Shown here: piece after piece, positions 1 through 64,000 of the stretch | Layout: the number at the start of each line of letters is the position of its first letter | How positions within the stretch are numbered: the first letter of the stretch is position 1 | Source of the DNA: a virus | IMG/VR virus record: IMGVR_UViG_3300034418_009484 | Span: 28,393-92,392 of that record | Reading direction: 5' to 3' (one strand) | DNA: 64,000 bases | The notes under the pieces: generated by a model | Told to the model about the DNA's origin: nothing | The model's database searches: none | Seen by the model: only the letters and a program-made list of their open reading frames with translations | Translations under genes and position numbers: made by a program

Positions 1-385
1 ATGTTTTGAATTTGAAAAATCCATTGTTAGGCAGAAATCCGTTATGCTTTTCAGCATACTCTTGTTCATCTTTTCTTTGCTCTTTTTGAGCATCGGATAG
101 ATGATCCCACCTAATTTTTGGATAAACAAAGTTATTATCTTCTGTAGTGCTATAAACAAGTTTAGCTTTACATCCAATATCTTGACAAACGACTTCAAGC
201 CATTTGCTTTTCTTTGCGGCTGTACGAACTACAAATTTTACATCCTTGCAGCCACACATTCCACATTTCGCAACTGAAAAAACTTCTTGAACTCTTGCAA
301 TTTGTTTGAAAAGTTCCGGCTCTGTATCAGCAGATACGTCGAACCATAAATTGTCAGATGCTTTTACTCTAGCAGTAATTGCCAT
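1..385 (-). CDS. Zinc-finger phage protein, C-terminus cut by window edge
   Basis: An open frame starts at an ATG and runs off the left end with no stop, giving 128 residues. Two cysteine pairs (C41/C44 with a third Cys at 46, then C67/C72) look like a zinc-binding knuckle, followed by a charged stretch with KIRWDHLSDAQKEQR. I do not know its function. It starts just 2 bases after the stop of the annealing-protein gene, so it is probably part of the same recombination operon. Reading-frame integrity, start context and cysteine pattern support a real gene. Confidence 0.7.
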   Translation of the reverse strand, partial: MAITARVKASDNLWFDVSADTEPELFKQIARVQEVFSVAKCGMCGCKDVKFVVRTAAKKSKWLEVVCQDIGCKAKLVYSTTEDNNFVYPKIRWDHLSDAQKEQRKDEQEYAEKHNGFLPNNGFFKFKT

Positions 386-387
386 AA

Positions 388-1158
388 TTAAACTCCAAAT
401 TCTTCTTCCCAGTTATCGTTGTAACCAACAAATTCTTCGGGAGTTCCCTCTCGTTGAAAGCTGGACAACTTATTAATCATAAGACGACCTTCTAGATTTT
501 TAACCTCTCTGATTGATTCAACCTTATCTGAATTAGGATACGATCTAACAAATTTGATTAGATCAACATCATTTCTTTTGCACATTGTTTTAATTGCAAC
601 AATTTGTTGATCATTAATAGGCTCTTTAAGAGTTTTGTTATCATCGTCATCGCTATTAGCAAGCTCTTCTGCTGTTTGAACACGAATCTTTAATGCTCTT
701 CTTAAAGCTTTTCCTTCTGCTCTGGTACATGCTGTAGAGACTAAGTGTTGATTAAACGGAGATGGAAGTCTTTCTCCTACAACATCAACACATGCGCTAA
801 CAGTAATTAAATCATCTCCCATTTCCCATTTTGCAAGACCTTCTCTGGTATTATCATATTTTCTAATTCTTAAAGTATGTTTAGCAGAAGCTTTTCCAGA
901 AAATGCAAGTTTTGGTATTTCTAAAATTTCTGTATCAGATTCAACTATTTCTCCAAATACTTTTTCTGTCACTCTCCTGAGTCCGTCAGTCGTAGGAGCG
1001 CCACTAATTAATTCATGATTAGCTAATTGATCTAGAACATATTCAACCCATTTTGGATCTGTAGGCTTGGGTACTTTTGGTTCTTCTTTTATTTGAACTT
1101 CATCTTCAACAATTTCCTCAACCATTTCCTCTACCATATTCTTTTTAGACTTGCTCAT
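388..1158 (-). CDS. Probable single-strand annealing protein (Rad52/Sak-like)
   Basis: 256 residues. An acidic, low-complexity N-terminus (about 1-35) is followed by a domain with the segment ACTRAEGKALRRALKI near residue 145. Related helices occur in Rad52/Sak-type phage annealing proteins, which pair complementary single strands during recombination. The preceding strands (LRIRKYDN, LITVSACVDVVG) fit the beta sheet of such proteins, and a lysine-rich C-terminal part (about 175-235) could form a small helical domain. The gene lies between a nuclease-like gene and a zinc-finger gene. I recognise the family only by this motif, so a Sak3- or Erf-like subfamily, or another recombination protein, remains possible. 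Confidence 0.5.
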   Translation of the reverse strand: MSKSKKNMVEEMVEEIVEDEVQIKEEPKVPKPTDPKWVEYVLDQLANHELISGAPTTDGLRRVTEKVFGEIVESDTEILEIPKLAFSGKASAKHTLRIRKYDNTREGLAKWEMGDDLITVSACVDVVGERLPSPFNQHLVSTACTRAEGKALRRALKIRVQTAEELANSDDDDNKTLKEPINDQQIVAIKTMCKRNDVDLIKFVRSYPNSDKVESIREVKNLEGRLMINKLSSFQREGTPEEFVGYNDNWEEEFGV

Positions 1159-1949
1159 ATTTCAAAATACCTCTTTCCTTCTTCTGGGAATTGCTTTTCA
1201 ACTAAATCAATTATCTTTTGTAATTCGTTCAAGATATACCTATGGAATCTTTGAGAACCTCTTTTAACTAATTTTACTCTGACTAAAATCATTCCAGAAG
1301 ATAAAATCAATCCGTTTTTAGCTAAATCAGCAGCTTGTCTTTTTTTTAACTTTTCTTCACCATAAACTGGTTCAAAATGCATAGGTCCATCTACTTCGAT
1401 AGCCATACTTATATTTCTTATGTAAAGATCTATATGGAACTTTTCATTTTTTAATATATGTTCCTTATGCCTATCTACTCTATACCCTTTTGAAATTAGA
1501 TATTCAAACATCTCTTTTTCTAGTTTAGAGCCTGTTCTAGCGGCCTCTTGGATCGCCTGACCGCCTTTCTTTAAAAATTCGGCCTTTTCCTCGTCTGTTT
1601 TTTTATTCCAGCATTTTCTGGCAATTTCAGACCTGTATTCTAGTTCCGATTCATTCATCGAATCCCAAACTGCACCTTGACTTTCACTTATTTTAAATTT
1701 GGTTTCATCTGAATGTTTCTTTCCTTCTGTCGGATGCTTTGTTCTTCCTTCTTTTAATGCTATTTTTTGAGCCTCTGATTTATCTCTAGATTTTATTCCT
1801 AGTTTCTTAGCATCTCTTTTTACTTTGTTTGGATATGTTTCTAGCATTTTTGCTATCTCACTCCAACTTTTTTTATCTTCATGATAATGCTTTTCATAAT
1901 AAGCTTTTCTTATAGAAGAAAGATCAGTAAAAAATTTTTCTTTACTCAT
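1155..1949 (-). CDS. Homing-endonuclease-like protein (NUMOD-like repeats + PD-(D/E)XK-like domain)
   Basis: 264 residues. The N-terminal third contains an HTH-like segment (SWSEIAKMLETYPNKVKRDAK) and a NUMOD3-like stretch (GKKHSDETKFKISESQ), modules that bind DNA in intron- and free-standing endonucleases. The C-terminal half resembles Vsr/DUF559 nucleases: FHIDLYIRNISMAIEVDG contains a D-x(n)-E-V-D-G arrangement of possible metal-binding acids. The gene overlaps its neighbours by 4 bases on both sides. No intron or broken gene is visible nearby, so it looks free-standing. DNA cleavage is inferred from the fold pattern only. Confidence 0.6.
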   Translation of the reverse strand: MSKEKFFTDLSSIRKAYYEKHYHEDKKSWSEIAKMLETYPNKVKRDAKKLGIKSRDKSEAQKIALKEGRTKHPTEGKKHSDETKFKISESQGAVWDSMNESELEYRSEIARKCWNKKTDEEKAEFLKKGGQAIQEAARTGSKLEKEMFEYLISKGYRVDRHKEHILKNEKFHIDLYIRNISMAIEVDGPMHFEPVYGEEKLKKRQAADLAKNGLILSSGMILVRVKLVKRGSQRFHRYILNELQKIIDLVEKQFPEEGKRYFEI

Positions 1950-2404
1950 TCTATCACCTTTAATAATTCATCTGGATTCCAATTGTATACTGTTCCAATT
2001 GTTGGTTTGAATAATTTTGTTAGGATTTCGCTATATGAAGAACTTTTTGATATAATATTCATTTCTTCATTAAAAAATATATTGCTTATTTGTTCATTGT
2101 TAAAATTTTCTAAATTCATCCATTCTAATTTGTTTAAATATAAATACTTCTTAAAAGCACATAAAGAATTTAAACAGCATTGAGAATTAAACAGTGAAGT
2201 AGCTATCAGGTGTCCTTTAAATGAAAATAAAGATTCCGCTTGAAGAACACTAAAATTAGCATGGCTAATTAATTTGCTATTTGAATTTTGGAACAAGAAT
2301 AGATAACACCTATTTGTTTTTGATAATTCATTTAAGCATTTTACTATATTATAAGAATCAACATTTTCTTCTAATGAGTTTACTATTACTCCTATTTCTT
2401 TCAT
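1946..2404 (-). CDS. Unknown protein in glycosyltransferase array
   Basis: 152 residues, unrecognised. The start (EIGVIVNSLEENVDSYNIVKCLNEL) resembles the first Rossmann strand and helix of a GT-B-like domain, and the end (KPTIGTVYNWNPDELLKVIE) is well conserved in look. It has no cysteine cluster or membrane segment. It overlaps the next gene by 4 bases (shared ATGA) and continues a run of sugar-transfer genes, so a role in glycan handling is the best guess. Confidence 0.6.
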   Translation of the reverse strand: MKEIGVIVNSLEENVDSYNIVKCLNELSKTNRCYLFLFQNSNSKLISHANFSVLQAESLFSFKGHLIATSLFNSQCCLNSLCAFKKYLYLNKLEWMNLENFNNEQISNIFFNEEMNIISKSSSYSEILTKLFKPTIGTVYNWNPDELLKVIE

Positions 2405-3180
2405 AATTTCATTTCCTCTATAATCATTTTAGCATAATCTTTATAAGTCTTAATATTTTTTTCAATTTTAAATTCTTGTGTTTTATTGACCACTTTTTTA
2501 CAGATGGAAAATAATTCTTGTGTATTATTCCACTGGTATTCTTTTTTCTCGTCTTTAATATTAAATGATATAGGTAATATTTCCGAAGATAGACATGTCA
2601 TATCCCATTCATCATTTAATGATATTATTGCTTTTGTAGATTTAAAAACATTGTTGTAATCCGCTTCGCCAATGTTGCCAATATAGTATGGTGAATTAAC
2701 TTTGTGTTTACCAATAATTTTTAAATTGAAGTTATCTCCTATTAGATTTAGAATATTATTTATATCCATACTTGTTTTTAACGTATTTGAAATAAATATA
2801 AAATCTGAATCAAATTTATTATCAAACTTTCCTTCATCTGTAATCATTACATCATTATGCAAGAAGGGCATAAAGTTTTCTTCTTTTTCATTAAATGCAT
2901 TTATTATGTAGTCAAATAAATGGTCAAATTTTGGATCAGTTGGCTTGTCTTTTATTAGGCATATCTTTATATTTGGATTTTCTGCTTTTACATAGTCTAT
3001 GTATATGTAATCTAAGCTAGAACTATCAACGAATATTAAATCTGGCTTAGATATTTCTATAAAGTCAAATATATTTTGTTTTCTTAAATTTACAAAAAAT
3101 GCTTCATTTATTAACTTTTCTATTGCTTGTGCAAATCCAATTATTTTTGGATTATCTGTAGCAGTAAAATATATTCTCAT
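2401..3180 (-). CDS. Glycosyltransferase-like protein
   Basis: 259 residues. Alternating strand-helix pattern fits a GT-B glycosyltransferase: MRIYFTATDNPKIIGFAQAIE at the start, DLIFVDSS in the first half, then DFIFISNTL, LKIIGKH and ISLNDEWD in a likely donor-binding half. I cannot see a classic E-x7-E motif, so it may be degenerate or from an uncharacterised family. It overlaps both neighbours by 4 bases, which points to translational coupling in the array. Confidence 0.5.
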   Translation of the reverse strand: MRIYFTATDNPKIIGFAQAIEKLINEAFFVNLRKQNIFDFIEISKPDLIFVDSSSLDYIYIDYVKAENPNIKICLIKDKPTDPKFDHLFDYIINAFNEKEENFMPFLHNDVMITDEGKFDNKFDSDFIFISNTLKTSMDINNILNLIGDNFNLKIIGKHKVNSPYYIGNIGEADYNNVFKSTKAIISLNDEWDMTCLSSEILPISFNIKDEKKEYQWNNTQELFSICKKVVNKTQEFKIEKNIKTYKDYAKMIIEEMKL

Positions 3181-3890
3181 ATTATTCCTTTTACTAATTC
3201 TATGTCTTTATAACTGTCAATATCAATTACCTTGGCGTTTTTATCATTAAAAACATTGATTGATCCACCGTAATTAATGATACTGTTTATAACTTCAAAA
3301 CCAAATAGGTTATAGTTATCTGGATTCCAACATATTTTTTTTAATAGTTTTAATTCGTATCCCTTAAAAAATGATATTTGCCCCCATTTAATTTCTAGGT
3401 CATACATCATATTTTCTACTGTAAGTCTGTTATTTATGGTACATCCCACTTCATTTTTTTTCATGATATTTTTTGACGCAACAATTCCAGAATGATTAAA
3501 TTTAATACATTCCAAACATTCGTTATTAAATATCAAGTCTCCATATATCACCAATACATTATTTTTTGAGGCTCTTAATCCTATTCCTATAGACCTTGCT
3601 ACGTTAGTAGAGTCATACGATTCATTTTCAATTTTAACAATACTATCTGGAGAATAATCCATTAATTCATCAGACTTAAATCCTGTTATTAATATTATGT
3701 TTGCTTCTGGAAAAAACTTTTTTATTTTTTCTAATTGTAAATCTAATATTGTTTTTTCTTTATAGACTTTTATTAAAGATTTTGCCCCATAGGATTTCAT
3801 CCTTTTGCCTAATCCGGCAGCGGGGATTATTATGTCTAATTCTGAAAAATTTAGATCTTGTTTTATATTTCTAGAGTATCGTCTTGACAT
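3177..3890 (-). CDS. Sugar/choline-phosphate nucleotidyltransferase (LicC-like)
   Basis: 237 residues of a nucleotidyltransferase fold. The nucleotide-binding signature is IIPAAGLGKRMKSYGAKSLIKV near residue 20, with the G-x-G-x-R loop and a following lysine. VLVIYGDLIFNNECL, near residue 113, carries the metal-binding aspartate, and NVARSIGIGL fits the base-binding region. Family members join an NTP to a sugar phosphate or phosphocholine. Sitting among glycosyltransferases, it probably makes an activated donor for them. The substrate cannot be told from sequence. Confidence 0.75.
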   Translation of the reverse strand: MSRRYSRNIKQDLNFSELDIIIPAAGLGKRMKSYGAKSLIKVYKEKTILDLQLEKIKKFFPEANIILITGFKSDELMDYSPDSIVKIENESYDSTNVARSIGIGLRASKNNVLVIYGDLIFNNECLECIKFNHSGIVASKNIMKKNEVGCTINNRLTVENMMYDLEIKWGQISFFKGYELKLLKKICWNPDNYNLFGFEVINSIINYGGSINVFNDKNAKVIDIDSYKDIELVKGII

Positions 3891-4251
3891 ATCTAAACAC
3901 AGGTTCTGATAAATGATCTATTAATTTACTACTTAAACTTGTTTGAATTTGTTTTATTATGTTAGGATTAAAAGGATTTACATTATTTGATTTTTTTAAA
4001 AAGTATGGGAATGAATCAATATATTGATTTTCTAACCTTTGAGTATAATATTCGTTAAATTCATTTTGCAATAAAACGTCTGTTGTTAGCATAACCTTAT
4101 TGTCATCATCCATAATTTTATTAACTATATCATAGTAAGAATTTTTGATAAAAACTCCATCCTTAATTATACATACTAATGTGTCATTTGGAATTTCTTC
4201 CCACTTAGAATTATTGTCTTGATCTAAATTGATTACTTTAAACTTGGACAT
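3871..4251 (-). CDS. Unknown small protein in glycosyltransferase array
   Basis: 126 residues, unrecognised. It begins with a short beta-rich segment (KFKVINLDQDNNSKW, TLVCIIKDGVFIK) and has a helical C-terminal half. No membrane segment, cysteine pair or known catalytic motif is visible. The overlaps of about 19-20 bases with both flanking genes and good codon continuity support translation. Confidence 0.55.
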   Translation of the reverse strand: MSKFKVINLDQDNNSKWEEIPNDTLVCIIKDGVFIKNSYYDIVNKIMDDDNKVMLTTDVLLQNEFNEYYTQRLENQYIDSFPYFLKKSNNVNPFNPNIIKQIQTSLSSKLIDHLSEPVFRYVKTIL

Positions 4252-5063
4252 ATATCAGTCGCCTCAAAAATAAATTTACTAGCATCGGGTTCGTACTTTA
4301 ATATTTTATCTTCTAAATTAATTTTAAATGCATTCCCTCCATGCTTTTCATGAGCAACCTTACTAACAATCATTCCGTTTAAATTATCTACAGGATTTGC
4401 AAAACAAAGCTGTTTCATTTTAATTAAAATAGCATCATTCAAATCTTTACTAAAACTATCAGGAACACTAAAATTAGTATTGAATACAACATAAAATGGA
4501 TATGGATGTTTTTTACTTCCATCAAAAGTCACATCTACTAAATCCCTATCTGATAATTCATTATCGTATACGTTTTTCAAAGAATATTGATGAAAAGAAT
4601 ATGACTTTAATAACTCTAGTATCTGACTAGGTTTTATAGATTTTTCCCCATTTGATTCTATGTATGAGTTATACTGCTTGTTTATTACAGTGATTAATGA
4701 AGGTTTTATTTCTTGTGTATTTAATTGATTTAAGATTGATTTCAAATCTTGATATGTTGAATTTTTTTCTAAAAATAACATGACTTGATATGATACTTTT
4801 GTTTGCATCTCTACTATTTTTTTCCAATTTTTATTGGAATATTTTTTCATTAGTTCTTCGTGTCTATAAAATAGACATAGCCTACCATTGATTACTTTAT
4901 ACATATTTCCATCTGAATGGTTAAGCTCTAACACTTCTACGTCTGCATTTTCATAATCTTCTAATTTTTTTAAATCACATCCTATTTGTTTGTTTTCTTT
5001 TATTATAGAAAAAACACAATTTCTACAAGATGTGTGTACTTGATTTAATTCTACAGGTTCCAT
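4233..5063 (-). CDS. Unknown protein with N-terminal cysteine cluster
   Basis: 276 residues. The N-terminus has CRNCVF and a GCDLKKLEDY segment, then a later LCLFYR; three or four cysteines in this spacing suggest a metal site. The middle is helical, and the C-terminal part has the strands PFYVVFNTNFSVPDSF and DAILIKMKQLCFANP. This could be a GT-A-like core with degraded motifs, which would fit the neighbours, but I cannot confirm it. A shared base with the next gene marks tight coupling. Confidence 0.55.
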   Translation of the reverse strand: MEPVELNQVHTSCRNCVFSIIKENKQIGCDLKKLEDYENADVEVLELNHSDGNMYKVINGRLCLFYRHEELMKKYSNKNWKKIVEMQTKVSYQVMLFLEKNSTYQDLKSILNQLNTQEIKPSLITVINKQYNSYIESNGEKSIKPSQILELLKSYSFHQYSLKNVYDNELSDRDLVDVTFDGSKKHPYPFYVVFNTNFSVPDSFSKDLNDAILIKMKQLCFANPVDNLNGMIVSKVAHEKHGGNAFKINLEDKILKYEPDASKFIFEATDICPSLK

Positions 5064-5449
5064 TAGACTTTCCTTGTTGCTTCAATATTAAAAACTGAAT
5101 TGTTAACATTCATAAATTCTATCTTCCATCCTTTTTCTTCAAAAAAATTCTTTAGTTCTGCAACCGTATAGAAAGATTTTGTTTTTGAAAGATATTCATT
5201 TGAATAAGGATAATTTTCATGTAAAATTTTTACACAAACATCTAAAATATCAATTCCAGAAATCCTTATTTTGCCATTAATTCTTAATTTACTACAGACA
5301 ATATTCAAAAAATCTTTCTCTTCAAAACCTAATACATTATCTACATATATTTGAGTAAAAAATGAATCTGGAATATTCATTAATTCACTTGTAGTTATAT
5401 CATTATGATTTTCTTTGTTAGTGGTTATTCTTATATTATTTTCAATCAT
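5063..5449 (-). CDS. Methyltransferase-like fragment
   Basis: 128 residues resembling the C-terminal half of a class I SAM methyltransferase: FTQIYVDNVLGFEEKDFLN, then LRINGKIRISGID (the strand after motif III, where the chain is built around 'L-x-x-G-G'), and a last strand pair near FNIEATRKV. The N-terminal glycine-rich SAM loop is absent, so it is either a truncated enzyme or a non-catalytic relative. It abuts the following glycosyltransferase gene. Confidence 0.5.
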   Translation of the reverse strand: MIENNIRITTNKENHNDITTSELMNIPDSFFTQIYVDNVLGFEEKDFLNIVCSKLRINGKIRISGIDILDVCVKILHENYPYSNEYLSKTKSFYTVAELKNFFEEKGWKIEFMNVNNSVFNIEATRKV

Positions 5450-6408
5450 TAGTATCCTCTTATGTAATTTGTTTCAGAAGCATATCTAAAAATATTTTCC
5501 CATGATGTTTTAAATTTTTCTTGTCCGCAACAATAATTATCTACAAAATTTTCTGCGTTTTTTATTACATTCTTTTCAACTGCAAGATGATAAATAGCAT
5601 CACATGTCTGATGTGCTACTATTACTTTGGGCAGATCATTAGGCAGTCCTATTATAATCGCATTTTTTAAAAGATATTCTAAATCAAAACATTCTTCTTT
5701 TGTAAGATTAGGAATTATTACTGGTATTGATGATCTCATGCAGGTTAGTAGCAGATGGTCAATATTATTAAATAAATGCAGATAAACTTTTGCTTTGTTA
5801 ATATCTTTTGTAATAAATTCTTTATTTAATCCTATTCTTGATAAATAAATATCTGGTATTTTAGGATCTACAAAAATAGAAGAAGGATTTTTGACATCTA
5901 TTTTTTCTGGAATTAAATTAGGAATAATCATATTGATTGACTCTTGCCCATACATCCAAGAGTTCATAATTAATTCATTTGTATGAACATTAACTAATCC
6001 GTGTTTCTTTATAGATTCTTGTTTAGAAAATTCATTAGGTGTTCCAAATAATTTGCGACCTACTGATATGGAACTACAATCATCAATAGATATTAAGTTA
6101 ATATTTAATTGATTAGAAATTTTTCTTCCTATATCGTAAGACTCATTTCTTCTAAAGGTTAAAACTAAGTCTATAAATTTACATTTAAGATTATTAAGAT
6201 CTGTAATAAAATTCAAATTATATGGTTTTATTTGAGGATTAAACCATTGTGGACCTCCTTCTAAGCTTTTAAATAAATAAAAATTGTGATTTGAGTTATT
6301 ACATAGATTTTTAATATAATCATCTTCATATTGATTTATTATTAGTATATTTAATTTTCTTTCAATATTGTCAGCAATTGCATTTTCTATAATTTTTTCT
6401 ATATACAT
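5449..6408 (-). CDS. Glycosyltransferase-like protein (GT-B type)
   Basis: 319 residues. Rossmann-like strands are visible (LNILIINQYEDDYI, CKFIDLVLTFRRN) and a later section (PKIPDIYLSRIGLN, AKVYLHLFNNIDHLLLTCMRSSIPVIIP) matches the donor half of GT-B enzymes, where a glycan-processing phage protein picks the host-like 'sequence of family shame-places' for the nucleotide. No E-x7-E is obvious. It overlaps the next gene by 10 bases. Family membership is by pattern, not by a unique signature. Confidence 0.5.
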   Translation of the reverse strand: MYIEKIIENAIADNIERKLNILIINQYEDDYIKNLCNNSNHNFYLFKSLEGGPQWFNPQIKPYNLNFITDLNNLKCKFIDLVLTFRRNESYDIGRKISNQLNINLISIDDCSSISVGRKLFGTPNEFSKQESIKKHGLVNVHTNELIMNSWMYGQESINMIIPNLIPEKIDVKNPSSIFVDPKIPDIYLSRIGLNKEFITKDINKAKVYLHLFNNIDHLLLTCMRSSIPVIIPNLTKEECFDLEYLLKNAIIIGLPNDLPKVIVAHQTCDAIYHLAVEKNVIKNAENFVDNYCCGQEKFKTSWENIFRYASETNYIRGY

Positions 6409-7457
6409 ATTAGTTGTTTAGCCTTATCAATAAATGACTTATGAATTTCCTGTGAATAATCAGACACTAATGATTTATTTTCTTTTATTCTATATCCATC
6501 AAATGCCATTTTCATTTTATTGCTTAAATCAGCAGATGAAGGTATCGTGTAATAGTTTTTATGTTTATAAAAATTGCTTTTAGTGCTACCCACAGAAATT
6601 TCATAATGTGATTTAATCTGGTAGTCATAGTTATTCAATAGTTTTACATTATCTAAGCATAAGCAAATTTTATTTTGATAAATAGATTTCAAAAAATTTA
6701 TATCTGGCTTTGCATTAAAATTAACATGTATGTAAAAGTCTGAAAATTTATGGGACCAGTCTATTTCATCTTCGGAATTGGCAATTGCTACCGTTGGATA
6801 AAGTTCTTTAGATGAATATAAATTCATTTTTTCTTTAAATTCATTTATAAAATTTAGCAGATTTTTATCTGATGAATATAGAATTAAGGCAACATCATCT
6901 AATGATGTAAATGTAGAGTAGTAGGCTGATAGTATTTGATTTATTCCGCTCTTAGAATTTGTTGAAACTTCTGCATAGAATGTTTTTTTATTTCCTAAAC
7001 TAATGTCTATTTTTTTATCTTTAATAGACGAAAGATTAACTGGATATGTATCAAAATTAAATATCTCTGTTTTTACTCCAGACTTTTTTAAAATTTCCTT
7101 TTCATGTTCTGAAAATACTACGATAGTATCGAATAGATTTAAATTTGAAACCCATCCTACATAGCTAATATCATGTTCAATAGAAGTCACCACTATATTT
7201 TTTTTGAATTTTCCATGATAGACTAAATTGTTTGGTATTCCATGCTGTATTAATATTTCAGGTTTTGAAACTTTTCTTTTTTCAAATTCAAATATTTCTC
7301 CATTGATTACAGAGTCAATAGATTGATTATACCATATATTTCTAGATGAAAGATTATTTTTATCTTCAATACAAAAAGCCAAGTTGTCTAATAAAGCCTT
7401 GCTTATTTTACCCCACGAATCAGTTTGTCTATAGGGTCCAATATATAAAATGCTCAT
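6399..7457 (-). CDS. Glycosyltransferase-like protein (GT-B type)
   Basis: 352 residues. The start MSILYIGPYRQTDSWGKISK resembles the acceptor half of GT4-like enzymes, with the GPY..G.. loop. EILIQHGIPNN, NIVVTSIEHD and DTIVVFSEHEKEIL follow the usual order (partner region, then a 'host-of-sentinel' helix marking scouts of unknown companions). The donor half (KTFYAEVSTNSKSGINQIL, DFYIHVNFNAKPDINFLKS) has lost the strict E-x7-E motif. It is coupled by a 4-base overlap to the larger glycosyltransferase upstream and is likely to act on the same glycan. Confidence 0.55.
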   Translation of the reverse strand: MSILYIGPYRQTDSWGKISKALLDNLAFCIEDKNNLSSRNIWYNQSIDSVINGEIFEFEKRKVSKPEILIQHGIPNNLVYHGKFKKNIVVTSIEHDISYVGWVSNLNLFDTIVVFSEHEKEILKKSGVKTEIFNFDTYPVNLSSIKDKKIDISLGNKKTFYAEVSTNSKSGINQILSAYYSTFTSLDDVALILYSSDKNLLNFINEFKEKMNLYSSKELYPTVAIANSEDEIDWSHKFSDFYIHVNFNAKPDINFLKSIYQNKICLCLDNVKLLNNYDYQIKSHYEISVGSTKSNFYKHKNYYTIPSSADLSNKMKMAFDGYRIKENKSLVSDYSQEIHKSFIDKAKQLICI

Positions 7458-9067
7458 TTAACATCTCCAGAATTATTTGTCAATTTAAGTCTTAGCTGAT
7501 CTATATTAAATCTTTTTATAGCTTGATTTCTAAATTCTTTAAATACAGATTCTTGTGTAATTCTATCTAGAGTCTTATCAAAAATCCTTACTTCTAAATT
7601 TAATGATTTTATATATTGCATCATTTTATAATTGTAAAGATGATATTGGTCTTGCAATAACTCTGAAAATATCCATTCCATAAACTGAACATTATTTAAG
7701 TTTTTAGGATAATCACTTGGTATTTCTTTTATTAACTGTTTAAAATTCCAAGGTAGTTTTTTATTGTTTGTTAAATCAAACCATTTTTCCCATACCTTAG
7801 CTGTTTTATCCCAATCGTATTTTTCTACACATAATGATCTAGTTCTAAGTCTTTTTTGTTTTATTTTATCAGGACTTATTTTAACAAAGTCTTTCATTAT
7901 TTTTAATAGTCTTTCATTATTTGGTCCTGATCTATCAGCATTAGTTTCAATTTCCCTATAAAGATTTGGCGATATAGGAAATCCATCAGTACTTAATACT
8001 ATATCTTCCATAGCAGAATAATCTATAGAGGCTATAGGAACGCCACATGCAGCAGCTTCCACTTGAGGCATACCAAAACCTTCACAAATTGCATATTGAA
8101 TATATAGGTCCATTAGATTGTAAATATTAATTAAATCTTTATGTTCAATTCCATCAGAAACGCCTGGGAATACACAAGATTTATTTCCACATCTTTTACA
8201 AACTGTTATCGCGTCTTTATATATCGAACTAAAATAATGATTACATAACCTGCATTTATATGTACATAAAATTTTTGATCCTAATCCAAATTCTGTAATT
8301 AAATCTGAAAACTCCCATCCCATTTTTTCTGGATAGCTGGTATGTATATACAAGTATGATTTGTTAGAAATCTCTACGGGACTTGTTTTTAAAAACTCAT
8401 TAAATGTTTTCATTAGTTCAGGAAACATCTTACGTTTTTGGTTTCTCATTACTGTCCCAAAAATAATACTATCTTCTGGAAGACCAAAAGATTTTTTATG
8501 TTTTCCTTTATTAGGAATAATATCAAGTTCATTTTTATTAACTCCTGGGTAAGCACAATCTACAGGGATTATTCTTCCATTCGTTTGATTTTTAATAGTT
8601 TTTATTCCATATTCTGAATAGGCTAAAAGAGTATCGCATCTATTAAAAAGATTATAAATCCAATCGGTCTTTTGTGGTGCGCTATCTATTGTGGGCATCC
8701 ATACCCAATTAAAAAATGGTAGAAGTGCGCTATCTGATATATATGCATCCATCCAGGGGTCACGATATGTGGCAACTATATCTGGTTGAAATTGAACGCA
8801 AATTTCATCAAACTTTAAAACACCCCATTGAACCAATGGTTGTTTGTGATGCTCCGCATATTCTTTTTCATTATTCTCTGGTGCTACACCAACAACTTTC
8901 CATTTACAATCTTTAAATTCTGAAGTTCTTGCATAACATGCTAATTCTAATATTTCATATTTATTAGTTGCATGAAGTCTACTTATAACCTCTTTTGAAT
9001 ATGTCCCAAATCCAGAAGCTAGTTTGTGTGACTCTGTTAGAAAGAGTATTCTTTTTTTTCTATTCAT
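7454..9067 (-). CDS. GT4-family glycosyltransferase with zinc-ribbon insertion
   Basis: 537 residues. The acceptor half begins with RILFLTESHKLASGFGTYS (glycine loop). The donor half contains IIFGTVMRNQKRKMFPEL and the GT4 motif CEGFGMPQVEAAACGVP, with E329 and E337 as the E-x7-E pair. Unusually, a zinc-ribbon-like insert with CRLC (272/275) and CKRC (290/293) sits between donor-domain strands. A C-terminal helical extension of about 110 residues follows the catalytic core. It likely transfers a sugar from a nucleotide donor onto phage- or host-surface glycan. Enzyme class is well supported; substrate is not. Confidence 0.8.
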   Translation of the reverse strand: MNRKKRILFLTESHKLASGFGTYSKEVISRLHATNKYEILELACYARTSEFKDCKWKVVGVAPENNEKEYAEHHKQPLVQWGVLKFDEICVQFQPDIVATYRDPWMDAYISDSALLPFFNWVWMPTIDSAPQKTDWIYNLFNRCDTLLAYSEYGIKTIKNQTNGRIIPVDCAYPGVNKNELDIIPNKGKHKKSFGLPEDSIIFGTVMRNQKRKMFPELMKTFNEFLKTSPVEISNKSYLYIHTSYPEKMGWEFSDLITEFGLGSKILCTYKCRLCNHYFSSIYKDAITVCKRCGNKSCVFPGVSDGIEHKDLINIYNLMDLYIQYAICEGFGMPQVEAAACGVPIASIDYSAMEDIVLSTDGFPISPNLYREIETNADRSGPNNERLLKIMKDFVKISPDKIKQKRLRTRSLCVEKYDWDKTAKVWEKWFDLTNNKKLPWNFKQLIKEIPSDYPKNLNNVQFMEWIFSELLQDQYHLYNYKMMQYIKSLNLEVRIFDKTLDRITQESVFKEFRNQAIKRFNIDQLRLKLTNNSGDVK

Positions 9068-9521
9068 TACAGTTTGCTTTTCTCAATTTTTTTACTAAGT
9101 TGTAAAATTTATTTTTTACAGAAGAAGAAGACTGATCTAAGATATTACAAATTTCTCTAAATTTATATCCTTCTACCCTTAAACTTAATATCAGTTTTTC
9201 ATCTCTTGTCATTTCATTAGTATAACATTCCCATAATTCATTATCAAGATTTCTTGAATAAAATTTATCAGAAACGTCTTGCAAAGATATATTTTTATGT
9301 TTATTATAATTCTTTATTTCTCTTATTATAGACCACCTGATTGGTCGCCAAGCATATGTAGATATGACATTTCCAGATTTTACATCATATTTTTTTAAAG
9401 CTTTCCATAAACCTATTCTTCCAGCATCCATATAATCTTGACGTTCTGTATAATTTTTAGGTTCAAAAGAATTTACAATCTTAGCTACCAAACCCATGTT
9501 TTCTTCTATTAATTCATCCAT
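9060..9521 (-). CDS. Sigma-70-family sigma factor (short)
   Basis: 153 residues. Region 2 is clear: DAGRIGLWKALKKYD and STYAWRPIRWSIIREIK, the part that binds the core polymerase and melts the -10 element. A shortened region 4 with a helix-turn-helix (KFREICNILDQSSSSVKNKFYNLVKKLR) ends the protein. Region 1 and most of region 3 are missing, as in compact phage and ECF-like sigma factors. It probably directs host RNA polymerase to phage promoters. It overlaps the downstream glycosyltransferase gene by 8 bases. Confidence 0.85.
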   Translation of the reverse strand: MDELIEENMGLVAKIVNSFEPKNYTERQDYMDAGRIGLWKALKKYDVKSGNVISTYAWRPIRWSIIREIKNYNKHKNISLQDVSDKFYSRNLDNELWECYTNEMTRDEKLILSLRVEGYKFREICNILDQSSSSVKNKFYNLVKKLRKANCNE

Positions 9522-9534
9522 TCATTTATCCTTA

Positions 9535-11157
9535 TTATATGCATTGATTCAATTTTTGTACACTTTTTAATAAAAAACTTCCTTTCTTTTTGTCTCTATT
9601 TCCTCTAAACAATAATATTTTTCCAATAGAAACCTTATCTTTTATTACTTTCCAATCTTCTGAAAAAACTGTGACACTATCTAAACAGCATGTATTATCA
9701 CTGATTTTTAGAAAAGCCATTACAGTGCCTTTATTTGGACCTCCTTTTATTTTCCATTCTCTAATATCTGTTACTTGTGCAGCAATAGCTATTGTTTTAC
9801 ATTCAAATCCTTTAATATATTCTCTGCAAGTACAATTAGCATCAATGATATCATATTCATCAATTTCTGAGCAAGTAAGCTCGATACCAAGAAGATCTCT
9901 TTCTTGTTTTGCTCTCCAAGACCATTTATCAATAAGTTCATATGGTGGAGACTCAAGACTTATAATAGAGCTTTTAATAAAATCTATATTTTTATCTGTC
10001 CATGCAGTTCTTCTTCTAATCTTAATATCATCAATAAGTCTTTCTAGTCCCTCTTTAAAAGTCTTAGACTTATCTTCTGATAAAAACTTCTTGTCTCTAT
10101 CTTTAATTTCTTTATAAATATTAAAGTCATAAAGCATCTTTGATCTATGTAGTCCATAACAATCAAAAACACCAGCTTTAATCATAGACTCAAATGAATT
10201 TGATTTAATAAATCTTCCAAGCCTCATTAAAAATTCTTCCCATTCCATTTCAGCTACATTAATATTATTAGTGGTAATGTAGCCGTGGAGTTGGTCGTAA
10301 ACGCTTTGCCCAACATTTTTTACATTAACGATTCCAAATGTTGGTTTATTATCAATCAATTTAAATTTAGCACTTAAATTCTTGATAGAAGGAGGAATAA
10401 TATCAATATCCATTATTCTAGCATTATTAACTAATTCGCTTATTTCATCAAACGGTTTTGGTTTACCGTCAGCATGTCTTAAATAAGAAGTAAAAAATGC
10501 TCTGGGAAAATGTGCTTTTGCATAAGCTGTTTGATATCCATTGTAAGCATAGCTAATACTATGACTTTTGTTGAATGAATATTTTTGCGATTTTTCAATC
10601 CAGCTAAAAATTTCCTCTGCTTCTTCCTCTGTAAACTTTCCTACCTCTTTTGCTCCTGTAAAAAACTCTTTCTTAACTTGAGCCATGAGGTCAACCTTTT
10701 TCTTACCAATAGCCTTTCTAAGATTGTCTGCTTGTTGCAAAGAGAATCCTGCAACTAGTTGTGCAATCTGCATAGCCTGTTCCTGATAAACCAGAATGCC
10801 ATATGTGCTTTTAAGAACAGGTTCTAGGTCGTTATGGAAATATTCAACAGGGTCTTTTTTAGATTTTCTATCAATATAATGCTGAGTTAATGATTTACCA
10901 TCAACAATAGCATCGCCGCACCCCGGCCTAATGATAGCAATAAGATCTGAAAGTTCTTCAATACTTCTTGGTTTTACTTCTTTAGCTTTGCTTTGTCCAA
11001 GTTGAGACTCAAGCTGAAAAACACCTTTTGTATTTCCTTCACATATCATATCCCATGTTCTATCACAGTCTAATGGCATATCTTCAATGTTAGGATTAAA
11101 TACAGGCAATCCCTTATCATTTTTTTCAAATTTACATCCACATGGGAATTCAATCAT
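9535..11157 (-). CDS. dnaE: DNA polymerase III alpha subunit, C-terminal part (split DnaE)
   Basis: 540 residues that continue where the N-terminal part stops. TKGVFQLES near residue 45, LSDLIAIIRPGC, GILVYQEQAMQIAQ and FNKSHSISYAYNGYQTAY are the fingers and palm-proximal segments of DnaE after the third catalytic aspartate. A helix-hairpin-helix-like zone follows, and the last 110 residues (IAIAAQVTDIREW, GTVMAFLKISD) are the OB-fold that contacts single-stranded template. Together with the other part the length is about 1165, close to full-size bacterial DnaE. It is translated from its own start, overlapping the exonuclease gene by 4 bases. Confidence 0.9.
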   Translation of the reverse strand: MIEFPCGCKFEKNDKGLPVFNPNIEDMPLDCDRTWDMICEGNTKGVFQLESQLGQSKAKEVKPRSIEELSDLIAIIRPGCGDAIVDGKSLTQHYIDRKSKKDPVEYFHNDLEPVLKSTYGILVYQEQAMQIAQLVAGFSLQQADNLRKAIGKKKVDLMAQVKKEFFTGAKEVGKFTEEEAEEIFSWIEKSQKYSFNKSHSISYAYNGYQTAYAKAHFPRAFFTSYLRHADGKPKPFDEISELVNNARIMDIDIIPPSIKNLSAKFKLIDNKPTFGIVNVKNVGQSVYDQLHGYITTNNINVAEMEWEEFLMRLGRFIKSNSFESMIKAGVFDCYGLHRSKMLYDFNIYKEIKDRDKKFLSEDKSKTFKEGLERLIDDIKIRRRTAWTDKNIDFIKSSIISLESPPYELIDKWSWRAKQERDLLGIELTCSEIDEYDIIDANCTCREYIKGFECKTIAIAAQVTDIREWKIKGGPNKGTVMAFLKISDNTCCLDSVTVFSEDWKVIKDKVSIGKILLFRGNRDKKKGSFLLKSVQKLNQCI

Positions 11158-11843
11158 AATTCTATTCCAGAAAAACTATTTTTAAATTTGTCAACAGAAG
11201 ATTGTTTTCTATGAAATTTCATAAACCTAGTAATTATAGCAGCTTCTTCAAGAACGTCAACTAAGGCATCATGAGCCACTCCTGTAGCTTTCATGCCAAA
11301 AAACTTTCTCCAAGTATCCATCTTATAATCGAACGGTTCTTCAAGGTTTTCAAACCACCAGAACAAATTATCCATAGCATCTAGCTTAGTGACTTCTGAA
11401 AATGGCATTTTAATTTTATGTTTTTCACAAAGTCTTTTAGCTATGGGAATATCAAACCCTGTAATATTATACCCTGCGGGAATTGGTTGAGGGAACCATT
11501 GCCCAGGTTTTTTATCAACTGTATATTTTGAACACCATGTAGAAAAGTTTTTCCATGCGACTTTTTCTGTAACTCCTGTTTTCCATTTGTCTAATATTTC
11601 TTCAAAAGACACGCCATAGTTATCTGCGTGCCATTGAATTGTTTTTTCTCGCTCATCTGTTAAATATTCTTTTTTATTGATACCATCTGGTTTGATAACA
11701 ATATTAAATGATTGATCTTTTTTTACTTCTAAAGTTTCTGGATCAATAGGTACAGCGGCTAGTTGGACAGGATTACACGTTTCTCGGTCTGGAGAGTCCG
11801 TTTCAAAATCAAAACAAATAATCCATCTAGTATTTTTAGGCAT
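11154..11843 (-). CDS. DEDDh 3'-5' exonuclease (DnaQ-like)
   Basis: 229 residues with the DEDDh set: CFDFET near residue 10 (D12, E14) for ExoI, GYNITGFDIPIAK for ExoII, and AHDALVDVLEEA for ExoIII with its histidine and aspartate. Such enzymes proofread by removing mismatched 3' ends. The gene lies exactly between the two parts of the split polymerase, so it is probably the proofreading subunit of this replisome. It has no clamp-binding or C-terminal polymerase-binding extension that I recognise. Confidence 0.9.
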   Translation of the reverse strand: MPKNTRWIICFDFETDSPDRETCNPVQLAAVPIDPETLEVKKDQSFNIVIKPDGINKKEYLTDEREKTIQWHADNYGVSFEEILDKWKTGVTEKVAWKNFSTWCSKYTVDKKPGQWFPQPIPAGYNITGFDIPIAKRLCEKHKIKMPFSEVTKLDAMDNLFWWFENLEEPFDYKMDTWRKFFGMKATGVAHDALVDVLEEAAIITRFMKFHRKQSSVDKFKNSFSGIEL

Positions 11844-11871
11844 ATTTATTCTCCCTTTTATTTATATTCAT

Positions 11872-13749
11872 TTATTCTCCACTAACTATGTTTACAACAT
11901 CCATAACTTTATCTAACCCTCTAATTGCTAAACAGTCTAATTTTAAAAGTCCAACTTCCTCACAGCTTGGACCTTCAAAACCAGCCAACATTCCTTTTCC
12001 TTTATTATCTAAAACCATTGGGCAAGACTTGCTAATTGGATCATTAGAAACAACAATTCCAGCAGCGTGTTTTCCTGCAATAATTTTAGTATGCTCTATA
12101 CGAATAGCTTGCTCAAATATCTTTGCGAATCTCCCCTCTAGTTTATTATCCTTCCCTAAGTAGCACCAGTTCTTTAATTTATCTGGAGTATTTTCTAATG
12201 CCCAAATAATACTTGATGAATATCCATATTCTTCTTCGATATCTTGCAGTTCGTCTGAAACACTTGCTGGCTCAGGCAGACACTTTGTAATTGCCTTTTG
12301 TTCTTCAAAACTAATATTTCCTCTCGCCGCCATAGTTCTAGTTAATGCTGCCTTACCTTTTAATTTTTGGAATGTAATAATTTGGGCAACATTTTCTTCG
12401 CCATATTTATTTTTAATATATTCAATTGTTTCTTCTCTAGCGGCTTTAGGAATATCGAAGTCGATATCAGGCCAGGATATTTTACCAGGGGCATTTCTAC
12501 CCGCATTATAAAATCTTTCAAAGATTAGATTATATGGTATAGGATCTACCTGTGTGATACTCAAAAGATTAGAAACCATACATCCAGCAGCACTTCCTCT
12601 ACCGGGACCAGTTATATAACCCTTGCTTCTTACGAATTGAAGAATATCGTCTACAATTAAAAAATAGCTTGATAAACCGATAGATGTAAATATATCTAAT
12701 TCGTTATTAACTCTTGCTCCATATTCAGAAAATTCCTTAGATTTATTATCTATGTTTATCATCTTTTTTTTCCAACCATCTCTGCATAATTTTCTTAAAT
12801 ATTCTTCTGGATTCATATTGCCAGGACATTTAAATTCTGGAGGTTGTGGAGATTTTGTAATATCATAATCTTCACACATATCCAAAATAAGATTTGTATT
12901 TTGAAGTTCTTCGTCGGTATGAAATACTTTCATATCATCATAAGATGGTATATGATAATTATTAGACAAAAATGAAGTCTTCAAAACATTGCTTGCTGCA
13001 CCACTTTTTAATTCTCTTTGCACTTGGCTTATAGTCTTTTTTAGAGCAGTGCATAAGAGAACTCTTTGGTCCTCTGCGTCTTCTCTCCTGCAATAATGAG
13101 CATCAGGAGTTGCAACACAAGGTATATTAGTGATTTTAGAAATTTCCCTAAGAGCATTGGCTACTGTACCAGCAAATTTATTAATCTTTGAGTCGATCAA
13201 TTGAATTTCAATAAAGAAATTTCCTTTACCAAACATCAACTCTAAATCTTTAGCTTTTGCAACACCCTTTTTCATCCAGTCAGGATCTAGTCTTTCGCCT
13301 TCTGTTATTGCATTGGCTAATGTAGAGCCTAAGTGACCGCTAAATGAAACTAAGTTCTTTTGTGAAGCAACGCAAGCCAAGATATCAGTATCAATCCTTG
13401 GCTTATGATAAAAGTGTTCTTTTTTATTAGAGATAGAAACCAAGGATAATAGGTCGTTCCACCCCTTTGCATTTTTAGCTATAATAACTTGATGATTTAA
13501 TTTTCTGTTATCTTTAACTTTTTCAGTAACAAGACCATTGCAAATGTACATTTCACAACCCAACAATGGTTGAAAGCCTGATGATCTTAATTCATTTGAA
13601 AAATCAACAGCGCCGCTTACATTTCCATGATCCGTTAATGCACAAGAAGTAGAACCTATTTCTTCTATTCTATCTGATATTTCATTGCACTTGCTAAGTC
13701 CATCAAGTAGTGAGTACTCACTATGTACATGCAATGGGGTGTATTTCAT
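11872..13749 (-). CDS. dnaE: DNA polymerase III alpha subunit, N-terminal part (split DnaE)
   Basis: 625 residues. The PHP domain opens the protein (HVHSEYS at 7-13, TDHG at 39-42, E66, PDAHY at 215-219), with most metal-binding residues present. The polymerase core follows: PGRGSAAG at 382-389, PDIDFD at 427-432 (catalytic D428 and D430), and LKLDCLAIRG with the third catalytic aspartate at 605. The chain ends at residue 625, shortly after that aspartate, so all three catalytic acids are here while fingers and OB-fold are in the other gene. There is no intein sequence at the break. Confidence 0.92.
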   Translation of the reverse strand: MKYTPLHVHSEYSLLDGLSKCNEISDRIEEIGSTSCALTDHGNVSGAVDFSNELRSSGFQPLLGCEMYICNGLVTEKVKDNRKLNHQVIIAKNAKGWNDLLSLVSISNKKEHFYHKPRIDTDILACVASQKNLVSFSGHLGSTLANAITEGERLDPDWMKKGVAKAKDLELMFGKGNFFIEIQLIDSKINKFAGTVANALREISKITNIPCVATPDAHYCRREDAEDQRVLLCTALKKTISQVQRELKSGAASNVLKTSFLSNNYHIPSYDDMKVFHTDEELQNTNLILDMCEDYDITKSPQPPEFKCPGNMNPEEYLRKLCRDGWKKKMINIDNKSKEFSEYGARVNNELDIFTSIGLSSYFLIVDDILQFVRSKGYITGPGRGSAAGCMVSNLLSITQVDPIPYNLIFERFYNAGRNAPGKISWPDIDFDIPKAAREETIEYIKNKYGEENVAQIITFQKLKGKAALTRTMAARGNISFEEQKAITKCLPEPASVSDELQDIEEEYGYSSSIIWALENTPDKLKNWCYLGKDNKLEGRFAKIFEQAIRIEHTKIIAGKHAAGIVVSNDPISKSCPMVLDNKGKGMLAGFEGPSCEEVGLLKLDCLAIRGLDKVMDVVNIVSGE

Positions 13750-14212
13750 TTAATTCCTCTATCTTTATTTTGCAACAGTTAAACTTAATTTCCATACCAT
13801 TTGATTCATCAACTTCGCCTTTTTTCAGATTAATTGATTTCTTAAAATAGTCTTTTTTATCAATCCATCCAGCAATCCATGCTCTTTTTGGAACATCGTT
13901 AATAAATTGTACTCTGACAAAAATATACCTATCAAATTTTTGTCTAGAATTATAGCTTTTAACTATACATTCGTGATAAGGTTTTGGTTCAGTGTTAGTT
14001 ATATCTGTTTTTACTCTATAGGAATTTTCTTCACAGATTAAATGGTAATCTTTATTTTCTTTTTCTGAACATTCTAATATAGACTTAAGTATTTCTAATC
14101 CTATTAGATCTTTTATTGTAAAATAATCTACTGATGATTTTATTAATCCTTTTTCAAAAGCTTTTTGACAAGAATTTTTAATAATATCTTTTGTTATTTT
14201 TACTTCTAGCAT
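13721..14212 (-). CDS. Conserved phage protein, possibly PD-(D/E)XK-like
   Basis: 163 residues. The C-terminal half has FDRYIFVRVQFINDVPKRAW followed by IAGWIDKKDYFKKS and LKKGEVDESNG. I associate this pattern with a conserved phage family sometimes placed near restriction-endonuclease-like folds, but I cannot name catalytic residues with confidence. It overlaps the polymerase gene by 29 bases and shares one base with the nuclease gene upstream, so a replication or repair role is likely. Confidence 0.55.
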   Translation of the reverse strand: MLEVKITKDIIKNSCQKAFEKGLIKSSVDYFTIKDLIGLEILKSILECSEKENKDYHLICEENSYRVKTDITNTEPKPYHECIVKSYNSRQKFDRYIFVRVQFINDVPKRAWIAGWIDKKDYFKKSINLKKGEVDESNGMEIKFNCCKIKIEELNEIHPIACT

Positions 14213-15303
14213 TAGTCTTGAACCTTTCCCCCACCAGAACCATATCTTCCATGAGTATGATCTGGATGAATATAATTTTCAGTAACCCATTCAATTCCAT
14301 TCTTTTTAATCATATATCTAATTTGTTCACATTTTGTCATAATCTCACCATATTTTGTTCTTTGCCCTGGTCTTTTTTCTACAATAGGCAATACGTTTTT
14401 AGAATCTTCAAAGCTAGTCATTCCACAATGACATAAATATTTACAGAAAAATCCTTGCTTTGGATTTACTTCTGGAATAGTTTTTGGCTCTTTTGTATCT
14501 CTGATATATTCAAATCTTTTACGAATTATTTCTTCTGTTCTTTCTAAATCAGAATCTTGGTAATGCACCGTAAATGGACCTCCTTGATTGATAAAGTAGA
14601 TTGACATTAGAAATGTCTCAACATCTGGATACATATGTTTACAAGCATAATGATACAGTCTTAATTGAGGATTGTCAAACAGATTTTCTTGAGTATATTC
14701 TTTCCCTGTTGCCCAGTCTTTTCTTTGTCCAGTTTTCCAATCAATAACTTCATAGACACCATCACCTAAATCAGCTATTAAATCTATAGTCCCTTTTAGT
14801 GCTAAATTACCAGACAGTCCATGTTCTTCATAATTATACTTTGCCCAAGGTTTATCAATTTCAAAATCAAAGTGAGGCTCTGCATCAACAACATCTCTAT
14901 TTCTAGGATCAAACATTCCTTTTCTATACTTTAAGGCTTTCCATGCCCAACTAACGCAGTCTTCAAAGTCTTTATTTGTCCATGCTTTTTTACCAACATG
15001 ATAGTCAAATATTTTTATATAATGCTCATACACCCTAGCGCCAATACTGTTAAGGTATTCTGGATCATAATTGTCAGTAAATACTTCTCCGATATCCTCA
15101 TCATCAATTACTTTAATTCCTTCTTGAGATGCCTTTTTACATAGAGCGGTTATCTCTAGGATTTTGTGAGTAATTGTTCCTTTGTCTGCTTTCTTATTTC
15201 CATCTCCTCTTAAACCTAAAACATATTCTGTGTAAAATTGCATTTCACAAGTTCTATGAGAATTAAAAGAACTGCTTCTAAAATAAACTATAGGAATTCC
15301 CAT
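14212..15303 (-). CDS. RecB/Cas4-like PD-(D/E)XK nuclease with probable Fe-S cluster
   Basis: 363 residues. The nuclease core shows KGTIDLIAD (metal-binding D) and YEVIDWKTGQRKDW (E-x-D-x-K-type end of the motif), then NPQLRLYHYACK, the conserved Q-x-x-x-Y helix of this family. One cysteine near the N-terminus (RTCEMQFYTEY) and three at the end (FFCKYLCHCGM) match the spacing of the [4Fe-4S] clamp in AddB and Cas4 nucleases. It probably processes DNA ends during phage recombination or replication. Confidence 0.85.
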   Translation of the reverse strand: MGIPIVYFRSSSFNSHRTCEMQFYTEYVLGLRGDGNKKADKGTITHKILEITALCKKASQEGIKVIDDEDIGEVFTDNYDPEYLNSIGARVYEHYIKIFDYHVGKKAWTNKDFEDCVSWAWKALKYRKGMFDPRNRDVVDAEPHFDFEIDKPWAKYNYEEHGLSGNLALKGTIDLIADLGDGVYEVIDWKTGQRKDWATGKEYTQENLFDNPQLRLYHYACKHMYPDVETFLMSIYFINQGGPFTVHYQDSDLERTEEIIRKRFEYIRDTKEPKTIPEVNPKQGFFCKYLCHCGMTSFEDSKNVLPIVEKRPGQRTKYGEIMTKCEQIRYMIKKNGIEWVTENYIHPDHTHGRYGSGGGKVQD

Positions 15304-15304
15304 A

Positions 15305-16132
15305 TTAAACTCCTAAGTCAGTTAGGTATTTACAATTTAATGAAGTTAACGCTCCATAAATAGCTTTGTTTTGTTCTGGAATATCCATTTTTGTATTGTC
15401 TATCACTTTACTACATAAGCTAAATTTAATCTTTTCGCTACTATGCTTGTCTTTTGATTTATAAATATCTCTTTTTAATCCAATAACAATACCAAGCTCA
15501 TCCTTTATCTTTTTAATTTCATTATCAAATCTTACATCTGAGATCAATGCTATTTTTGGATTATCTTCTTCTATTTTTTTCATTAAAGAATTAACCCATA
15601 TATCTTTATACATTTTACGCATTACATCCGTACCGAGGAATTGCATAAATTCGCGAGCGGTCATTGGACCTTCCCCTAATTTAATATTAAAATCTTCTGG
15701 ATTCTGAGTATACCCAGCAGCAACGCCACCTTGCCTCATTGACCATTCATGTGGAGTCATCACTCCCGGCATGTTTTCCCACAACAAATGTTCCTGTAGC
15801 TGATTCTTCTGCTCGTCTGTTCCATATACTTGAGAATGCTTAATTCCAAAAACATCTACACAGATTCTTTTAAGCTCTCCTGCCAAAGAATAAATTTTTA
15901 CATCATTAAAATTATTCATTACAGCAGCAACATTTACATCTGGTTGTCTAAATTCCATCCATTCTTTGTCATTGCTTTCTCCAAAAACATCTGAAACTTC
16001 TATAACACCCTTATCATTTAGCCTTGCCTTTTGACAAACGCCATTTTCTATCAATTTTAACATCAAGACAAAATTACAGCATGTGTCTTTTCCGCTTTGT
16101 TTTTTTCCTGCAAAACCAATTAATTGAGTCAT
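15305..16132 (-). CDS. Deoxynucleoside monophosphate kinase
   Basis: 275 residues. The P-loop is at the very start: GFAGKKQSGKDT (about residues 6-17). A later IALISDVRFDNEIKKIKDE fits the base- and lid-proximal part of T4 gp1-like dNMP kinases, with the conserved D-V-R-F-x-N-E. These enzymes phosphorylate dNMPs to dNDPs for phage DNA synthesis. The gene overlaps the primase gene by 4 bases. The exact substrate range cannot be read from sequence. Confidence 0.85.
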   Translation of the reverse strand: MTQLIGFAGKKQSGKDTCCNFVLMLKLIENGVCQKARLNDKGVIEVSDVFGESNDKEWMEFRQPDVNVAAVMNNFNDVKIYSLAGELKRICVDVFGIKHSQVYGTDEQKNQLQEHLLWENMPGVMTPHEWSMRQGGVAAGYTQNPEDFNIKLGEGPMTAREFMQFLGTDVMRKMYKDIWVNSLMKKIEEDNPKIALISDVRFDNEIKKIKDELGIVIGLKRDIYKSKDKHSSEKIKFSLCSKVIDNTKMDIPEQNKAIYGALTSLNCKYLTDLGV

Positions 16133-17274
16133 TTATAAATCTCCTTTGCCTTATTAATCCAAGGTCTAATATCTTCGGTTATTTCGTTAGTATTCATTTC
16201 TCCAACATCCTGTTTATTTATATCTAAAGTATAAACACGATATGATTTTTCACATTGTTCTTTGATTTTTTGAGCAGCTTTTTGACCAGCTTCATTTTCA
16301 TCATTGTCCATTATAATTATAATCGACAATGCCCCAGATTCGTCTATTAATTGTTTTTGAGGATTGTTCAAAACTGTGCCAAACAGGGCTACAGAATTAT
16401 GTATGCCTGCTTCTTCTAGTCTCCAAACATTTCCTGGCGATTCAACTATAACAATTACTCCAGATTCTAATATATGATCTTTTGCTTTATAAAAGTTATA
16501 CAACGATTTCTCTTTTTGAAACCCTTTTGAATGCCTCCATTTTGGAAAATGATAGCATTGTTTATTTGGGTCATGATATGATTTACATTCTTTACATTGC
16601 TCAAAAATACTTCTAGCGGTAAATCCTACTATCATATCGCCATCGTCATCATAGATTGGAACAACGGCTCTGTTAAAAAATTCTTTACCATAAGTGTTAC
16701 AATTTCCAACGTCATAGTCATCTAATACCTCAATAGTATATCCTCTGTTAAGAAAATATTTTGAAGGTATTTCGACTCGCTTTCTATAAAACTCTTTATC
16801 AATAGTTCCACTTAATTTGTTTTTAGATAAAGTGTTTACAACCTTGCAAAATTCATGATTACCTACATTTAATGACTGTGATTTTATTTGTCCAAAATCT
16901 AACTTATATCTATTTAATAGAAATTCAACTGTTTCATTAAACCCAACAGTTTTGTCCCCTGGTACTTTCCAATTATATTGAACATTAGAAAGTGCGCCTC
17001 TTATCATACTAAGAAGAGAAGTTCCAAAATGTTTTTCGCAACCATGAGTTCTGCATTTAAAGTGGACCCTATAATCTGCATCGTAGTATAAATTTAATGC
17101 AGTTTTATTATCACCTCCATGTATAAAGCAATTTGAAAAAAATACTTTTTGACCTTTATGATATTCAGCTTCAAAATATTCGTAAATATCTTCAATATTA
17201 TCTAAAACTATATCAGTTAACTGATTTAATTTCCCTTGATCTTTATATTTAAAATGCGATATCTTCTTCATCAT
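16129..17274 (-). CDS. dnaG: DNA primase (DnaG-like, zinc-binding + Toprim)
   Basis: 381 residues. An N-terminal zinc-binding domain is suggested by SNCFIHGGDN and FKCRTHGCEKHFG (C-H-C-C type). After a linker with HTH-like character comes the RNA polymerase domain, where FFNRAVVPIYDDDGDMIVGF fits the region before Toprim. Toprim itself shows VIVIVESPGNVWRLEEAG with its glutamate and IIIIMDNDENEAGQKA with the D-x-D pair. It would synthesise RNA primers with the helicase encoded next to it, whose gene overlaps by 26 bases. Confidence 0.88.
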   Translation of the reverse strand: MMKKISHFKYKDQGKLNQLTDIVLDNIEDIYEYFEAEYHKGQKVFFSNCFIHGGDNKTALNLYYDADYRVHFKCRTHGCEKHFGTSLLSMIRGALSNVQYNWKVPGDKTVGFNETVEFLLNRYKLDFGQIKSQSLNVGNHEFCKVVNTLSKNKLSGTIDKEFYRKRVEIPSKYFLNRGYTIEVLDDYDVGNCNTYGKEFFNRAVVPIYDDDGDMIVGFTARSIFEQCKECKSYHDPNKQCYHFPKWRHSKGFQKEKSLYNFYKAKDHILESGVIVIVESPGNVWRLEEAGIHNSVALFGTVLNNPQKQLIDESGALSIIIIMDNDENEAGQKAAQKIKEQCEKSYRVYTLDINKQDVGEMNTNEITEDIRPWINKAKEIYK

Positions 17275-18700
17275 TTACTTCATCTTCGGTTCTACTATTG
17301 GCTAATTCTTGTGCGGTCGGACCTTCTATTAATTTAGCATAAGCTCCTTGCATCATTACATTAATATAATCGCCTCCAGACAAGCCTTCTCCATGTCTAG
17401 AAATAATTGGAACAAGTTTTCTATTACCATTAGATATTCCGTCTTGAGCTATTTCTTCGTCTGACTTTTCTTTATAAATAGTAAAATTAGAACATAGCCA
17501 CATAATCCTATCTGAACCACTTGCAGCATCTGTAGATTCCTTTGTAATACCGTCCCTATTCAATTGAATAAAAGAAAGGATAGGAATCTCGTATCTTAAA
17601 GCAAAGTTATGTAGAGAGGTCATCATGAACCCCAGAAGCTGAAATTCTTTTAGATCTGTCTTTGCTAGTTCGGATGCTTCCATAAGCTTCAGATAATCAT
17701 ATACAATAACACAATCATTTGCTTTACCTTCTGCATTCAAACCAACTGTTTTTGCCAGCCATCTTCTCATAATAGAGACTTGATCTTCAAATGCTCTGCC
17801 TCCAATATTTTTATGATAAAAGGGAATATTTTTTAGCTCTTTTGCTAATTCCAATATAGAATTCTTTTGGAATGGGTTATCTGCGAATTTTCCAGTCTCA
17901 ATTTCATTGATACTAGATTTAGCATGATTACTGAATGATGACATTGCACCGCCTCTATTCTGCTGATCTTTTTTAGTCATTTCAGTATCAAGATATAAAA
18001 CAGGAACACCTCGTTTAGCAATATCAAATCCCATATTTAAACCGATAAGACTTTTGCCAACTTTTGTCCTAGCTCCAATGACATTAACAGTCCCCTTCCT
18101 TAATCCGCCTCCAATAGCAAAATCATATTTATTAAAGCCTGTAGGAATACCAATCTGATCTACTCTATTTTCGGCTCTATCAATTAAATATTCATCTAAA
18201 TCTCCGAATAAAAGTTCTGGAGCATCGTCTTGATCGTTTAGCAAAGAAGTAAAATCAAAAATTGATTCTTCTGCCATACCAAGAATATGAGATATAGGTT
18301 CATCGCCTTTAATATGAAGATACTTTTCTTTAGTTTCTTCAAGTTGATCGTACATCATTCTAGCTATTTGAAGCTTTCTTATCTTTGCGCCAAACTTTCT
18401 TATGTTTTGAAACGCAACAGGAAACTTTAAAACAGCACCTAAATGAGATAGCTCATTATTATTCGTAAAGAATGTATCAAGACCTATTTCTTTAGCAGAA
18501 GAAAGAACAGACGCAACATCTATAACCCTTGTATCGTCTTGTTCTATTAGTCTTTTTACACACGAATAGATAACAGAATTAGAATCAACAGTGAATGTAT
18601 TTTCATTTATTATGTCTGCTACGTCATAGTAAGCTTCTGTGCCATATTTACACACACCAGCTAAAACTGCACGTTCCGCAGCAGGATCTGACAAAATCAT
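17249..18700 (-). CDS. dnaB: Replicative DNA helicase (DnaB-like)
   Basis: 483 residues, near the usual DnaB length. The N-terminal helical domain (1-150) starts AAERAVLAGVCKY. The RecA-type motor has Walker A GARTKVGKS at 209-217, the H1a glutamate in VLYLDTEMTKKDQQNRG, Walker B in DCVIVYDYLKLM, and ILSFIQLNRD as the sensor region. Near the C-terminus, LVPIISRHGEGLSG fits the last DnaB strand. It unwinds DNA at the fork and should pair with the adjacent primase. Confidence 0.92.
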   Translation of the reverse strand: MILSDPAAERAVLAGVCKYGTEAYYDVADIINENTFTVDSNSVIYSCVKRLIEQDDTRVIDVASVLSSAKEIGLDTFFTNNNELSHLGAVLKFPVAFQNIRKFGAKIRKLQIARMMYDQLEETKEKYLHIKGDEPISHILGMAEESIFDFTSLLNDQDDAPELLFGDLDEYLIDRAENRVDQIGIPTGFNKYDFAIGGGLRKGTVNVIGARTKVGKSLIGLNMGFDIAKRGVPVLYLDTEMTKKDQQNRGGAMSSFSNHAKSSINEIETGKFADNPFQKNSILELAKELKNIPFYHKNIGGRAFEDQVSIMRRWLAKTVGLNAEGKANDCVIVYDYLKLMEASELAKTDLKEFQLLGFMMTSLHNFALRYEIPILSFIQLNRDGITKESTDAASGSDRIMWLCSNFTIYKEKSDEEIAQDGISNGNRKLVPIISRHGEGLSGGDYINVMMQGAYAKLIEGPTAQELANSRTEDEVNDEEDIAF

Positions 18701-18704
18701 TAAT

Positions 18705-19172
18705 TTATCTCCCTTGACAACAACAAGAATTGCATTTCCATCTTTCTACACTTCCCACTAGATTTCTAGAAACATTAAAATCTTTTAGGCATGTACTACA
18801 CCTTACATCTATAAGTGTACTTGGTCTTTTACCTTTTCGTTTAGGCTGGGTATTTTTTCTTGAAACTTCATCTTCTTTAGAGGCTTTTGCAAGTTCTTTT
18901 TGTTCTGTAGCGTCAAGACAAATATTTTTCATAAAATCTTCAAACTTGTTTTTTCTTTTACCTATTTTCATAGGTGTTTTTTTTGAATACTTATTTGGTT
19001 GGGCTGTTTGATTATTTTTAGATTTCTTCTTCTTTTTGTTATATCCTGAACCCCTCCTTTTTATTACATGTCTGTGTTGTTCTTCTTCTTTTTCTTCTTC
19101 TCCAATTAATTGTTTTAATTCTTCTTCACTTAATTTTTCTAATATTTTAGCAATTAATTCTTTTTTATTCAT
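18705..19172 (-). CDS. Basic protein with C-terminal zinc knuckle
   Basis: 155 residues. An acidic helical start (LIAKILEKLSEEELKQLIGEEE) leads to a very lysine-rich middle, then CSTCLKDFNVSRNL and WKCNSCC form a likely zinc-binding pair at the C-terminus. The function is unknown. It lies 4 bases upstream of the helicase gene, so a loader, linker or DNA-binding accessory role in the replisome is plausible but unproven. Confidence 0.6.
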   Translation of the reverse strand: MNKKELIAKILEKLSEEELKQLIGEEEKEEEQHRHVIKRRGSGYNKKKKKSKNNQTAQPNKYSKKTPMKIGKRKNKFEDFMKNICLDATEQKELAKASKEDEVSRKNTQPKRKGKRPSTLIDVRCSTCLKDFNVSRNLVGSVERWKCNSCCCQGR

Positions 19173-19654
19173 TTCATAGCCTTTGCCATTTGTAGATTCT
19201 TATAAAGATCACTCATGTTCTTAGCAGAAGATGCAAGATAAGTCAATCTATCTGCTCTTTGTTTAGCGTAATTTTTTAGCTTTAATAAATCATTTGCATA
19301 ATCATTATTTTTAACAGCTTGATTATATTGACTTTCCCAAGAGCCTCTGTATTGTAGTTCTTCACCAGCAATAGTTTTCTTTAGAAGGTTGTCTGCCCAG
19401 TTGACTCTTGACATTTCTCTATTAAAACATCTCTGGATATGAAACGAAAGACCACCAAGCATCAGTGCTGCTTCTCCACACTCTTGGATACTAAGCTTTT
19501 CTATTTGATTTCTGTCCATAGAGAGATATTTTTTAGCTTCGTCATCTATGGATTTTTCTGTAAACTTTGATAGACCTATTGATAATTCATACTCGTCTAG
19601 TATTTCATCAATCCTGTTCATCCTGCCTAGCGGTGATTTATCCGATTCAGCCAT
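19169..19654 (-). CDS. Unknown helical protein in replication block
   Basis: 161 residues, nearly all predicted helix. Notable segments are EECGEAALM-like IQECGEAALMLGGLSFHIQR in the middle and LTYLASSAKNMSDLYK near the end. There is no metal site or nucleotide-binding motif. It overlaps the endonuclease-like gene by 28 bases. Conserved-looking and embedded between helicase-associated and RecA-like genes, it probably serves DNA replication or recombination. Confidence 0.55.
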   Translation of the reverse strand: MAESDKSPLGRMNRIDEILDEYELSIGLSKFTEKSIDDEAKKYLSMDRNQIEKLSIQECGEAALMLGGLSFHIQRCFNREMSRVNWADNLLKKTIAGEELQYRGSWESQYNQAVKNNDYANDLLKLKNYAKQRADRLTYLASSAKNMSDLYKNLQMAKAMK

Positions 19655-20037
19655 TCCTCTTCCTTTTCATTGTAGGGTAGTTCTATGTATGTTATGTTGT
19701 TTAACTCACACCATTCTTTCTTATCTGCATCGTTCTTCCTTTGATTTATAAAATCTTGCGCAGAAACATGAAACATACTATTAAATTTATAATGCTGCTG
19801 ACCGTGAACTTCAACAGCAAGTTTTACCTTATTGATATAGAAGTCCAAGTATTGGGTCTTTCCCGGCCTTGCATTAATTGGAACTTCTTCTAAAATCTGA
19901 ATGGTGGGGAAAAGACCATACAATATCCTTCTGGCATTGATATGAAGTTGTGATCTTCTTCTGCTGTCAGAAGCACTAACTATATCACCCCTCAGTTTCC
20001 AGTTAGAAGTATTGCCATATAAATCTTTTACTTTCAT
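19627..20037 (-). CDS. Vsr-like endonuclease-fold protein
   Basis: 136 residues. YLDFYINKVKLAVEVHGQQH has the D-x(n)-E-V-x-G-x-Q-H pattern of Vsr/DUF559-type nucleases, and NDADKKEWCELNNITYIELP supplies the conserved helix and final strand. An N-terminal SRRRSQLHINARRIL segment is a basic helix suited to DNA contact. Phages often carry single-domain proteins of this kind between replication genes; whether this one cuts DNA is unknown. Confidence 0.65.
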   Translation of the reverse strand: MKVKDLYGNTSNWKLRGDIVSASDSRRRSQLHINARRILYGLFPTIQILEEVPINARPGKTQYLDFYINKVKLAVEVHGQQHYKFNSMFHVSAQDFINQRKNDADKKEWCELNNITYIELPYNEKEEEWLNRINHR

Positions 20038-21026
20038 CCCATTCCAATCATTTCAAAAACCTGCTGCCTAAGATCATTATAGTAGGATGGGTTATCTTCT
20101 AGATAAGTGGCAAAGTTAGACATTCCTTGAACCTTTTCGCCATTAGGAAGAGTAATCCAAGTCTTACCTTCGACAACGCCAAAGTCTTTAGCTAGCTCTG
20201 CAAGCTCATATTCATTCCAGATACCATGCCCGTATTTAATAATACTTGTAACCTTTTGTCCCGGCGCACCAATCGCAGAGTTTTCAACAATCCAGTTAAC
20301 CTTCTGGCCTATTTGTGTTTCTCCCTGCATGAGAGGTTGTTTGTGAGTAGCCCATAGTTTCACATCTTGAGCATATTTAAGTGCATTGCCTGACTTCTCT
20401 ACTTTAGTTTTACCTGCGCCAAACTTCTGGATATTAGCCATAAGATGAGTGATACCAACAAGCGTCACTCTATTAATTGGAAGTACGTTTGCAAATCTTC
20501 TAGTAAACTTGCTTAGATAACGATTCATTGCAGCAACCTGTGTATCTGTAATATCTGCAACCAATTCTGCTTCTGCTGCTAGTGCAGAGAACGAATCAAT
20601 AACACATACAGCATGAGGTTCATTATGAATAATGTTATCAAAGATACCTAGATACTTTTCACCAGAAAGAATATTTCCCTTTGTAGAACCAACAATTTTG
20701 AATAATTCTGATGAATAATCAAGTCCTCTAATACCTTCTAGGTCACGCTTCTTGAGCCTACCTTCAACATTTCCATAATAGATATTTCTATCTTTTTTAT
20801 TTTCTGTTTTCACATTTTGTGCATTTTTACAAAACTGTAAAGCATGTACAGTCTTACCAATTTTTTCTGGACCTGTCATGATAAACAGGCATCCTTCTGG
20901 CACTCCCCCACCTAAAGCAATATCAATTTTAGGACTAACTGAAATAATAGGCGGTGGATTTTCAACTATGTGAGATGCATCAAGAAGAACATCGCCGTAT
21001 TCTTTAATAATATCTGTTTGTGTCAT
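20034..21026 (-). CDS. RecA/UvsX-like recombinase
   Basis: 330 residues. Walker A is GPEKIGKT at 52-59. A Walker B-type strand occurs in AVCVIDSFSALAAEAE, and VTLVGITHLMANIQKFG matches the L2/sensor strand of RecA-family ATPases, with the glutamine. The protein is shorter than RecA and lacks an obvious C-terminal domain, as in UvsX and related phage recombinases. It probably drives strand exchange in recombination-dependent replication, in step with the annealing protein and nuclease of this window. Confidence 0.82.
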   Translation of the reverse strand: MTQTDIIKEYGDVLLDASHIVENPPPIISVSPKIDIALGGGVPEGCLFIMTGPEKIGKTVHALQFCKNAQNVKTENKKDRNIYYGNVEGRLKKRDLEGIRGLDYSSELFKIVGSTKGNILSGEKYLGIFDNIIHNEPHAVCVIDSFSALAAEAELVADITDTQVAAMNRYLSKFTRRFANVLPINRVTLVGITHLMANIQKFGAGKTKVEKSGNALKYAQDVKLWATHKQPLMQGETQIGQKVNWIVENSAIGAPGQKVTSIIKYGHGIWNEYELAELAKDFGVVEGKTWITLPNGEKVQGMSNFATYLEDNPSYYNDLRQQVFEMIGMG

Positions 21027-21457
21027 TCAAGATCCTCTAGTTTTGAAATAATAGATTTTTTCTTATTGTTACTTTCGTATGTTTCTTTCTCTGAGAAATC
21101 ATACTCTATTTTCTTTGCAATCTCTCTAGCAATGTCTTCTTTTGCTTTATATTCCTTAATAACATTTTCAAGAAATGGGTTTCTTAAAGAATAAGTTCTC
21201 CACATTCTTTTGTCTTTTAATGCTGCTATTATAGAATGTTCTCCATATTTTTTCAATAACTTATTAGCTAAAGTTATTTGATATTTATAGAATTTACGCC
21301 ATTCATTCAACTCCCAAAATTTTATTGGGAGTTCTTTTTTATCAATTTTCGCTTTCTTTTCACAGATTACTTCTGTAATATATTGCGCGGCGTGTACAAA
21401 CTTTTCTGGAGAATATCTAGAAGGATATTTACTTTTTTTAGTTTGTTTTTTACTCAT
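21023..21457 (-). CDS. Unknown basic helical protein
   Basis: 144 residues. It starts with a lysine-rich stretch, then PSRYSPEKFVHAAQYITEVICEK, KFWELNEWRKFYKYQITLAN and AALKDKRMWRTYSL, all helical. The arrangement resembles small phage proteins of unknown role that accompany recombinases. It is coupled by a 4-base overlap to the recombinase gene downstream of it. Confidence 0.55.
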   Translation of the reverse strand: MSKKQTKKSKYPSRYSPEKFVHAAQYITEVICEKKAKIDKKELPIKFWELNEWRKFYKYQITLANKLLKKYGEHSIIAALKDKRMWRTYSLRNPFLENVIKEYKAKEDIAREIAKKIEYDFSEKETYESNNKKKSIISKLEDLE

Positions 21458-21815
21458 CTTCTGAAATAGTATGAATGTTCTTTTTTACATCTTTAGACAA
21501 CCTGAGAGAACGCATTTCATCTGATCTTGCAGATTCGTTTGGAGTCATGATAGTGACACCTTTATTTTTTTTACCCTCAGTTTCATGAACAAAATGAGTA
21601 CTAGTTTTATCTGCTTTTGCAAATCTTTTTTCATTTACAGCAGCATCTTGTTCAACAGTATTATTTTCATAAGGATCAATATTATCAGAATATTTTTTTA
21701 CTGTTCTAGAATCTCTTTTTAAAAAGACAGAAATTTCTTCAACAGATTTTCCCTCCATTACCATTTTTTCAATACAGTAAATTTCAATATCAGAGATTTT
21801 ATTTCCTTTAGTCAT
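21450..21815 (-). CDS. Small helix-turn-helix protein
   Basis: 121 residues. The N-terminal third has a clear HTH pattern: ISDIEIYCIEKMVMEGKSVEEIS, then FLKRDSRTVKKYSD as the recognition helix. The rest is a flexible linker and the segment GVTIMTPNESARSDEM, whose role I do not know. It may bind DNA as a regulator or as part of the replication machinery. Overlaps of 8 and 4 bases with the flanking genes show tight packing. Confidence 0.55.
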   Translation of the reverse strand: MTKGNKISDIEIYCIEKMVMEGKSVEEISVFLKRDSRTVKKYSDNIDPYENNTVEQDAAVNEKRFAKADKTSTHFVHETEGKKNKGVTIMTPNESARSDEMRSLRLSKDVKKNIHTISEDE

Positions 21816-22216
21816 ACCACTTCCCTTTCTGCGTTATTAAGCCAAGCCGAATTTTTAGTTTTTAAATAATTTCTGTATAGATCAAAAACTTTTTTACTAG
21901 TAGGTTTTAATACCCATTCAGGTTTTCCAGCATGTCTCATTTGAGATTTCTGCTTTCCTTCACTATACATACCGATAGGATCATAAAGTTTTCCGTACTT
22001 TCCTCTTTTAACATAGTAGGTTACTTTTTTACCTTGTACAAGTTCTGCCGCAAATACATTATGAAGCATAAAGATATCCATATCGTCGTCTTCTTCTAAT
22101 TCTAATAAAGGAAATCCTGATTCATCTTCTGTTTCATGCATACCCCAAAAGGTATATGCTTTAATAGCAATATCCTTACTTTTATTATTCTTCGCATTAA
22201 TCTTAAATTCACTCAT
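21812..22216 (-). CDS. Unknown phage protein
   Basis: 134 residues with no familiar motif. Noticeable pieces are AYTFWGMHETEDESGFPLLE, MLHNVFAAELVQGKKVTYYV and MRHAGKPEWVLKPTSKKVFD near the C-terminus. No membrane helix or cysteine cluster is present. The gene has 4-base overlaps at both ends, so it belongs to the same transcription unit as the recombination genes. Confidence 0.5.
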   Translation of the reverse strand: MSEFKINAKNNKSKDIAIKAYTFWGMHETEDESGFPLLELEEDDDMDIFMLHNVFAAELVQGKKVTYYVKRGKYGKLYDPIGMYSEGKQKSQMRHAGKPEWVLKPTSKKVFDLYRNYLKTKNSAWLNNAEREVV

Positions 22217-22593
22217 TTATTTTTCCTTTTATTATCAATTTCTGTTTTTGAAAGTCTTTCTGAATTTTCATATCCCCCCATAGTCATTCCTTCTGGAAGT
22301 TTTTCTTCAAGAGTATTTCTCTTTTTAGTTTTAAAATCTTCTCTCATTCCTTCAACAGTTTGTTTTCCAAGTTTCTTACATCTTTTGTCTGCTAGTTCTC
22401 CCAAGGTCGTTGCTTCATGCATTCCTTTAATGTAGTTTGGAGTTATGTTATCTGCTAAAAAATCTCTATGAATTTTCTTGCTTTTACAGGATGGGCATTT
22501 TGATTTTTTTAATTCCGATTCATATTCTTTTACATGAAAAAACCTTTCAAATGTCCTATCGCATTTATCGCACCTAAAACTATACTCTGGCAT
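22213..22593 (-). CDS. FmdB-type zinc-ribbon protein
   Basis: 126 residues. The first 50 contain YSFRCDKCDRTFERFF and KCPSCKSKKIHRDF, the two-CxxC zinc ribbon of FmdB/putative regulatory proteins. The remainder is charged and helical, with a conserved-looking MTMGGYENSERLSKTE near the end. Function is unknown; such ribbons commonly mediate protein or nucleic-acid contacts. It sits at the front of a set of small genes upstream of the recombinase. Confidence 0.65.
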   Translation of the reverse strand: MPEYSFRCDKCDRTFERFFHVKEYESELKKSKCPSCKSKKIHRDFLADNITPNYIKGMHEATTLGELADKRCKKLGKQTVEGMREDFKTKKRNTLEEKLPEGMTMGGYENSERLSKTEIDNKRKNK

Positions 22594-22820
22594 TATTCTT
22601 CCTCTTGTTTATTCAAAAAATATTTTTTTATATCTAAGCATTTTTTACAATAAATTTTTGCTGTTCTTATTTCAATTCCGTCTTTTGAAAGCTTTAGCCT
22701 AAAACCCTCTTGATCTTTCCTATATCTTCCTTCGACTTCTACATCAGGTATTATAACCGTGACTTTATCGCTATTTTTTAACATTCTATTACAATTATCA
22801 CATTTTTTATATTCGTACAT
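22593..22820 (-). CDS. Small zinc-binding protein
   Basis: 75 residues from the start I prefer. CDNCNRML near the N-terminus and YCKKCLDIKKYF near the C-terminus make a likely four-cysteine zinc site around a small beta core. An ATG/alternative start 39 bases earlier would place the terminator hairpin inside the coding sequence, so the later ATG is favoured. Function is unknown. Confidence 0.6.
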   Translation of the reverse strand: MYEYKKCDNCNRMLKNSDKVTVIIPDVEVEGRYRKDQEGFRLKLSKDGIEIRTAKIYCKKCLDIKKYFLNKQEEE

Positions 22821-22831
22821 GTTGTATCCAT

Positions 22832-22890
22832 AAAAAAACGCGCCCTTTATTAACGTCATTTTACCTGAGCAAAAGAGAGGTTAGGCGCGT
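22832..22890 (-). terminator. Intrinsic terminator
   Basis: Read on the minus strand, ACGCGCC pairs perfectly with GGCGCGT across a loop of about 39 bases that can fold further (ACCT with AGGT), and a run of seven T residues follows. It lies immediately after the stop of a small gene and before the next start, in a place with almost no room for a promoter. Confidence 0.75.
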
Positions 22891-22893
22891 GTG

Positions 22894-23106
22894 TTATTTG
22901 TCTATGTAAATTGAAATATCTTTTTTAAATTTAATTGAGTATCCCTTTTTGCCCTCAGAAAATTCAATTGAATCTGCTATAGAAGAAACTATTGGAATAA
23001 TCTTATCTAAAGTTTCTCTTGACATATTAATGTTTTCTAAAACCTTTTCGACAATTAAATCTGAAATCCAAGAGTTTCCATATTCTTCTTTGTCTTTTTC
23101 ACTCAT
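22894..23106 (-). CDS. Unknown small protein
   Basis: 70 residues with a helical start (EEYGNSWISDLIVEKVLENI) and a beta-like end (GYSIKFKKDISIYIDK). It has no membrane segment or cysteine cluster. It overlaps the upstream membrane-protein gene by 8 bases and is followed by an intrinsic terminator, so it closes the small-membrane-protein group. Confidence 0.5.
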   Translation of the reverse strand: MSEKDKEEYGNSWISDLIVEKVLENINMSRETLDKIIPIVSSIADSIEFSEGKKGYSIKFKKDISIYIDK

Positions 23107-23398
23107 CTTTTCTCAATAAATGCCAAACTTCATCTAATTTTTCACATGCATTATCTAAACCTGATTTTTTACACAGTCTGTAAAACTCTTCCCACTCCTT
23201 AACCAAATCTAGTATAGAAGGATCTTCTACAACTGGTGGAGGGACAACAGGTTTTTCTCTCTTGGTAAAATTTTTAAATAAATCCACAACTTGTGATAAA
23301 AAAGGTTTTAATGAAGGTAGAACTAAAATAAGACCACCTCCAAGTAATAGCATTATTACGGGATCTATACCCCTTATGTAATTAATAATTTCATTCAT
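23099..23398 (-). CDS. Small membrane protein
   Basis: 99 residues. One hydrophobic stretch (VIMLLLGGGLILVLPSL, about residues 13-30) is long enough to span the membrane. A charged stalk with a proline run (VVPPPVVEDP) and a helical tail with two cysteines follow. The layout would suit a spanin-like or holin-accessory protein in a lysis module, but no motif proves it. Confidence 0.55.
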   Translation of the reverse strand: MNEIINYIRGIDPVIMLLLGGGLILVLPSLKPFLSQVVDLFKNFTKREKPVVPPPVVEDPSILDLVKEWEEFYRLCKKSGLDNACEKLDEVWHLLRKDE

Positions 23399-23586
23399 TA
23401 TTTTGTTTCTCTAACTGTGTCACCAACGATCCATGCTATAACGATACTAACAACACTAAGCAAATGTTCTGTATCCAATGTTACTCCAAAAACTTCTGAT
23501 CCTACGACAGCAACCAAACCTATAGCAGCAGCCCAGAATCTTCTTGATTTTAATAATGATAAAAACTTAGTCATTTTTTTCTCCAA
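23398..23586 (-). CDS. Holin-like small membrane protein
   Basis: 62 residues. Two hydrophobic segments, WAAAIGLVAVVGSEVFG and LLSVVSIVIAWIVG, are joined by a short turn, with a basic N-terminus (KKMTKFLSLLKSRRF) and a charged C-terminus. Size and topology match class II holins, which perforate the inner membrane at lysis. Other small phage membrane proteins look similar, so the call is tentative. Confidence 0.5.
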   Translation of the reverse strand: MEKKMTKFLSLLKSRRFWAAAIGLVAVVGSEVFGVTLDTEHLLSVVSIVIAWIVGDTVRETK

Positions 23587-23914
23587 TTTGTTCGTTAACT
23601 AACATAAAAATATCTTTTTTATTTGTTTTATTGAAACTGTCTTTCAAAGAATCAAGTAAATACTCTCTTTCTTTTTTTCCTTTTAAATTTTTTCTAACAG
23701 ATCTCCATAAAGCGAACCTTGTAATTGGCCCCATTTTATTCAAAGCAGACGATGTTGACTCGGTGGTTCCATATATTTTATATAAAAATTTAATTACCTG
23801 CATAACAATATTGGCTACAGTTATAATAGTCAAAATGTCTAATGAATAATTTTCTTTTTTTGCATTTGATGCAGCTTTTTTAGAAACTAAAAAGCAAAAA
23901 TCTTCTAAATTCAT
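23567..23914 (-). CDS. Unknown protein with possible membrane segment
   Basis: 115 residues. A moderately hydrophobic segment around residues 24-46 (LDILTIITVANIVMQVIKF) could associate with the membrane, followed by a basic helical C-terminal half. It overlaps the holin-like gene by 20 bases. I have no family assignment; position suggests a lysis or envelope role. Confidence 0.5.
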   Translation of the reverse strand: MNLEDFCFLVSKKAASNAKKENYSLDILTIITVANIVMQVIKFLYKIYGTTESTSSALNKMGPITRFALWRSVRKNLKGKKEREYLLDSLKDSFNKTNKKDIFMLVNEQIGEKND

Positions 23915-23917
23915 TTT

Positions 23918-24685
23918 CTACCTTCCAAATAGCCTACTAAAAATACTTCTTCTTGGTCTAATACAATTGCCAGAAGGACATGAACCACTTTGGTTTTGAA
24001 TATAAACTGGTTCAGTATAAATCACTTGAGAATAACCACATTTAGGATTATGATTACAGTCTTGTCCTGACTCTACACATGGACATGGACTTCTATGCCC
24101 GTCTCCATGTATAACATAACCCTTACCCTCACATATACACTCTTCTACTGGATTTGGAGGTACAGGATCATCATCGTCATCATTATTATAATCTTTAATT
24201 GCCTTTAATGTTTTTTCTTTATATTCCTCAAACACTGAATCATACTCTGGAATATACATTTTCCATGCAAAACCGTAAAATAAATCCTTTAATTTTTTTC
24301 TTTCTTCATTCGTTATTGGTTCACTCTCATCTTGCTTTCCAACAACTTTAGACATAATACCAGAAGCGGTAATAGACCACTCAGGATATTTACCACTATT
24401 TTCACCTTTAAGAACCTCATCACCCAAATACTTTAAGTAGTACTGAAGTTGTAAGTTTGTTTTTATATCTAATTCATCATACTGTTGCCACATAGCATAA
24501 AACATACCTGAATATTCAGCAGAGTCTCTATTGTCTATTTCATATAAAGATGAAACCAAATCTACTATTTCTTCACTAGGTTTTTGTAATTTATCTGGCA
24601 TAGGATTCTCTTTTTCATAAAAGGATAGGAATATAGCTAATCCAATCAATAAGCATCCTAAAATTAATTTGAAATTTAAATTCAT
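23918..24685 (-). CDS. Exported or membrane-anchored protein with cysteine-rich tail
   Basis: 255 residues from an ATG that has AGGAG upstream. A hydrophobic N-terminal segment (LILGCLLIGLAIFLSFY) is a signal anchor, with a cysteine that could suit lipidation less clearly. The middle is helical; after an Asp run, the tail has CICEGKGYVIHGDGHRSPCPC and CPSGNCIRPRR, a compact cysteine cluster likely to bind metal. It lies directly after the papain-like protease gene, so the two may work together at the cell surface. Confidence 0.6.
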   Translation of the reverse strand: MNLNFKLILGCLLIGLAIFLSFYEKENPMPDKLQKPSEEIVDLVSSLYEIDNRDSAEYSGMFYAMWQQYDELDIKTNLQLQYYLKYLGDEVLKGENSGKYPEWSITASGIMSKVVGKQDESEPITNEERKKLKDLFYGFAWKMYIPEYDSVFEEYKEKTLKAIKDYNNDDDDDPVPPNPVEECICEGKGYVIHGDGHRSPCPCVESGQDCNHNPKCGYSQVIYTEPVYIQNQSGSCPSGNCIRPRRSIFSRLFGR

Positions 24686-25611
24686 GACCAATCTCCTAAG
24701 CCATAATCAGGAAGTTGTTTAGCAGGAAAACCGTTTACATCACTAAATACAAAAGACCCTCTAGCGTTTAAAATAGCCCTAGCATCTTTCTCTCTAACCC
24801 AAAAACTTCCGTCAGGTTGCCCATGTCTCTTAGGACCACCGTTCCATTTTCCCCAGCTATTTTGAATTAAAAATAAAGTTTCATCATATATTTCTCTAGT
24901 ATCATCACAGGCTATCCAGGCCATTGCGTGCGCCCAAGATCCTTTTCTAACAGATATTCCATTTTTATCCCTAGAAGATGAAAATCCTACCATGCTACAA
25001 CAAGATAGGGCATAACCGTTAGCTAAAGCATCTCTAGCTTCTTCTACTGTACTCACCAACGAAATTGTTTTAACCTGATGTTTTCTTGCCTCTGTCTTGT
25101 AAATTTCATTCGGAATTCTTTTTTTTGCTCCTAAAGATGAATTATAATTTGATAAATTAACTAATTCATAATCTTTTCTTATTAAGATGCCTCCTTGCTG
25201 ATTTACATATTTAGCAGCACCAGAACAGGTCATTCCTTGACCCATATGACTTCTAGATTGATATATAGCCTCTGTAGCACCCCTAGCAATAAAATTTTCT
25301 GCCTGACCTTTAATATCAATTTCTACAGCCCTTGTGACATCAATAGCATTGCGAGTTGCATGAGATACGCAATCTCCAGTTGTTTGCCTTTCTGCTGGAC
25401 CAAAACCCTTATCAAATTTTAGTAACGATTTGAAAGGAAGGCTTAGTTTGCCCTCACCAGAAGAATCTAAATCATAAGCAGCAGCCCCAAATAAAGGGGA
25501 ACTTAATTCTGCCAATAATTGCTTTGTTTCTTCTGGGTCGCATTCTGCACCAACAAAACCATGTTCATACGCATCTACTAATTCTTTAGTATTTTTAAAT
25601 TTAGAAACCAT
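24682..25611 (-). CDS. Papain-like (C1 family) cysteine protease
   Basis: 309 residues. The catalytic cysteine is C81 in RQTTGDCVSHATRNA (Gln oxyanion-hole residue just before), the histidine is H228 in GSWAHAMAWIACDD, and the asparagine is N251 in FLIQNSWGKWNGG. This triad order and the N-S-W-G motif are those of papain-like peptidases. No signal peptide is visible and there is no long propeptide. It is followed by several small membrane-protein genes, so it might act in lysis, or in virion or host-protein cleavage. Confidence 0.85.
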   Translation of the reverse strand: MVSKFKNTKELVDAYEHGFVGAECDPEETKQLLAELSSPLFGAAAYDLDSSGEGKLSLPFKSLLKFDKGFGPAERQTTGDCVSHATRNAIDVTRAVEIDIKGQAENFIARGATEAIYQSRSHMGQGMTCSGAAKYVNQQGGILIRKDYELVNLSNYNSSLGAKKRIPNEIYKTEARKHQVKTISLVSTVEEARDALANGYALSCCSMVGFSSSRDKNGISVRKGSWAHAMAWIACDDTREIYDETLFLIQNSWGKWNGGPKRHGQPDGSFWVREKDARAILNARGSFVFSDVNGFPAKQLPDYGLGDWS

Positions 25612-25626
25612 AATATTAATACCTAT

Positions 25627-28137
25627 CTAACATTTGGACCAACCACATTTTGTACAAGTAACACATCCTTCCTGCCTAATCAATGAGTCTTGTTCACATT
25701 CTGGACAATATCCCTCTTCCTCTGATCCATCTGGTATATATTTTTTTAATGCTCTTGCCATACTCTTTGCAAAAGAATTCATATCTCCTTTTACTTTCTC
25801 TAATTGTTGAACAATCATTTGAGTATCTGCACCGCTTCTAAGTGCTGTAGAAGTCATTCTTGTCAAAGCATCTTCTTCTTCACTACAAGTTTGATTTATC
25901 GGAGAAAGCTCAAGACCATCTTCTAAGATTGCTTTATAAACACCTTTTGGACGACCTAGTTTTATGATTTTTCCGGTTTTAATTTTTTTGTCGATAAATC
26001 CATTTTTACCAGCAAACACCTCATATACCTGACCTTCATATAGCCCAACAAGAACAAAGTATTCTTCACCTTTTACTTTTATATGATAAACATCACATTT
26101 TAGTTCTTTTGGTCTTTCCTCTGGGAGTTTTTCTTCTTTATTATCAATAGAAGAATTAGCAGAAAGAACAGCAGTCATTGTTCCTGCTCTATAGGTCGTA
26201 AATCCTTTTATTCCTTTTTTCCATGCCTTATTGTAAACTTCTTTAAAGTCTTCATATGGATAATCATTTGGTAGATTGATTGTTTTAGAAATAGCTGAAT
26301 CAACCCAATTAGCAAATATTGACATTGTATTAACATGAGAATCAACATCAAGATCCATAGTGCAAGACGCCCAATTAGCATCAGCAGACCATTTTTTATT
26401 CCTCCTTAAATAAGATACACCATAATCTTCTATCCATTCTTCTTTTAAAAGACCTCTTGTACGATCAAATTTCCACACTTTCCCTTCAAATTCTGTTGCA
26501 AGAAGATTCTCATCCCCTTCTTTTACCCATTTCCAATCAGTATGAGGACTTCCATTATATTTTTCTAAATCAAATTTTTTATTTTCCCAGTCAACATTTT
26601 TAGGACTTGCCAAGCCATCTGGAACCGTTGGTTGAATAGATGTTCTAAAATATCCATGCATAAATAGAGGTTCAAGACCACCGCTGACTAAGTTTGCATA
26701 ACAAGAACTATTGCCAGTCGGCTGAATAGAAGTAACGTGTGAGTTTCTTATTCCATATTTTTTTATTAGTCCAACCGTATCAACATTTAAATTTTTAATA
26801 AATTCGCCATCAAGATACTTATCTTTATCGAATAGGGGAAAAGCTCCTTTTTCTTTAGCTAAAAATGAAGAAGCTTTGTATGCTTCATTTGTAAAAAACC
26901 TCATAAGATTTTCTGTCATTTCTAAAGCTTTCTTGCTTCCATACTTTACCCTAGCCATCATCAATGCTGAACCATACCCCATAACACCAAGACCTATTCT
27001 TCTTTTATCAATCAGATTTTTCTTTTGAGATTTTAGAGGAACATTTGTTTTGTCATTAACATTATCCATAAATCTTATCGCAATATGTATACATCTTTCT
27101 AACTCATCATATTTCCAGTCTTTATTTTCTGGATCAATAAAATGAACTAAATTAATAGACCCTAACAAACAAACACCCCCGATGGGTAATACCTGTTCAC
27201 CACATGGGTTTGTAGCATTAATATTTTCACAATAATGAAGATTGTTCATCTTGTTCATATTGTCAATAAAAAGAACCCCCGGTTCATTTCTATTATATGT
27301 ATTATCCATAATTAGATTCCACAAATCTCTTGCAGAATCAAAGGTGTGGTAGGGAACGCATGGAGATTTATCGCTTTCGTCACTAGCCTCTGCCAGTTTT
27401 ACCCATTTTTTAAGATCTCCATCCCATTCTTTTTTATAAAGATTTGGGTAATCTTCATAGTTTGGAAACCATAAAAACCATGCTTGGTCTTTTTTAACAG
27501 CTTCCATAAAATCATCTGTACATAAAACAGACATATTAAATTTAGATAACCGTCCTGGCGTTCTTTTTGCTTCAATATATTCAATAATATCTGGATGCCA
27601 GCAACTCATAGTTACCATTTGCGCACCCTTTCTGATAAAATTCTTTTGGTCTTTTCTTGACTTTTTGCTTGATCCTGCTGTAATAATCTCTGATGATTTG
27701 TCCCATAACTCTAAGAACTTTACAGAACCGGGAGACTGGTTTGCAATTCCTCCAATATGTGAACCGCAAGGACGCATTACATCTGCACAAAATCCATAGC
27801 CTCCTTCGCTTTTTAAAATTTGTGCTTGTTTAGTTAGTGTAGAATAAATACCTTCGATAGAATCCAGATCAGTACCTTCAAAACCGTCAACAAAACAATT
27901 AATATAAGTCGTTCCCTTTAATCCAGTTCCAGCATTGCTTGTAATTCTTCCGCCTGGAACAAATTTAAAATCTTCTAATATCTCATAAAACCTTTCTTCA
28001 TATTTTTCTTTTTCTACTTCAACTGATGCTAAGTCTTTCGCAACTCTTCTCCAAGTGTCTTCAATATTTTTATCATCTCCAAATTTATATTTCTGATACC
28101 ATGTTTCTTCTGAAAATGAATTTGTAAATCTTGACAT
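25627..28137 (-). CDS. nrdJ: Class II (adenosylcobalamin-dependent) ribonucleotide reductase
   Basis: 836 residues. FVPGGRITSNAG and YINCFVDG (C81) open the catalytic barrel; NATNPCGEQ at 307-315 holds the thiyl-radical cysteine and the glutamate; CLLGSINL carries the second redox cysteine; TSIQPTGNSS matches the phosphate-binding loop. The C-terminal zinc-ribbon CPECEQDSL...CTKCGWSKC is typical of B12-dependent enzymes, as is the lack of a separate small subunit gene. It makes deoxynucleotides for phage DNA and needs cobalamin from the host. An AGGA lies 5-6 bases before the ATG. Confidence 0.92.
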   Translation of the reverse strand: MSRFTNSFSEETWYQKYKFGDDKNIEDTWRRVAKDLASVEVEKEKYEERFYEILEDFKFVPGGRITSNAGTGLKGTTYINCFVDGFEGTDLDSIEGIYSTLTKQAQILKSEGGYGFCADVMRPCGSHIGGIANQSPGSVKFLELWDKSSEIITAGSSKKSRKDQKNFIRKGAQMVTMSCWHPDIIEYIEAKRTPGRLSKFNMSVLCTDDFMEAVKKDQAWFLWFPNYEDYPNLYKKEWDGDLKKWVKLAEASDESDKSPCVPYHTFDSARDLWNLIMDNTYNRNEPGVLFIDNMNKMNNLHYCENINATNPCGEQVLPIGGVCLLGSINLVHFIDPENKDWKYDELERCIHIAIRFMDNVNDKTNVPLKSQKKNLIDKRRIGLGVMGYGSALMMARVKYGSKKALEMTENLMRFFTNEAYKASSFLAKEKGAFPLFDKDKYLDGEFIKNLNVDTVGLIKKYGIRNSHVTSIQPTGNSSCYANLVSGGLEPLFMHGYFRTSIQPTVPDGLASPKNVDWENKKFDLEKYNGSPHTDWKWVKEGDENLLATEFEGKVWKFDRTRGLLKEEWIEDYGVSYLRRNKKWSADANWASCTMDLDVDSHVNTMSIFANWVDSAISKTINLPNDYPYEDFKEVYNKAWKKGIKGFTTYRAGTMTAVLSANSSIDNKEEKLPEERPKELKCDVYHIKVKGEEYFVLVGLYEGQVYEVFAGKNGFIDKKIKTGKIIKLGRPKGVYKAILEDGLELSPINQTCSEEEDALTRMTSTALRSGADTQMIVQQLEKVKGDMNSFAKSMARALKKYIPDGSEEEGYCPECEQDSLIRQEGCVTCTKCGWSKC

Positions 28138-28160
28138 TAAAATCCTACTCCTATGTACAT

Positions 28161-28197
28161 AAAATTAAAGACCCATCTCGTTTTTGCGAAATGGGTC
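28161..28197 (-). terminator. Intrinsic terminator upstream of the reductase gene
   Basis: On the minus strand GACCCAT pairs with ATGGGTC around a 14-base loop with further pairing potential, followed by CTTTAATTTT. It ends the transcript from the intergenic region about 25 bases before the reductase start, so it could act as an attenuator or as the end of a separate small RNA. Confidence 0.7.
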
Positions 28198-28380
28198 GTA
28201 ATTATTTTTTAAAAAGCAACACATGGGTTAACTAAATATACAAGTAATTTATAATTGTTTAATATTGAGTTAATAACTTTTAATAATTGTTTACTTCTAG
28301 TATTTAGCTTAATAATATTAGTCGAGATGTGTTGCTTTAACCTAATGTAAAAATTACAACTAAGCTTAATTTCTCGACCA
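28165..28380 (-). ncRNA. Candidate structured leader RNA or small RNA
   Basis: The spacer upstream of the reductase has, in order on the minus strand, GTCGAGA, AAAGCAACACAT, TCTCGAC and ATGTGTTGCTTT. Seven- and twelve-base perfect pairs interleave as in an H-type pseudoknot. A terminator hairpin follows. A TATAAT box lies just upstream. No open reading frame in this stretch looks real. It may be a regulatory leader for the reductase or an independent RNA of about 215 bases; both are inference. Confidence 0.4.
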
Positions 28381-28385
28381 TTATT

Positions 28386-28391
28386 ATTATA
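28386..28391 (-). promoter_or_regulatory. Candidate -10 promoter element
   Basis: A perfect TATAAT on the minus strand in one of the few sizeable noncoding stretches, upstream of the structured RNA and reductase. No good TTGACA-like -35 is found at 16-18 bases, so recognition may depend on a phage sigma factor or an activator. In AT-rich DNA this match could be chance. Confidence 0.35.
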
Positions 28392-28426
28392 CACCTTGAA
28401 ATTTGTAATAGATTATTTAAATTTTA

Positions 28427-28639
28427 TTATCCGTATTTTTTTACGTTCTTATGAACGCAGTCACAATATGTTAAATTTTCAATTAATTTTTCATTCTTTT
28501 TAATTGTGCCATTTAAACTTGTATAGGTTTTATTTATTCCTCTACCTAGACATTTCTTACATTTAGAAGAAGCATACATATCTGCAACATCATAATCTAT
28601 TGTAGTTGTGTATGTAAAGCCTTTTGATTTATTTTTCAT
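28427..28639 (-). CDS. Small zinc-knuckle phage protein
   Basis: 70 residues. CKKCLGRGIN and a distal CDCVHKN make a four-cysteine arrangement reminiscent of DnaJ-type CxxCxGxG knuckles. The preceding TYTTTIDYDVADMYAS is beta-like. Function is unknown. The gene sits between a terminator upstream and the structured spacer downstream. Confidence 0.55.
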   Translation of the reverse strand: MKNKSKGFTYTTTIDYDVADMYASSKCKKCLGRGINKTYTSLNGTIKKNEKLIENLTYCDCVHKNVKKYG

Positions 28640-28651
28640 TTATATCTCCAC

Positions 28652-28687
28652 AAAAAAAGCGAGGTGCAACATTTAATTGTACCTCGC
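28652..28687 (-). terminator. Intrinsic terminator
   Basis: GCGAGGT and ACCTCGC form a perfect minus-strand stem, extended by partly paired bases on the loop side, then seven T residues follow. It separates a membrane/coiled-coil gene from the zinc-knuckle gene, whose start lies about 13 bases beyond, leaving no room for a normal promoter between. Confidence 0.82.
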
Positions 28688-28711
28688 GATTCGTTAAATT
28701 ATAAGAAAAAA

Positions 28712-29032
28712 CTATTTTTCTTTTTTACTACCAGTTACACTATTATTATTTGCTAATGTAGTTACAATGCTTGTCATAATATCAATTTTAGAATTCAAGT
28801 TTGATTCTAATCTATCAATTTTCTGTTCAATCTTGTTATCAAAAGTATCTAGTTTTCTCTCCATAACATCCAATCTACGATTAATTTCGGCATTAACCTT
28901 TTCTTCCAATACCGTCAATTGTTTATTATGAGATACCACTGTTTTTAATAACCATACTATTACAGGTAAAAAAACAAGAGCAGCAATTTCCAATAGTATT
29001 TTAATAGTATCTAAAAAGCTGTTATCTAGCAT
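28712..29032 (-). CDS. Membrane-anchored coiled-coil protein
   Basis: 106 residues. IKILLEIAALVFLPVIVWLL (about residues 10-30) is a single membrane span. It is followed by a heptad-rich region (LEEKVNAEINRRLDVMERKL, FDNKIEQKIDRLESNLNSK) likely to form a coiled coil. The topology suits a spanin-like or superinfection-related phage membrane protein, but no family is recognised. An intrinsic terminator follows directly. Confidence 0.6.
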   Translation of the reverse strand: MLDNSFLDTIKILLEIAALVFLPVIVWLLKTVVSHNKQLTVLEEKVNAEINRRLDVMERKLDTFDNKIEQKIDRLESNLNSKIDIMTSIVTTLANNNSVTGSKKEK

Positions 29033-29064
29033 AATATCTCCTGCTATTGCTATAAGAGAATTAA

Positions 29065-29658
29065 TTACCAGTTAGTTTTTGCTTTATATTCATCTTGAAC
29101 TGGGTCTGGGCTACCATCCCTATAGACTAATTCGCCTGGAATAGCCTGCGATGGATTAGCAGAGTTATCTGTTCCAGAGGTAGCGAGTGTTGCTGATGTA
29201 TCTCCAGTAAGTGAGATATCCCATCCGCCTGCATCGCCTACAGTAACAGCAGGACTAAATACTCCTGAGTATTCATTCCAACCACCTGTTCTAACAGCAG
29301 TCTTATAATAGTAAGTGCTAATATTTTGCATTTGATGAATAGAATCACTAGCATTAGCCGAATTTGAAGCGCCTGCAAGTAATACATTATTTGAAACGCC
29401 AGCAAGGTCGGTTGTTACTCTTACAATAACTTGATCTCCAGCATTAAAAGCACCACCAGCAAGTGGAGATTCAACATCTGAAAGACCAGAAACAACAGTA
29501 ATATAAGTTGATCGACCTAAATTTACTGCATCTGAAACAAATTTTGTATCTGTAACTGTACCAGCCGCTCTAATCGTTCCAACGTCATTGTTTCCGCTAG
29601 AAGGTAAACCATTAACCAACACATCATCTGCGCCAGTTGAAATATTCCAATTTGACAT
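29065..29658 (-). CDS. Probable tail or virion decoration protein
   Basis: 197 residues, rich in Ser, Thr, Ala, Gly and Val with few lysines, giving a beta-rich composition typical of virion surface proteins. Segments such as STYITVVSGLSDVESPLAGG and WDISLTGDTSATLATSGTD alternate strands and loops. No cysteines. I choose the ATG after a TTG alternative start. A role in tail or capsid decoration is inferred from composition only; it shares that composition with the protein at about 58.6-59.1 kb. Confidence 0.5.
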   Translation of the reverse strand: MSNWNISTGADDVLVNGLPSSGNNDVGTIRAAGTVTDTKFVSDAVNLGRSTYITVVSGLSDVESPLAGGAFNAGDQVIVRVTTDLAGVSNNVLLAGASNSANASDSIHQMQNISTYYYKTAVRTGGWNEYSGVFSPAVTVGDAGGWDISLTGDTSATLATSGTDNSANPSQAIPGELVYRDGSPDPVQDEYKAKTNW

Positions 29659-29720
29659 AATAAAACCCTTTATCAAATTGATTTTAAATTCCTAAAGATC
29701 CAACAAATAAAATCCTATCC

Positions 29721-30350
29721 TTAATTATAATTACACCAAAAGTCTATATTGTATATTCTAATACCAAATATATTACTTCTTTTTAAGATATTTACTTGTT
29801 GTTCATTCCAAAAATAACCATTAAAAATAGTATTAATATTAACTTTTTTTTCAATTATTTTGCAGTTTATTAAAGTATCTACGAATTGTTCATGATGATA
29901 ACCTATGGTTGGATAACAAAATTCAATTCCTAAATCGTTTAAATATTTTGCTGTTCCAACTATATCTTTACTAAGCCTATTGTCTATAAAAACTCTGAGA
30001 GTAGCATTATAATCTCTACAAATATTTATTGCTGATTTTATTTCTTTTTCTAACTCTTTATGCTTTGATTGAAAAAGATAATTATTCATAACATAGTCAA
30101 TTGATTTTACCCCTCCTTTTACAGCATTTAATACAGAATGATTTTTTGTTTTTGTTGATGAATATCCAGATGGATAATCAATAGGCACGGAACAAACAAC
30201 TGCTTCTGGTATAAAATTCTTAATTTCATGATACATATGTATAGGCAGACATACACCATTGACATTACTATCAATAGCTTTAAATACGAAAGAGAGTTCT
30301 TTGTTATAATCTTCTATGTTTTTATTATAAACACAATATTCAATATACAT
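29721..30350 (-). CDS. DeoC-like TIM-barrel protein lacking the Schiff-base lysine
   Basis: 209 residues. VCLPIHMYHEIKNFIPEA, CSVPIDYPSGYSSTKTKN, AVKGGVKSIDYVMN and LRVFIDNRLSKD follow the order of DeoC (deoxyribose-phosphate aldolase). The position of the catalytic K-T-S-T-G reads YPTIGYHHE, and the second lysine is also absent, so an aldolase reaction is unlikely. It may bind a sugar phosphate or have another activity. It shares one base with the ClpP-like gene upstream of it. Confidence 0.6.
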   Translation of the reverse strand: MYIEYCVYNKNIEDYNKELSFVFKAIDSNVNGVCLPIHMYHEIKNFIPEAVVCSVPIDYPSGYSSTKTKNHSVLNAVKGGVKSIDYVMNNYLFQSKHKELEKEIKSAINICRDYNATLRVFIDNRLSKDIVGTAKYLNDLGIEFCYPTIGYHHEQFVDTLINCKIIEKKVNINTIFNGYFWNEQQVNILKRSNIFGIRIYNIDFWCNYN

Positions 30351-30958
30351 TATTTTACAATACCATCAATAAATCCATAATAAATAGCATCTTCTGGAGT
30401 CATATACCAGTCTCCATTATTCATCTTTCTTTTCAGATATGCTTTAGTTTTAGCTAAGTTATATCCTCTTTCTTTAAAGAACTGTCCCTTTTGAGATTTT
30501 TCTGAATAAATAGCTATCATTACTGACCCTAGATGTTTTTCAAAAGAGGCTAGATTTTGAGAACTTAGATAATGACCTCCTATGTCACTATTTCCCCAAT
30601 GAACCATAAACGCAGAATTTTTAGTTAAAAGTCTTTTGTTTGCAGCTTGCATTATTATAGTACCCATAGAACAAACCTGAGAATATCCTATAATCGTTGT
30701 TTTACACTTTGAATTTTTTATTGCATCATATATTCCCATTCCAGAATACCAGCACCCTCCAACAGTTTGCAAGTGTATTGTTATAGGCTCTTTGTTTTGA
30801 CCTTTAAGGAAATTTATATTCTTGACAAAGTTTTGAACCATTCTGTGGTCTACACCACCAGATTCTCCAGAATCATCGAATTCATTTATATAGATCTCCC
30901 TATTTTTTACATCTATTCCATAAAGATGCAGTTCGCTTACGGTATCTCTCTGATTCAT
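30350..30958 (-). CDS. ClpP-like serine protease
   Basis: 202 residues. The catalytic serine is S98 in GYSQVCSMGT, the histidine H120 in FMVHWGN and the aspartate D183 in NGDWYMTPEDA. ITIHLQTVGGCWYSGMGIYD matches the N-terminal ClpP strand and oxyanion region. Phages often use ClpP-type proteases in capsid maturation, but a role in degrading host proteins is also possible. No ClpX-type ATPase is seen in the window. Confidence 0.85.
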   Translation of the reverse strand: MNQRDTVSELHLYGIDVKNREIYINEFDDSGESGGVDHRMVQNFVKNINFLKGQNKEPITIHLQTVGGCWYSGMGIYDAIKNSKCKTTIIGYSQVCSMGTIIMQAANKRLLTKNSAFMVHWGNSDIGGHYLSSQNLASFEKHLGSVMIAIYSEKSQKGQFFKERGYNLAKTKAYLKRKMNNGDWYMTPEDAIYYGFIDGIVK

Positions 30959-30969
30959 TATATCACCTA

Positions 30970-31416
30970 TTAGTTTGAAACAGAATCAATCAATGCCTTC
31001 TTTACTCCGTTCATTATTTCTCTATCTTCAAACATCATTCCAATCCCTAATCTAAATCTATAAGGCGTTAATATATCAATTGACTCTACACCTTTACAAT
31101 TTTCTATAATTTCATAATGTTTTTCTAATAATTTAAAATTACAATGTCCTACCCATAATTTAAAATGATTACTAGCCAAACTTTGTTCTGTTATAGGAAG
31201 TATCCCAAAAGGAGTCATTATTGTTTTATAAGGTTGCTCATAAAAATCTTCAATTAATTCTTCTTCTAAAAATTCTTCTTTAAATTCTTCAACAGTTTCC
31301 CTATATTTTTGTTTTACCTTTTCTGCTTCTTCATTATTATAAGCATCTACCCATGCTGACCAATAAATATCATAAGTATTAGGTTCTGGCAATGAAGAAA
31401 AATCGTTTTTTGCCAT
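30970..31416 (-). CDS. Unknown phage protein
   Basis: 148 residues from the ATG preceded by GGAGA; an upstream TTG start is less likely. The centre has FGILPITEQSLASNHFKLWVGHC, and a later DILTPYRFRLGIGMMFED, a beta-helix mix without known motif. The N-terminal third is helical and acidic. It follows the ClpP-like gene in the same direction, but nothing fixes its role. Confidence 0.5.
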   Translation of the reverse strand: MAKNDFSSLPEPNTYDIYWSAWVDAYNNEEAEKVKQKYRETVEEFKEEFLEEELIEDFYEQPYKTIMTPFGILPITEQSLASNHFKLWVGHCNFKLLEKHYEIIENCKGVESIDILTPYRFRLGIGMMFEDREIMNGVKKALIDSVSN

Positions 31417-31472
31417 AACTGTCTCCAATTTTAAGTTAATAATAGTTATTACTAATGTAAATACACTAAATT

Positions 31473-31880
31473 TTACTTCATATCTTTAAAATTAAAAACC
31501 ATAGAAGCGTTAACAGCAACTTTATTTTTATCATTTCTAGATATATCATTTAGGTTTTCTAAACACAAAGCAATTTTTTGATTATAAATTAATCTCTCTT
31601 CATCATCGGAAGCCCATTCTTCAATAGAGTTTGAAATAAAAGAATTTAAATTGCCCTCGCTTATGTGCAATATAATAAAAGATAAAACTTCGGCAGATTT
31701 ATCAGAAAGGTCTTTTATATCAGACTCAACAAGAAAACTACCATCTTCTGCATCAAATTTTATTGATATTTGACCACTTTCATAAGAGCATTCTTCTTCT
31801 TGCTCTTCTTGTTCTTCTTGAACTATTTCTTTATTGTTAAAAAAAGATATGTTAAATATTTTATTAATAAAACTTTTCAT
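31473..31880 (-). CDS. Unknown acidic protein
   Basis: 135 residues with a highly acidic segment (EEQEEQEEECSYESG) after a basic N-terminal part, then IEFDAEDG-like strands and helices of no known family. The C-terminus (VAVNASMVFNFKDMK) is beta-like. It lies 3 bases from the GMP reductase gene, upstream of the ClpP-like unit. Confidence 0.45.
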   Translation of the reverse strand: MKSFINKIFNISFFNNKEIVQEEQEEQEEECSYESGQISIKFDAEDGSFLVESDIKDLSDKSAEVLSFIILHISEGNLNSFISNSIEEWASDDEERLIYNQKIALCLENLNDISRNDKNKVAVNASMVFNFKDMK

Positions 31881-31882
31881 TT

Positions 31883-32950
31883 TTAAGTTGAACCATCAAA
31901 ATGAGTACGATTTACCATAACTGCTTTAGAGCATTTTGACAAATCTTTTAGCGATGTTGCTCCAAGGTAGGCGCAACAACTTCTAAGTCCACCACATATT
32001 TCATTCATTATATTTTTAACTGGTCCTTTATATGCAATTTTTTTAACCCTCCCCTCGCTTGCTTTATAATTAGCCATACCTCCATTATGTTTGTTCTGGG
32101 CTTTTTCTGAGGACATACCATAGAAAATCAAGCTTTTCTTTTCTAAGTTGGGCAAATATTCCCACTCACCTTCGCACTCGTCTGCTCCTGCCAGCATACC
32201 ACCAAGCATGACAAAATCTGAATTGGCAGCAAATGCCTTACAAACATCTGCCGGTATTCTACATCCTCCATCAGCACATATTAATCCCATTCTTTTCTCA
32301 TCGCTTTTCAATCCATGAGCGGCATGACTACACTCTATTATAGCAGACAATTGAGGATATCCGACACCAGTTTTTAGTCTAGTAGTACAGGCTGATCCTG
32401 GCCCAATCCCAACTTTAACAATATCAACACCTCCATGCAGAATTAATTCGGAAACCATCTCTGGAGTACAAACATTTCCAGCCATAATAATCGGCTTAGA
32501 ACCATAATCAAATGAATTCCTTACATCTGAACACCATTCAACAAATTTTTCTGTATATCCGTTCGCAATATCAATGCAGATATTTGGACACCATCCCAAC
32601 TTATAAACTACTTCATTAACTTTTACTAGATCTTCTTTTTTCATCCCTATGCTCATCCAAACATTTGAACAGCAATCAGAATATTCATAAAAAGAAAGTA
32701 TTTTTTCAGCAGTATAATGTTTATGTAAACAAGTTATTGCATTAAAATTCAACAATTCGGAACCCATTGAAAAAGTTCCAGTAGTATCCATATTGGCTGC
32801 CATGATTGGCAAACCATTCCATTCTTTGTTTGAATGAAAAAATTTATATGTTCTGTCAAGTTTTACATCTTTTCTGGATGCATTCGGACTTCTACTTGGA
32901 ACCAATAGAATATCATCAAAATCTAATTTTATATCGTTTGAAATTTTCAT
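31883..32950 (-). CDS. guaC: GMP reductase (IMPDH/GMPR family)
   Basis: 355 residues, the usual length. KVGIGPGSACTTRLKTGVGY holds the catalytic cysteine loop, ICADGGCRIPADVCKAF the phosphate-binding D-G-G, and FVMLGGMLAGADECEGEW the nucleotide loop. The adjacent GYPQLSAIIECSHAAHG resembles GMP reductase more than IMP dehydrogenase, and no CBS domain is present. It converts GMP to IMP, balancing purines, which fits with the reductase, dUTPase and dNMP kinase in this window. Confidence 0.88.
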   Translation of the reverse strand: MKISNDIKLDFDDILLVPSRSPNASRKDVKLDRTYKFFHSNKEWNGLPIMAANMDTTGTFSMGSELLNFNAITCLHKHYTAEKILSFYEYSDCCSNVWMSIGMKKEDLVKVNEVVYKLGWCPNICIDIANGYTEKFVEWCSDVRNSFDYGSKPIIMAGNVCTPEMVSELILHGGVDIVKVGIGPGSACTTRLKTGVGYPQLSAIIECSHAAHGLKSDEKRMGLICADGGCRIPADVCKAFAANSDFVMLGGMLAGADECEGEWEYLPNLEKKSLIFYGMSSEKAQNKHNGGMANYKASEGRVKKIAYKGPVKNIMNEICGGLRSCCAYLGATSLKDLSKCSKAVMVNRTHFDGST

Positions 32951-33504
32951 TATTGTCCAGAACTCCCAAATCCTTTTTTGCCTCTATCGCTATTAGAAAG
33001 CTCATCTACCTCGACTAAATGAATGTCTGGAACTCTTTGAAATAAAATTTGAGCTATTCTATCTCCTTTTTTTATTGTAACACTTGGATCGTTTTCATCA
33101 GCAAACAATTGTAATTGGTTATTTGTATTGTACAGACATACCATTATTTCGCCTCTATACCCAGAGTCAACAACTCCTGCTAGTACATCAAGACCCTTTT
33201 TTACAGAAAGTCCAGATCTAGGCCAAATCAAACCAACCCATTCGTCTGGTATTTGTAACGATATTCCAGTCTTAACTATTTTTCTTTGACCTCCAGCAAT
33301 AACAACATCTTCTGTTGAATACAAATCCCATCCAGCATCAGATAGATTTGATCTAGTTGGCATCTTAGATTCTTTTGATAATAATTTTGCCCTAACTTTT
33401 CTAGAAAATTCATTAGCACCACTATCTATTCTTTTTAATTTATTAAGCATTTTAATGCTTTCATTCAATTGTTTTAGTCTCGCGTCATTATCTGGATGAT
33501 TCAT
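32950..33504 (-). CDS. dut: dUTPase
   Basis: 184 residues. Conserved motifs in order: SDAGWDLYS (motif 1), IWPRSGLSVK (2), GVVDSGYRGEI (3, catalytic Asp), GDRIAQILFQRV (4) and RGKKGFGSSG (5, the flexible P-loop-like tail). An N-terminal helical extension of about 45 residues precedes the barrel. It hydrolyses dUTP to dUMP, keeping uracil out of phage DNA. The enzyme should form a trimer; the extension is unusual but not disruptive. Confidence 0.93.
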   Translation of the reverse strand: MNHPDNDARLKQLNESIKMLNKLKRIDSGANEFSRKVRAKLLSKESKMPTRSNLSDAGWDLYSTEDVVIAGGQRKIVKTGISLQIPDEWVGLIWPRSGLSVKKGLDVLAGVVDSGYRGEIMVCLYNTNNQLQLFADENDPSVTIKKGDRIAQILFQRVPDIHLVEVDELSNSDRGKKGFGSSGQ

Positions 33505-33507
33505 ATA

Positions 33508-34590
33508 TTATTCTCCAAAAATTATTTTTTTAACTTTATCGCTAGAATTTTTCCAAGACAATTCTTTGGAAGTTTCTATTCCATGTTGATTTACTTTAAA
33601 AGGGTTGTCTTTCCAAGAATTATACTCTGTTTTAAATGCATTAACTAATTGCTCATAAGAATTTCCTTCTAAGGATGCCCATGTTCCGTTATCTCCTATA
33701 AACCATTTTCCATCATAAATAGATTCTTCTTGTTCTATATCTATAAGATTACAATTTTGATTATTGCAAAATTCAGTATGAGCAGAATAATTCGTTGTAA
33801 TTATTTGTTTACCCATAGCCATCATTTCTAAAATTTCTAGATTCCAACCTTCTGATCTTGCTGGAAAAACACCACAATAAACATTAGATATTATATCAGC
33901 CAGTTCTTCTTGCCATTGTACCCTTGGTATTAATTTAATTCTATCTTCTCTATATTTAGATTCCCAATAGCCTTTTTCTTCTTGATTTAGAAATGGATTT
34001 TCTGTCATCATCCATAGTTCAACATCGTGGTTCATTGGAAAAGCATCTTTAAAAGCCCCGCATAAAACGTCATGACCTTTTCTTACTTCCCATTTACCGC
34101 AATTAAAGAAAATGCATTTAGAGGTATTTGGTTTATTTAATTGTTCATTGAAGATATTCCTATCAACACCGCAAGGAACAACATGCACATAAGAACCTAC
34201 ATATTTATCAACTATTTCTTTAGCCCATTTTGATGATACAATAATTTCATCCGCAGATTGCAAATGACTTCTTCTTCTATTATCAAATTTATTTACTTCA
34301 AAAAAAGGCCAAGCAACAAACTTTCCTTTTCCAATCCTATCTGCCAATTGATTTTCATGCCAGATTTTTAATGTTGGTAGAGTAGCGTCAAATAGGTCTT
34401 GCTTTTGTATTGAATCTTGCAGAAAAAACTTTTCACTATCTTGGATTAAGCATGGAGGTGAAACTTGATTAGCTATTGGAAACAATGTTGTATCAACATC
34501 TGGATCTGAATTTAGACTTTTCCATATATTGTATCCTACGACTCCATACCCTAAACTGTTTATAGGTGCATTTAAATTTAACTTATTCAT
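33508..34590 (-). CDS. GT4-family glycosyltransferase
   Basis: 360 residues. The acceptor half carries GYGVVGYNIWKSL and DEIIVSSKWAKEIV, then VVPCGVDRNIF, the linker to the donor domain. IFFNCGKWEVRKGHDVLC is the donor loop, and SEGWNLEILEMMAMGKQII supplies the E-x7-E motif. It is well apart from the main glycan loci, among nucleotide genes, so it may modify DNA-associated or virion targets, or belong to an older insertion. Substrate unknown. Confidence 0.82.
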   Translation of the reverse strand: MNKLNLNAPINSLGYGVVGYNIWKSLNSDPDVDTTLFPIANQVSPPCLIQDSEKFFLQDSIQKQDLFDATLPTLKIWHENQLADRIGKGKFVAWPFFEVNKFDNRRRSHLQSADEIIVSSKWAKEIVDKYVGSYVHVVPCGVDRNIFNEQLNKPNTSKCIFFNCGKWEVRKGHDVLCGAFKDAFPMNHDVELWMMTENPFLNQEEKGYWESKYREDRIKLIPRVQWQEELADIISNVYCGVFPARSEGWNLEILEMMAMGKQIITTNYSAHTEFCNNQNCNLIDIEQEESIYDGKWFIGDNGTWASLEGNSYEQLVNAFKTEYNSWKDNPFKVNQHGIETSKELSWKNSSDKVKKIIFGE

Positions 34591-34644
34591 TTATTTCCTA
34601 ATAAAAAAAGATGCAATAAAAATTGCTATTGCTAATTCAATCAT
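34591..34644 (-). CDS. Possible 17-residue membrane micropeptide
   Basis: A tiny frame from ATG to TAA encodes a hydrophobic peptide with a basic tail (MIELAIAIFIASFFIRK). GGAG lies 6 bases before the ATG, good spacing for a ribosome site, and the stop abuts the glycosyltransferase start. It sits between a terminator and the next gene. Its length allows chance; the ribosome site and hydrophobic composition raise the odds. Confidence 0.3.
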   Translation of the reverse strand: MIELAIAIFIASFFIRK

Positions 34645-34653
34645 AGTTGCTCC

Positions 34654-34688
34654 AAAAAAAAATCCATGTGAACATTAGCCCACATGGA
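34654..34688 (-). terminator. Intrinsic terminator after thioredoxin-like gene
   Basis: TCCATGTG and CACATGGA form a perfect 8-base minus-strand stem with a 10-base loop, then nine T residues. It follows the thioredoxin-like gene by about 30 bases and ends the block of exported proteins. Confidence 0.88.
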
Positions 34689-34717
34689 ATTATACTTTAG
34701 GATTCTGAATTATGGAC

Positions 34718-35125
34718 TTAATTTTTAAGCCATTCTTTCATAAAAGAAGCATTTTTTGAACCAATGAATCTTTTAATTTCGTTCCATCTTTTTAATTTCT
34801 CACTCCATGAATATTTAACAACTAAAGGAATAGTTGTTGGCTTTGAGTAGTCTATCCACATTTTAGTTGTTTTATCTTTTTTTTCAATATCTAAAATGTA
34901 GTATTTAATTTTTTCCGACTCTACATACTCTTTCATTTCTTGAGATTTCATAATATTTTTTAATTGCCTACATGGACCACACCAGTCTGCACTAAATTGA
35001 ATTACTATCTCTTTTTTAATATCTTTTGAGTTTACTGGTTGTTCAGCACAACCTTTTTTACAGTTATTCCCACCACAACATGCCATGATTAATATCCCTA
35101 GAATCATTAATTTTTTTTTGAACAT
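34718..35125 (-). CDS. Thioredoxin-like lipoprotein
   Basis: 135 residues. The N-terminus is a basic/hydrophobic signal (KKKLMILGILIMAC) with a lipobox-like L-I-M-A-C, so it is probably membrane-anchored outside the cytoplasm. The thioredoxin active site is WCGPC in QFSADWCGPCRQLK, followed by a cis-proline region (TTIPLVVKYS). It could reduce disulfides at the cell surface or help the exported neighbours fold. Another guess, reductant supply to the ribonucleotide reductase, is unlikely if it is exported. Confidence 0.8.
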   Translation of the reverse strand: MFKKKLMILGILIMACCGGNNCKKGCAEQPVNSKDIKKEIVIQFSADWCGPCRQLKNIMKSQEMKEYVESEKIKYYILDIEKKDKTTKMWIDYSKPTTIPLVVKYSWSEKLKRWNEIKRFIGSKNASFMKEWLKN

Positions 35126-35126
35126 T

Positions 35127-35279
35127 TTACTTGCTCTTGTAAGGACAATGTTTACAATTATTATTACAACATTTTCCTCTTGACTTCAAGAACTTTTCCG
35201 TAAATACAACTTTATTATCTACTATGTAGTAGTCTATATTTTCAATAAGCTTTTTATTATCTTGGACCTTGTTGACCAT
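35127..35279 (-). CDS. DUF5522-like small cysteine-rich protein
   Basis: 50 residues from the start I prefer, though the ribosome site is weak and an earlier start exists. VFTEKFLKSRGKCCNNNC and KHCPYK match the C-C-x-N-x-C-x-x-C-P-Y pattern of the DUF5522 family, seen in several bacterial phyla. The cysteines may bind iron or zinc. It overlaps the upstream secreted-protein gene by 23 bases. Confidence 0.65.
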   Translation of the reverse strand: MVNKVQDNKKLIENIDYYIVDNKVVFTEKFLKSRGKCCNNNCKHCPYKSK

Positions 35280-35547
35280 TATAAAAATTAAATGTTTGAA
35301 CTTGAGGAATGTGATAAAAACCATAATTTATTCCCATTCTAACATGCCTTCTATATGGATCAACATATACAGGACCGACATTCAAAGATGTTCCTTGAGG
35401 CAACCAAACAACATAAGGTTGATAATAAACCCTGGGAGGATTATATCTGTAGTCATGGGGATGCTGATGATTTTGCCAAGGCCAATGAGCCTCTGCTGTA
35501 GCAGCAAATAATAAAACGCCTAATAAACCAATAATTAAATTTCTCAT
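35257..35547 (-). CDS. Small secreted Tyr/Pro/His-rich protein
   Basis: 96 residues. NLIIGLLGVLLFAATAEA is a clear signal peptide with an A-x-A cleavage site, and the mature part is rich in His, Pro and Tyr (HWPWQNHQHPHDYRYNPP). No enzyme motif. Such proteins are common in planctomycete genomes; here it sits beside DUF1501-type and Tat proteins, suggesting the group was acquired from a host. Confidence 0.65.
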   Translation of the reverse strand: MRNLIIGLLGVLLFAATAEAHWPWQNHQHPHDYRYNPPRVYYQPYVVWLPQGTSLNVGPVYVDPYRRHVRMGINYGFYHIPQVQTFNFYNGQQGPR

Positions 35548-36773
35548 ACAATCTCCTTTAAAATGTTTTTAGAATCTTCCTTGACTATATCATGCGGACG
35601 ACCATCAACGCCAGTCCATCTTGTTTTCTTTTCCATATCTAAATGGTCAAATATTGTCCAGGCTAAATCCTCTGGTGTACAATGACCACTTTCTGCCTCA
35701 TCTGCATTTCCATTTGAAGCACCAATAGTTCTACCCATTTCGTAACTACCACAACTAATCATTAGTGGTGCAAGTTTTCCAAAATGATCTCTACCTTGGT
35801 TTTGATTTACTTTTGGAGTTCTTCCAAACTCAGAAGTCACGATAAGCATTACACGCTCGTACATACCTCTATGTTCTAATAAATCCATAACTTTACAAAG
35901 ATAGGCATCTAATTCTTTTTGTCTAGTTTCTAATGAAGCACCTATATTTTGATGCATGTCCCAGCCACCCATATTAAGCGTTACAAATTTAGAACCTGCT
36001 TCCAATAGACGGATCGCAGTTAAACAATCAGTTCCAAAACTTGTAGCCTTAAAACGGTCATAATGACTGTCTTCTTCTACTTTAAAAGCCTTTGAAGTAC
36101 TTCCTAATATAATATCAACAGACTGTTCTCTCAAATCTCTCCAATCTTTTGACATTTGTTGGTTTCTTCCAATAAATCCATTATCAATTACATTTAATGC
36201 ATGTAATCTTTTTCTAAAGTCATCACTCTTGCCAAGAAGTTGTAGGTCTTTTCTGCCTTCTCTGGTTGCGTCAAAACCCATATATTTACCACCCAACCAA
36301 GCGGCATCATCATGTTGTATTTCTCCCATTTTAATATATGTAGGCAGTCCATCATCTGTATTTGGACCATGATATTTTGCCATACAACTACCGTAACTGG
36401 GCCATTTTGAACTAGTACCAGCACCAAAATTAGCTTCTCCGGTTACTACCCAATGAACAGCAGATGCATGGTTCTGATCCCTATGACCGAACGCTCTAGG
36501 AATAGCTATTTTGTTGGTTCTGCTAGATAAATTCTCAAAAAGACCACCTAGCTCTATGCCTGCAACATTAGTTTTCCTAGCGCCTGTCACGCTTCTACGA
36601 TCAGCAGGAGCATATGGTATAGGATTAAAAGTTTCAATATGAGAAGCACCACCTCCGAGAAACAGGAATAGTACTGCGGGATCGTCTTTTTGTTTTTCTT
36701 CTGCATATGCTGCGCTTATGTTACCTACTAAAAAACCAGAAGTTCCACATTTAATAAAATCTCTTCTTTTCAT
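35544..36773 (-). CDS. DUF1501-type exported protein (Tat signal)
   Basis: 409 residues. The N-terminus MKRRDFIKCGTSGFLVG is a twin-arginine (Tat) signal. LFLFLGGGASHIETFNP matches the first DUF1501 motif (sulfatase-like phosphatase fold), FVTLNMGGWDMHQN the central D-x-H metal site, and VTSEFGRTPKVNQNQGRDHFG the last metal-binding block. DUF1501 proteins abound in Planctomycetota and are thought to act on sulfated or phosphorylated polymers. Its presence in a phage is unusual. Function on a substrate is not known. Confidence 0.85.
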   Translation of the reverse strand: MKRRDFIKCGTSGFLVGNISAAYAEEKQKDDPAVLFLFLGGGASHIETFNPIPYAPADRRSVTGARKTNVAGIELGGLFENLSSRTNKIAIPRAFGHRDQNHASAVHWVVTGEANFGAGTSSKWPSYGSCMAKYHGPNTDDGLPTYIKMGEIQHDDAAWLGGKYMGFDATREGRKDLQLLGKSDDFRKRLHALNVIDNGFIGRNQQMSKDWRDLREQSVDIILGSTSKAFKVEEDSHYDRFKATSFGTDCLTAIRLLEAGSKFVTLNMGGWDMHQNIGASLETRQKELDAYLCKVMDLLEHRGMYERVMLIVTSEFGRTPKVNQNQGRDHFGKLAPLMISCGSYEMGRTIGASNGNADEAESGHCTPEDLAWTIFDHLDMEKKTRWTGVDGRPHDIVKEDSKNILKEIV

Positions 36774-37216
36774 CTAAACCATCTCCTTCTTATTGTCGTT
36801 CTTCTTTTTTTATTGTGGTCATCGTCATGTAGTTTTTGGAGTTGGTCAGTTGACAAAGTGTTTAAATACGATTTATCAAACTTATGATTAGCCCCAGCAA
36901 GGTGAGATATTAATGCCATTCTACTTTGTGCTTTATTCCAACTTCCGTTTACGTTCCACTTAGGATCGTAGTAACGGTTTTCATTGAGGTCGGTTTCGGC
37001 ATAGATGGTCGTGATTGCTTGCTCATCGCCCGCGAGAGTTTTCACCAATGTTTCACTGCAAACAGAGTCGGAATAATCAGACGCTTTAGCTAATTCCCAC
37101 TGGTCGCAAAACCACTGCTCGCTGAATTTGTATTCTTTTGATTCGCATTTTCTAGCTAAAGCAGCACCAAAGAAAGGTGCTGCTGCTAAAACCTTTATAA
37201 AATTTCTTCTTTCCAT
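36770..37216 (-). CDS. Small Tat-exported protein
   Basis: 148 residues. MERRNFIKVLAAAPFFGAAL is a twin-arginine signal. The mature part has a conserved-looking KLHDDDHNKKRR end and WNVNGSWNKAQSRM, with helices but no enzyme motif. It overlaps the DUF1501 gene by 4 bases, so the two are probably cotranslated and exported together, perhaps as partners. Confidence 0.65.
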   Translation of the reverse strand: MERRNFIKVLAAAPFFGAALARKCESKEYKFSEQWFCDQWELAKASDYSDSVCSETLVKTLAGDEQAITTIYAETDLNENRYYDPKWNVNGSWNKAQSRMALISHLAGANHKFDKSYLNTLSTDQLQKLHDDDHNKKRRTTIRRRWFR

Positions 37217-37217
37217 A

Positions 37218-38165
37218 TCACCATGCCTTACAAGACCAATATCTTGCTTTCCATTTTGGACCGGGATTACTACAGTTATGTCTAGCTCTAAAGCTCTTTC
37301 TCCTTGCTGGATTGCTTTTCTTAATTTTCATATTTGGATCTCCAAATCGAACAAGAACAACATTTCCTTTTTCATTTTTAGTATAAACGGCACTTTTCTT
37401 AGGACCGCCGGGAGTTCTAAATGGTTTATTTAAAGTTACTTTTCGGCCTTGATACTCGGCAGCATAAGACTCATCAGCACTTTGCGACTTTACAAAATCG
37501 TAGACATTCTGAATATAAACTTCTGACTTAGAAATCATATCCTTAGTCCAATCTTCAAAATCAACACTCTCAAGATATTCTTCAATTTCCATGAGTTGCT
37601 TGTGCATCTTCATGAGTTGCTCACGTTGCATCTGACCTTCTTCGTATTCCGCAACTGTTTTTTTCAACAAAGATTGCGCTCGTTTCCAAGCCTCTGGATC
37701 AGGTCTATCTTTATCTCCCGGTTTTGCTGGGCGATATTTCTTACCTTCGCGTTCTTTCTTTTTACGGATATTTTCCCAAAGACCGGGACGATTTGCTGCG
37801 ATATCCCATTCTTCTACATCATCACCTTCGTACCCCTCATAATAATCTTCACTAGCAGGAGTAACAAAGTTATCTTCTGTAATTTCTTCTGCCCATCCCT
37901 CATTTGTGTAAAGTGCAATAGATATACAGCTTCCTTCTGCAAAATTAGCACCAGCCTCATATGCACATTCTAGCACATATTCAATTTCTGATTCTTGAAT
38001 TTCCCATTCGTATTCAGAAGCCATTTCTGAAAACTTTTTTGGACCTTCTATAGCAATCCCCTGCTTAATTGCTTGCTTCTTACCATTAGGACCAACAAAG
38101 CATTTTCCAGAATCTCCCCACTTCCATCCTGATTTATTATTTTCATTGCATTTTTTCAAAGGCAT
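37218..38165 (-). CDS. Prohead-core or structural protein with ARYWSCKxW tail
   Basis: 315 residues. The N-terminus (WKWGDSGKCFVGPNGKKQAI) and the C-terminal block (RRKSFRARHNCSNPGPKWK, then ARYWSCKAW) are signatures I associate with phage structural proteins of the prohead-core type. Between them is an acidic, helical middle (YEWEIQESEIEYVLECAYEAG). It probably belongs to virion assembly, though the other capsid genes are not in the window. A membrane segment is absent. Confidence 0.55.
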   Translation of the reverse strand: MPLKKCNENNKSGWKWGDSGKCFVGPNGKKQAIKQGIAIEGPKKFSEMASEYEWEIQESEIEYVLECAYEAGANFAEGSCISIALYTNEGWAEEITEDNFVTPASEDYYEGYEGDDVEEWDIAANRPGLWENIRKKKEREGKKYRPAKPGDKDRPDPEAWKRAQSLLKKTVAEYEEGQMQREQLMKMHKQLMEIEEYLESVDFEDWTKDMISKSEVYIQNVYDFVKSQSADESYAAEYQGRKVTLNKPFRTPGGPKKSAVYTKNEKGNVVLVRFGDPNMKIKKSNPARRKSFRARHNCSNPGPKWKARYWSCKAW

Positions 38166-38186
38166 TTTTAATCTCCAGTCATAATA

Positions 38187-38225
38187 TATAAAAAACCAAC
38201 AGTAATATATACACCACTGTTGGTT
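38187..38225 (-). terminator. Intrinsic terminator after SSB
   Basis: AACCAACAGT and ACTGTTGGTT form a perfect 10-base minus-strand stem around a 12-base AT-rich loop, and a T-rich run follows. It lies between the SSB gene and the structural-protein gene and would limit readthrough from the strongly expressed SSB unit. Confidence 0.88.
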
Positions 38226-38255
38226 CTAAACAAATATCAAAATATATTAATCAAA

Positions 38256-38651
38256 TTAAAATGGAACTTCTTCCGAAGATTCTTCAGTACTGGCAACTCT
38301 TTGATTCTTAGATCCGCCACCATTTGATTTAGGCCCAAGATTAACTCTTTCTGCTACAACTCTCAGTTTTGATCTTTTAACGCCTTCATCTGTTTCCCAA
38401 GTGTCAAGCTGAAGCCTACCTTCTACCATAACAAAAGCACCTTTTGTAAGGTACTGAGCCAGAGATTCTGCTTGCTTACCCCACAGGGTAACATCAACAA
38501 AAGTTGGCTCTTCTTGTTTATTGCCATCTTTTGACCAGATTCTGTTTGAGCAAATGCCAACGTCTGCAACGGCTGTACCGTTTGGAGTGTAGCGAAGCTC
38601 AGTGTCTCTAGTTACTCTACCTGAACCAACCCATCTGTTAAGATCTGACAT
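38256..38651 (-). CDS. ssb: Single-stranded DNA-binding protein
   Basis: 131 residues. The OB fold is clear: NRWVGSGRVTRDTELRYTPN, VADVGICSNRI, FVDVTLWGKQAESLAQYL, and GAFVMVEGRLQLDTWET. A glycine/serine linker precedes a short acidic tip, SSEEVPF, like the D-D-I-P-F tail that recruits partner proteins in bacterial SSB. It protects single strands at the phage fork. An intrinsic terminator follows. Confidence 0.92.
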   Translation of the reverse strand: MSDLNRWVGSGRVTRDTELRYTPNGTAVADVGICSNRIWSKDGNKQEEPTFVDVTLWGKQAESLAQYLTKGAFVMVEGRLQLDTWETDEGVKRSKLRVVAERVNLGPKSNGGGSKNQRVASTEESSEEVPF

Positions 38652-38692
38652 AAAAATAAATCTCCTAAATAATAAAAATAAATAAAAATAAA

Positions 38693-38923
38693 TTAAACTA
38701 ATTCGCCTCGATATCGCAACGCTTTTCTTGCAAGGCGACGACCATAAGTAGTACCGTGATTTCTAACTAATTTTCTAAACTCTCCAGAAAACTCTGTAAA
38801 AGTAACTGAGTCAACAACTTCTCTTGTTGTTAATTCTCCAGAACTCCATCTTGAAATAGTTTTTAAAACACTATTGTTTGAGTCAAGAAGTAGGTTCCAA
38901 TCAACTGAGCTAGAATTTTTCAT
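38693..38923 (-). CDS. Small unknown protein
   Basis: 76 residues from the ATG with AAGGAAA ahead of it. RWSSGELTTREVVDSVTFTEF and FRKLVRNHGTTYGRRLARKAL give a helical, basic C-terminal half suited to nucleic-acid contact. No known motif. It lies directly upstream of SSB. Confidence 0.5.
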   Translation of the reverse strand: MKNSSSVDWNLLLDSNNSVLKTISRWSSGELTTREVVDSVTFTEFSGEFRKLVRNHGTTYGRRLARKALRYRGELV

Positions 38924-38942
38924 ACAATTTCCTTTCTTAAAT

Positions 38943-39239
38943 TTATTTAGACTGAATAAACGGATTAACACTAATAGTTTCACTAACGCTTCCGTCTGCA
39001 TTTTCAATTCTACTTTCTAACTGCGGATTTATAGCAGATAAAGGAACTGAAGCTGGAGGTGAATTTAGAGCCGTATTCTGATTAGAAGTATTATTTTGTA
39101 AGGCATTAACGCATTCGTTAAAATGCGATCTAAGTTGTGCAACATATCTTTGCTGTTCTTCAAGATTATTTTCTGCTCTTTTAATTTCTTCTTGAAGATT
39201 ATTAGCATAAGAATTCGCCATTTCATTCATTGTAATCAT
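38943..39239 (-). CDS. Coiled-coil protein
   Basis: 98 residues. LQEEIKRAENNLEEQQRYVA is a heptad-like coiled coil; the second half is flexible and rich in Asn, Ser and Pro (NNTSNQNTALNSPPASVPLS) and ends in VSETISVNPFIQSK. No enzyme motif. Perhaps a scaffold-like or structural accessory protein. Confidence 0.5.
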   Translation of the reverse strand: MITMNEMANSYANNLQEEIKRAENNLEEQQRYVAQLRSHFNECVNALQNNTSNQNTALNSPPASVPLSAINPQLESRIENADGSVSETISVNPFIQSK

Positions 39240-39244
39240 TTTAA

Positions 39245-39583
39245 TTATCCTTTATAAGCTCTGATTGATTTGATTTTACCCTGTTCGTTTATATTAAAAA
39301 TATCTACAACATTTAAAACTTCATCGTCTAATTCTAAAACAAATTCTATAAAAACAAGTTTGTTCCTGTATGCTGTATTTAAGATATGAATCTTTATTGT
39401 TTCAAAATTTGAAAACAATTCTTTGTTTGCTAAAATTACACTGTCTTTTCCTTTCGCCGTTATTTCCCAGTCTCTTAATTGTACTTCGTCATCATAAGCT
39501 TTTTCTAAATTTTTTAAATTTTTTGTACAAAAATCTGCCAAATAATTCTTAACTAAATCTATCCAAATCATATCAAACTCCAA
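39245..39583 (-). CDS. Unknown phage protein
   Basis: 112 residues with mixed helix and strand: LVKNYLADFCTKNLKNLEKA at the start, RNKLVFIEFVLELDDEVLN in the middle. The pattern resembles small nuclear-transport-factor-like or SnoaL-like folds, but this is a weak guess. It overlaps the glycan gene upstream by 11 bases and ends the glycan locus. Confidence 0.5.
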   Translation of the reverse strand: MEFDMIWIDLVKNYLADFCTKNLKNLEKAYDDEVQLRDWEITAKGKDSVILANKELFSNFETIKIHILNTAYRNKLVFIEFVLELDDEVLNVVDIFNINEQGKIKSIRAYKG

Positions 39584-40628
39584 TTCTAGGAATATGTTTT
39601 GTTTCTTCTAATAAAGTGTATGGAGATACAAATTTACAATATGTGGTTATATCATCCTGTACGATAGGTATTAAATCTTCACTTTTTTTTACAGTATTAT
39701 TAAATAAAGTTTTCATTAAAGCATATCCTGCTCTGTGCTTACATAAAAAGTATTTGCATTTACATTTTTCTTTAAAATATGAAGTTATAAAATTAATAAT
39801 ATCTCCATTGTAGTTTAAATCTATATCGTCTTTATAAATTTCACACTTTATTGAATTAACATAATAATAATAACTATCAAATTTATTTATATCTATAGGA
39901 GAAAAATATTTTTTCATAAGAACATGACTTTCTTTTTTATATACATTTCTACCAATTTTATTAATTAAATAATCTACACAAAATTTTATTTCTGGAGGGG
40001 TATTAGTTACATTCTGATGAATAATTTTATCCATTAAATCAGGGTCATCATAGAATGCGTAGGAATATCTTTTGTCCGATAAATAAGAATATATAATATT
40101 GTTATTTACGCCAAGCTCCTTTATTTTTTCAATTTGTAAATTAAAAAAATCGTAAATTTCACTTGTTTTTCCTGCAATAATATGATCGCCAGGATGATAC
40201 GGTAGATCATTTCTAAAAAAAGAACTAGAGCAAACTATCTTATTCTTTTCCTCAATTATTTTATCTATAAGAACATTATAACCTTTGTACATTGCGTTAC
40301 TTCTTAATTTAATTATGTAATCATAACTATTAAATTTTAAAGCATTAACAATTCCATTGTATGAAGAAACAGATTGTTTAACAAAATTATTATTATTAAA
40401 TAATAATGACTTATCTAAAATAGGTTTATTTAAAACAACTTTAATATTGTTATCATCTTTTAATCTTTTTAATTCATTAAAAAGTTTTTTATTATTCCAT
40501 AGGTCTTCATTCCATGTAGATATATAAATATCTTGTGGATCAATATAATCTTTTAGATTATTTATATTAGCATGTAATATATCAATATTATTGATACATG
40601 AACCTTGAATTATAACAGCTATTTTCAT
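39573..40628 (-). CDS. WavE-like glycosyltransferase
   Basis: 351 residues. KIAVIIQGSCINNID begins a GT fold, IYISTWNEDL gives the acidic site area, YDYIIKLRSNAMYKG the conserved R-x-D-like block (here with N), and YHPGDHIIAGKTSEIYDFF the helical motif shared with a second protein in the locus. This pattern matches the WavE family of LPS core synthesis. It probably adds a sugar to a phage- or host-surface glycan. Confidence 0.65.
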   Translation of the reverse strand: MKIAVIIQGSCINNIDILHANINNLKDYIDPQDIYISTWNEDLWNNKKLFNELKRLKDDNNIKVVLNKPILDKSLLFNNNNFVKQSVSSYNGIVNALKFNSYDYIIKLRSNAMYKGYNVLIDKIIEEKNKIVCSSSFFRNDLPYHPGDHIIAGKTSEIYDFFNLQIEKIKELGVNNNIIYSYLSDKRYSYAFYDDPDLMDKIIHQNVTNTPPEIKFCVDYLINKIGRNVYKKESHVLMKKYFSPIDINKFDSYYYYVNSIKCEIYKDDIDLNYNGDIINFITSYFKEKCKCKYFLCKHRAGYALMKTLFNNTVKKSEDLIPIVQDDITTYCKFVSPYTLLEETKHIPRIGV

Positions 40629-41995
40629 TTATGACTGTCCATAAAAATCTTCAGATCTTCTGGAGTGCCAAGACCCCACATGCTATTGCTTGCGATATTA
40701 GATATCTTAATTTTCTTATTGTCTTCAATCGCTTGATTAAATACAGGACAAACATAAAATTCATTATTAAATCTAATATCTTTAGAAATCATATCTTCTG
40801 CATATTTAACGTAGTCGGAGCCTTTTTTCCAATAATAAATCCCAACAGTTGCTATATCGCTAATAGGATCTTTTTCAGCTACTTCATTAACATACCCATC
40901 TTCTCCCAACTTCACAAAACTCCATTTCGGATGATGTGATTTAAAAGTTAATATACCAGCATCTATCTCATTGTCGCCTTGCATTGAATACATAAAATCA
41001 TGAGAGTCCCAGTCAACATATTGATCTGAGTTAGCCATTAAAAGTGGTTCATCGTTATCAATAAATTGTTTAGCTAGTAATGTAGTACATGCTGCTCCTT
41101 CTGTCACTCCATCAACTTCAACCACTTCACATTTTGGACAGATAGAACTTAGCATATTTTTTAAGTTGTATTTTTCTGAATGTGATTTCTGAACTATGAA
41201 TACATATTTGGCTTGGACATTTAAATTTTCTACTACCAATTCTATCATTGGTTTTCCGTTTACTTCAATGAGAGGTTTTGGAAAAGTATAACCAGCCTTT
41301 TCAAATCGTGATCCTGCGCCAGCCATAGGTATTAAAACATTCATTTTCCCACCATGCCATTTGTCTTTATTCACTTGTTCTTTCCTTTCTATTTTATCTA
41401 TATGTCTTAGAATTTGCTCCAAATAAACATCGTCTGTATTTCTAACAGCATGTAAATGCGCACCAGAATCAATAGCTGCTTTTCTACCTATTGGAGAATC
41501 TTCTATTATAAGAGTTTCTTTTGGTGATGCTCCTGCCTTAATCATACTTTGTAAGTATATCTCTGGACTAGGTTTTGAGAATTTTACATCTTCATTTGAA
41601 AAAATTTCATCAATAAATTCTATCAAATCATTCCTTATGAGCATCATTTTGATAGTGTTCTTTATTGAATTTGAACATACATGTACAGAGTAATTTCTCG
41701 ATTTTAATACTCTTATTATATTTCTCATATAAACATTTGGCATCATATAATCTATGACTTCCAAAGTTTTTTTCTGTTTTTCTTTCCATATCTTTTCATG
41801 AAGGCTATAGTCAATACCTAATATTTCAAGTTTCTTTTTTGTTGGCAATCCATCATATTTTGATAGATGGTCTTTTTTTGAAATCTTGTATTGTTCTCCA
41901 CAAATTTTTTCTAAGGCTAAATTTAATGCTTCAAAATGAATTTCTCTAGCATCAACAAGAACGCCGTCTAAATCAAATATAATGTGTTTAATCAT
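40625..41995 (-). CDS. HAD phosphatase fused to sugar nucleotidyltransferase
   Basis: 456 residues. Residues 1-205 are a HAD domain: IIFDLDGVLVDA has the nucleophile and acid aspartates (D8, D10), SNSIKNTIKM the Ser motif, KPSPEIYLQSMI the lysine motif and IIEDSPIGRKAA the last acids. Residues 218-456 are a nucleotidyltransferase with LIPMAGAGSRFEKAGYTFPK, LLMANSDQYVDW and NNEFYVCPVFNQAI. The fusion suggests one enzyme that dephosphorylates a sugar phosphate and activates another in the same pathway. Confidence 0.88.
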   Translation of the reverse strand: MIKHIIFDLDGVLVDAREIHFEALNLALEKICGEQYKISKKDHLSKYDGLPTKKKLEILGIDYSLHEKIWKEKQKKTLEVIDYMMPNVYMRNIIRVLKSRNYSVHVCSNSIKNTIKMMLIRNDLIEFIDEIFSNEDVKFSKPSPEIYLQSMIKAGASPKETLIIEDSPIGRKAAIDSGAHLHAVRNTDDVYLEQILRHIDKIERKEQVNKDKWHGGKMNVLIPMAGAGSRFEKAGYTFPKPLIEVNGKPMIELVVENLNVQAKYVFIVQKSHSEKYNLKNMLSSICPKCEVVEVDGVTEGAACTTLLAKQFIDNDEPLLMANSDQYVDWDSHDFMYSMQGDNEIDAGILTFKSHHPKWSFVKLGEDGYVNEVAEKDPISDIATVGIYYWKKGSDYVKYAEDMISKDIRFNNEFYVCPVFNQAIEDNKKIKISNIASNSMWGLGTPEDLKIFMDSHK

Positions 41996-42749
41996 CTAAC
42001 ATGTCCTTCATTGAAAAAATATTTCTATGCTCATGAAATTTACTTACATAAACTTTATTAGCATGGCCCCATCTAGCCATAAATGGAACCAAAAGATTAA
42101 TATCAATAACTTCAAAACATTTTGCAAAGTTTTCTTTTGTTATTTCCAACCCCATAGCTTTCATTATATTACAAGCAAGCATTGCTTCAGCAGTCCAACT
42201 TTCACTTGGGCGAAATCTTCTATAATTATAACAGTATTTATCAAAACCCTTTTGTGAATAATTATGTGCGTCATAAAAAATATTTTCATATGCAGTTTTA
42301 AAAAATTTGGTTTTACCACCAAAAATATGATCGCCCATATGGTAAGGTTGGGTTTTAAATTTGTCTACAAATATATTTCCAAACAAAACCTTATCTTTAT
42401 TTTCCATCATCTTATCAACAAATGGTTCTAAATTATAGTACTCATCTGATCTTACTTTGATGGTATATTCTGTTTGGACTTGCTCGATGCCAGTCTTTGT
42501 AGTTGATACAGCCCAAGCTATCGTACTTTTTTGAATAAGATTTTGCATCCTTTTATTACAGCAATAACAATTACCTTTATCACAAAGCTCATGAGAAACT
42601 ACTTTAACATAATTAGGTAGCTCGTTTAAACTTGGGTGATTCCAACTTGAGTAGACTATGTTGTTTGTAATTTTTCTATATTCTTCAATCTTATTCGCAC
42701 TATCTTCACTATACAAGCCTTGTATTACAATAGTAAGATCATCTTTCAT
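41988..42749 (-). CDS. WavE-like glycosyltransferase (second copy)
   Basis: 253 residues from the ATG preceded by a GAGAG site; an upstream TTG is less likely. LTIVIQGLYSEDSANK opens the fold, VQTEYTIKVRSDEYYNLEPF holds the R-x-D block and PYHMGDHIFGGKTKFFKTA repeats the helical motif of the other WavE-like protein. Two cysteine pairs (KGNCYCCNKR) are unusual. It overlaps neighbours by 8-11 bases. Confidence 0.65.
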   Translation of the reverse strand: MKDDLTIVIQGLYSEDSANKIEEYRKITNNIVYSSWNHPSLNELPNYVKVVSHELCDKGNCYCCNKRMQNLIQKSTIAWAVSTTKTGIEQVQTEYTIKVRSDEYYNLEPFVDKMMENKDKVLFGNIFVDKFKTQPYHMGDHIFGGKTKFFKTAYENIFYDAHNYSQKGFDKYCYNYRRFRPSESWTAEAMLACNIMKAMGLEITKENFAKCFEVIDINLLVPFMARWGHANKVYVSKFHEHRNIFSMKDMLDD

Positions 42750-43383
42750 ATTCAAATCTCTCAAAGTCTTCTTTATAAAATTCTTGAATAGCCAACTTAG
42801 ATTCTACATTATAGTATTCAGAAAAATTAAGATGTTTGCTTGATCTTGGTTTTGCCTCTTTATGAGTTTCTTTTTGTCTGTTAACAAGAGATATTTTCTT
42901 TCCTATAAGTACTTCTGAAAGATCTTCCCACTCTTGATTTAAATTTTCAAACTTCCCTATATGGGTCATCTCGCAAATACTACTCTTACAAAAATCTGCT
43001 TGAGGTTTTAAGAAAATATCATCAACCCACTCTGTATTTTTAAAGTTACAACAGAAGTTCCTAAAGCTAGATACATCATCGCCTTGATCAAACTCATGGA
43101 ACAATGGCTTGTCAGTGTCAACCTTTTGAGAGTATTTTGTTACTCTATTTTTAGTAAACTCAAAGTAAAGAGAAACCATCCTGTCATAGGGGTTTCTTAC
43201 AAAGGTAAATCGAAAACAATCTTCTGCTGCTGCCTCTGGATGAACCTTCAAAGCATCTGCCAACGTCATGTGATGCTGGTCTGGCTCTGGAAGATTCTTG
43301 TTTTGCAGTAAGATATTCATTTGCGTACTTCCAGTTCTAGGTATGGAAATATGCAAGAAGTTTCTATCCTTATTAAATATCAT
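42739..43383 (-). CDS. Sulfotransferase-family protein
   Basis: 214 residues. HISIPRTGSTQMNILL is the PAPS 5'-phosphosulfate loop and RFTFVRNPYDRMVSLYFEF the 3'-phosphate-binding motif of Sulfotransfer_2-type enzymes. Later regions are helical. It would place sulfate on a glycan or protein using PAPS from the host. It sits between nucleotidyltransferase and glycosyltransferase genes, so a sulfated glycan is a reasonable product. Confidence 0.8.
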   Translation of the reverse strand: MIFNKDRNFLHISIPRTGSTQMNILLQNKNLPEPDQHHMTLADALKVHPEAAAEDCFRFTFVRNPYDRMVSLYFEFTKNRVTKYSQKVDTDKPLFHEFDQGDDVSSFRNFCCNFKNTEWVDDIFLKPQADFCKSSICEMTHIGKFENLNQEWEDLSEVLIGKKISLVNRQKETHKEAKPRSSKHLNFSEYYNVESKLAIQEFYKEDFERFEYER

Positions 43384-44530
43384 GCCTGTATCCTTGATCT
43401 ATTGTCTTTTTCATTCTTGTCATATGCCTACCGCCTTCAAATTCTGATTCAAGGATCTTTGTAACGATGCTATTTATATCGTCTACATCCAAGAACATTG
43501 AAGGCAAAGAGAAGAAGTTGCAACAGTTATGTCTAACTGCGTACTCTGCTGTATACTCATTAAAAACTAAGGCTGATCTAATATGGTCATATTTATTTGC
43601 TAAAATATTAATCCCTTGCCCAGTCCTGCAAAACCCAAGTGCCATGCTACAAATACCATCTTCTATTGCCCTTGCTGCTTGAGATACATAATCATGGTAG
43701 TCACAGCTTCCATCGAAGAATGTACCAAAGTCAATTACCTTGCCATTGTAAGCCTCTTTGAACTGCTCTTTCAATTCAAAACCAGAATGATCTGAACACA
43801 AAGCAATCGGTTTCTCATCAAAGTGGCTACAAACATAATCAATAAAGAATCTTAGCTCCGCTGGAGTTCCAAGAACGTGCATAGCCTTGGTTTCTTCAAT
43901 GCCGATCTTCAAGCCATCATTAATCAAACGGTTGTAGACAGGGCAAATGTAGTATTCTCCATTAACCTTTTCTTCGTCGTCGATCATCTGATTACCATAC
44001 TTCACGAAGTCGTTACCGTTTTTAAAGTAGTAGACTCCTACCGCTGCATTGTTACTTATAACTTCTTTCTCGGCAGTTCTGGTTGCTAGACCATCTTCCA
44101 TCTTCACATAACTGTGGGCAGGAGAGTTTGCTTTGAATGTAAGCAACAAACCATCTAGTTCTGTATCAATAGTCTTAGGATCGAACTGTGGACCAAAGAA
44201 AACATCAGGAGTGTAGATAAGAAGAGGACTGTCATCAATATACTTTTCTGCAAGCAGACATGTACATAACGCGCCCTCGGTAACTCTATCAACAACAACG
44301 ATCTCAACGTTGCTTCCAAACTTTTCTCTTAGAACCTTATCAATTCCAAAGTTATAGATATGATCTTGCCTGACTATGAAAATCAAGTTATGATCTTGAT
44401 AATCTTTAATTGAATCAATTGCCCAATCAATAATGTGTTTATCTTTTGCCATAATCAAAGGTTTTGGCATCAAATATCCATCATCTAAAAATCTTTGGGC
44501 GCGACCTGCGATTGGTAATATAATGTTCAT
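43373..44530 (-). CDS. Sugar nucleotidyltransferase fused to RpiB-like isomerase
   Basis: 385 residues. Residues 1-235 are a nucleotidyltransferase: ILPIAGRAQRFLDDGYLMPK, LLIYTPDVFFGP and NGEYYICPVYNRLI. Residues 241-375 match RpiB/LacA sugar-phosphate isomerases: IALCSDHSGFELKEQ, GFCRTGQGINILANK with the catalytic cysteine C301, and AEYAVRHNCCNF with H335. The fusion couples aldose-ketose conversion to NDP-sugar formation. This is rare and probably defines the sugar made by the locus. Confidence 0.9.
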   Translation of the reverse strand: MNIILPIAGRAQRFLDDGYLMPKPLIMAKDKHIIDWAIDSIKDYQDHNLIFIVRQDHIYNFGIDKVLREKFGSNVEIVVVDRVTEGALCTCLLAEKYIDDSPLLIYTPDVFFGPQFDPKTIDTELDGLLLTFKANSPAHSYVKMEDGLATRTAEKEVISNNAAVGVYYFKNGNDFVKYGNQMIDDEEKVNGEYYICPVYNRLINDGLKIGIEETKAMHVLGTPAELRFFIDYVCSHFDEKPIALCSDHSGFELKEQFKEAYNGKVIDFGTFFDGSCDYHDYVSQAARAIEDGICSMALGFCRTGQGINILANKYDHIRSALVFNEYTAEYAVRHNCCNFFSLPSMFLDVDDINSIVTKILESEFEGGRHMTRMKKTIDQGYRHDI

Positions 44531-45234
44531 TTCTGTTCCTTAAATTCTTTGCTTAGACTTCTTTGAGATGCGATTATTGCATTTGATATTCCATTTATAT
44601 CGAAATTGAAATCGTAATTTTTCCCCATGTAGCCAATCACTTTTGCTGCGAACTTGTCACCAGCACCAAGAACATTTACATTGTCTACAAATTTTTCGAC
44701 CTCAAATACCTTCTCGGTTCCTTTAAAGTATACTTTAGTTTTCACAGGGGAATGGTAGATAAAAGCACCTTTCACCTGTTTTGCGATTTTTTCTGGACTG
44801 CCAATAAAATCTCCCTCGCCAGCGAATAGAATATCTATCTTATCCAAACACTCAAAGGGTATCGGTTCTGAATCACAAATATCTGCTGAGATAATTCCTT
44901 TGAAACTACTTAACTCTTTAATGAATGAGATTGTTTTCTTGACATTATGATTGATAGAATTTAAATATGCAACATGATGCCACTTAGCAGGAACGGGAAT
45001 GTCTGGCAAAGACGTTACAATCAAGTTTGGCTTTGATGCCCTTTCGCAAGCGTCTTTGTCAATAAGAATTAACGCTTCACCAATAGCACATGGTTGAACA
45101 CCAACAGATATAGAACTGTCAAAACTTCTTAGAGCTTCCCAGATATTTGCAATACCTCCAACTGTATTATACGATCCACGATTGGAAAAAACTTTATCAT
45201 AAGTTATATTTCCATATAATACTACATCTTTCAT
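44527..45234 (-). CDS. PfkB-family sugar kinase (short)
   Basis: 235 residues, against about 300 in most PfkB kinases. VVLYGNITYDKVFSNRG and NTVGGIANIWEAL fit the substrate-binding N-terminal part, and DNVNVLGAGDKFAAKVIGYM contains the G-A-G-D motif with the catalytic aspartate. The lid region seems reduced. It probably phosphorylates a sugar before activation by the fused nucleotidyltransferase next to it. Confidence 0.8.
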   Translation of the reverse strand: MKDVVLYGNITYDKVFSNRGSYNTVGGIANIWEALRSFDSSISVGVQPCAIGEALILIDKDACERASKPNLIVTSLPDIPVPAKWHHVAYLNSINHNVKKTISFIKELSSFKGIISADICDSEPIPFECLDKIDILFAGEGDFIGSPEKIAKQVKGAFIYHSPVKTKVYFKGTEKVFEVEKFVDNVNVLGAGDKFAAKVIGYMGKNYDFNFDINGISNAIIASQRSLSKEFKEQK

Positions 45235-45923
45235 AGTGACTGCGCTCTCCTGCTATATCCGCTAAAGAAGGTATGTTTAGTCCAATCAAAATCAACATAT
45301 AAGAATTGTTTGTCTGACATCGTTTTAAAATGACTTTCCCACCAAGGATCTAAAAAAGCAACTGGTAAGTCCTCTTGATTTGCTTGATAGAACGAGACTT
45401 TAATTTTATGTCCATGAGCAATGAGTGCATTATTTGAATTTATAACACCATTAACTCGCGTGCTGCCGTTCCATTTTGACGTATCCCAAGCCTGTCTCAT
45501 TGTTTCAGTCTCAGAAAAAATGGTAATATCGTGAAGCATCTCACCTTCAAAAAATCCAATACCTCTTTTCTCTGCCATAGCCATTTTATCAAAGCATCTT
45601 TTAAAGATGTCTTTACAACACACAATCATGTCTGCTCTATTTTTAAATATGTGTGTAGCACCGATCTCTTTTGCTATTGCAATCCCTTCACTAACACATT
45701 GAGGATGACCTCTTCCAACCTCTGTGTTTATGATTCTATCGTGCCAAACTAAATGGTCTACATTTTCTACAGTGGAATCGTGAGGTCTTACTCCATGACC
45801 TGTTAATATTATTGCGGTATCTGGATAGTTGTGCTTATAATGAGAAACAACACGATCAACCAGATGTTGTTTATACTTCTGATTGTCTTGAATCCAAATA
45901 TGACTTAATAGAAACACGTTCAT
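45231..45923 (-). CDS. Glycosyltransferase-like protein
   Basis: 230 residues. NVFLLSHIWIQDNQ starts the fold, TAIILTGHGVRPHDST follows, and ATHIFKNRADMIVCCKDIF has the R-x-D block seen in WavE-like proteins in this locus. Distal parts are beta-rich. It might be a third WavE-type enzyme. It sits between the kinase and phosphatase genes with 4-base overlaps. Confidence 0.55.
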   Translation of the reverse strand: MNVFLLSHIWIQDNQKYKQHLVDRVVSHYKHNYPDTAIILTGHGVRPHDSTVENVDHLVWHDRIINTEVGRGHPQCVSEGIAIAKEIGATHIFKNRADMIVCCKDIFKRCFDKMAMAEKRGIGFFEGEMLHDITIFSETETMRQAWDTSKWNGSTRVNGVINSNNALIAHGHKIKVSFYQANQEDLPVAFLDPWWESHFKTMSDKQFLYVDFDWTKHTFFSGYSRRAQSL

Positions 45924-46420
45924 GAGTGCCAGTCCTGTATATTAACTAGAGGGACAGGGGTTATAAGTTCCTTCTTAATGCATATATCATAAAGTTCTGC
46001 AACAACACCATCGCCTCCATGCCTATTGATAACCTCGGTGCATATCATTTTAAGGGTTTGCGGAGAGTTGTTTGGACAGAATTTATACTTGCAACCCTCC
46101 ATTATACCCTTATCAAAAAGATCATCTCCAACAAAAGCTGTATCTTCATAAGATGTACCAAACTTCTTCATAATCCAAGGAAGCTCTTTGATTTTGTCTC
46201 TTGAAATAACAAGAGGAATAGCTCTTTTATTAGCCATTCCTGTATTGAATCTATCACCAGACACAAGAACCACAGGTACATCAGATGCCATAAACCTACG
46301 GATCGCAGTAAAATCTAAGTCGCAATATCTCTTACTAATAACTTCATGGTCTTCATTGTAAGTTTTAGTACCATCTGTCATAACTCCATCAACGTCTAAT
46401 AACAGAAGTTTAATTGCCAT
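45920..46420 (-). CDS. KdsC-like HAD phosphatase
   Basis: 166 residues, matching the short HAD class C0. KLLLLDVDGVMTDG carries the two aspartates, VPVVLVSGDRF the Thr/Ser motif (here Ser), and TAFVGDDLFDKGIMEG the last acids. These enzymes remove phosphate from sugar-8-phosphates such as KDO or related acids. It works in the sugar-activation set with the kinase, the isomerase fusion and the nucleotidyltransferases. Confidence 0.85.
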   Translation of the reverse strand: MAIKLLLLDVDGVMTDGTKTYNEDHEVISKRYCDLDFTAIRRFMASDVPVVLVSGDRFNTGMANKRAIPLVISRDKIKELPWIMKKFGTSYEDTAFVGDDLFDKGIMEGCKYKFCPNNSPQTLKMICTEVINRHGGDGVVAELYDICIKKELITPVPLVNIQDWHS

Positions 46421-47148
46421 TACCTTATTCCTCTAACATTCGGGTCAATTTCATATTCTTCAAGCATCTCCCTCATCTCTTTAGGATAGTCTGTGATGTT
46501 CCATTTACCTTTGACTATTGCGGTTGCTATATAAGGAAAAACGCAAGAGTCATAGTGGTACTTTCCACGCTTCTTATCCAAGAATTGGTCATATGTATAT
46601 AAACAATTATACCCGTTTTCTTTCGCGTATCCCTGACCAGATCCCTCTAATTGCCAAATATTTTTGTCTGGGTTCGCCTTCAGAACATTTATATAAGACT
46701 CTTTGTTCCATAAGGTAGGTTGAACAGCGAATAATAGATTAGCGGTTGTTGGAATAGTTTTTAAAAATCTGCTATTCTTATATGGTGCTTCTAAGAAATT
46801 GTCATCACACTTAATCAGCTTGATACAATCAATATCGTCTTCCATGATTGCTTCTACAGCTAGATTCATATATGTCTTACTTACTCCTTCATATAGGATC
46901 ATATCTTCATGAAGAAATAATAAATAATCAGTTGGTATCTGAGATACTGTTTCTACAAGCCTAGCCGTATAACATGCTGCATCTGTATACTTTAATACAT
47001 CATACCCTTCAAAGCTATCTTCTTGATCTAGAAGTAAAAACTTGTGGTCAAATTCATATTTGCAGTAACGCTTAAATCTGTCAAGACATGGGGCTAAACA
47101 ATCATAGTAGGAACTATGTGAGTAAATTGCTAATGACAGGTTATTCAT
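46420..47148 (-). CDS. Glycosyltransferase-like protein (GT-A type)
   Basis: 242 residues. SLAIYSHSSYYDCLAPC begins the fold and DYLLFLHEDMILYEG is the probable metal-binding E-D block after a strand; DDIDCIKLIKCDDNF follows. The later part is helical and carries WNITDYPKEMREML near the end. It resembles unassigned phage glycosyltransferases. The stop shares one base with the phosphatase gene start. Confidence 0.6.
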   Translation of the reverse strand: MNNLSLAIYSHSSYYDCLAPCLDRFKRYCKYEFDHKFLLLDQEDSFEGYDVLKYTDAACYTARLVETVSQIPTDYLLFLHEDMILYEGVSKTYMNLAVEAIMEDDIDCIKLIKCDDNFLEAPYKNSRFLKTIPTTANLLFAVQPTLWNKESYINVLKANPDKNIWQLEGSGQGYAKENGYNCLYTYDQFLDKKRGKYHYDSCVFPYIATAIVKGKWNITDYPKEMREMLEEYEIDPNVRGIR

Positions 47149-47857
47149 ATGTACACTCCAAAGGAATTTTTCTTTCCCACAGCCCTTTCATTTCCATCCA
47201 CCATTTATAAAATACCACTGAATTGGAAAGATCGCCATCATTATTTGATATTTTTTTTGCATAATTATGAAAATCAGAATCTTTATAGAACACTCCAATT
47301 AGCTCAGACCAGATTGTTGTAAATGGTTGCATGATATTCTTATCGCCATAAAACCACATATCTGCTGGTCCTTGGTCAAACATTTCCCAGTCTGCCATAT
47401 AGATTCTTGCTGGTTTAATATTTGGATTGAATGTAATACACTGAACTGGAGTTCTGTTTGGATTTCTATTAATTCTACCCGTATCAAACCTAGCCTTTAT
47501 TATAATATCGTAATCATTATTATTCATGTAGCATAGATTAAACACTTTCTGGATAGAATAAAAATGGGAGATTACAGATTGAGGTGGTCTTGGAGACTTA
47601 TCTACAATGTCCTGTAGACCTCTTGCTTCTACGATTGAATTGAAATCAATTTGAGGCTCGAAAGAAAATGCAACTGGATCATACAGATTACAAATCTTTT
47701 CTCTTAGATGTGGTTCCCAGCTATGAATATAAACATCTGGCTTAACAGCCAACTCATCATAAACCCTTTTTACAAGATGATTATAACCATCTTCACCATG
47801 AGATTTTTTATCTGTAAGGGAATCAAAATACCCATGTAAACAAAGCGCAACTTTCAT
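47141..47857 (-). CDS. Glycosyltransferase-like protein
   Basis: 238 residues. KVALCLHGYFDSLTDKKSHG opens with the strand-loop seen in capsule-type transferases, PDVYIHSWEPHLREK follows, and NDYDIIIKARFDTGRINRN has the R-x-D block. It is related in layout to the WavE-like proteins here but more distant. It overlaps the upstream methyltransferase by one base. Confidence 0.6.
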   Translation of the reverse strand: MKVALCLHGYFDSLTDKKSHGEDGYNHLVKRVYDELAVKPDVYIHSWEPHLREKICNLYDPVAFSFEPQIDFNSIVEARGLQDIVDKSPRPPQSVISHFYSIQKVFNLCYMNNNDYDIIIKARFDTGRINRNPNRTPVQCITFNPNIKPARIYMADWEMFDQGPADMWFYGDKNIMQPFTTIWSELIGVFYKDSDFHNYAKKISNNDGDLSNSVVFYKWWMEMKGLWERKIPLECTYE

Positions 47858-48540
47858 TATTTATATCCCTTTACAAAAGACCATGCTCTTCCTTCAAACT
47901 TAGAATCAGAATAAATATCTATGTCTTTATATCCTATCTCTTCTAAATCTTTTCTTAACTCTTCTGGATTATTACACCTACTATTCATTGGAAACTTGTA
48001 ATGATCTACATGATAATCTACCGCTGTTCCTAGATTTGAAACTGAGAAAGAAAACAAGCCTCCATCCTCTAGGTTATCGTACACGCTTTGGAATATCATT
48101 TTTCTTATTGTATGACTTGGAATATGCTCCAATACAACAGTTGTCATTATAAAATCATATTTAATCCTTGGTAATCTTTTACTTACAGATCTGATACTGC
48201 TGCCATCATTCTCCCAAGAATTTATTTTAGCACCATTAGCGTGCTTCTTTCTTTTTGCATACCTTTTTGCATACTCTGCATTTAATTTAGAGATGTCACA
48301 ACCATGTACATTACCCCACTCAGCTAGACTGCAAAGGTTTTTCATGTTTCTTCCGCAACCGCATCCGAAATCAAGAGCGTTCTTTCCTTTCCATTTTTCA
48401 GGATCAGACTTAACATCGCCAAGAAGGACATCCCAGTAATCTGGGTTTGGATCATGTTCTGAATGATTATCTACTGTCATTCCCTCATGATGTGTATTAA
48501 AAAATTCTTTTGCTTCTGCAACATAATCTTCAATAGTCAT
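47857..48540 (-). CDS. SAM-dependent methyltransferase
   Basis: 227 residues from the ATG preceded by GGGGA. ALDFGCGCGRNMKNL is SAM motif I, NVHGCDISKLNAEYAK motif II and IKYDFIMTTVVLEHIPSHT motifs III-IV. LEDGGLFSFSVSN completes the class I pattern. It probably methylates a sugar or a glycan end, fitting the locus. The start overlaps the end of the aminotransferase fragment closely. Confidence 0.85.
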   Translation of the reverse strand: MTIEDYVAEAKEFFNTHHEGMTVDNHSEHDPNPDYWDVLLGDVKSDPEKWKGKNALDFGCGCGRNMKNLCSLAEWGNVHGCDISKLNAEYAKRYAKRKKHANGAKINSWENDGSSIRSVSKRLPRIKYDFIMTTVVLEHIPSHTIRKMIFQSVYDNLEDGGLFSFSVSNLGTAVDYHVDHYKFPMNSRCNNPEELRKDLEEIGYKDIDIYSDSKFEGRAWSFVKGYK

Positions 48541-48541
48541 T

Positions 48542-49153
48542 TTAAAATCCCCAGTTATTATAGATTTCATATTGTGAACAGTCTGGGTAATCTTCGTTTG
48601 GCTGATCCTCTGCGTGTTTAGGATAAACAGAAAGCATCATCATTCCCCACGCTGCCAGTTCTGGTGTAATGTACGAATTGTATCCGAGGAATGGCAGAGC
48701 ATCTTCACTCATTGGAACACCCTCTGTTCTACCTGACCATCTTTTTTGTTTAAGTTTTTTATACAAAGATTTATCATCTGTTAAAATCATCCCACCTTTT
48801 CCTAGTTTCAATGGTTTTTTAATTCCAAATGATAAGCACATTAATGAACCAGAGATATACATGTCTGAAGTAAATCTTTTAGCTGAGTCATATATAGGCA
48901 ATCCTTCTAGCTTATAAAGACCAGTCCAATCATTCATATCATGATCAAACATTAATTTATGACCAGCTTGTAATATGGATTGAGGAACAGAAAGATATGT
49001 TCTTGAAGGTATCGTCACTTCTGTTGGATCAAACATTTCACATGCGATCCTGATTGCATTTGTGCAGTTATCACAAGAAACTGCATATTTAGCTCCTGTA
49101 TATTCAGCTACATTTTCTTCAAACATTCCAACGATTTTATGCGGCGGGTGCAT
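48542..49153 (-). CDS. Short DegT/DnrJ/EryC1-type aminotransferase
   Basis: 203 residues, against about 370 for a full member. The first domain is present: GMFEENVAEYTGAKYAVS, TIPSRTYLSVPQSILQAG, LPIYDSAKRFTSDM with the PLP aspartate and LSFGIKKPLKLGKGGMIL with the PLP lysine. The small C-terminal domain is missing. It may still aminate a keto sugar, may need a partner, or may be an inactive remnant. Confidence 0.75.
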   Translation of the reverse strand: MHPPHKIVGMFEENVAEYTGAKYAVSCDNCTNAIRIACEMFDPTEVTIPSRTYLSVPQSILQAGHKLMFDHDMNDWTGLYKLEGLPIYDSAKRFTSDMYISGSLMCLSFGIKKPLKLGKGGMILTDDKSLYKKLKQKRWSGRTEGVPMSEDALPFLGYNSYITPELAAWGMMMLSVYPKHAEDQPNEDYPDCSQYEIYNNWGF

Positions 49154-49824
49154 TACTTTCTCCTGAATACAAGTTCTTGGTGGGAATCTAAAGCACCTTT
49201 ATATGGAACTAGAATTTCATGCGTCTTGCAAATATGATCGACCAGTTCATGTCCTTGGTTTAATTTTACCAAGAAATTATGGATCTCCATAAAGATATAA
49301 TCTACCTCAGAAAGATCCTTGCCATAAAGGAAATCGTACTCACCACCTTCAATGTCTACCTTTAAGCAATTTATCGGACCAACCTTTTCAATGATTGATT
49401 CTAAACATACTGATTGAACTTCCTCGTCATACTCGGTAGGGTTCCAGCCATGTCCGCTTTCTTCGTATGCAAATCCAGTTACTCCAAAGTTTCCACAATC
49501 TTGATTGCCTGCTTTGTTATCATACATCCTAAGCACAAGTGTTTCGCCATCTGCCTTGCCTGCCGCTGCTCTAGTTATTTCAGCGTTACCTACTCCATAT
49601 TTCTCTATGTTTTGCTTACAGAGAAAAGCATTATTTTCAGAAGCCTCAACAGCATAAATTTTATCAAACAGTTTGTGATAGTTAATGATGAATCCTCCAA
49701 CATTTGCCCCAACATCCACACATGTTTTTGCGTGCTGAATATATCTCTGTACTTGATATGCTCTGGTGCTTGCCAGAATCTTTGCAAGCCAAGCGTCAGG
49801 ATTTTTTTGCATAGGAAGCGTCAT
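49153..49824 (-). CDS. FkbM-family methyltransferase
   Basis: 223 residues. TCVDVGANVGGFIINYHK is SAM motif I, KIYAVEASENNAFLC motif II and INCLKVDIEGGEYDFLYG the FkbM-specific late motif (K-x-D-x-E-G). FkbM enzymes O-methylate sugars or polyketides. In this locus a sugar O-methyl group on the phage glycan is the natural guess. Confidence 0.88.
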   Translation of the reverse strand: MTLPMQKNPDAWLAKILASTRAYQVQRYIQHAKTCVDVGANVGGFIINYHKLFDKIYAVEASENNAFLCKQNIEKYGVGNAEITRAAAGKADGETLVLRMYDNKAGNQDCGNFGVTGFAYEESGHGWNPTEYDEEVQSVCLESIIEKVGPINCLKVDIEGGEYDFLYGKDLSEVDYIFMEIHNFLVKLNQGHELVDHICKTHEILVPYKGALDSHQELVFRRK

Positions 49825-50192
49825 TCTATAATCTCCAATGGAATTTTTGCGGATTCAAATAGTCTTATACTCGAAATATTTTCAGCTAAAATCTGTGCAG
49901 TCGCATCTGGGTATAAATCCTTGATTGATTCTAGCATAAACTTACCAACCCCCTGACTTTGAAATTTTTTAGAAACTGCAATACGAATATCATTATCTAC
50001 CACCCCTACCCATCCCAAAGGTGATTCACCATCATGAGAAATGCATATAAAATAATTTTTAGACCATTTTTCCATAAATTTTTGGTGTTGTTCATCAGTA
50101 ATAATACTTTGACTAAAGAAAAATTCTCTGAATTGATTTCTTAATTTTAGAACAAAAGGCCAATATTTTTCTTCACATTTTACCATATACAT
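49821..50192 (-). CDS. GNAT acetyltransferase
   Basis: 123 residues. WVGVVDNDIRIAVSKKFQ contains the central strand and KKFQSQGVGKFMLESIKD the acetyl-CoA loop (Q-x-x-G-x-G/A). ILAENISSIRLFESAKI is the last helix-strand. It would transfer acetyl groups to an amino sugar or a protein. Being next to an aminotransferase fragment supports N-acetylation of an amino sugar. Confidence 0.8.
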   Translation of the reverse strand: MYMVKCEEKYWPFVLKLRNQFREFFFSQSIITDEQHQKFMEKWSKNYFICISHDGESPLGWVGVVDNDIRIAVSKKFQSQGVGKFMLESIKDLYPDATAQILAENISSIRLFESAKIPLEIIE

Positions 50193-50986
50193 ATTGGATA
50201 CGTTATCCTCCTAGAATTAATTTGATTCATATAATTTCTTCTGCTTCCAATTCCAGGCATAAATGGATTTAAACTTGAGCCAATATCCATATATGTATTT
50301 TCAGGATATTTGCTATAAAGTCTATGAATTGCCATATTACTAAGACTTGAAGCGGCGAACAAAAACAAATGATTTTTAATATCATTTTGTCCAACCCATT
50401 CTTCAATAGTATTAATTAAATCATAATCATTTACTATGCAATTTTTACCAATCCTAAAATCTTTTATAATATTAAATCCTAATTCTGAAAGCGAAGCATT
50501 TTTGTTAACTATCATTACAATTTTTTTTGTTTTAAATACAGGAGTCATTTCATTAATGAATCTAAAGTAGTTTGCATTTATCATAAGGTTAGACCAACTC
50601 AGATGCTCTTGGTCTATATCATCATACCCTTGCTTGATTAGATCCATCTGCCAATCAAAGTAATTCTGACCAATACAGCACCTACAGCTAATTCCTTTGA
50701 TGTAATTGTGCTGACGATGAACGAAGGAATCAACTAACTTCTGCCTATAAAACTCATGCTCATTAGGATCAAAGTGCTTATGGTCATCCTCCGCATAAGC
50801 CATCCTATGAACCTGTCCCTTTACCTTACAATGATCTGCTGCCATGACTATCTCTTGACCTTGCATCATAAATACTTCGCCGTCAGAGAATCTTGCAAAT
50901 GAAAAGTTTTCACCTTCAATAAGCATATTATTTATAGATGTGAAATCACCTTCAAAGGTTTTATTAGGAGGCATTGTTAGCGACAT
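50180..50986 (-). CDS. GT-D-like glycosyltransferase (DUF1792-like)
   Basis: 268 residues. FSFARFSDGEVFMMQGQEI resembles the R-x-G-D-G-E motif of DUF1792/GT-D glucosyltransferases, and LFLFAASSLSNMAIHRLYSK plus TYMDIGSSLNPF match the end of that fold. Segment TKKIVMIVNKNASLSELG fits in between. These enzymes add glucose to adhesin glycans. Assignment is by motif resemblance and could be wrong. Confidence 0.6.
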   Translation of the reverse strand: MSLTMPPNKTFEGDFTSINNMLIEGENFSFARFSDGEVFMMQGQEIVMAADHCKVKGQVHRMAYAEDDHKHFDPNEHEFYRQKLVDSFVHRQHNYIKGISCRCCIGQNYFDWQMDLIKQGYDDIDQEHLSWSNLMINANYFRFINEMTPVFKTKKIVMIVNKNASLSELGFNIIKDFRIGKNCIVNDYDLINTIEEWVGQNDIKNHLFLFAASSLSNMAIHRLYSKYPENTYMDIGSSLNPFMPGIGSRRNYMNQINSRRITYPICIW

Positions 50987-51945
50987 AGTAATCTCTTTAC
51001 AACTTTCATATTTACTGAATAGTCTCTATCAACTCCATGTTCTTTGAAATCATCGACAAGCTCTTTGATTCCTGTCTCAAGCTGAGTTCTATGAATGATT
51101 CCTAAATCACGATACATTTTTTCTGAGTCTGTTCTCCAAGATCTTGCGTCATTAACATCTTCAACGATTACCTCAGTTCCATACATTTTTTCAAATATTT
51201 TAGCATATTCTAAAACCGTCATAGCTTCTTTAGAAATATTATATACCTGATTGAAAGATCTTTCGTCAAATAAAATATCCATAATAGCATTACTAATATC
51301 TTTTACATGCAATGATGGTCTACTTTGAGTTCCTCCATGAACAACTATTGGCTCATTGTTTGCAACTTTATCTGCAAAAATATTTAACATAAGATCAAGT
51401 CTTTGCCTTGGAGATCTGCCGTATAGTGTTGCAGGTCTTAATATCGTTATATCATACCCACCTCTTTTCATTAGATATTGTAGATAATGGTCTATTTCCA
51501 TTTTGATTACGGCATATTGAGTTATTGGTTCTGGATATGTATCTTCTCTTACTGGTTTTTCCTTTACTCCATATACACTTCCAGAAGAAACTTGTATAAG
51601 TCTTTTAATATATAGTCTTTCACAACTTTGAATTACATTCATGACCCCGTTGTAACTAACATCATGTGTAAATTTAGGATCTAAGTCTGAACTAATATCA
51701 TTTGATATACATGCTAAATTAATTACTGCATCAGAACCTATTAAATGATTATGAAGATTCTCTGAATCTCTTATGTCACATTCTATTAGATGTACTTTAC
51801 TTGCATCTTTAAATAATTTTAGATAATCTTCTCTGTTTTTCCAAAACCAAAAAGTATCTATTACTCTTACGTCGTATTGTTCTGATAATATAGGGCATAG
51901 TACAGACCCCACATATCCTGCGCCTCCAATTACAGTAATTGTCAT
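50977..51945 (-). CDS. NAD-dependent sugar epimerase/dehydratase (extended SDR)
   Basis: 322 residues. TITVIGGAGYVGSVLCPIL is the glycine-rich NAD loop, KRLIQVSSGSVYGV the Ser-containing catalytic strand, and QYAVIKMEIDHYLQYL the Y-x-x-x-K pair. ILRPATLYGRSPRQRLD and GGTQSRPSLHVKDISNAI are typical of NDP-sugar epimerases and 4,6-dehydratases. Overlaps with both neighbours show coupling to WecB and the GT-D-like gene. Confidence 0.88.
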   Translation of the reverse strand: MTITVIGGAGYVGSVLCPILSEQYDVRVIDTFWFWKNREDYLKLFKDASKVHLIECDIRDSENLHNHLIGSDAVINLACISNDISSDLDPKFTHDVSYNGVMNVIQSCERLYIKRLIQVSSGSVYGVKEKPVREDTYPEPITQYAVIKMEIDHYLQYLMKRGGYDITILRPATLYGRSPRQRLDLMLNIFADKVANNEPIVVHGGTQSRPSLHVKDISNAIMDILFDERSFNQVYNISKEAMTVLEYAKIFEKMYGTEVIVEDVNDARSWRTDSEKMYRDLGIIHRTQLETGIKELVDDFKEHGVDRDYSVNMKVVKRLLCR

Positions 51946-52955
51946 TTAATAATACCTTTCAATATATTCAATATTTTCTCACCAGATTTGCCATCACCAT
52001 ATGGGCATTCTAAACTATCTTCAATATTATAGTCTTTAAGCATATGGAATAGATCTGTCAATTCTCTTGGTCTTTTACATAGCCAAGAAAATTCTCCAAC
52101 TCCTTCTTGTCTTTCTGTTTTATTTCGGCACACAATACATGGCTTTCTAAAGAATGCAGACTCTTCTTGAATACCACCGCTATCTGTTATAACAAGTTTT
52201 GAGCTTTTAAGTATTTTTAATAAATAATGATGAGGAAGAGGATCTACTACTTCTACATGATTTAAAATATCTTTATATTTTAACACATTCGGGTTTGGAT
52301 GTATAGGCAAAACCCATTTAAATTCAGGATATTCCTCTGCTAACAAATCAATAGCTTTAAACCACTTACGGATTTGTTCATGGTTTTCTCTTCTATGTAA
52401 GGTACAGAGAATATGTATCTCTTCGTTTACTGGATGATTTACAAGGTTGTCTAGAGCAGTATTTCCAACTACATATATTTCTGAATTATGATGCTTGCCT
52501 TCATTAGTTAGATTTTTCATAGCGAATTTAGTTGGACAAAGATGAATGTCTGCCATTCCACTAACTGCCTGCCTGTTAAATTCTTCTGGATATGGCTGTT
52601 TATTATCCCAAGTTCTCAAACCTGCCTCTAGGTGAATTACTGGTATCTGTCTATGAAACGCTGCTAAAGCTACAGCAAAAACAGTTGTTGTATCACCCTG
52701 AACCATAACATGAGTAGCTCCATACATGTCAGAAGGAATCTGTTTTAGAATTGATGCAACGATAGAGTCAAGCCTCATGTCGCATATATCTTCTATTTCA
52801 AGTGTGATATGCGTAAACTCGCGTGCCACTTCATCTACTAGACTACTATGCTGTCCAGTAAATAATAGTTTATATGGAATTTTTCCTGCTATGGCTTGTA
52901 CCACAGGTTTGATTTTTATCCATTCTGGCCTGGTTCCAAAAGCTATTAATAGCAT
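51942..52955 (-). CDS. wecB: UDP-GlcNAc 2-epimerase
   Basis: 337 residues. IAFGTRPEWIKIKPVVQA, LFTGQHSSLVDEV, HVMVQGDTTTVFAVALA, VIHLEAGLRTWDNKQPYPE and FNRQAVSGMADIHLCPT match the non-hydrolysing WecB/MnaA pattern, and VITDSGGIQEESAF gives the UDP-binding loop. It makes UDP-ManNAc from UDP-GlcNAc, providing an amino-sugar precursor that the acetyltransferase, aminotransferase and epimerases around it could use. Confidence 0.92.
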   Translation of the reverse strand: MLLIAFGTRPEWIKIKPVVQAIAGKIPYKLLFTGQHSSLVDEVAREFTHITLEIEDICDMRLDSIVASILKQIPSDMYGATHVMVQGDTTTVFAVALAAFHRQIPVIHLEAGLRTWDNKQPYPEEFNRQAVSGMADIHLCPTKFAMKNLTNEGKHHNSEIYVVGNTALDNLVNHPVNEEIHILCTLHRRENHEQIRKWFKAIDLLAEEYPEFKWVLPIHPNPNVLKYKDILNHVEVVDPLPHHYLLKILKSSKLVITDSGGIQEESAFFRKPCIVCRNKTERQEGVGEFSWLCKRPRELTDLFHMLKDYNIEDSLECPYGDGKSGEKILNILKGIIK

Positions 52956-52980
52956 TAATTCACCTTTATGTGATATATAT

Positions 52981-53691
52981 TTATTTAAAATTAACCCAAT
53001 CTATCTTATACCAAAAAACATTTTCATATTCTGGATGTTTAAATTTTGAATTTATACGATACTTATTTGATTTAAGACAATCTTTTATAGGTTCACCATT
53101 ATCAAACTTTTTAATTAATTTTTCATAAAGTAAACTATTTTCAATAGTTTTAGTAGATGTTTTTAAAAAATGTCTATAGTAATCTCCATTTTCTCCTAAA
53201 TCAATACCAAATGCTTGTCTATAAATAAAATCAGCGATTTTAGAGTGTCTTACTTTATAAACAAAAAATGCATCCTCGTATCCATACGCTTCAAATTGAT
53301 TGCATAAACCATCTAATCTTTCAAATAACTTTGGTTTTATTGAAAAAAAATCATATCTCAATGGCAGGTTTGAATTAATTTTTTTTTCTTCTGTACCATA
53401 ATCGAAAACAAAAAATTTACATTCATTTTCAAAACAATTTAACAAATCAAAAAAATTAGGAACTCTATCTACAGGACAAAAAATAAAAGTATCTTTTTCA
53501 CTATATGGTTTTAATATATCAAAACCAGAATTTATCAGCCTAGAATAATTAAAATCTTTATCATTATCTTGTTCGATTATTGCGTACTCATAAGGTATGT
53601 TGTAATCTCTAAGTTTTCTTAAAAAAACAGGAAGTGTTAAATCAAGCTCTTCTTTTCTGTCTCTATACGGAACAATTATTTTATACATCAA
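52981..53691 (-). CDS. GT7-like glycosyltransferase (beta-1,4-galactosyltransferase type)
   Basis: 236 residues. KIIVPYRDRKEELDLTLP is the hallmark opening of GT7 enzymes, YAIIEQDNDKDFNYSRLIN the next block, and DTFIFCPVDRVPNF stands where D-V-D occurs, with the first aspartate replaced by proline. FEAYGYEDAFFVYKVR corresponds to the acceptor/E-D region. It is a paralog of another protein in this locus. Confidence 0.7.
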   Translation of the reverse strand: MMYKIIVPYRDRKEELDLTLPVFLRKLRDYNIPYEYAIIEQDNDKDFNYSRLINSGFDILKPYSEKDTFIFCPVDRVPNFFDLLNCFENECKFFVFDYGTEEKKINSNLPLRYDFFSIKPKLFERLDGLCNQFEAYGYEDAFFVYKVRHSKIADFIYRQAFGIDLGENGDYYRHFLKTSTKTIENSLLYEKLIKKFDNGEPIKDCLKSNKYRINSKFKHPEYENVFWYKIDWVNFK

Positions 53692-54802
53692 AATATATCC
53701 TATATTTTAAACCTTTACTGTCTGATTTTTCAATTAATTCTTTGGAGAAATTCCAAGCCAATATTACGCAGTTTCCAAAATATTTTTTTGATTCTGATAA
53801 ATCTTTTATAGGATATTTACTGTATGGGCAATATAACCCCGTCTTATTTGGATTTTCATCAAATATATATTTTAGGCTTGAGTTGCAATATCCTAGAAAT
53901 GTCATACCTTTAGCAGCAGAACCGATACCATATTCTACATTGTCTTTTATGAATTTAGACCTTATTGTTTCACATTTTATTTTATATTGTTTGTAAAAAT
54001 CTTTATCAAAAAGACATTGTTCAAAGTCAAGCGGTTCAACACAAGATTCTTTTTTAGATATTTCAAAAAGATAGCTTTTCCCATGAATATCCTCTACAGA
54101 GATATTGTTGATATATAAACCATATCTTTTCAATAATTCTTTCATTGAATTTGTATTAAAGTAGGATATGTGTTCGTGGTATATGGTATCGAATTGACCA
54201 TGCTGGAACATTTTACATTGAGAAGTCTGTATAAGGATTACAGAATCTTCTTTCATATGGATTAAACAATTCTTTAGAAAACCATCTAGGTCTGACGTAT
54301 GCGCAAAAACATTTTGAGCTACGATAAGATCAAACTTTTTATTAAAAGTCGCGTGCTGCCAGTAATTATTGACTACTCCATGTTCAGATATTTTTGAAAC
54401 TATGTTCTCGGCGGGATCAACGCCATATGTTTTCCATCCATACTTCTTAAAGGCATCTAGTTGTGACCCGTCATTACATGCAATATCTAAAACTGTTTTT
54501 TTATCTGGAAATTTATCTGTAAACCTTTTAGCAAAACTATTAAAGAATTTTTTTAGAGTATTGCTAGTCCCACTAACATAACAATAATTTTTAAACAATA
54601 TGTCTGGATTAACAGCAACACTTAATTGTGAATGAAAACATTTTATACAAGTATTTAAAACCAATGGGTATTTATCCCACTCTTGACTTGGGCTAGACTT
54701 GTATTCGTTAGCTAGAGGTAGCTCGCCTAAGTTTAATGTTTCATTTAAATGGCTTGAATTGCAGCAAATGCAACGGTTTAATTTTTTCACTGAATTTTTC
54801 AT
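53681..54802 (-). CDS. C-methyltransferase (zinc-binding, TylCIII/NovU-like)
   Basis: 373 residues. The N-terminal zinc-binding region has CICCNSSHLNETLNLGELP and CIKCFHSQLS. The SAM domain shows TVLDIACNDGSQLDAFK, KTYGVDPAENIVSK and FDLIVAQNVFAHTSDL. The C-terminal third (GIGSAAKGMTFLGYC) is the conserved Methyltransf_14-type end. Such enzymes add a C-methyl group to NDP-4-keto sugars, making branched deoxysugars. Confidence 0.9.
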   Translation of the reverse strand: MKNSVKKLNRCICCNSSHLNETLNLGELPLANEYKSSPSQEWDKYPLVLNTCIKCFHSQLSVAVNPDILFKNYCYVSGTSNTLKKFFNSFAKRFTDKFPDKKTVLDIACNDGSQLDAFKKYGWKTYGVDPAENIVSKISEHGVVNNYWQHATFNKKFDLIVAQNVFAHTSDLDGFLKNCLIHMKEDSVILIQTSQCKMFQHGQFDTIYHEHISYFNTNSMKELLKRYGLYINNISVEDIHGKSYLFEISKKESCVEPLDFEQCLFDKDFYKQYKIKCETIRSKFIKDNVEYGIGSAAKGMTFLGYCNSSLKYIFDENPNKTGLYCPYSKYPIKDLSESKKYFGNCVILAWNFSKELIEKSDSKGLKYRIYFDV

Positions 54803-55439
54803 GATATTGATTATAGTATTTAAAATCTTTAGTATTTAAAAGTTTATTATATATAGATTCATCTATACATAAAGGTTCTTTATTTTCACTGACATTCTTT
54901 TTTAAATCTATTTTTTCTAATCCTCCTGCTGAAATATCCACTATAAAATCAAATTCTTTTATTAAATTAGGACTTATTAAAAAATCAGTTCCACATGAAT
55001 AATCAAGCCATTTAGATATACTTTCTGAATTTTTATATATGCCGTGATGGACTTTACACCATTTATCTTTATCTTTTTTTAAAGGTAAATTTCCCCAAAA
55101 GTAATTAAAAAAACTACATCTCAAATGTATAGGATTCCTAACTGTTACCAACAATGTATACCCATTTTTCTTAATTTTTTTTAAGATTTCTATACATTGT
55201 TCTTCACAATTATTATTATTATGATGGGATGTAATTCTGGAATAATTATTTTCAACTGGAAATAAATTTTCAGAACTTATTAATTTTGGTTGCTTTTCTT
55301 TTAAAATTTCTAAACATTTTTCATAATCATTAGCAAAATATATATTTCTATCTATATCTTCTATCTGTTCATGCAATACAGACTTTACCGTGGAGCCGCC
55401 TGTTTTTGGAATATGAAAATAAAATATTTTTTTAATCAT
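54741..55439 (-). CDS. Sulfotransferase-family protein (second copy)
   Basis: 232 residues. IFYFHIPKTGGSTVKSVL is the PAPS loop and YTLLVTVRNPIHLRCSFF the 3'-phosphate-binding motif. The rest is helical with several cysteines (NCEEQCIEILKK). With the enzyme near 43 kb it suggests two sulfation steps. It overlaps the downstream methyltransferase gene by 62 bases. Confidence 0.78.
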   Translation of the reverse strand: MIKKIFYFHIPKTGGSTVKSVLHEQIEDIDRNIYFANDYEKCLEILKEKQPKLISSENLFPVENNYSRITSHHNNNNCEEQCIEILKKIKKNGYTLLVTVRNPIHLRCSFFNYFWGNLPLKKDKDKWCKVHHGIYKNSESISKWLDYSCGTDFLISPNLIKEFDFIVDISAGGLEKIDLKKNVSENKEPLCIDESIYNKLLNTKDFKYYNQYHEKFSEKIKPLHLLQFKPFK

Positions 55440-56131
55440 TTATATGCTATAATATAATGTTTTATTACAGGAGAATACTCAATAACTCTATCACATCTAT
55501 TTACTAATTCTTTTATGCCGTGTGTATTAGGTGCAGAAAACCCTTCGTTAATCATTATTTCTGTTTTAATAAATTCTTTCGATGTTAATTTTCTTATGTT
55601 TTTGTTTTTTGTAACATAGTTAGTTTGGTCTTGATAAGCAATATCACCATTACCAATGTATATTTTTTTTACATTATCAAAATTTTTATTGAAACTTTTA
55701 ATGTATTTAAGGAACAATCTATCATCGCCGCTCCACCCCTCACACCTATTGTCTAACCCATTTGAAAAGCGAAAGACCGATCCTAATGTCGAAAAAAAAT
55801 CATACCCCTCGTTAATGTCTATAACGCTCTGGTTGCTTTTACTTTCTGTAAAAATTTTCATTTTGTCATTCGGATTACACTCTAGACAAGGCTGTTTAAA
55901 ATATATGTCTACAGGACTAAAAACAAACGTATCCTCATCTTTTGGATTAAGAATCCTAAAACCTGCGTTAATAGCCTTAGATAAAGAAAACAAATTACCA
56001 TCGTCCTCTTGTTCTACTATTGCAATCTCATAATTGTTAGTATAATAGTAATTTAAGAATGGAATATTATACAAAAGGTATAGTCTTAGACTAATTTCTC
56101 TATCTCTATACGGAACAACTATTTTTAACAC
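55436..56131 (-). CDS. GT7-like glycosyltransferase (second copy)
   Basis: 231 residues. KIVVPYRDREISLRLYLL, YEIAIVEQEDDGNLFSLS, AINAGFRILNPKDEDTFVFS and PVDIYFKQP match the paralog in order, again with PVD in place of DVD. GWSGDDRLFLKYI resembles the G-W-G-G/x-E-D acceptor site. The pair probably act on sequential or alternative acceptor sugars. Overlaps with both neighbours. Confidence 0.7.
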   Translation of the reverse strand: MLKIVVPYRDREISLRLYLLYNIPFLNYYYTNNYEIAIVEQEDDGNLFSLSKAINAGFRILNPKDEDTFVFSPVDIYFKQPCLECNPNDKMKIFTESKSNQSVIDINEGYDFFSTLGSVFRFSNGLDNRCEGWSGDDRLFLKYIKSFNKNFDNVKKIYIGNGDIAYQDQTNYVTKNKNIRKLTSKEFIKTEIMINEGFSAPNTHGIKELVNRCDRVIEYSPVIKHYIIAYK

Positions 56132-57014
56132 TTAAAGCCTCTAAAATTGATTTAAAAGTTTCATGAAATTTAAAATCAAAAGTATCTTCAAACTTACTAC
56201 AGTCTAGCTTGAAATTGTAGGGAGAGTTCGATCTTTCATCTTCTAACTTATCAACAGATACGACAGGTTTATAAGTAAATAGTGAAACTTGTTTTGCAAT
56301 ATCATTCATATTTGTATTAAAAGAAGAAAGATTATATATCCCAGGATATTTTGGATTTTTTATAATTGATTCAACAGCCCTGCATAAATCTTTTATTCCT
56401 AATATTCCTCTACTTTTTTCTCTCCCACATAAAAATATTTCATTATTGTTTATAGCTGAATTATACATAGCGTTAATAACTGTATTTCTAATATTTTTAG
56501 AATATCCACATACGGTTCCGAATCTCAAGCCGTAATAATTAACATTAGAAAACTTTATAATATTATCTATTGTATTTTTTGCAAAATCATAAGCATTTAC
56601 TACGGAGGTAGTATCACATTCTTCTGAACACATTTCTCCATATGTGTTTCCGTAAACACTTGCACTACTAGCATAAATAAAGCATTGATCTTTTCTTAAT
56701 TTAAAAACTAGATCAATAAATTTTTTAATGTTATTATCAATAGAAGAAAAAGGATATTCAACACATTTCGCTACTGTAGAATGCCCTGCAAGCAATATAA
56801 CCGAATCAAACGATCTAATAAAATCTTTATCTAATTCTTCATAGTCAACAAGAATATTATTTTCATTTACATAATTTCCTCTCGCTTCTATATCGCAAGT
56901 TTCTACCTCATAAGTATCTTTTAAATGCTCATACAATACACTTCCAATATATCCAGTTCCACCAATTATTAAAACTTTTTTAGGTTTTTCTATTAACATA
57001 AGTTTTCCATCCAA
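56106..57014 (-). CDS. NAD-dependent sugar epimerase/dehydratase (second copy)
   Basis: 302 residues, or about five fewer if an internal ATG is used. KVLIIGGTGYIGSVLYEHL is the NAD loop, CFIYASSASVYGNTYGE the Ser strand and NAYDFAKNTIDNIIKF the Y-x-x-x-K pair. FGTVCGYSKNIRNTVIN and the ILGIKDLCRAVESII region complete the sugar-SDR pattern. It supplies a modified nucleotide sugar to the glycosyltransferases. Overlaps neighbours by 26-35 bases. Confidence 0.86.
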   Translation of the reverse strand: MDGKLMLIEKPKKVLIIGGTGYIGSVLYEHLKDTYEVETCDIEARGNYVNENNILVDYEELDKDFIRSFDSVILLAGHSTVAKCVEYPFSSIDNNIKKFIDLVFKLRKDQCFIYASSASVYGNTYGEMCSEECDTTSVVNAYDFAKNTIDNIIKFSNVNYYGLRFGTVCGYSKNIRNTVINAMYNSAINNNEIFLCGREKSRGILGIKDLCRAVESIIKNPKYPGIYNLSSFNTNMNDIAKQVSLFTYKPVVSVDKLEDERSNSPYNFKLDCSKFEDTFDFKFHETFKSILEALSVKNSCSV

Positions 57015-57744
57015 GTCCTACAAGTCTTTGCACACATTCATTTCTTTCTTTGTAAAATTGTTTATGATTCCTCTGGGCAGAACTAGCAACCTCATCAACC
57101 CCTAGCTGTTGCCCATACAATGAACTCCAAAGGTCTTTATTATCAACGGGGTGCGAAGGAACATATGTTTTAATATTACCGTGTATTTGACACATCGCAG
57201 AGAAGTGCATATCTTCCCCATTTGCCCACATAGGCTTTTCCATCCACATATATTTAATGTAGCTAGAAGGGAAGAACCAAGCATGACCCACTAGATCAAC
57301 TTCAACTGTATTCTGATTGCCAGAAACCCATCCGTATCGCGTATTTGGTTGATAAGACGTTTCTTGATTCAGGCAGACTCCAACACCTCCGTAGATTCCA
57401 TTACACTCATTATAAGAGTCTAGACAGTTCTCAAACCATCTGGGGCCAGGAATAGTGTCATCATCGAAAATAGCAGTAAACTCTGTATCTACTAAACAAG
57501 CAGCAGCAAACCTTCCACAATACTTCCAGTTGTAATTAGATTCAATTACTCTTATTCCTGCTTGCTGTGCATAAAGATTAAATGAAGTCCAATCAAAATT
57601 GTTTTGATCTGGGTGATAATTTTTCCATACCCAAATTTCTTCTGGAGGAACTGTTTGGTTTATTAAAGCCTTTATTTGTGGTTGTAGATTTTGAGGCCGT
57701 CTATAACAATTAAGTATAGCTGTTATCATATAACCGTTTCCCAA
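56980..57744 (-). CDS. Glycosyltransferase (GT-A, GT2/GT64-like)
   Basis: 254 residues. TAILNCYRRPQNLQPQIK opens the fold, FTAIFDDDTIPGPRWFEN gives the D-D-D metal site, and VGHAWFFPSSYIKYMW plus WANGEDMHFSAMC supply the acceptor and E-D catalytic region. The D-D-D with G-E-D pairing fits inverting or GT64-like enzymes. Coupled by overlap to the GT4 gene upstream of it. Confidence 0.82.
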   Translation of the reverse strand: MGNGYMITAILNCYRRPQNLQPQIKALINQTVPPEEIWVWKNYHPDQNNFDWTSFNLYAQQAGIRVIESNYNWKYCGRFAAACLVDTEFTAIFDDDTIPGPRWFENCLDSYNECNGIYGGVGVCLNQETSYQPNTRYGWVSGNQNTVEVDLVGHAWFFPSSYIKYMWMEKPMWANGEDMHFSAMCQIHGNIKTYVPSHPVDNKDLWSSLYGQQLGVDEVASSAQRNHKQFYKERNECVQRLVGLGWKTYVNRKT

Positions 57745-58583
57745 AAAAGTTGTGGAGAGTTCTTACATCTATTTTTTACTTCTTCTATACCATATTGTTT
57801 AATATCATGAACCGCTCCTATATTTTCAGAACAATTCAATTTTATTCCACAAAATGCTGCCTCTGCTATTGTTCTACAGAATGGCTCAAAACCTACTGGG
57901 TGATAGAAAAGCTCTGTATATTTGTTAAATAATTCTGGCATTTCTGAATGAGATTTTTTACCAATAAACTCTGCATTTTTGAACGAATGAATTATATCTT
58001 CAAACGACTGATGAGAAGTCCATCCTGCTATAACAAATTGTCTGGATGGATTGTTTATGATTTGTGAAAATAAATTTTGCGCACCTTTTAGGGTATGAAT
58101 GAACCCAGCGTACAAAGTTTTATCTTCACGCTCTAGATTATAATTGTGAAATCTAGAGTCATCAATAGGAGAGGGGACAATATCTATTTTATCAAAACTA
58201 ATTGGATAACTATATTGTCTTACATATTCTTCGTAATGATATTTAGATAAGAATATTCTTTTTTTAGCAGAACCATGTAGCATAACTCTTTGATCTGGAG
58301 ACAGATACGAACTAGAGTCATGTTCAAATTTTACATGATTTTTATGAGAAGTAATAAAATCCCATATACTTTTTACATCTGGTCTGGATAATATATTGTG
58401 CATATATCCAGTAACTATCATATCATATTGTTTATTTACAACTGCATCTAGAGGAGAGTTAAAAATAAAATGATCTATTTCATATCCTAAACTTTTGCCA
58501 AAGTTAATTATAAAATCATCTGTTCTCTGAGCGCCTCCAGAATTTTCATTTACTGAAAAATCTGACATCCACAATACATTCAT
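57726..58583 (-). CDS. GT4-like glycosyltransferase
   Basis: 285 residues. NVLWMSDFSVNENSGGAQR is the acceptor-side start, RIFLSKYHYEEYVRQY and DIVPSPIDDSRFHNY the linker area, and KTLYAGFIHTLKGAQNLF the donor loop. VGFEPFCRTIAEAAFCGIK holds the E-x7-E motif (E..E). It is the first gene of the glycan locus in transcription order and may start the glycan chain. Confidence 0.8.
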   Translation of the reverse strand: MNVLWMSDFSVNENSGGAQRTDDFIINFGKSLGYEIDHFIFNSPLDAVVNKQYDMIVTGYMHNILSRPDVKSIWDFITSHKNHVKFEHDSSSYLSPDQRVMLHGSAKKRIFLSKYHYEEYVRQYSYPISFDKIDIVPSPIDDSRFHNYNLEREDKTLYAGFIHTLKGAQNLFSQIINNPSRQFVIAGWTSHQSFEDIIHSFKNAEFIGKKSHSEMPELFNKYTELFYHPVGFEPFCRTIAEAAFCGIKLNCSENIGAVHDIKQYGIEEVKNRCKNSPQLFWETVI

Positions 58584-58623
58584 TTATTTTTCCTAAAACT
58601 CGCGTGTCCTTTATATAACCAGA

Positions 58624-59121
58624 CTATGCACCTGTTACTCCAATTATTGAATAACTTATAGTGCATCCTGATGTACCAGCATTTGTAATTGATAAATCTT
58701 TATTGCTTCCATCAACATCAACACCAGAAATAACATCCCAATATTGAAAAACACCATAAGCCTTAACTCTTACATTGCCGCTCCCGCCATTGAAAATCTC
58801 TGTAAGGCCATTTCCTGTAGCTCTCACCAATACATCTGTACCAGTCTGAGTTGCTTCATTGTATATACCTATAGCTTTTACTTTTTGAAAATTTACGGTT
58901 GGATTTAAATCAAACAAAGGTTTTGGTAAAGCCTGCATATCTAAATAAACTTTTTCTCCAACCCCCAAATCTACCTGATTGTAAACACCATAGTCTGCCT
59001 GACCACTTCCAATTCCAGAATAAAGAATTTTAGTTGTATTTATAAAACTGCTCTCAGAAGCGTTTGTATCTCGTATCTGATAGCCTATTTTTGACGTTAA
59101 TGTTGAAGTTGTATTTGCCAT
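58624..59121 (-). CDS. Probable tail-fibre or virion protein
   Basis: 165 residues with a beta-rich, glycine- and valine-rich composition: IGYQIRDTNASESSFINTT, VDLGVGEKVYLDMQ, VLVRATGNGLTEIFNGG and ISYSIIGVTGA. Few charged residues. This is typical of virion surface parts and resembles the composition of the protein near 29.4 kb. No domain recognised. It abuts the zinc-ribbon gene. Confidence 0.5.
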   Translation of the reverse strand: MANTTSTLTSKIGYQIRDTNASESSFINTTKILYSGIGSGQADYGVYNQVDLGVGEKVYLDMQALPKPLFDLNPTVNFQKVKAIGIYNEATQTGTDVLVRATGNGLTEIFNGGSGNVRVKAYGVFQYWDVISGVDVDGSNKDLSITNAGTSGCTISYSIIGVTGA

Positions 59122-59552
59122 TATCTTCTACCTTTAAATTTTACTTTTTTTATTCTGTATGGTTCCCAATAAATTCCAGTATTTTTAGATTTTTTTGGCA
59201 ATCCCATATATAAGTATGAAAAACCTGCATTTTTGTTGGAAGCTCCGTTCACCTTCAATCCATTTTGATCTTTTCCAACTATTTTAAATACACCAGTATC
59301 TCCCATGCAAATTTTTTCACCGACTTTTAAATCTTCTGATTCTCTACTGCATACGAAATAAGGACCGCTGCCTTGTATAACTTTAATATATGATCCTATT
59401 TCGATATTTCTCCAATCTGTTATCTCATTTTTTATAGGAATATTTTTTGAAACAAAATCAGACAAGCAATATTTACACTTTCTGCTTCTGGCAGCATTAA
59501 CAGAATTGCATTTTTTACATAATTTTTGACCACGACTTAGTTTAATTTCCAT
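59121..59552 (-). CDS. Zinc-ribbon protein of unknown function
   Basis: 143 residues from the ATG preceded by GGGGA; an upstream GTG is possible. LCKKCNSVNAARSRKCKYC is a two-CxxC ribbon at the N-terminus; the rest is beta-rich (YIKVIQGSGPYFVCSRESED, GVFKIVGKDQNGLKVNGA) and could be an SH3- or KOW-like domain. Perhaps a nucleic-acid or virion-interacting protein. Confidence 0.55.
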   Translation of the reverse strand: MEIKLSRGQKLCKKCNSVNAARSRKCKYCLSDFVSKNIPIKNEITDWRNIEIGSYIKVIQGSGPYFVCSRESEDLKVGEKICMGDTGVFKIVGKDQNGLKVNGASNKNAGFSYLYMGLPKKSKNTGIYWEPYRIKKVKFKGRR

Positions 59553-59553
59553 T

Positions 59554-59904
59554 TTATCCCCAATCTTTAATTCTATCACAAATAAATTTTAACTGATCCC
59601 ATTCTCCTAATTCCATATAACTAACAAGTCCTACCTCAAAAGAGATAGGTTTTGGAAGTCTATAGAATTTTTCTATATTAAAAAAATAATCAAAATACTT
59701 TTGATAAAACTCGCGTGCAACAGCAGGCATCTGACTATTGTATACAATAATACCACTGTAATTTTGTAAAGTAATACAGAGAGGTGAGACATAGACAAGT
59801 CTTTCTGGAAGCTCTAAAGATTCTTGAAAAGCCAGAGATAAAGGGCATTTTCCTTTTTCTGGTTTTCCAAGTCTAATATGCTTCTTTGCTACTCTAATCA
59901 TCAT
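59554..59904 (-). CDS. Conserved small phage protein
   Basis: 116 residues. RVAKKHIRLGKPEKGKCPLSL and ALAFQES-like FQESLELPERL followed by MPAVAREFYQKYFDYFF give a pattern I have seen in small phage proteins with a C-P-x-x-x-A motif. Function unknown. The start overlaps the 45-residue gene upstream by 11 bases. Confidence 0.6.
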   Translation of the reverse strand: MMIRVAKKHIRLGKPEKGKCPLSLAFQESLELPERLVYVSPLCITLQNYSGIIVYNSQMPAVAREFYQKYFDYFFNIEKFYRLPKPISFEVGLVSYMELGEWDQLKFICDRIKDWG

Positions 59905-60031
59905 CTGTAGATTCTAGCACCGCAAGTCGGTTTACTTCATCAATTTCTATGATTTCATATTGACGACCATGTAACTCAACTATGTCTCCTATGTCCCAAG
60001 AATCCCTGATTTCAGCAACAACTACGCTCAT
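59894..60031 (-). CDS. Small phage protein (45 residues)
   Basis: A short frame from ATG to TAG encodes a compact beta-rich peptide (RDSWDIGDIVELHGRQYEII) with an acidic end. It overlaps the RuvB stop by 4 bases and the next gene by 11 bases, the same coupling as its neighbours, which supports translation. No family known. Confidence 0.6.
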   Translation of the reverse strand: MSVVVAEIRDSWDIGDIVELHGRQYEIIEIDEVNRLAVLESTDDD

Positions 60032-60930
60032 AAAGCTATTCTCCCTTTAGACGACTTACAAATCAAATTCAACCTAAGCAAAAACGGTTCTATAACAGAC
60101 TCAATAGTTTCTTGGTCTATATTTAAAGCAGAAGAAATTGTTGATATTCCTACCGGCTTATTTACTTTCTTTAAGAATTTTAAATATCTTCTGTCATTTT
60201 CAGTTGATCCATCCATACCAATTCCTCTCATGGACAGAGAATCCCTCAGATCGCTCTGTGTGATCCATTCAAGGTCTTTCGCGATGCCGTAGTCTCTTAC
60301 CCATTCAAGCAAGGCATTTGCAATTCTAGGAGTTCCTCTGCTTGCTTTGGCTAGACTGATTATTGATTCATCACTTATGGGTATCGACATGTTTTTGCAA
60401 TTAGTTTTAATTATTTTTGCAATAGAAATATAGTCGTATAGCGAGAGACTAAATTTCAATTTAAACCTATCTCTAAAGGGTTGAGGCAGCTTTCCTGCCT
60501 CTGTAGTTGCACCAATCAATGTAAATTTTGGTAGGTCAATGGATAGTATTTCCTTTTCCCCTTTTTCATTTTCAGAAGGAATATCAAATCTAAAATCTTC
60601 CAAAATAGTATATAAGGATTCTGTAGTCTTTTTACTAAGTCTATGCACTTCGTCTATAAATAATACTTCGTTTTCCTTGATATTAGTTATAACAGGTAAT
60701 ATATCTTTGAATGTTTTTATATTACCTCCAAGTATTTGTTTTGTTTTAACTCCAAGCTCATTACCAATAGCTACGCTAAATGTAGTTTTACCCAAGCCAG
60801 GAGGTGCGTCAATCAAAACATGACCTAACGCATCTCTCCTAGTTTTTGCAGACTTTATAGCTATTGATAATGCTTCTTTAACTTTGTCTTGTCCAATAAT
60901 ATCATTAAAATACTTTGGTCTTGTCGTCAT
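60028..60930 (-). CDS. ruvB: RuvB-like Holliday-junction branch-migration ATPase
   Basis: 300 residues. RPKYFNDIIGQDKVKEAL, APPGLGKTTFSVAIG (Walker A), LFIDEVHRLSKKTTESLY (Walker B), LIGATTEAGKLPQPFRDRF (sensor and arginine finger) and SRGTPRIANALLEWVRDYG follow the RuvB order; VIEPFLLRLNLICKSSKGR is the winged-helix end. RuvB pumps DNA through a Holliday junction. A RuvA-like tail occurs in the gene just upstream. Confidence 0.92.
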   Translation of the reverse strand: MTTRPKYFNDIIGQDKVKEALSIAIKSAKTRRDALGHVLIDAPPGLGKTTFSVAIGNELGVKTKQILGGNIKTFKDILPVITNIKENEVLFIDEVHRLSKKTTESLYTILEDFRFDIPSENEKGEKEILSIDLPKFTLIGATTEAGKLPQPFRDRFKLKFSLSLYDYISIAKIIKTNCKNMSIPISDESIISLAKASRGTPRIANALLEWVRDYGIAKDLEWITQSDLRDSLSMRGIGMDGSTENDRRYLKFLKKVNKPVGISTISSALNIDQETIESVIEPFLLRLNLICKSSKGRIAL

Positions 60931-61252
60931 TTTTCCCTTTGTTTTGCAAAGCTAATAGTATTATTTCTTTTTTGGTCTTTCCTTTAATATCTATGGATTT
61001 TACCATAGATTTTGAATCTTCCTTAGTCCATCCTAAAGAAACCAGAGATGATATAGCCTGCTTGACATTATTATCTTTAACAGTATCTTTTTGTGAAACC
61101 AATGGTTCGATAATTAATTCTTCCCAGCAAGAATCACATTTATGATTAAATATCTCTTTAGGAATGTCCTGTAATTGAAATGTTAAAAAACAATTAGGGC
61201 ATTTGTAATTTATAATTACAGAATGTATTTTTGCCTTTAACCTTTTTCTCAT
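60905..61252 (-). CDS. Zinc-ribbon protein with RuvA domain III-like tail
   Basis: 115 residues. CPNC (18/21) and CDSC (39/42) form a zinc ribbon in the first half. Residues 63-103 (AISSLVSLGWTKEDSKSMV, then IILLALQNK) resemble RuvA domain III, which contacts RuvB: compare the L-V-x-L-G-[YW]-x-x-x-[DE] pattern. The junction-binding RuvA domains are absent. It overlaps the RuvB gene by 26 bases, so it may be a minimal RuvB loader. This function is inference. Confidence 0.6.
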   Translation of the reverse strand: MRKRLKAKIHSVIINYKCPNCFLTFQLQDIPKEIFNHKCDSCWEELIIEPLVSQKDTVKDNNVKQAISSLVSLGWTKEDSKSMVKSIDIKGKTKKEIILLALQNKGKNDDKTKVF

Positions 61253-61632
61253 TAATCGTCATCCCAAGACGAGATGCCTTCGTCTACAGGCTCAGGCTCA
61301 ACGACAGGCTCAGGCTCAACGACAGGCTCAGGCTCAACGACAGGCTCAGGCTCAACGACAGGCTCAGGCTCAACATTAAACATTCCTTCAACCTCAAGAT
61401 ATTTTCCAGAAAATACTACACCAGAGCATTCTTTCGCTTCTGCAACATACGATTCCTTGTCATATTCTCCGTAAACAACGTCAACTCTAATTTCTTTTCC
61501 TGCCGTAACTGGAATTTCCCATACCTTATCCTTATCTTCATTAAGAAGATTTATATTAAAATACGGACTTGCGATTAGCATGACATTTATATTCTTTTCA
61601 CGATCATCTTTTTTAACTGTTAGTTTATACAT
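61252..61632 (-). CDS. Protein with PEPVVE tandem repeats
   Basis: 126 residues. The N-terminal two thirds is a beta-rich domain (KLTVKKDDREKNINVMLIAS, KEIRVDVVYGEYDKESYV), and the tail is a P-E-P-V-V-E repeat, an extended acidic stalk. Such stalks usually space domains or contact partners. It overlaps its neighbours by one base. Function unknown. Confidence 0.65.
   Translation of the reverse strand: MYKLTVKKDDREKNINVMLIASPYFNINLLNEDKDKVWEIPVTAGKEIRVDVVYGEYDKESYVAEAKECSGVVFSGKYLEVEGMFNVEPEPVVEPEPVVEPEPVVEPEPVVEPEPVDEGISSWDDD
61287..61376 (+). repeat. 18-base tandem repeat, five copies
   Basis: Five head-to-tail copies of an 18-base unit (CAGGCTCAGGCTCAACGA on the plus strand; the last copy differs near its end). 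It lies in frame inside the coding sequence and encodes the P-E-P-V-V-E stalk. Copy number may vary between related genomes through slippage. Confidence 0.92.
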
Positions 61633-61901
61633 TAATTGTCTCCTTGATCTTTAAAATAGTTATTTTCATATAAGTCTAAATACACCTGATTTACTTGATT
61701 AGAGTCAACAAATATGTCATCTTCGTGCATTTCAAACCCTTTTTCTGAAACTCTGTAAGAACCATTTATCATAGCAGTATTAAATTTAAGATGAATAGCT
61801 AAGGCACAGGCAGTCAATGGGTCGTCAGCAATAGTTAAAAATTTTGCATCATCACCTATTTTCTTTTCAATTTGCCAATCTACAATATAATATTTTTTCA
61901 T
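61632..61901 (-). CDS. Unknown small protein
   Basis: 89 residues with a mixed fold: YYIVDWQIEKKIGDDAKFL, ADDPLTACALAIHLKFNTA and YRVSEKGFEMHEDDIFVD. No known motif. It lies between the sigma-factor gene and the PEPVVE protein gene in the same operon. Confidence 0.5.
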   Translation of the reverse strand: MKKYYIVDWQIEKKIGDDAKFLTIADDPLTACALAIHLKFNTAMINGSYRVSEKGFEMHEDDIFVDSNQVNQVYLDLYENNYFKDQGDN

Positions 61902-62657
61902 CTAATTGTCTCCGTTATTTACAATTTCACGAAGTACATTTTTTGTATTCTTAATGCTCGATGAAACTATATTGGGAGATACATTTAATTTATTTGCAAC
62001 TATTCTGATTTTATTAGATTTATTAAGATGTTTTATCCAAGACATGAAAATATCTTTATCAGTTTTATCAACGATATTATCCTCAACTAAATTGATTATG
62101 TCTGCCAAACAACCTTTTATTTCTGCTTTTGTTTCTCTAAGAATTTTATTTTCATTAAAAGATAAAGATGTATAGTCCACTCTTTTTGTTTCCATAATTT
62201 CCATAAGAATTTTTATTCTCCTTTCTTTAAGTCCTGTCAGCTTGGATATTTCACTAATGTCATTTGAATCGACTCTTTTGATTTTGTTCATGTGACCAAC
62301 AGCATGTTTTGTAATATCATATCTAGTTTTTACATTATACTTTGAATCTTTAATCATGTCAATCAAATAATTGGTAACGTATCTAGTGGCTATTGTTGTG
62401 ATACTGGATTTGTTTATGTCCCAATTATCCACAGCTTTTATTAAAGCTAAGTTTCCCTGTTGAATAAAATCTTCTAAGTCAATATGCTTATTATTAAAGT
62501 GAAATTTATTTGCTATATTGTATACTAATGGTAAACATGAGTTTATAATTTCATTCCTAGATGAAATATCTCCACTTCTCATATCCTCATACAATTTAAC
62601 TTGATCTTCTTTTTCAAGAGCTATGTAAATTTCAGATATTTGTTTGTTATAAATCAT
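61902..62657 (-). CDS. Sigma-70-family sigma factor
   Basis: 251 residues from the ATG preceded by GGGAG. Region 2 is DFIQQGNLALIKAVDNWD with TTIATRYVTNYLIDMIK; region 3 has DISEISKLTGLKERRIKIL; region 4 ends in NKIRIVANKLNVSPNIVSS. Regions 2, 3 and 4 are all present, more complete than the short sigma near 9 kb. It probably controls one temporal class of phage promoters. Whether late or middle genes are its target is unknown. Confidence 0.85.
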   Translation of the reverse strand: MIYNKQISEIYIALEKEDQVKLYEDMRSGDISSRNEIINSCLPLVYNIANKFHFNNKHIDLEDFIQQGNLALIKAVDNWDINKSSITTIATRYVTNYLIDMIKDSKYNVKTRYDITKHAVGHMNKIKRVDSNDISEISKLTGLKERRIKILMEIMETKRVDYTSLSFNENKILRETKAEIKGCLADIINLVEDNIVDKTDKDIFMSWIKHLNKSNKIRIVANKLNVSPNIVSSSIKNTKNVLREIVNNGDN

Positions 62658-62658
62658 T

Positions 62659-63237
62659 CTATCTCCCATTAATAGTGTCAAATCTTAAATCATTAATAAT
62701 ATCTTCCACACTCTTGCTTTGAGGCAAGGTTAGTCCTCTCCTTGTTTTTGTAGGATGAAATTCTCTATCTTTAGCTTCGGGATCAATCTGTGCATGTGTC
62801 TCCCTGTATATCTTAGAGCGAATTATTCTACGGATCTTATTATCATTATATTTTATCTCATAATATCCAGTTTTCCAGTTTTTTTTGGGTAGAAATTTAC
62901 TATCAACATAGTCGCCTCTGTATTCGCTTGCCCACATCCATTGTTTTTTTCTTTCTAAAGTCTCAAGGGTTTGTTCTATTTGCCTTCTTGTTGTTTCCCA
63001 TTTTTTTTCTCCTTCTTTTGTTTTTTTGTAGGCATCATCCATCATGATCCATTTTTCTACATGGAATTTGCAATCAACAGAGTGCCAGTCCCACAGTATA
63101 ATCTGGGACCATACTTGAACACCCCATTCGTTATGATAATGATTTACTTCGATCATGTCAAATGTATCGACGATTAAATTCTCATCACCTAATCTAAATA
63201 GAGATAAAAATAAAATCAATCCCATGAATAGATCCAT
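62659..63237 (-). CDS. Unknown protein with N-terminal signal-like segment
   Basis: 192 residues. MDLFMGLILFLSLFR is a short hydrophobic start that may act as signal or anchor. The rest has HNEWGVQVWSQIILWDWH, then a helical EKKWETTRRQIEQTLETLER, and a basic tail. WDWHSVDCKFHVEKW is rich in aromatics and histidines. No family recognised. Its stop lies one base before the sigma factor start. Confidence 0.55.
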   Translation of the reverse strand: MDLFMGLILFLSLFRLGDENLIVDTFDMIEVNHYHNEWGVQVWSQIILWDWHSVDCKFHVEKWIMMDDAYKKTKEGEKKWETTRRQIEQTLETLERKKQWMWASEYRGDYVDSKFLPKKNWKTGYYEIKYNDNKIRRIIRSKIYRETHAQIDPEAKDREFHPTKTRRGLTLPQSKSVEDIINDLRFDTINGR

Positions 63238-63380
63238 CTAGCAATTACCCCAGTAATAAATAAGTATAGGAATATTGAAGAAAATACTACAGACAAAACT
63301 ATACACAATCCTCCCCAATCTATCAACGGTTCTTGATATTTTGGTTTTTTATGCTTTGGAGGTTCGTATGGGTTCTTCAT
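63216..63380 (-). CDS. Small membrane protein (54 residues)
   Basis: Frame from ATG to TGA. A polar proline-rich N-terminus (NPYEPPKHKKPKYQEP) leads to one membrane span (LCIVLSVVFSSIFLYLFITG). The ATG overlaps the upstream stop by 4 bases and the stop lies 22 bases inside the next gene. Function unknown; perhaps an envelope or lysis accessory. Confidence 0.6.
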   Translation of the reverse strand: MKNPYEPPKHKKPKYQEPLIDWGGLCIVLSVVFSSIFLYLFITGVIARWIYSWD

Positions 63381-63736
63381 AATCCCTGCACCACTTCCAT
63401 ATCAATTCCTAATTCTTGACAAACTAATTTACATCTAAGAATATACACTTTTTCTTTTGTTTTACTTTTTGTAAGTAAGATTACTTTTGGTTTCTTTCCT
63501 GTAAATATACCATACAGAACAGCCTGAGCCGGTGCTTCTTTCCACTTGGTCGCCCACTCGACTTCAATAGCATGAGTTTCATTTAAAATATCACAACGAC
63601 TTCCATCGTCCATAATCACTTCGGTTTCCCAACCATTCTTGTCTGCAATAATCGCAGAGTTCTCTACCTCACTAGAAAACTCATCACTCGCCTGTAGTGG
63701 GGTTAGTAGTATTAATAAAACTAATATTTTTAGCAT
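63377..63736 (-). CDS. Exported nuclease-fold-like protein
   Basis: 119 residues. MLKILVLLILLTPLQASDE is a signal peptide. RCDILNETHAIEVEWATKW contains a D-x(n)-E-V-x-W pattern and AVLYGIFTGKKPKVILL the following helix-strand, resembling a small PD-(D/E)XK-like family found as secreted proteins in bacteria. A secreted nuclease or DNA-binding role is possible; the second metal ligand is not certain. Confidence 0.6.
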   Translation of the reverse strand: MLKILVLLILLTPLQASDEFSSEVENSAIIADKNGWETEVIMDDGSRCDILNETHAIEVEWATKWKEAPAQAVLYGIFTGKKPKVILLTKSKTKEKVYILRCKLVCQELGIDMEVVQGL

Positions 63737-63739
63737 GGT

Positions 63740-63898
63740 TTAATTTTCCCGTATAATATTTAAAATGGTTATTGCCATAGATTTTAGTGCCGCCTGATCT
63801 GATGTTGCTGGGCATCTGACTATCTGTTTTCTACAGACATGCTCGATCTGTGCCAACTTCAAGGTTTTTTCTAATAGTACATCATCTTTGCTTTTCAT
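63740..63898 (-). CDS. Small helical protein (52 residues)
   Basis: Frame from ATG to TAA with helix-rich sequence (LLEKTLKLAQIEHVCRKQIV, ALKSMAITILNII). It overlaps the end of the upstream gene by 17 bases and ends 3 bases before the exported protein gene. No family known, but the packing is that of the neighbouring genes. Confidence 0.5.
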   Translation of the reverse strand: MKSKDDVLLEKTLKLAQIEHVCRKQIVRCPATSDQAALKSMAITILNIIREN

Positions 63899-64000
63899 TT
63901 GTCAACTCCATAAAATATCTACCATCTTTTAGTTCGCCCATAATACCGCCCCTAAACCCCCAATAACATTTAATATCTTCTTTGCTATAGATAGTAAAAG
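63882..64000 (-). CDS. Unknown protein, N-terminus outside window
   Basis: The last 38 residues of a frame that enters from the right edge and ends in TGA. CYWGFRGGIMGELKDGRYF is compact and aromatic, like a conserved phage protein end. Nothing more can be said without the upstream part. The overlap with the following small gene is consistent with real coding. Confidence 0.5.
   Translation of the reverse strand, partial: FTIYSKEDIKCYWGFRGGIMGELKDGRYFMELTNEKQR

Follow-up and report, generated by a model that had tools for sequence, protein, structure and literature searches.

Does a DnaE-type DNA polymerase whose gene is cut in two, with an exonuclease gene between the parts, represent a working two-chain enzyme, a joined one or a broken one? 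The question is raised by a locus in a 64-kb stretch of DNA (64,000 nucleotides, the whole stretch analysed, hereafter the window), which is part of a virus record of 92,392 bases. An earlier note, made from the sequence, had described the locus as a DnaE-type polymerase in two genes separated by a gene for a DEDDh exonuclease, and this description holds: there are three consecutive minus-strand open reading frames, with Pfam domains to match.

Gene layout and position of the cut

The features of the locus and its surroundings are as follows.

9060..9521, minus strand: sigma-70-like factor, downstream of the module
9535..11157, minus strand: polymerase C chain (fingers, helix-hairpin-helix (HhH) and OB fold), 540 aa
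11065..11157, minus strand: putative Cys cap at the N terminus of the C chain (C6, C8, C31), a clade-specific extension
11154..11157, minus strand: ATGA overlap of 4 nt between the Exo stop and the C start
11154..11843, minus strand: DEDDh (DnaQ-superfamily) exonuclease (Exo), 229 aa; D12, E14, D131, H191, D196
11844..11871, minus strand: gap of 28 nt between N and Exo, with a Shine-Dalgarno-like AAGGGAG
11872..13749, minus strand: polymerase N chain (PHP, palm and thumb), 625 aa; catalytic D428, D430, D605
14212-15303, minus strand: PD-(D/E)XK nuclease, upstream in the same gene run
15305-16132, minus strand: dNMP kinase, upstream, same run
16129-17274, minus strand: Toprim primase, upstream, same run
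17249-18700, minus strand: DnaB-like helicase, upstream, same run

The N chain matches PHP (1.5e-32) and DNA_pol3_alpha (1.8e-63) and the C chain DNA_pol3_finger (2.1e-46) and HHH_6 (1.9e-6), all above the Pfam cut-off. Exo carries the D-x-E, D and H-x4-D motifs of the DnaQ superfamily; its Pfam match (Rv2179c-like) is slightly below the cut-off, and it also matches the phrog_255 exonuclease (5.6e-8). The ATGA overlap likely couples translation of Exo and C. The upstream run also includes a RecA-like protein and the large subunit of ribonucleotide reductase, and the sigma-70-like factor adjoins the split-polymerase module in close relatives as well. One copy of each polymerase half is present in the virus record; neither PolA (PF00476) nor a beta-clamp homologue (PF02767) was detected in this record, which may be incomplete.

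The position of the cut was mapped by alignment to full-length DnaE and on structure. In the sequence alignment to Mtb DnaE1, the N chain runs to residue 597 and the C chain restarts at residue 607. AlphaFold models of each half, built separately from alignments of relatives, had mean pLDDT of 90.9 (N) and 92.1 (C). Structure alignment of the models placed N 1..625 on E. coli alpha 4..575 (2hnh; Z 38.8, 561 residues, 2.9 Å) and C 12..358 on E. coli alpha 576..911 (4jom; Z 21.0, 329 residues, 4.2 Å), and in 5fku the alignment of the C chain extends to ~1074 of E. coli alpha, ending with the OB fold. The structure matches (2hnh, 4jom and 5lew) assign the polymerase to the DnaE type, at 25-33% identity to bacterial DnaE over the modelled parts. 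The cut thus falls at the palm/fingers border (E. coli alpha 575|576), and since the two models abut on E. coli alpha without a gap, no residues were lost at the break. The N chain ends with a native helix and three further residues before the stop, 20 residues past the third catalytic aspartate (D605) as had been noted, while the C chain starts with its own methionine and a folded cap and resumes, again as proposed, with the fingers. The two parts do add up to 1165 aa, but the “full bacterial size” read into this sum is coincidental: the tau-binding domain (~1075-1160 in E. coli) has no counterpart, and N and C have extra residues.

Recurrence, origin and comparison with known systems

Relatives were gathered by scans of viral contigs and of genome contigs. 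The arrangement was found in 149 distinct other contigs, whose identity to the window ranges from 100% down to ~35%. In 141 of them the module is complete, and its order is N-Exo-C on one strand without exception; the remainder hold partial modules (N-Exo in seven contigs, Exo-C in one). Neither a frameshift nor a full-length DnaE was found in close relatives. Thus the single polypeptide expected of DnaE is replaced by two genes in 141/141 contigs with a complete module. The spacing between Exo and C varies among relatives, from an overlap to a stretch of intervening genes as long as 3.9 kb (L046); fusion of Exo and C by frameshifting at the ATGA overlap is accordingly not general. Between N and Exo most relatives carry a small gene (~57-79 aa), which belongs, by clade, to one of three unrelated-looking types, none with a Pfam match; the window has no such gene in its 28-nt gap, nor did the rest of its record yield a homologue.

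Exo of this type was absent from every fused-polymerase locus examined. A search with the Exo protein against 50,697 phage records gave no match, so no isolate with the module was found. In a tree of 59 sequences (a quick search, supported by SH-aLRT only and including several long outgroup rows), the 31 split representatives formed one clade (SH-aLRT 100; stem 0.93 changes per column), to the exclusion of cellular and fused phage DnaE. The simplest view, given one supported clade of split forms, is that the split arose once here and was then kept. The split is ancient and widespread in uncultured phages.

The module shares several properties with bacterial DnaE and its DnaQ/epsilon partner: the same PHP-palm-thumb-fingers-HhH-OB content, the catalytic residues and a separate DEDDh exonuclease. 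It differs from bacterial DnaE in that i) the polymerase is encoded by two genes, ii) the tau-binding domain and the QxxLF motif are missing, and iii) the Exo gene lies between the halves. Identity with PolC was rejected: PolC has its exonuclease inserted in the PHP of one chain, whereas Exo is a separate gene here and PHP is uninterrupted.

Other divided polymerases were compared. In Rhodococcus phage MacGully, Microbacterium phage Tedro and Bacillus phage vB_BpsS-140 the C-family polymerase occupies two adjacent genes, but the cut lies at the PHP/palm border and the polymerase active site stays in one chain. In the split DnaE of cyanobacteria a split intein links the halves covalently, at a site within the fingers. 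The present split differs from it, as the earlier note had said, both in its cut site at the palm/fingers border and in having no intein, although cyanobacterial DnaE too is encoded by two genes (PMC3919608). In group 2.2 jumbo phages a minimal PolIII-alpha core is split into two proteins that are expected to reassemble (Iyer et al. 2021, PMC7824862); there, however, only the catalytic and template-binding domains are present, with no other PolIII domains, the two genes are far apart without an exonuclease between them, and a family B polymerase is found alongside. The closest case in cut position is Rossellomorea phage phiT1 (PV767480; gp20/gp19/gp18), whose C-family polymerase is cut at the same palm/fingers border. 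In phiT1, however, a 49-aa ORF lies between the halves, with no exonuclease there and no Cys cap. In the tree it groups loosely with the fused MTATph1 and BpsS-36, outside the split clade, and because of this different branch its split is probably independent. No relative was found with its N part as query against viral contigs, and no publication describing its split was found. Split phage C-family polymerases are thus already known, while a palm/fingers cut with an exonuclease gene between the halves is unreported in the literature searched, including a polymerase survey (PMC11348598), with incomplete coverage of subscription papers.

Catalytic residues, clamp contacts and the new chain end

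In the N chain D428, D430, D605 and R384 were invariant in 49/49 sequences, and the three palm aspartates were kept in all further loci aligned. In the C chain QE125-126, R147, KK152-153, N196 and H199 were invariant in 47/47 sequences. As these catalytic and nucleotide-binding positions are invariant across sequences that are ~40-80% identical, neither half looks like a relic.

Two contact sites of an ordinary replicase appear to be missing. Structure alignment found no counterpart in the C chain to the C-terminal tau-binding domain of replicative DnaE1. A QxxLF-type internal clamp motif was not in place before the OB fold in any of 26 anchored split-clade representatives, in a scan with a simple pattern that a divergent clamp-binding peptide could escape. 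The strict motif was present in 8/10 anchored cellular DnaE rows and also in one fused phage DnaE, 30-39 residues N-terminal to the OB-region anchor E..LG, where split-clade rows mostly read N-P-P-Y-x-L-x-D-x-x-x-W. The scan also returned one off-register QAMLDE (L050). With no tau-binding domain, canonical clamp motif or detected beta-clamp homologue, the module is not an ordinary replicase.

None of the fused DnaE examined has the N-terminal extension of the C chain. C6-x-C8 and C31 were present in 44/47 C sequences; the three sequences without CxC (L021, L022 and L103) have D at position 31, like ordinary DnaE. This joint loss of CxC and C31 suggests that the extension caps the newly created end of the C chain, either by binding metal or in a structural role.

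Proposed assembly of the polymerase and alternative explanations

Very probably, the module encodes the phage's own non-covalent two-chain C-family replicative polymerase with a dedicated DnaQ-type proofreader. This reading is based on the gene structure, tiling, residue conservation, single origin and constant gene order; from them we infer that the chains pair and polymerise DNA, that Exo proofreads in trans, and by what route the cut arose. Each chain would fold on its own and associate with the other non-covalently: the N chain would bring PHP, thumb, palm and all three metal-binding aspartates, and the C chain the fingers, helix-hairpin-helix and OB fold. The active site would then form only when the ordinary DnaE palm/fingers interface is rebuilt between the chains, with the co-translated DEDDh exonuclease as dedicated proofreader. 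The cut most simply dates to a single event in the common ancestor of this large phage clade, with rearrangement at a gene prone to invasion by mobile elements as its probable cause. It was then fixed, and in most lineages the newly created start of the C chain bears a cap that contains Cys.

Invasion of this kind is frequent among the relatives: i) L101 has a split intein in N at GPGRG/SAAG; ii) L031 has a split intein in C at FNK/SHA, together with a DUF559/VSR-like endonuclease; iii) L024 has an in-frame intein in C; iv) in L060 an endonuclease-like gene lies between N and Exo; and v) in L079-L086 a LAGLIDADG gene interrupts N immediately before the catalytic DxD (the interrupted N gene of L079 had no Rfam match). 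None of these elements is located at the N/C break. They make an origin of the split by rearrangement plausible, not demonstrated. Fractured genes are reportedly the subject of work by Dassa et al. in 2009.

Such elements also lend some weight to a different explanation, namely that the halves are joined, either as proteins, by a split intein that escaped recognition or by another ligation, or as RNA, through an intron that likewise went unrecognised: split inteins sit in the same genes of relatives (L101 and L031), and endonuclease genes interrupt C-family genes in other phages too. Joining is nevertheless very unlikely, because the facing chain ends are a native helix followed by a stop and a methionine with a folded cap, neither of which bears a Hint domain; no intein family matched the window's N or C chain, in agreement with the earlier remark that no intein is visible at the break; Rfam searches of the window and of the region flanking the break returned no intron; and what separates the halves is a conserved exonuclease rather than an intron ORF, with intervening genes up to 3.9 kb (L046). 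An artefact of sequencing, assembly or frameshift has nothing in its favour, though the window's record alone could not have excluded it; its probability is negligible, as it is refuted by the relatives, where the same break recurs in 149 other contigs and within one supported clade; moreover, each half has a start codon of its own, the C chain bears the clade-specific cap, and the 229-aa gene between the halves is intact. Alternatively, one or both halves could be a relic: the host polymerase could replicate the genome and the module serve another use, which the missing tau-binding domain, canonical clamp motif and detected beta clamp in the record would favour. A relic would not, however, persist intact in 141 contigs with invariant catalytic and nucleotide-binding positions in both halves, next to genes for primase, helicase, dNMP kinase, a RecA-like protein and ribonucleotide reductase, and we give it even slightly less credence than joining.

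Another alternative accepts the two-chain polymerase as proposed, but assigns proofreading to PHP, so that Exo could serve in recombination or RNA turnover. Most of the clade retains all nine PHP metal positions (H H D H E H H D H, His replacing Cys at one of them), and the weak Pfam match of Exo is to Rv2179c, a 3'-5' exoribonuclease family. On the other hand, PDB profile matches of Exo include the PolC exonuclease, ExoI and DnaQ; wherever the module is complete Exo separates the halves, insertions notwithstanding; and its D12, E14, D131, H191 and D196 (DEDHD) were intact in 152/152 loci complete at these positions. In particular, ~40 loci (L031 and L135-L175), a subclade with an N chain of ~530 aa, have lost the PHP metal set (a stretch of PHP is deleted and the ligands are replaced, N K K ... 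Y), yet retain the polymerase aspartates and the exonuclease motif. Thus Exo is the likelier proofreader, and proofreading by PHP instead is unlikely for the clade; the lineage of the window itself keeps both centres, so that PHP may share the task there. F220 and F224 near the C terminus of Exo are nearly invariant, and this region is a candidate docking tail. The earlier claim that the active enzyme must be assembled from three polypeptides is best divided: two chains are needed for the polymerase active site, and the exonuclease is a probable third subunit.

Returning to the non-covalent two-chain polymerase, we tentatively propose, with somewhat less than even confidence, that this stable phage clade relies on a heterodimeric C-family polymerase with a shared active site and an obligate DEDDh subunit, which would stay on DNA without canonical contacts to the beta clamp and tau, perhaps with the aid of the clade-specific small proteins encoded between N and Exo. 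How these phages gain processivity without such canonical contacts is a directly testable question. Gene callers would score the halves as separate fragments, so that the clade is easily overlooked in polymerase surveys. Palm/fingers cuts, at a border where both sides build one active site, are rare in replicative polymerases. A clade that keeps such a cut, and has its probable proofreader gene placed between the halves, is a natural experiment on the covalent continuity that a replicase requires, and it offers a two-component polymerase with potentially controllable assembly.

PHP domain and small genes of the polymerase module

In one subclade of the compared loci (L031 and L135-L175), the PHP domain of the polymerase N part was shortened and every PHP metal ligand was replaced, yet the polymerase and exonuclease centres were both intact. 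Moreover, the slot between the N part and the DEDDh exonuclease gene held clade-specific small genes of about 57-79 aa (in L004, L043, L044, L046, L056, L057, L062, L137 and L162, among others), which fell into three sequence types and had zero matches in Pfam.

Sequence patterns of the three types of small gene in the gap between N part and exonuclease
VGDKF..NG.EY.K...RVSCC
LSLKYPFIKKV
YQVWSDRH.EY..Y.NIDDAV.KFIELK

Their products possibly serve as a small accessory subunit of the polymerase.

Other genes of the window and contigs similar to it in the C part

Within the window, positions 31883-44530 encode a glycosyltransferase, a dehydrogenase and a pair of proteins of the phrog_3980 type, one of which has an N-terminal part that is HAD-like; this gene set suggests a sugar or surface modification cluster. 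Two contigs whose C part was 95-96% identical to that of the window (L188 and L189) belong to a MAG labelled Candidatus Lokiarchaeota (JABXKB01); because the module is bacterial in type and because of the sigma-70 factor, they are probably misbinned phage contigs.

Interrupted genes in related loci

C-family polymerase genes were annotated in several pieces in Staphylococcus phage MVC_VPHSA1 (L121) and Alicyclobacillus phage MMB025 (L124), the latter with its fingers interrupted by an endonuclease gene. In loci L079-L086 (e.g., L079:3108-6101), a LAGLIDADG endonuclease gene broke the N part directly ahead of the catalytic DxD, and the ORF following it bore ~90 additional N-terminal residues; Rfam reported no intron at this interrupted N part. 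One of these loci also carries a PD-(D/E)XK nuclease gene of 662 aa (L081:1123-3111), with an intein-like insertion that begins after EVIDWKG and ends in PTHN.

Split inteins were found in both polymerase parts: i) within the C part of L031 (11018-13850; insertion site FNK/SHA), where a DUF559/VSR-like endonuclease gene sits between the intein halves in a "fractured gene" layout; ii) in the N part of L101 (3835-6126; insertion site GPGRG/SAAG), where the intein is naturally split. Thus the L101 phage would need trans-splicing on top of the assembly of N and C parts.

Follow-up and report, generated by a model that had tools for sequence, protein, structure and literature searches.

A putative phage RuvB partner that joins a zinc ribbon to a tail resembling RuvA domain III

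RuvB is classically recruited to Holliday junctions by RuvA, and the locus described here raises the question of how RuvB might be brought to DNA in a phage which encodes it next to a small protein without the junction-binding domains of RuvA. The window, meaning the whole stretch of 64,000 nucleotides that was analysed, comes from an uncultivated virus record of 92,392 bases, in which it covers positions 28393-92392. A sequence-only reading of this DNA had pointed to a small gene overlapping the RuvB gene, whose product was described as a four-cysteine ribbon followed by a segment close to RuvA domain III. Both open reading frames are present as described (Table 1), and the four cysteines of the partner are found as C18-x2-C21 and C39-x2-C42. 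The gene directly upstream of the partner (61252-61632, minus strand) encodes a tandem EPVVEPEPVV repeat near its end and then an acidic tail, and its stop overlaps the start of the partner gene.

Table 1. Coordinates in the window of the partner gene, the RuvB gene and their principal elements
Feature	Position	Strand	Length	Basis
RuvB partner gene (family 'A': zinc ribbon + RuvA domain III)	60905..61252	minus	115 aa	
Phage RuvB, RuvB_N + AAA lid + RuvB_C winged helix	60028..60930	minus	300 aa	
Stretch shared by the partner and RuvB genes, in different frames	60905..60930	minus	26 nt	
Four-stranded zinc ribbon, residues 14-48	61109..61213	minus		AlphaFold strands + column conservation
RuvA domain III-like three-helix tail, ~residues 58-106	60935..61081	minus		Pfam RuvA_C, PDB profile, Foldseek
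RuvB Walker A, APPGLGKTT, residues 42-50	60781..60807	minus		sequence
RuvB N-domain beta-hairpin, ~residues 115-133	60532..60588	minus		alignments to E. coli L135-L152 hairpin

Sequence profiles and a predicted structure agree in identifying the C-terminal tail of the partner, with its motif ISSLVSLGWTKEDSKSMV at residues 67-84, as a homologue of RuvA domain III, which bears out the likeness first noticed by eye. In the profile comparison that had been proposed as a check, RuvA_C (PF07499) was the top Pfam match of the partner among 24,736 models (E=9.7e-5), its 23.2 bits falling just short of the cut-off of 24; in a six-frame search of the genome it scored 24.7 bits, above the cut-off. UBA, IBR, zf-UBR and further weak Pfam matches were restricted to few members each, and all of them were weaker than RuvA_C. 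A family profile built from 55 relatives and run against all PDB sequences gave as best matches two chains of T. thermophilus RuvA, 1ixs_A (E=3.6e-5) and 1ixr_A (E=2.5e-4), both from RuvA-RuvB crystal entries; the list continues with other RuvAs, with one designed protein and an OpuCA chain among them. A clearly better fit to UBA-like or other three-helix domains, named beforehand as the outcome that would speak against this identity, was not found: the tail-only profile run against the PDB gave E=0.001 for RuvA domain III and E=0.085 for the UBA protein 2g3q, and no UBA domain appeared among the top 50 Foldseek matches of the partner model. This AlphaFold2 model (mean pLDDT 87) predicts a four-stranded ribbon at residues 14-48 and three helices at residues 54-112. 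When it was searched against 350,542 PDB chains all top ten matches were RuvA, with a Foldseek probability of 0.99-1.00 for nine of them and 0.75 for the remaining one; the corresponding E-values exceed 0.05 because domain III is very small. Superposition of the model on domain III of 7pbl_G and 7pbm_H, taken from RuvAB cryo-EM structures, gave 0.7-0.8 Å over 43-46 residues.

The likeness extends to the positions through which RuvA contacts RuvB. Partner residues I67, L70, L73 and G74 align with V164, L167, L170 and G171 of E. coli RuvA, in which either of the mutations L167A and L170A eliminates RuvB activity in vivo and leaves junction binding unaffected (PMC2628435). Among 128 full-length relatives of the partner, the position of L167 carries Leu in 95% and that of L170 always Tyr, Leu or Phe; the glycine equivalent to G171 (the G of LG) is invariant. 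The tail motif is not a chance resemblance, since RuvA_C is the top Pfam match, relatives of the partner recur beside RuvB in 156 loci, and close relatives compared with one another have a median dN/dS of 0.146.

The Holliday-junction-binding domains of RuvA are indeed missing, as the sequence-only reading had it. RuvA_N (the OB-fold domain I, PF01330) was absent by Pfam from the partner protein, from the whole 92-kb window record and from 46 related records (up to 244 kb, ~3.3 Mb), and RuvC was absent from the same 46 records, which may be fragments, so that such an absence is weak in a single record and not weak across all of them. As positive controls, 14 bacterial and archaeal genomes were included, with RuvA_N detected in 10 and RuvC in 8. 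The helix-hairpin-helix domain II with its acidic pin gave no Pfam match in the partner, and there is no room for it, because residues 1-57 are filled by the ribbon and a short linker. The partner is not a RuvA, because searches for two of the domains that define RuvA did not find them. Both proteins have domain III in common, by sequence, by predicted fold and by the leucine positions that contact RuvB, and both are encoded directly upstream of ruvB in one operon; the partner, in contrast, has a zinc ribbon and no detected domain I, and is 115-184 aa long instead of ~200. On the basis of its sequence and model, the partner most likely works like the RuvB-binding half of RuvA.

The ribbon that occupies the N-terminal part is strictly kept, with C18, C21, C39 and C42 invariant in all 128 full-length relatives. 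Averaged over the family, its net charge is +6.1, with a positive value in 97% of the members; the ribbon of the window is weakly basic (+2) and without the HW and KP motifs of the family. Zn_ribbon_4 and Zn_ribbon_5 (PF13717 and PF13719) also combine two CxxC-type knuckles with four strands, but the partner family matches them weakly (best E=0.043 and 0.006, respectively) and has Y-x-C, HW and K-P motifs of its own.

The other member of the pair is a full-length homologue of bacterial RuvB, with Walker A, DNA-contact wing and all three domains (RuvB_N E=3.5e-50, AAA_lid_4 3.5e-14, RuvB_C 1e-18). Residues 3-299 align with solved RuvBs (E=4e-65), and K292, K295 and R297 in the DNA-contact wing align with R314, R317 and R319 of P. 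aeruginosa RuvB, each of which is required for branch migration (PMC10071043). The phage copies differ from bacterial RuvB in forming a separate clade, drawn from records without RuvA_N or RuvC. In a quick tree the window RuvB, on a long branch, groups with the RuvBs of related phages and apart from the cellular ones (SH-aLRT 92), and the window record has only scattered genes in common with the related phages bearing the pair; this grouping despite divergence indicates that the pair has persisted across divergent phages.

In cellular RuvB, a hairpin of the N-domain (L135-L152 in E. coli) binds RuvA domain III (PMC2628435). In most related phages this hairpin is ~4 residues shorter than in cellular RuvB and is without the GxGxARS turn, and in the window RuvB it has the cellular length. 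Judging from these alignments, an altered hairpin might restrict the interface to the two phage proteins. Another phage RuvB-like protein, L015:9503-10426 (minus strand; EDFLIDGLSISPFTLIS), has an N-domain hairpin that is almost gone; its gene adjoins a second AAA+ gene, which is clamp-loader-like, and no RuvA_C was detected in that record.

The same pair is present in many other phages, where the sequence-only reading had suggested looking for it. Scanning of uncultivated viral contigs with each window protein singly gave no match because both proteins are divergent, and this was solved by degenerate patterns; viral contigs were thus scanned with a degenerate RuvB Walker A, with the ribbon motif, which is independent of RuvB, and with the phage-RuvB motif LSQPFYDRF. 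A pattern requiring APPGLGKTT returned a single match, which was unrelated. At least 156 partner-RuvB pairs were found in uncultivated viral contigs, all with both genes on the same strand and a gap of -46 to +6 nt, and the two genes overlap in 129 of the 156 pairs listed, these counts being matches listed and not frequencies. Before the third scan, RuvB directly followed the partner in 137 of the 137 listed partner genes with downstream DNA, and in the ribbon-seeded scan the pair was found in 67 of the 74 new loci listed, the other 7 ending at a contig or locus edge. In L097 the partner and RuvB form an in-frame readthrough fusion.

The partner had no match in the cultured-phage collection or in plasmids. 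Among the RuvB matches in the phage collection, the three annotated neighbourhoods inspected look like bacterial chromosome. The scan of bacterial genomes, made with one peptide pattern of limited recall, yielded one match, on a contig of 11 kb whose genes are ordered as in these phages and which looks like a mis-binned phage. PHROGs contains no clear family for the partner, and the pair is a widespread, unannotated phage family. Literature searches in open-licence papers found no description of a partner made of a ribbon and RuvA domain III, in line with the earlier statement that no such loader is known to have been described.

We propose that the gene product is a reduced RuvA, whose tail docks on the phage's own RuvB and whose basic ribbon replaces the DNA-binding half of RuvA as a tether or loader, and we assign to this reading a probability of roughly 0.55. 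The C-terminal three-helix domain would dock on the N-domain β-hairpin of RuvB, the product of the next gene, and the basic zinc ribbon would stand in for the junction-binding domains I and II, holding RuvB at a substrate that would most likely be DNA in recombination or replication of the virus. Translocation of double-stranded DNA by the RuvB ring would then drive branch migration or the remodelling of forks, with no RuvA tetramer involved. Beside the observed exclusive linkage to RuvB, the conservation of the pair and the absence of RuvA_N and RuvC in the searched records, sequence and model argue strongly for the docking of the tail on RuvB; DNA binding by the ribbon, and a loading of RuvB by it, are further steps which we only infer. 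In this locus the domain with which RuvA docks RuvB occurs apart from the junction-binding part and is fused to a zinc ribbon, and this suggests an undescribed, reduced mode of using RuvB on viral DNA. If confirmed, it would mean that the domain which directs RuvB to its target is exchangeable; furthermore, it would offer a natural reduced RuvA for probing the effect of domain III alone on the motor and a likely function for a widespread protein family unnamed in Pfam and PHROGs.

The gene order in most relatives is B - partner - RuvB, where B is encoded directly upstream in the same operon and is a conserved protein of ~140 aa with 10 invariant residues and the motif RMVSNILxxLVNKG...NDFVFW. 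An example is L043:4210-4635; in most related phages B lies upstream of the partner or of RuvB. We could not assign B to a known factor, as it has no PHROG or Pfam family and its model shows a weak MarR/winged-helix likeness. Zinc ribbons often bind proteins, and this conserved neighbour, as well as the sigma-70-like gene lying few genes upstream of the partner in the window, would suit an adapter whose tail docks RuvB and whose ribbon recruits it by binding the replisome, SSB, protein B or RNA polymerase. We consider such a protein target unlikely, since the ribbon is usually strongly basic and the window record has no B gene, which means that B is not a universal target. The window encodes two sigma-70-like proteins, the one just mentioned (61902-62681, minus strand) and another at 9060-9521 (minus strand).

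A different possibility is that RuvB has taken on a new task in the phage, for instance in replication initiation, late transcription or packaging, the pair not acting on Holliday junctions. The absence of the junction-binding domains of RuvA and of RuvC from the searched records would be in agreement with such a role, as would the hairpin of most relatives, which differs from that of cellular RuvB, the proximity of the window pair to a sigma factor, and the genes upstream in related phages, which look rIIA-, rIIB- and primase-like on reading of their sequences. However, the AAA+ core, the lid, the winged helix and the DNA-contact wing are all kept, and nucleases of the Endonuclease VII type, a phage junction-resolvase family, are frequent in related genomes (22 of 37 related records), which makes a role away from junctions quite improbable. 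These nucleases would fit a processing of junctions; the window record itself yielded no member of the family.

In the tree, related phages that have B and RuvB and lack the partner occur at scattered places, and at least four changes of label fall on starred branches. The tail-like domain was not detected by profile in 12 partner-less records, and the same profile found 6 of 6 controls; one of the 12 contains a weak tail match, in a frame of 32 aa that a stop interrupts. The scattered partner-less RuvBs and the 12 tail-less records therefore indicate that the partner can be lost and is not always needed. An origin of this loss in a changed RuvB hairpin is unsupported, the hairpins being alike with and without the partner. 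In a direct coupling analysis of 128 pairs (Neff 67) the top pairs fell on variable positions, and at this depth the hairpin enrichment was 14 observed against 10.3 expected. A similarly improbable explanation is that the partner is a regulator or decoy with no loading role, which, carrying solely the RuvB-binding part of RuvA and being dispensable in some lineages, could compete with host RuvA for host or phage RuvB and so shut down the RuvAB of the host or adjust the ATPase of the phage RuvB. Two features speak against it: its gene is strictly linked 1:1 in an operon with that of the phage RuvB, to which a decoy would bind too, and the four-cysteine ribbon, which a decoy would not need, is invariant.

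The reading of the partner as a reduced RuvA can be compared with a different protein ending in RuvA_C, found at L267:1483-2142 and L268:1492-2181 (both minus strand; E=2e-11 and 1e-5). These are the only two records found, of 63 and 427 kb, RuvB-bearing and without RuvA_N. As in the partner, RuvA_C here follows an N-terminal domain that is not from RuvA, and the phage encodes RuvB, but the N-terminal part (~150 aa, no Pfam match) is unrelated to that of the partner and the gene is distant from ruvB (9-13 kb). It is a candidate for a second RuvA-less RuvB partner and, as the tail stands on another N-terminus, domain III may be a portable RuvB-recruiting tag, a suggestion drawn from two sequences. 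Extending this, we tentatively put forward, at somewhat below even odds, a new class of RuvA-independent RuvB loaders, made of a zinc ribbon and domain III and serving a large group of uncultured phages, with another DNA target, such as forks or single-strand/double-strand junctions; domain III would serve as the portable tag.

Some further genes of the window deserve mention. Two separate genes within 9535-13749 (minus strand) encode DNA polymerase III alpha, one with the PHP and NTPase domain (11872-13749) and one with the finger and HHH part (9535-11157), and a 3'-5' exonuclease-like gene (11154-11843) lies between the halves. A DUF1501 protein (E=1e-54) is encoded at 35544-36773 (minus strand) and is also present in 3 of the 46 related records; DUF1501 is abundant in planctomycetes, which hints at a planctomycete host and does not show it. 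Finally, by reading of the translations, ~39573-58583 (minus strand) contains a run of glycosyltransferase, nucleotidyltransferase, epimerase and sulfotransferase-like genes, a sugar-modification block which appears unusually large for a phage.
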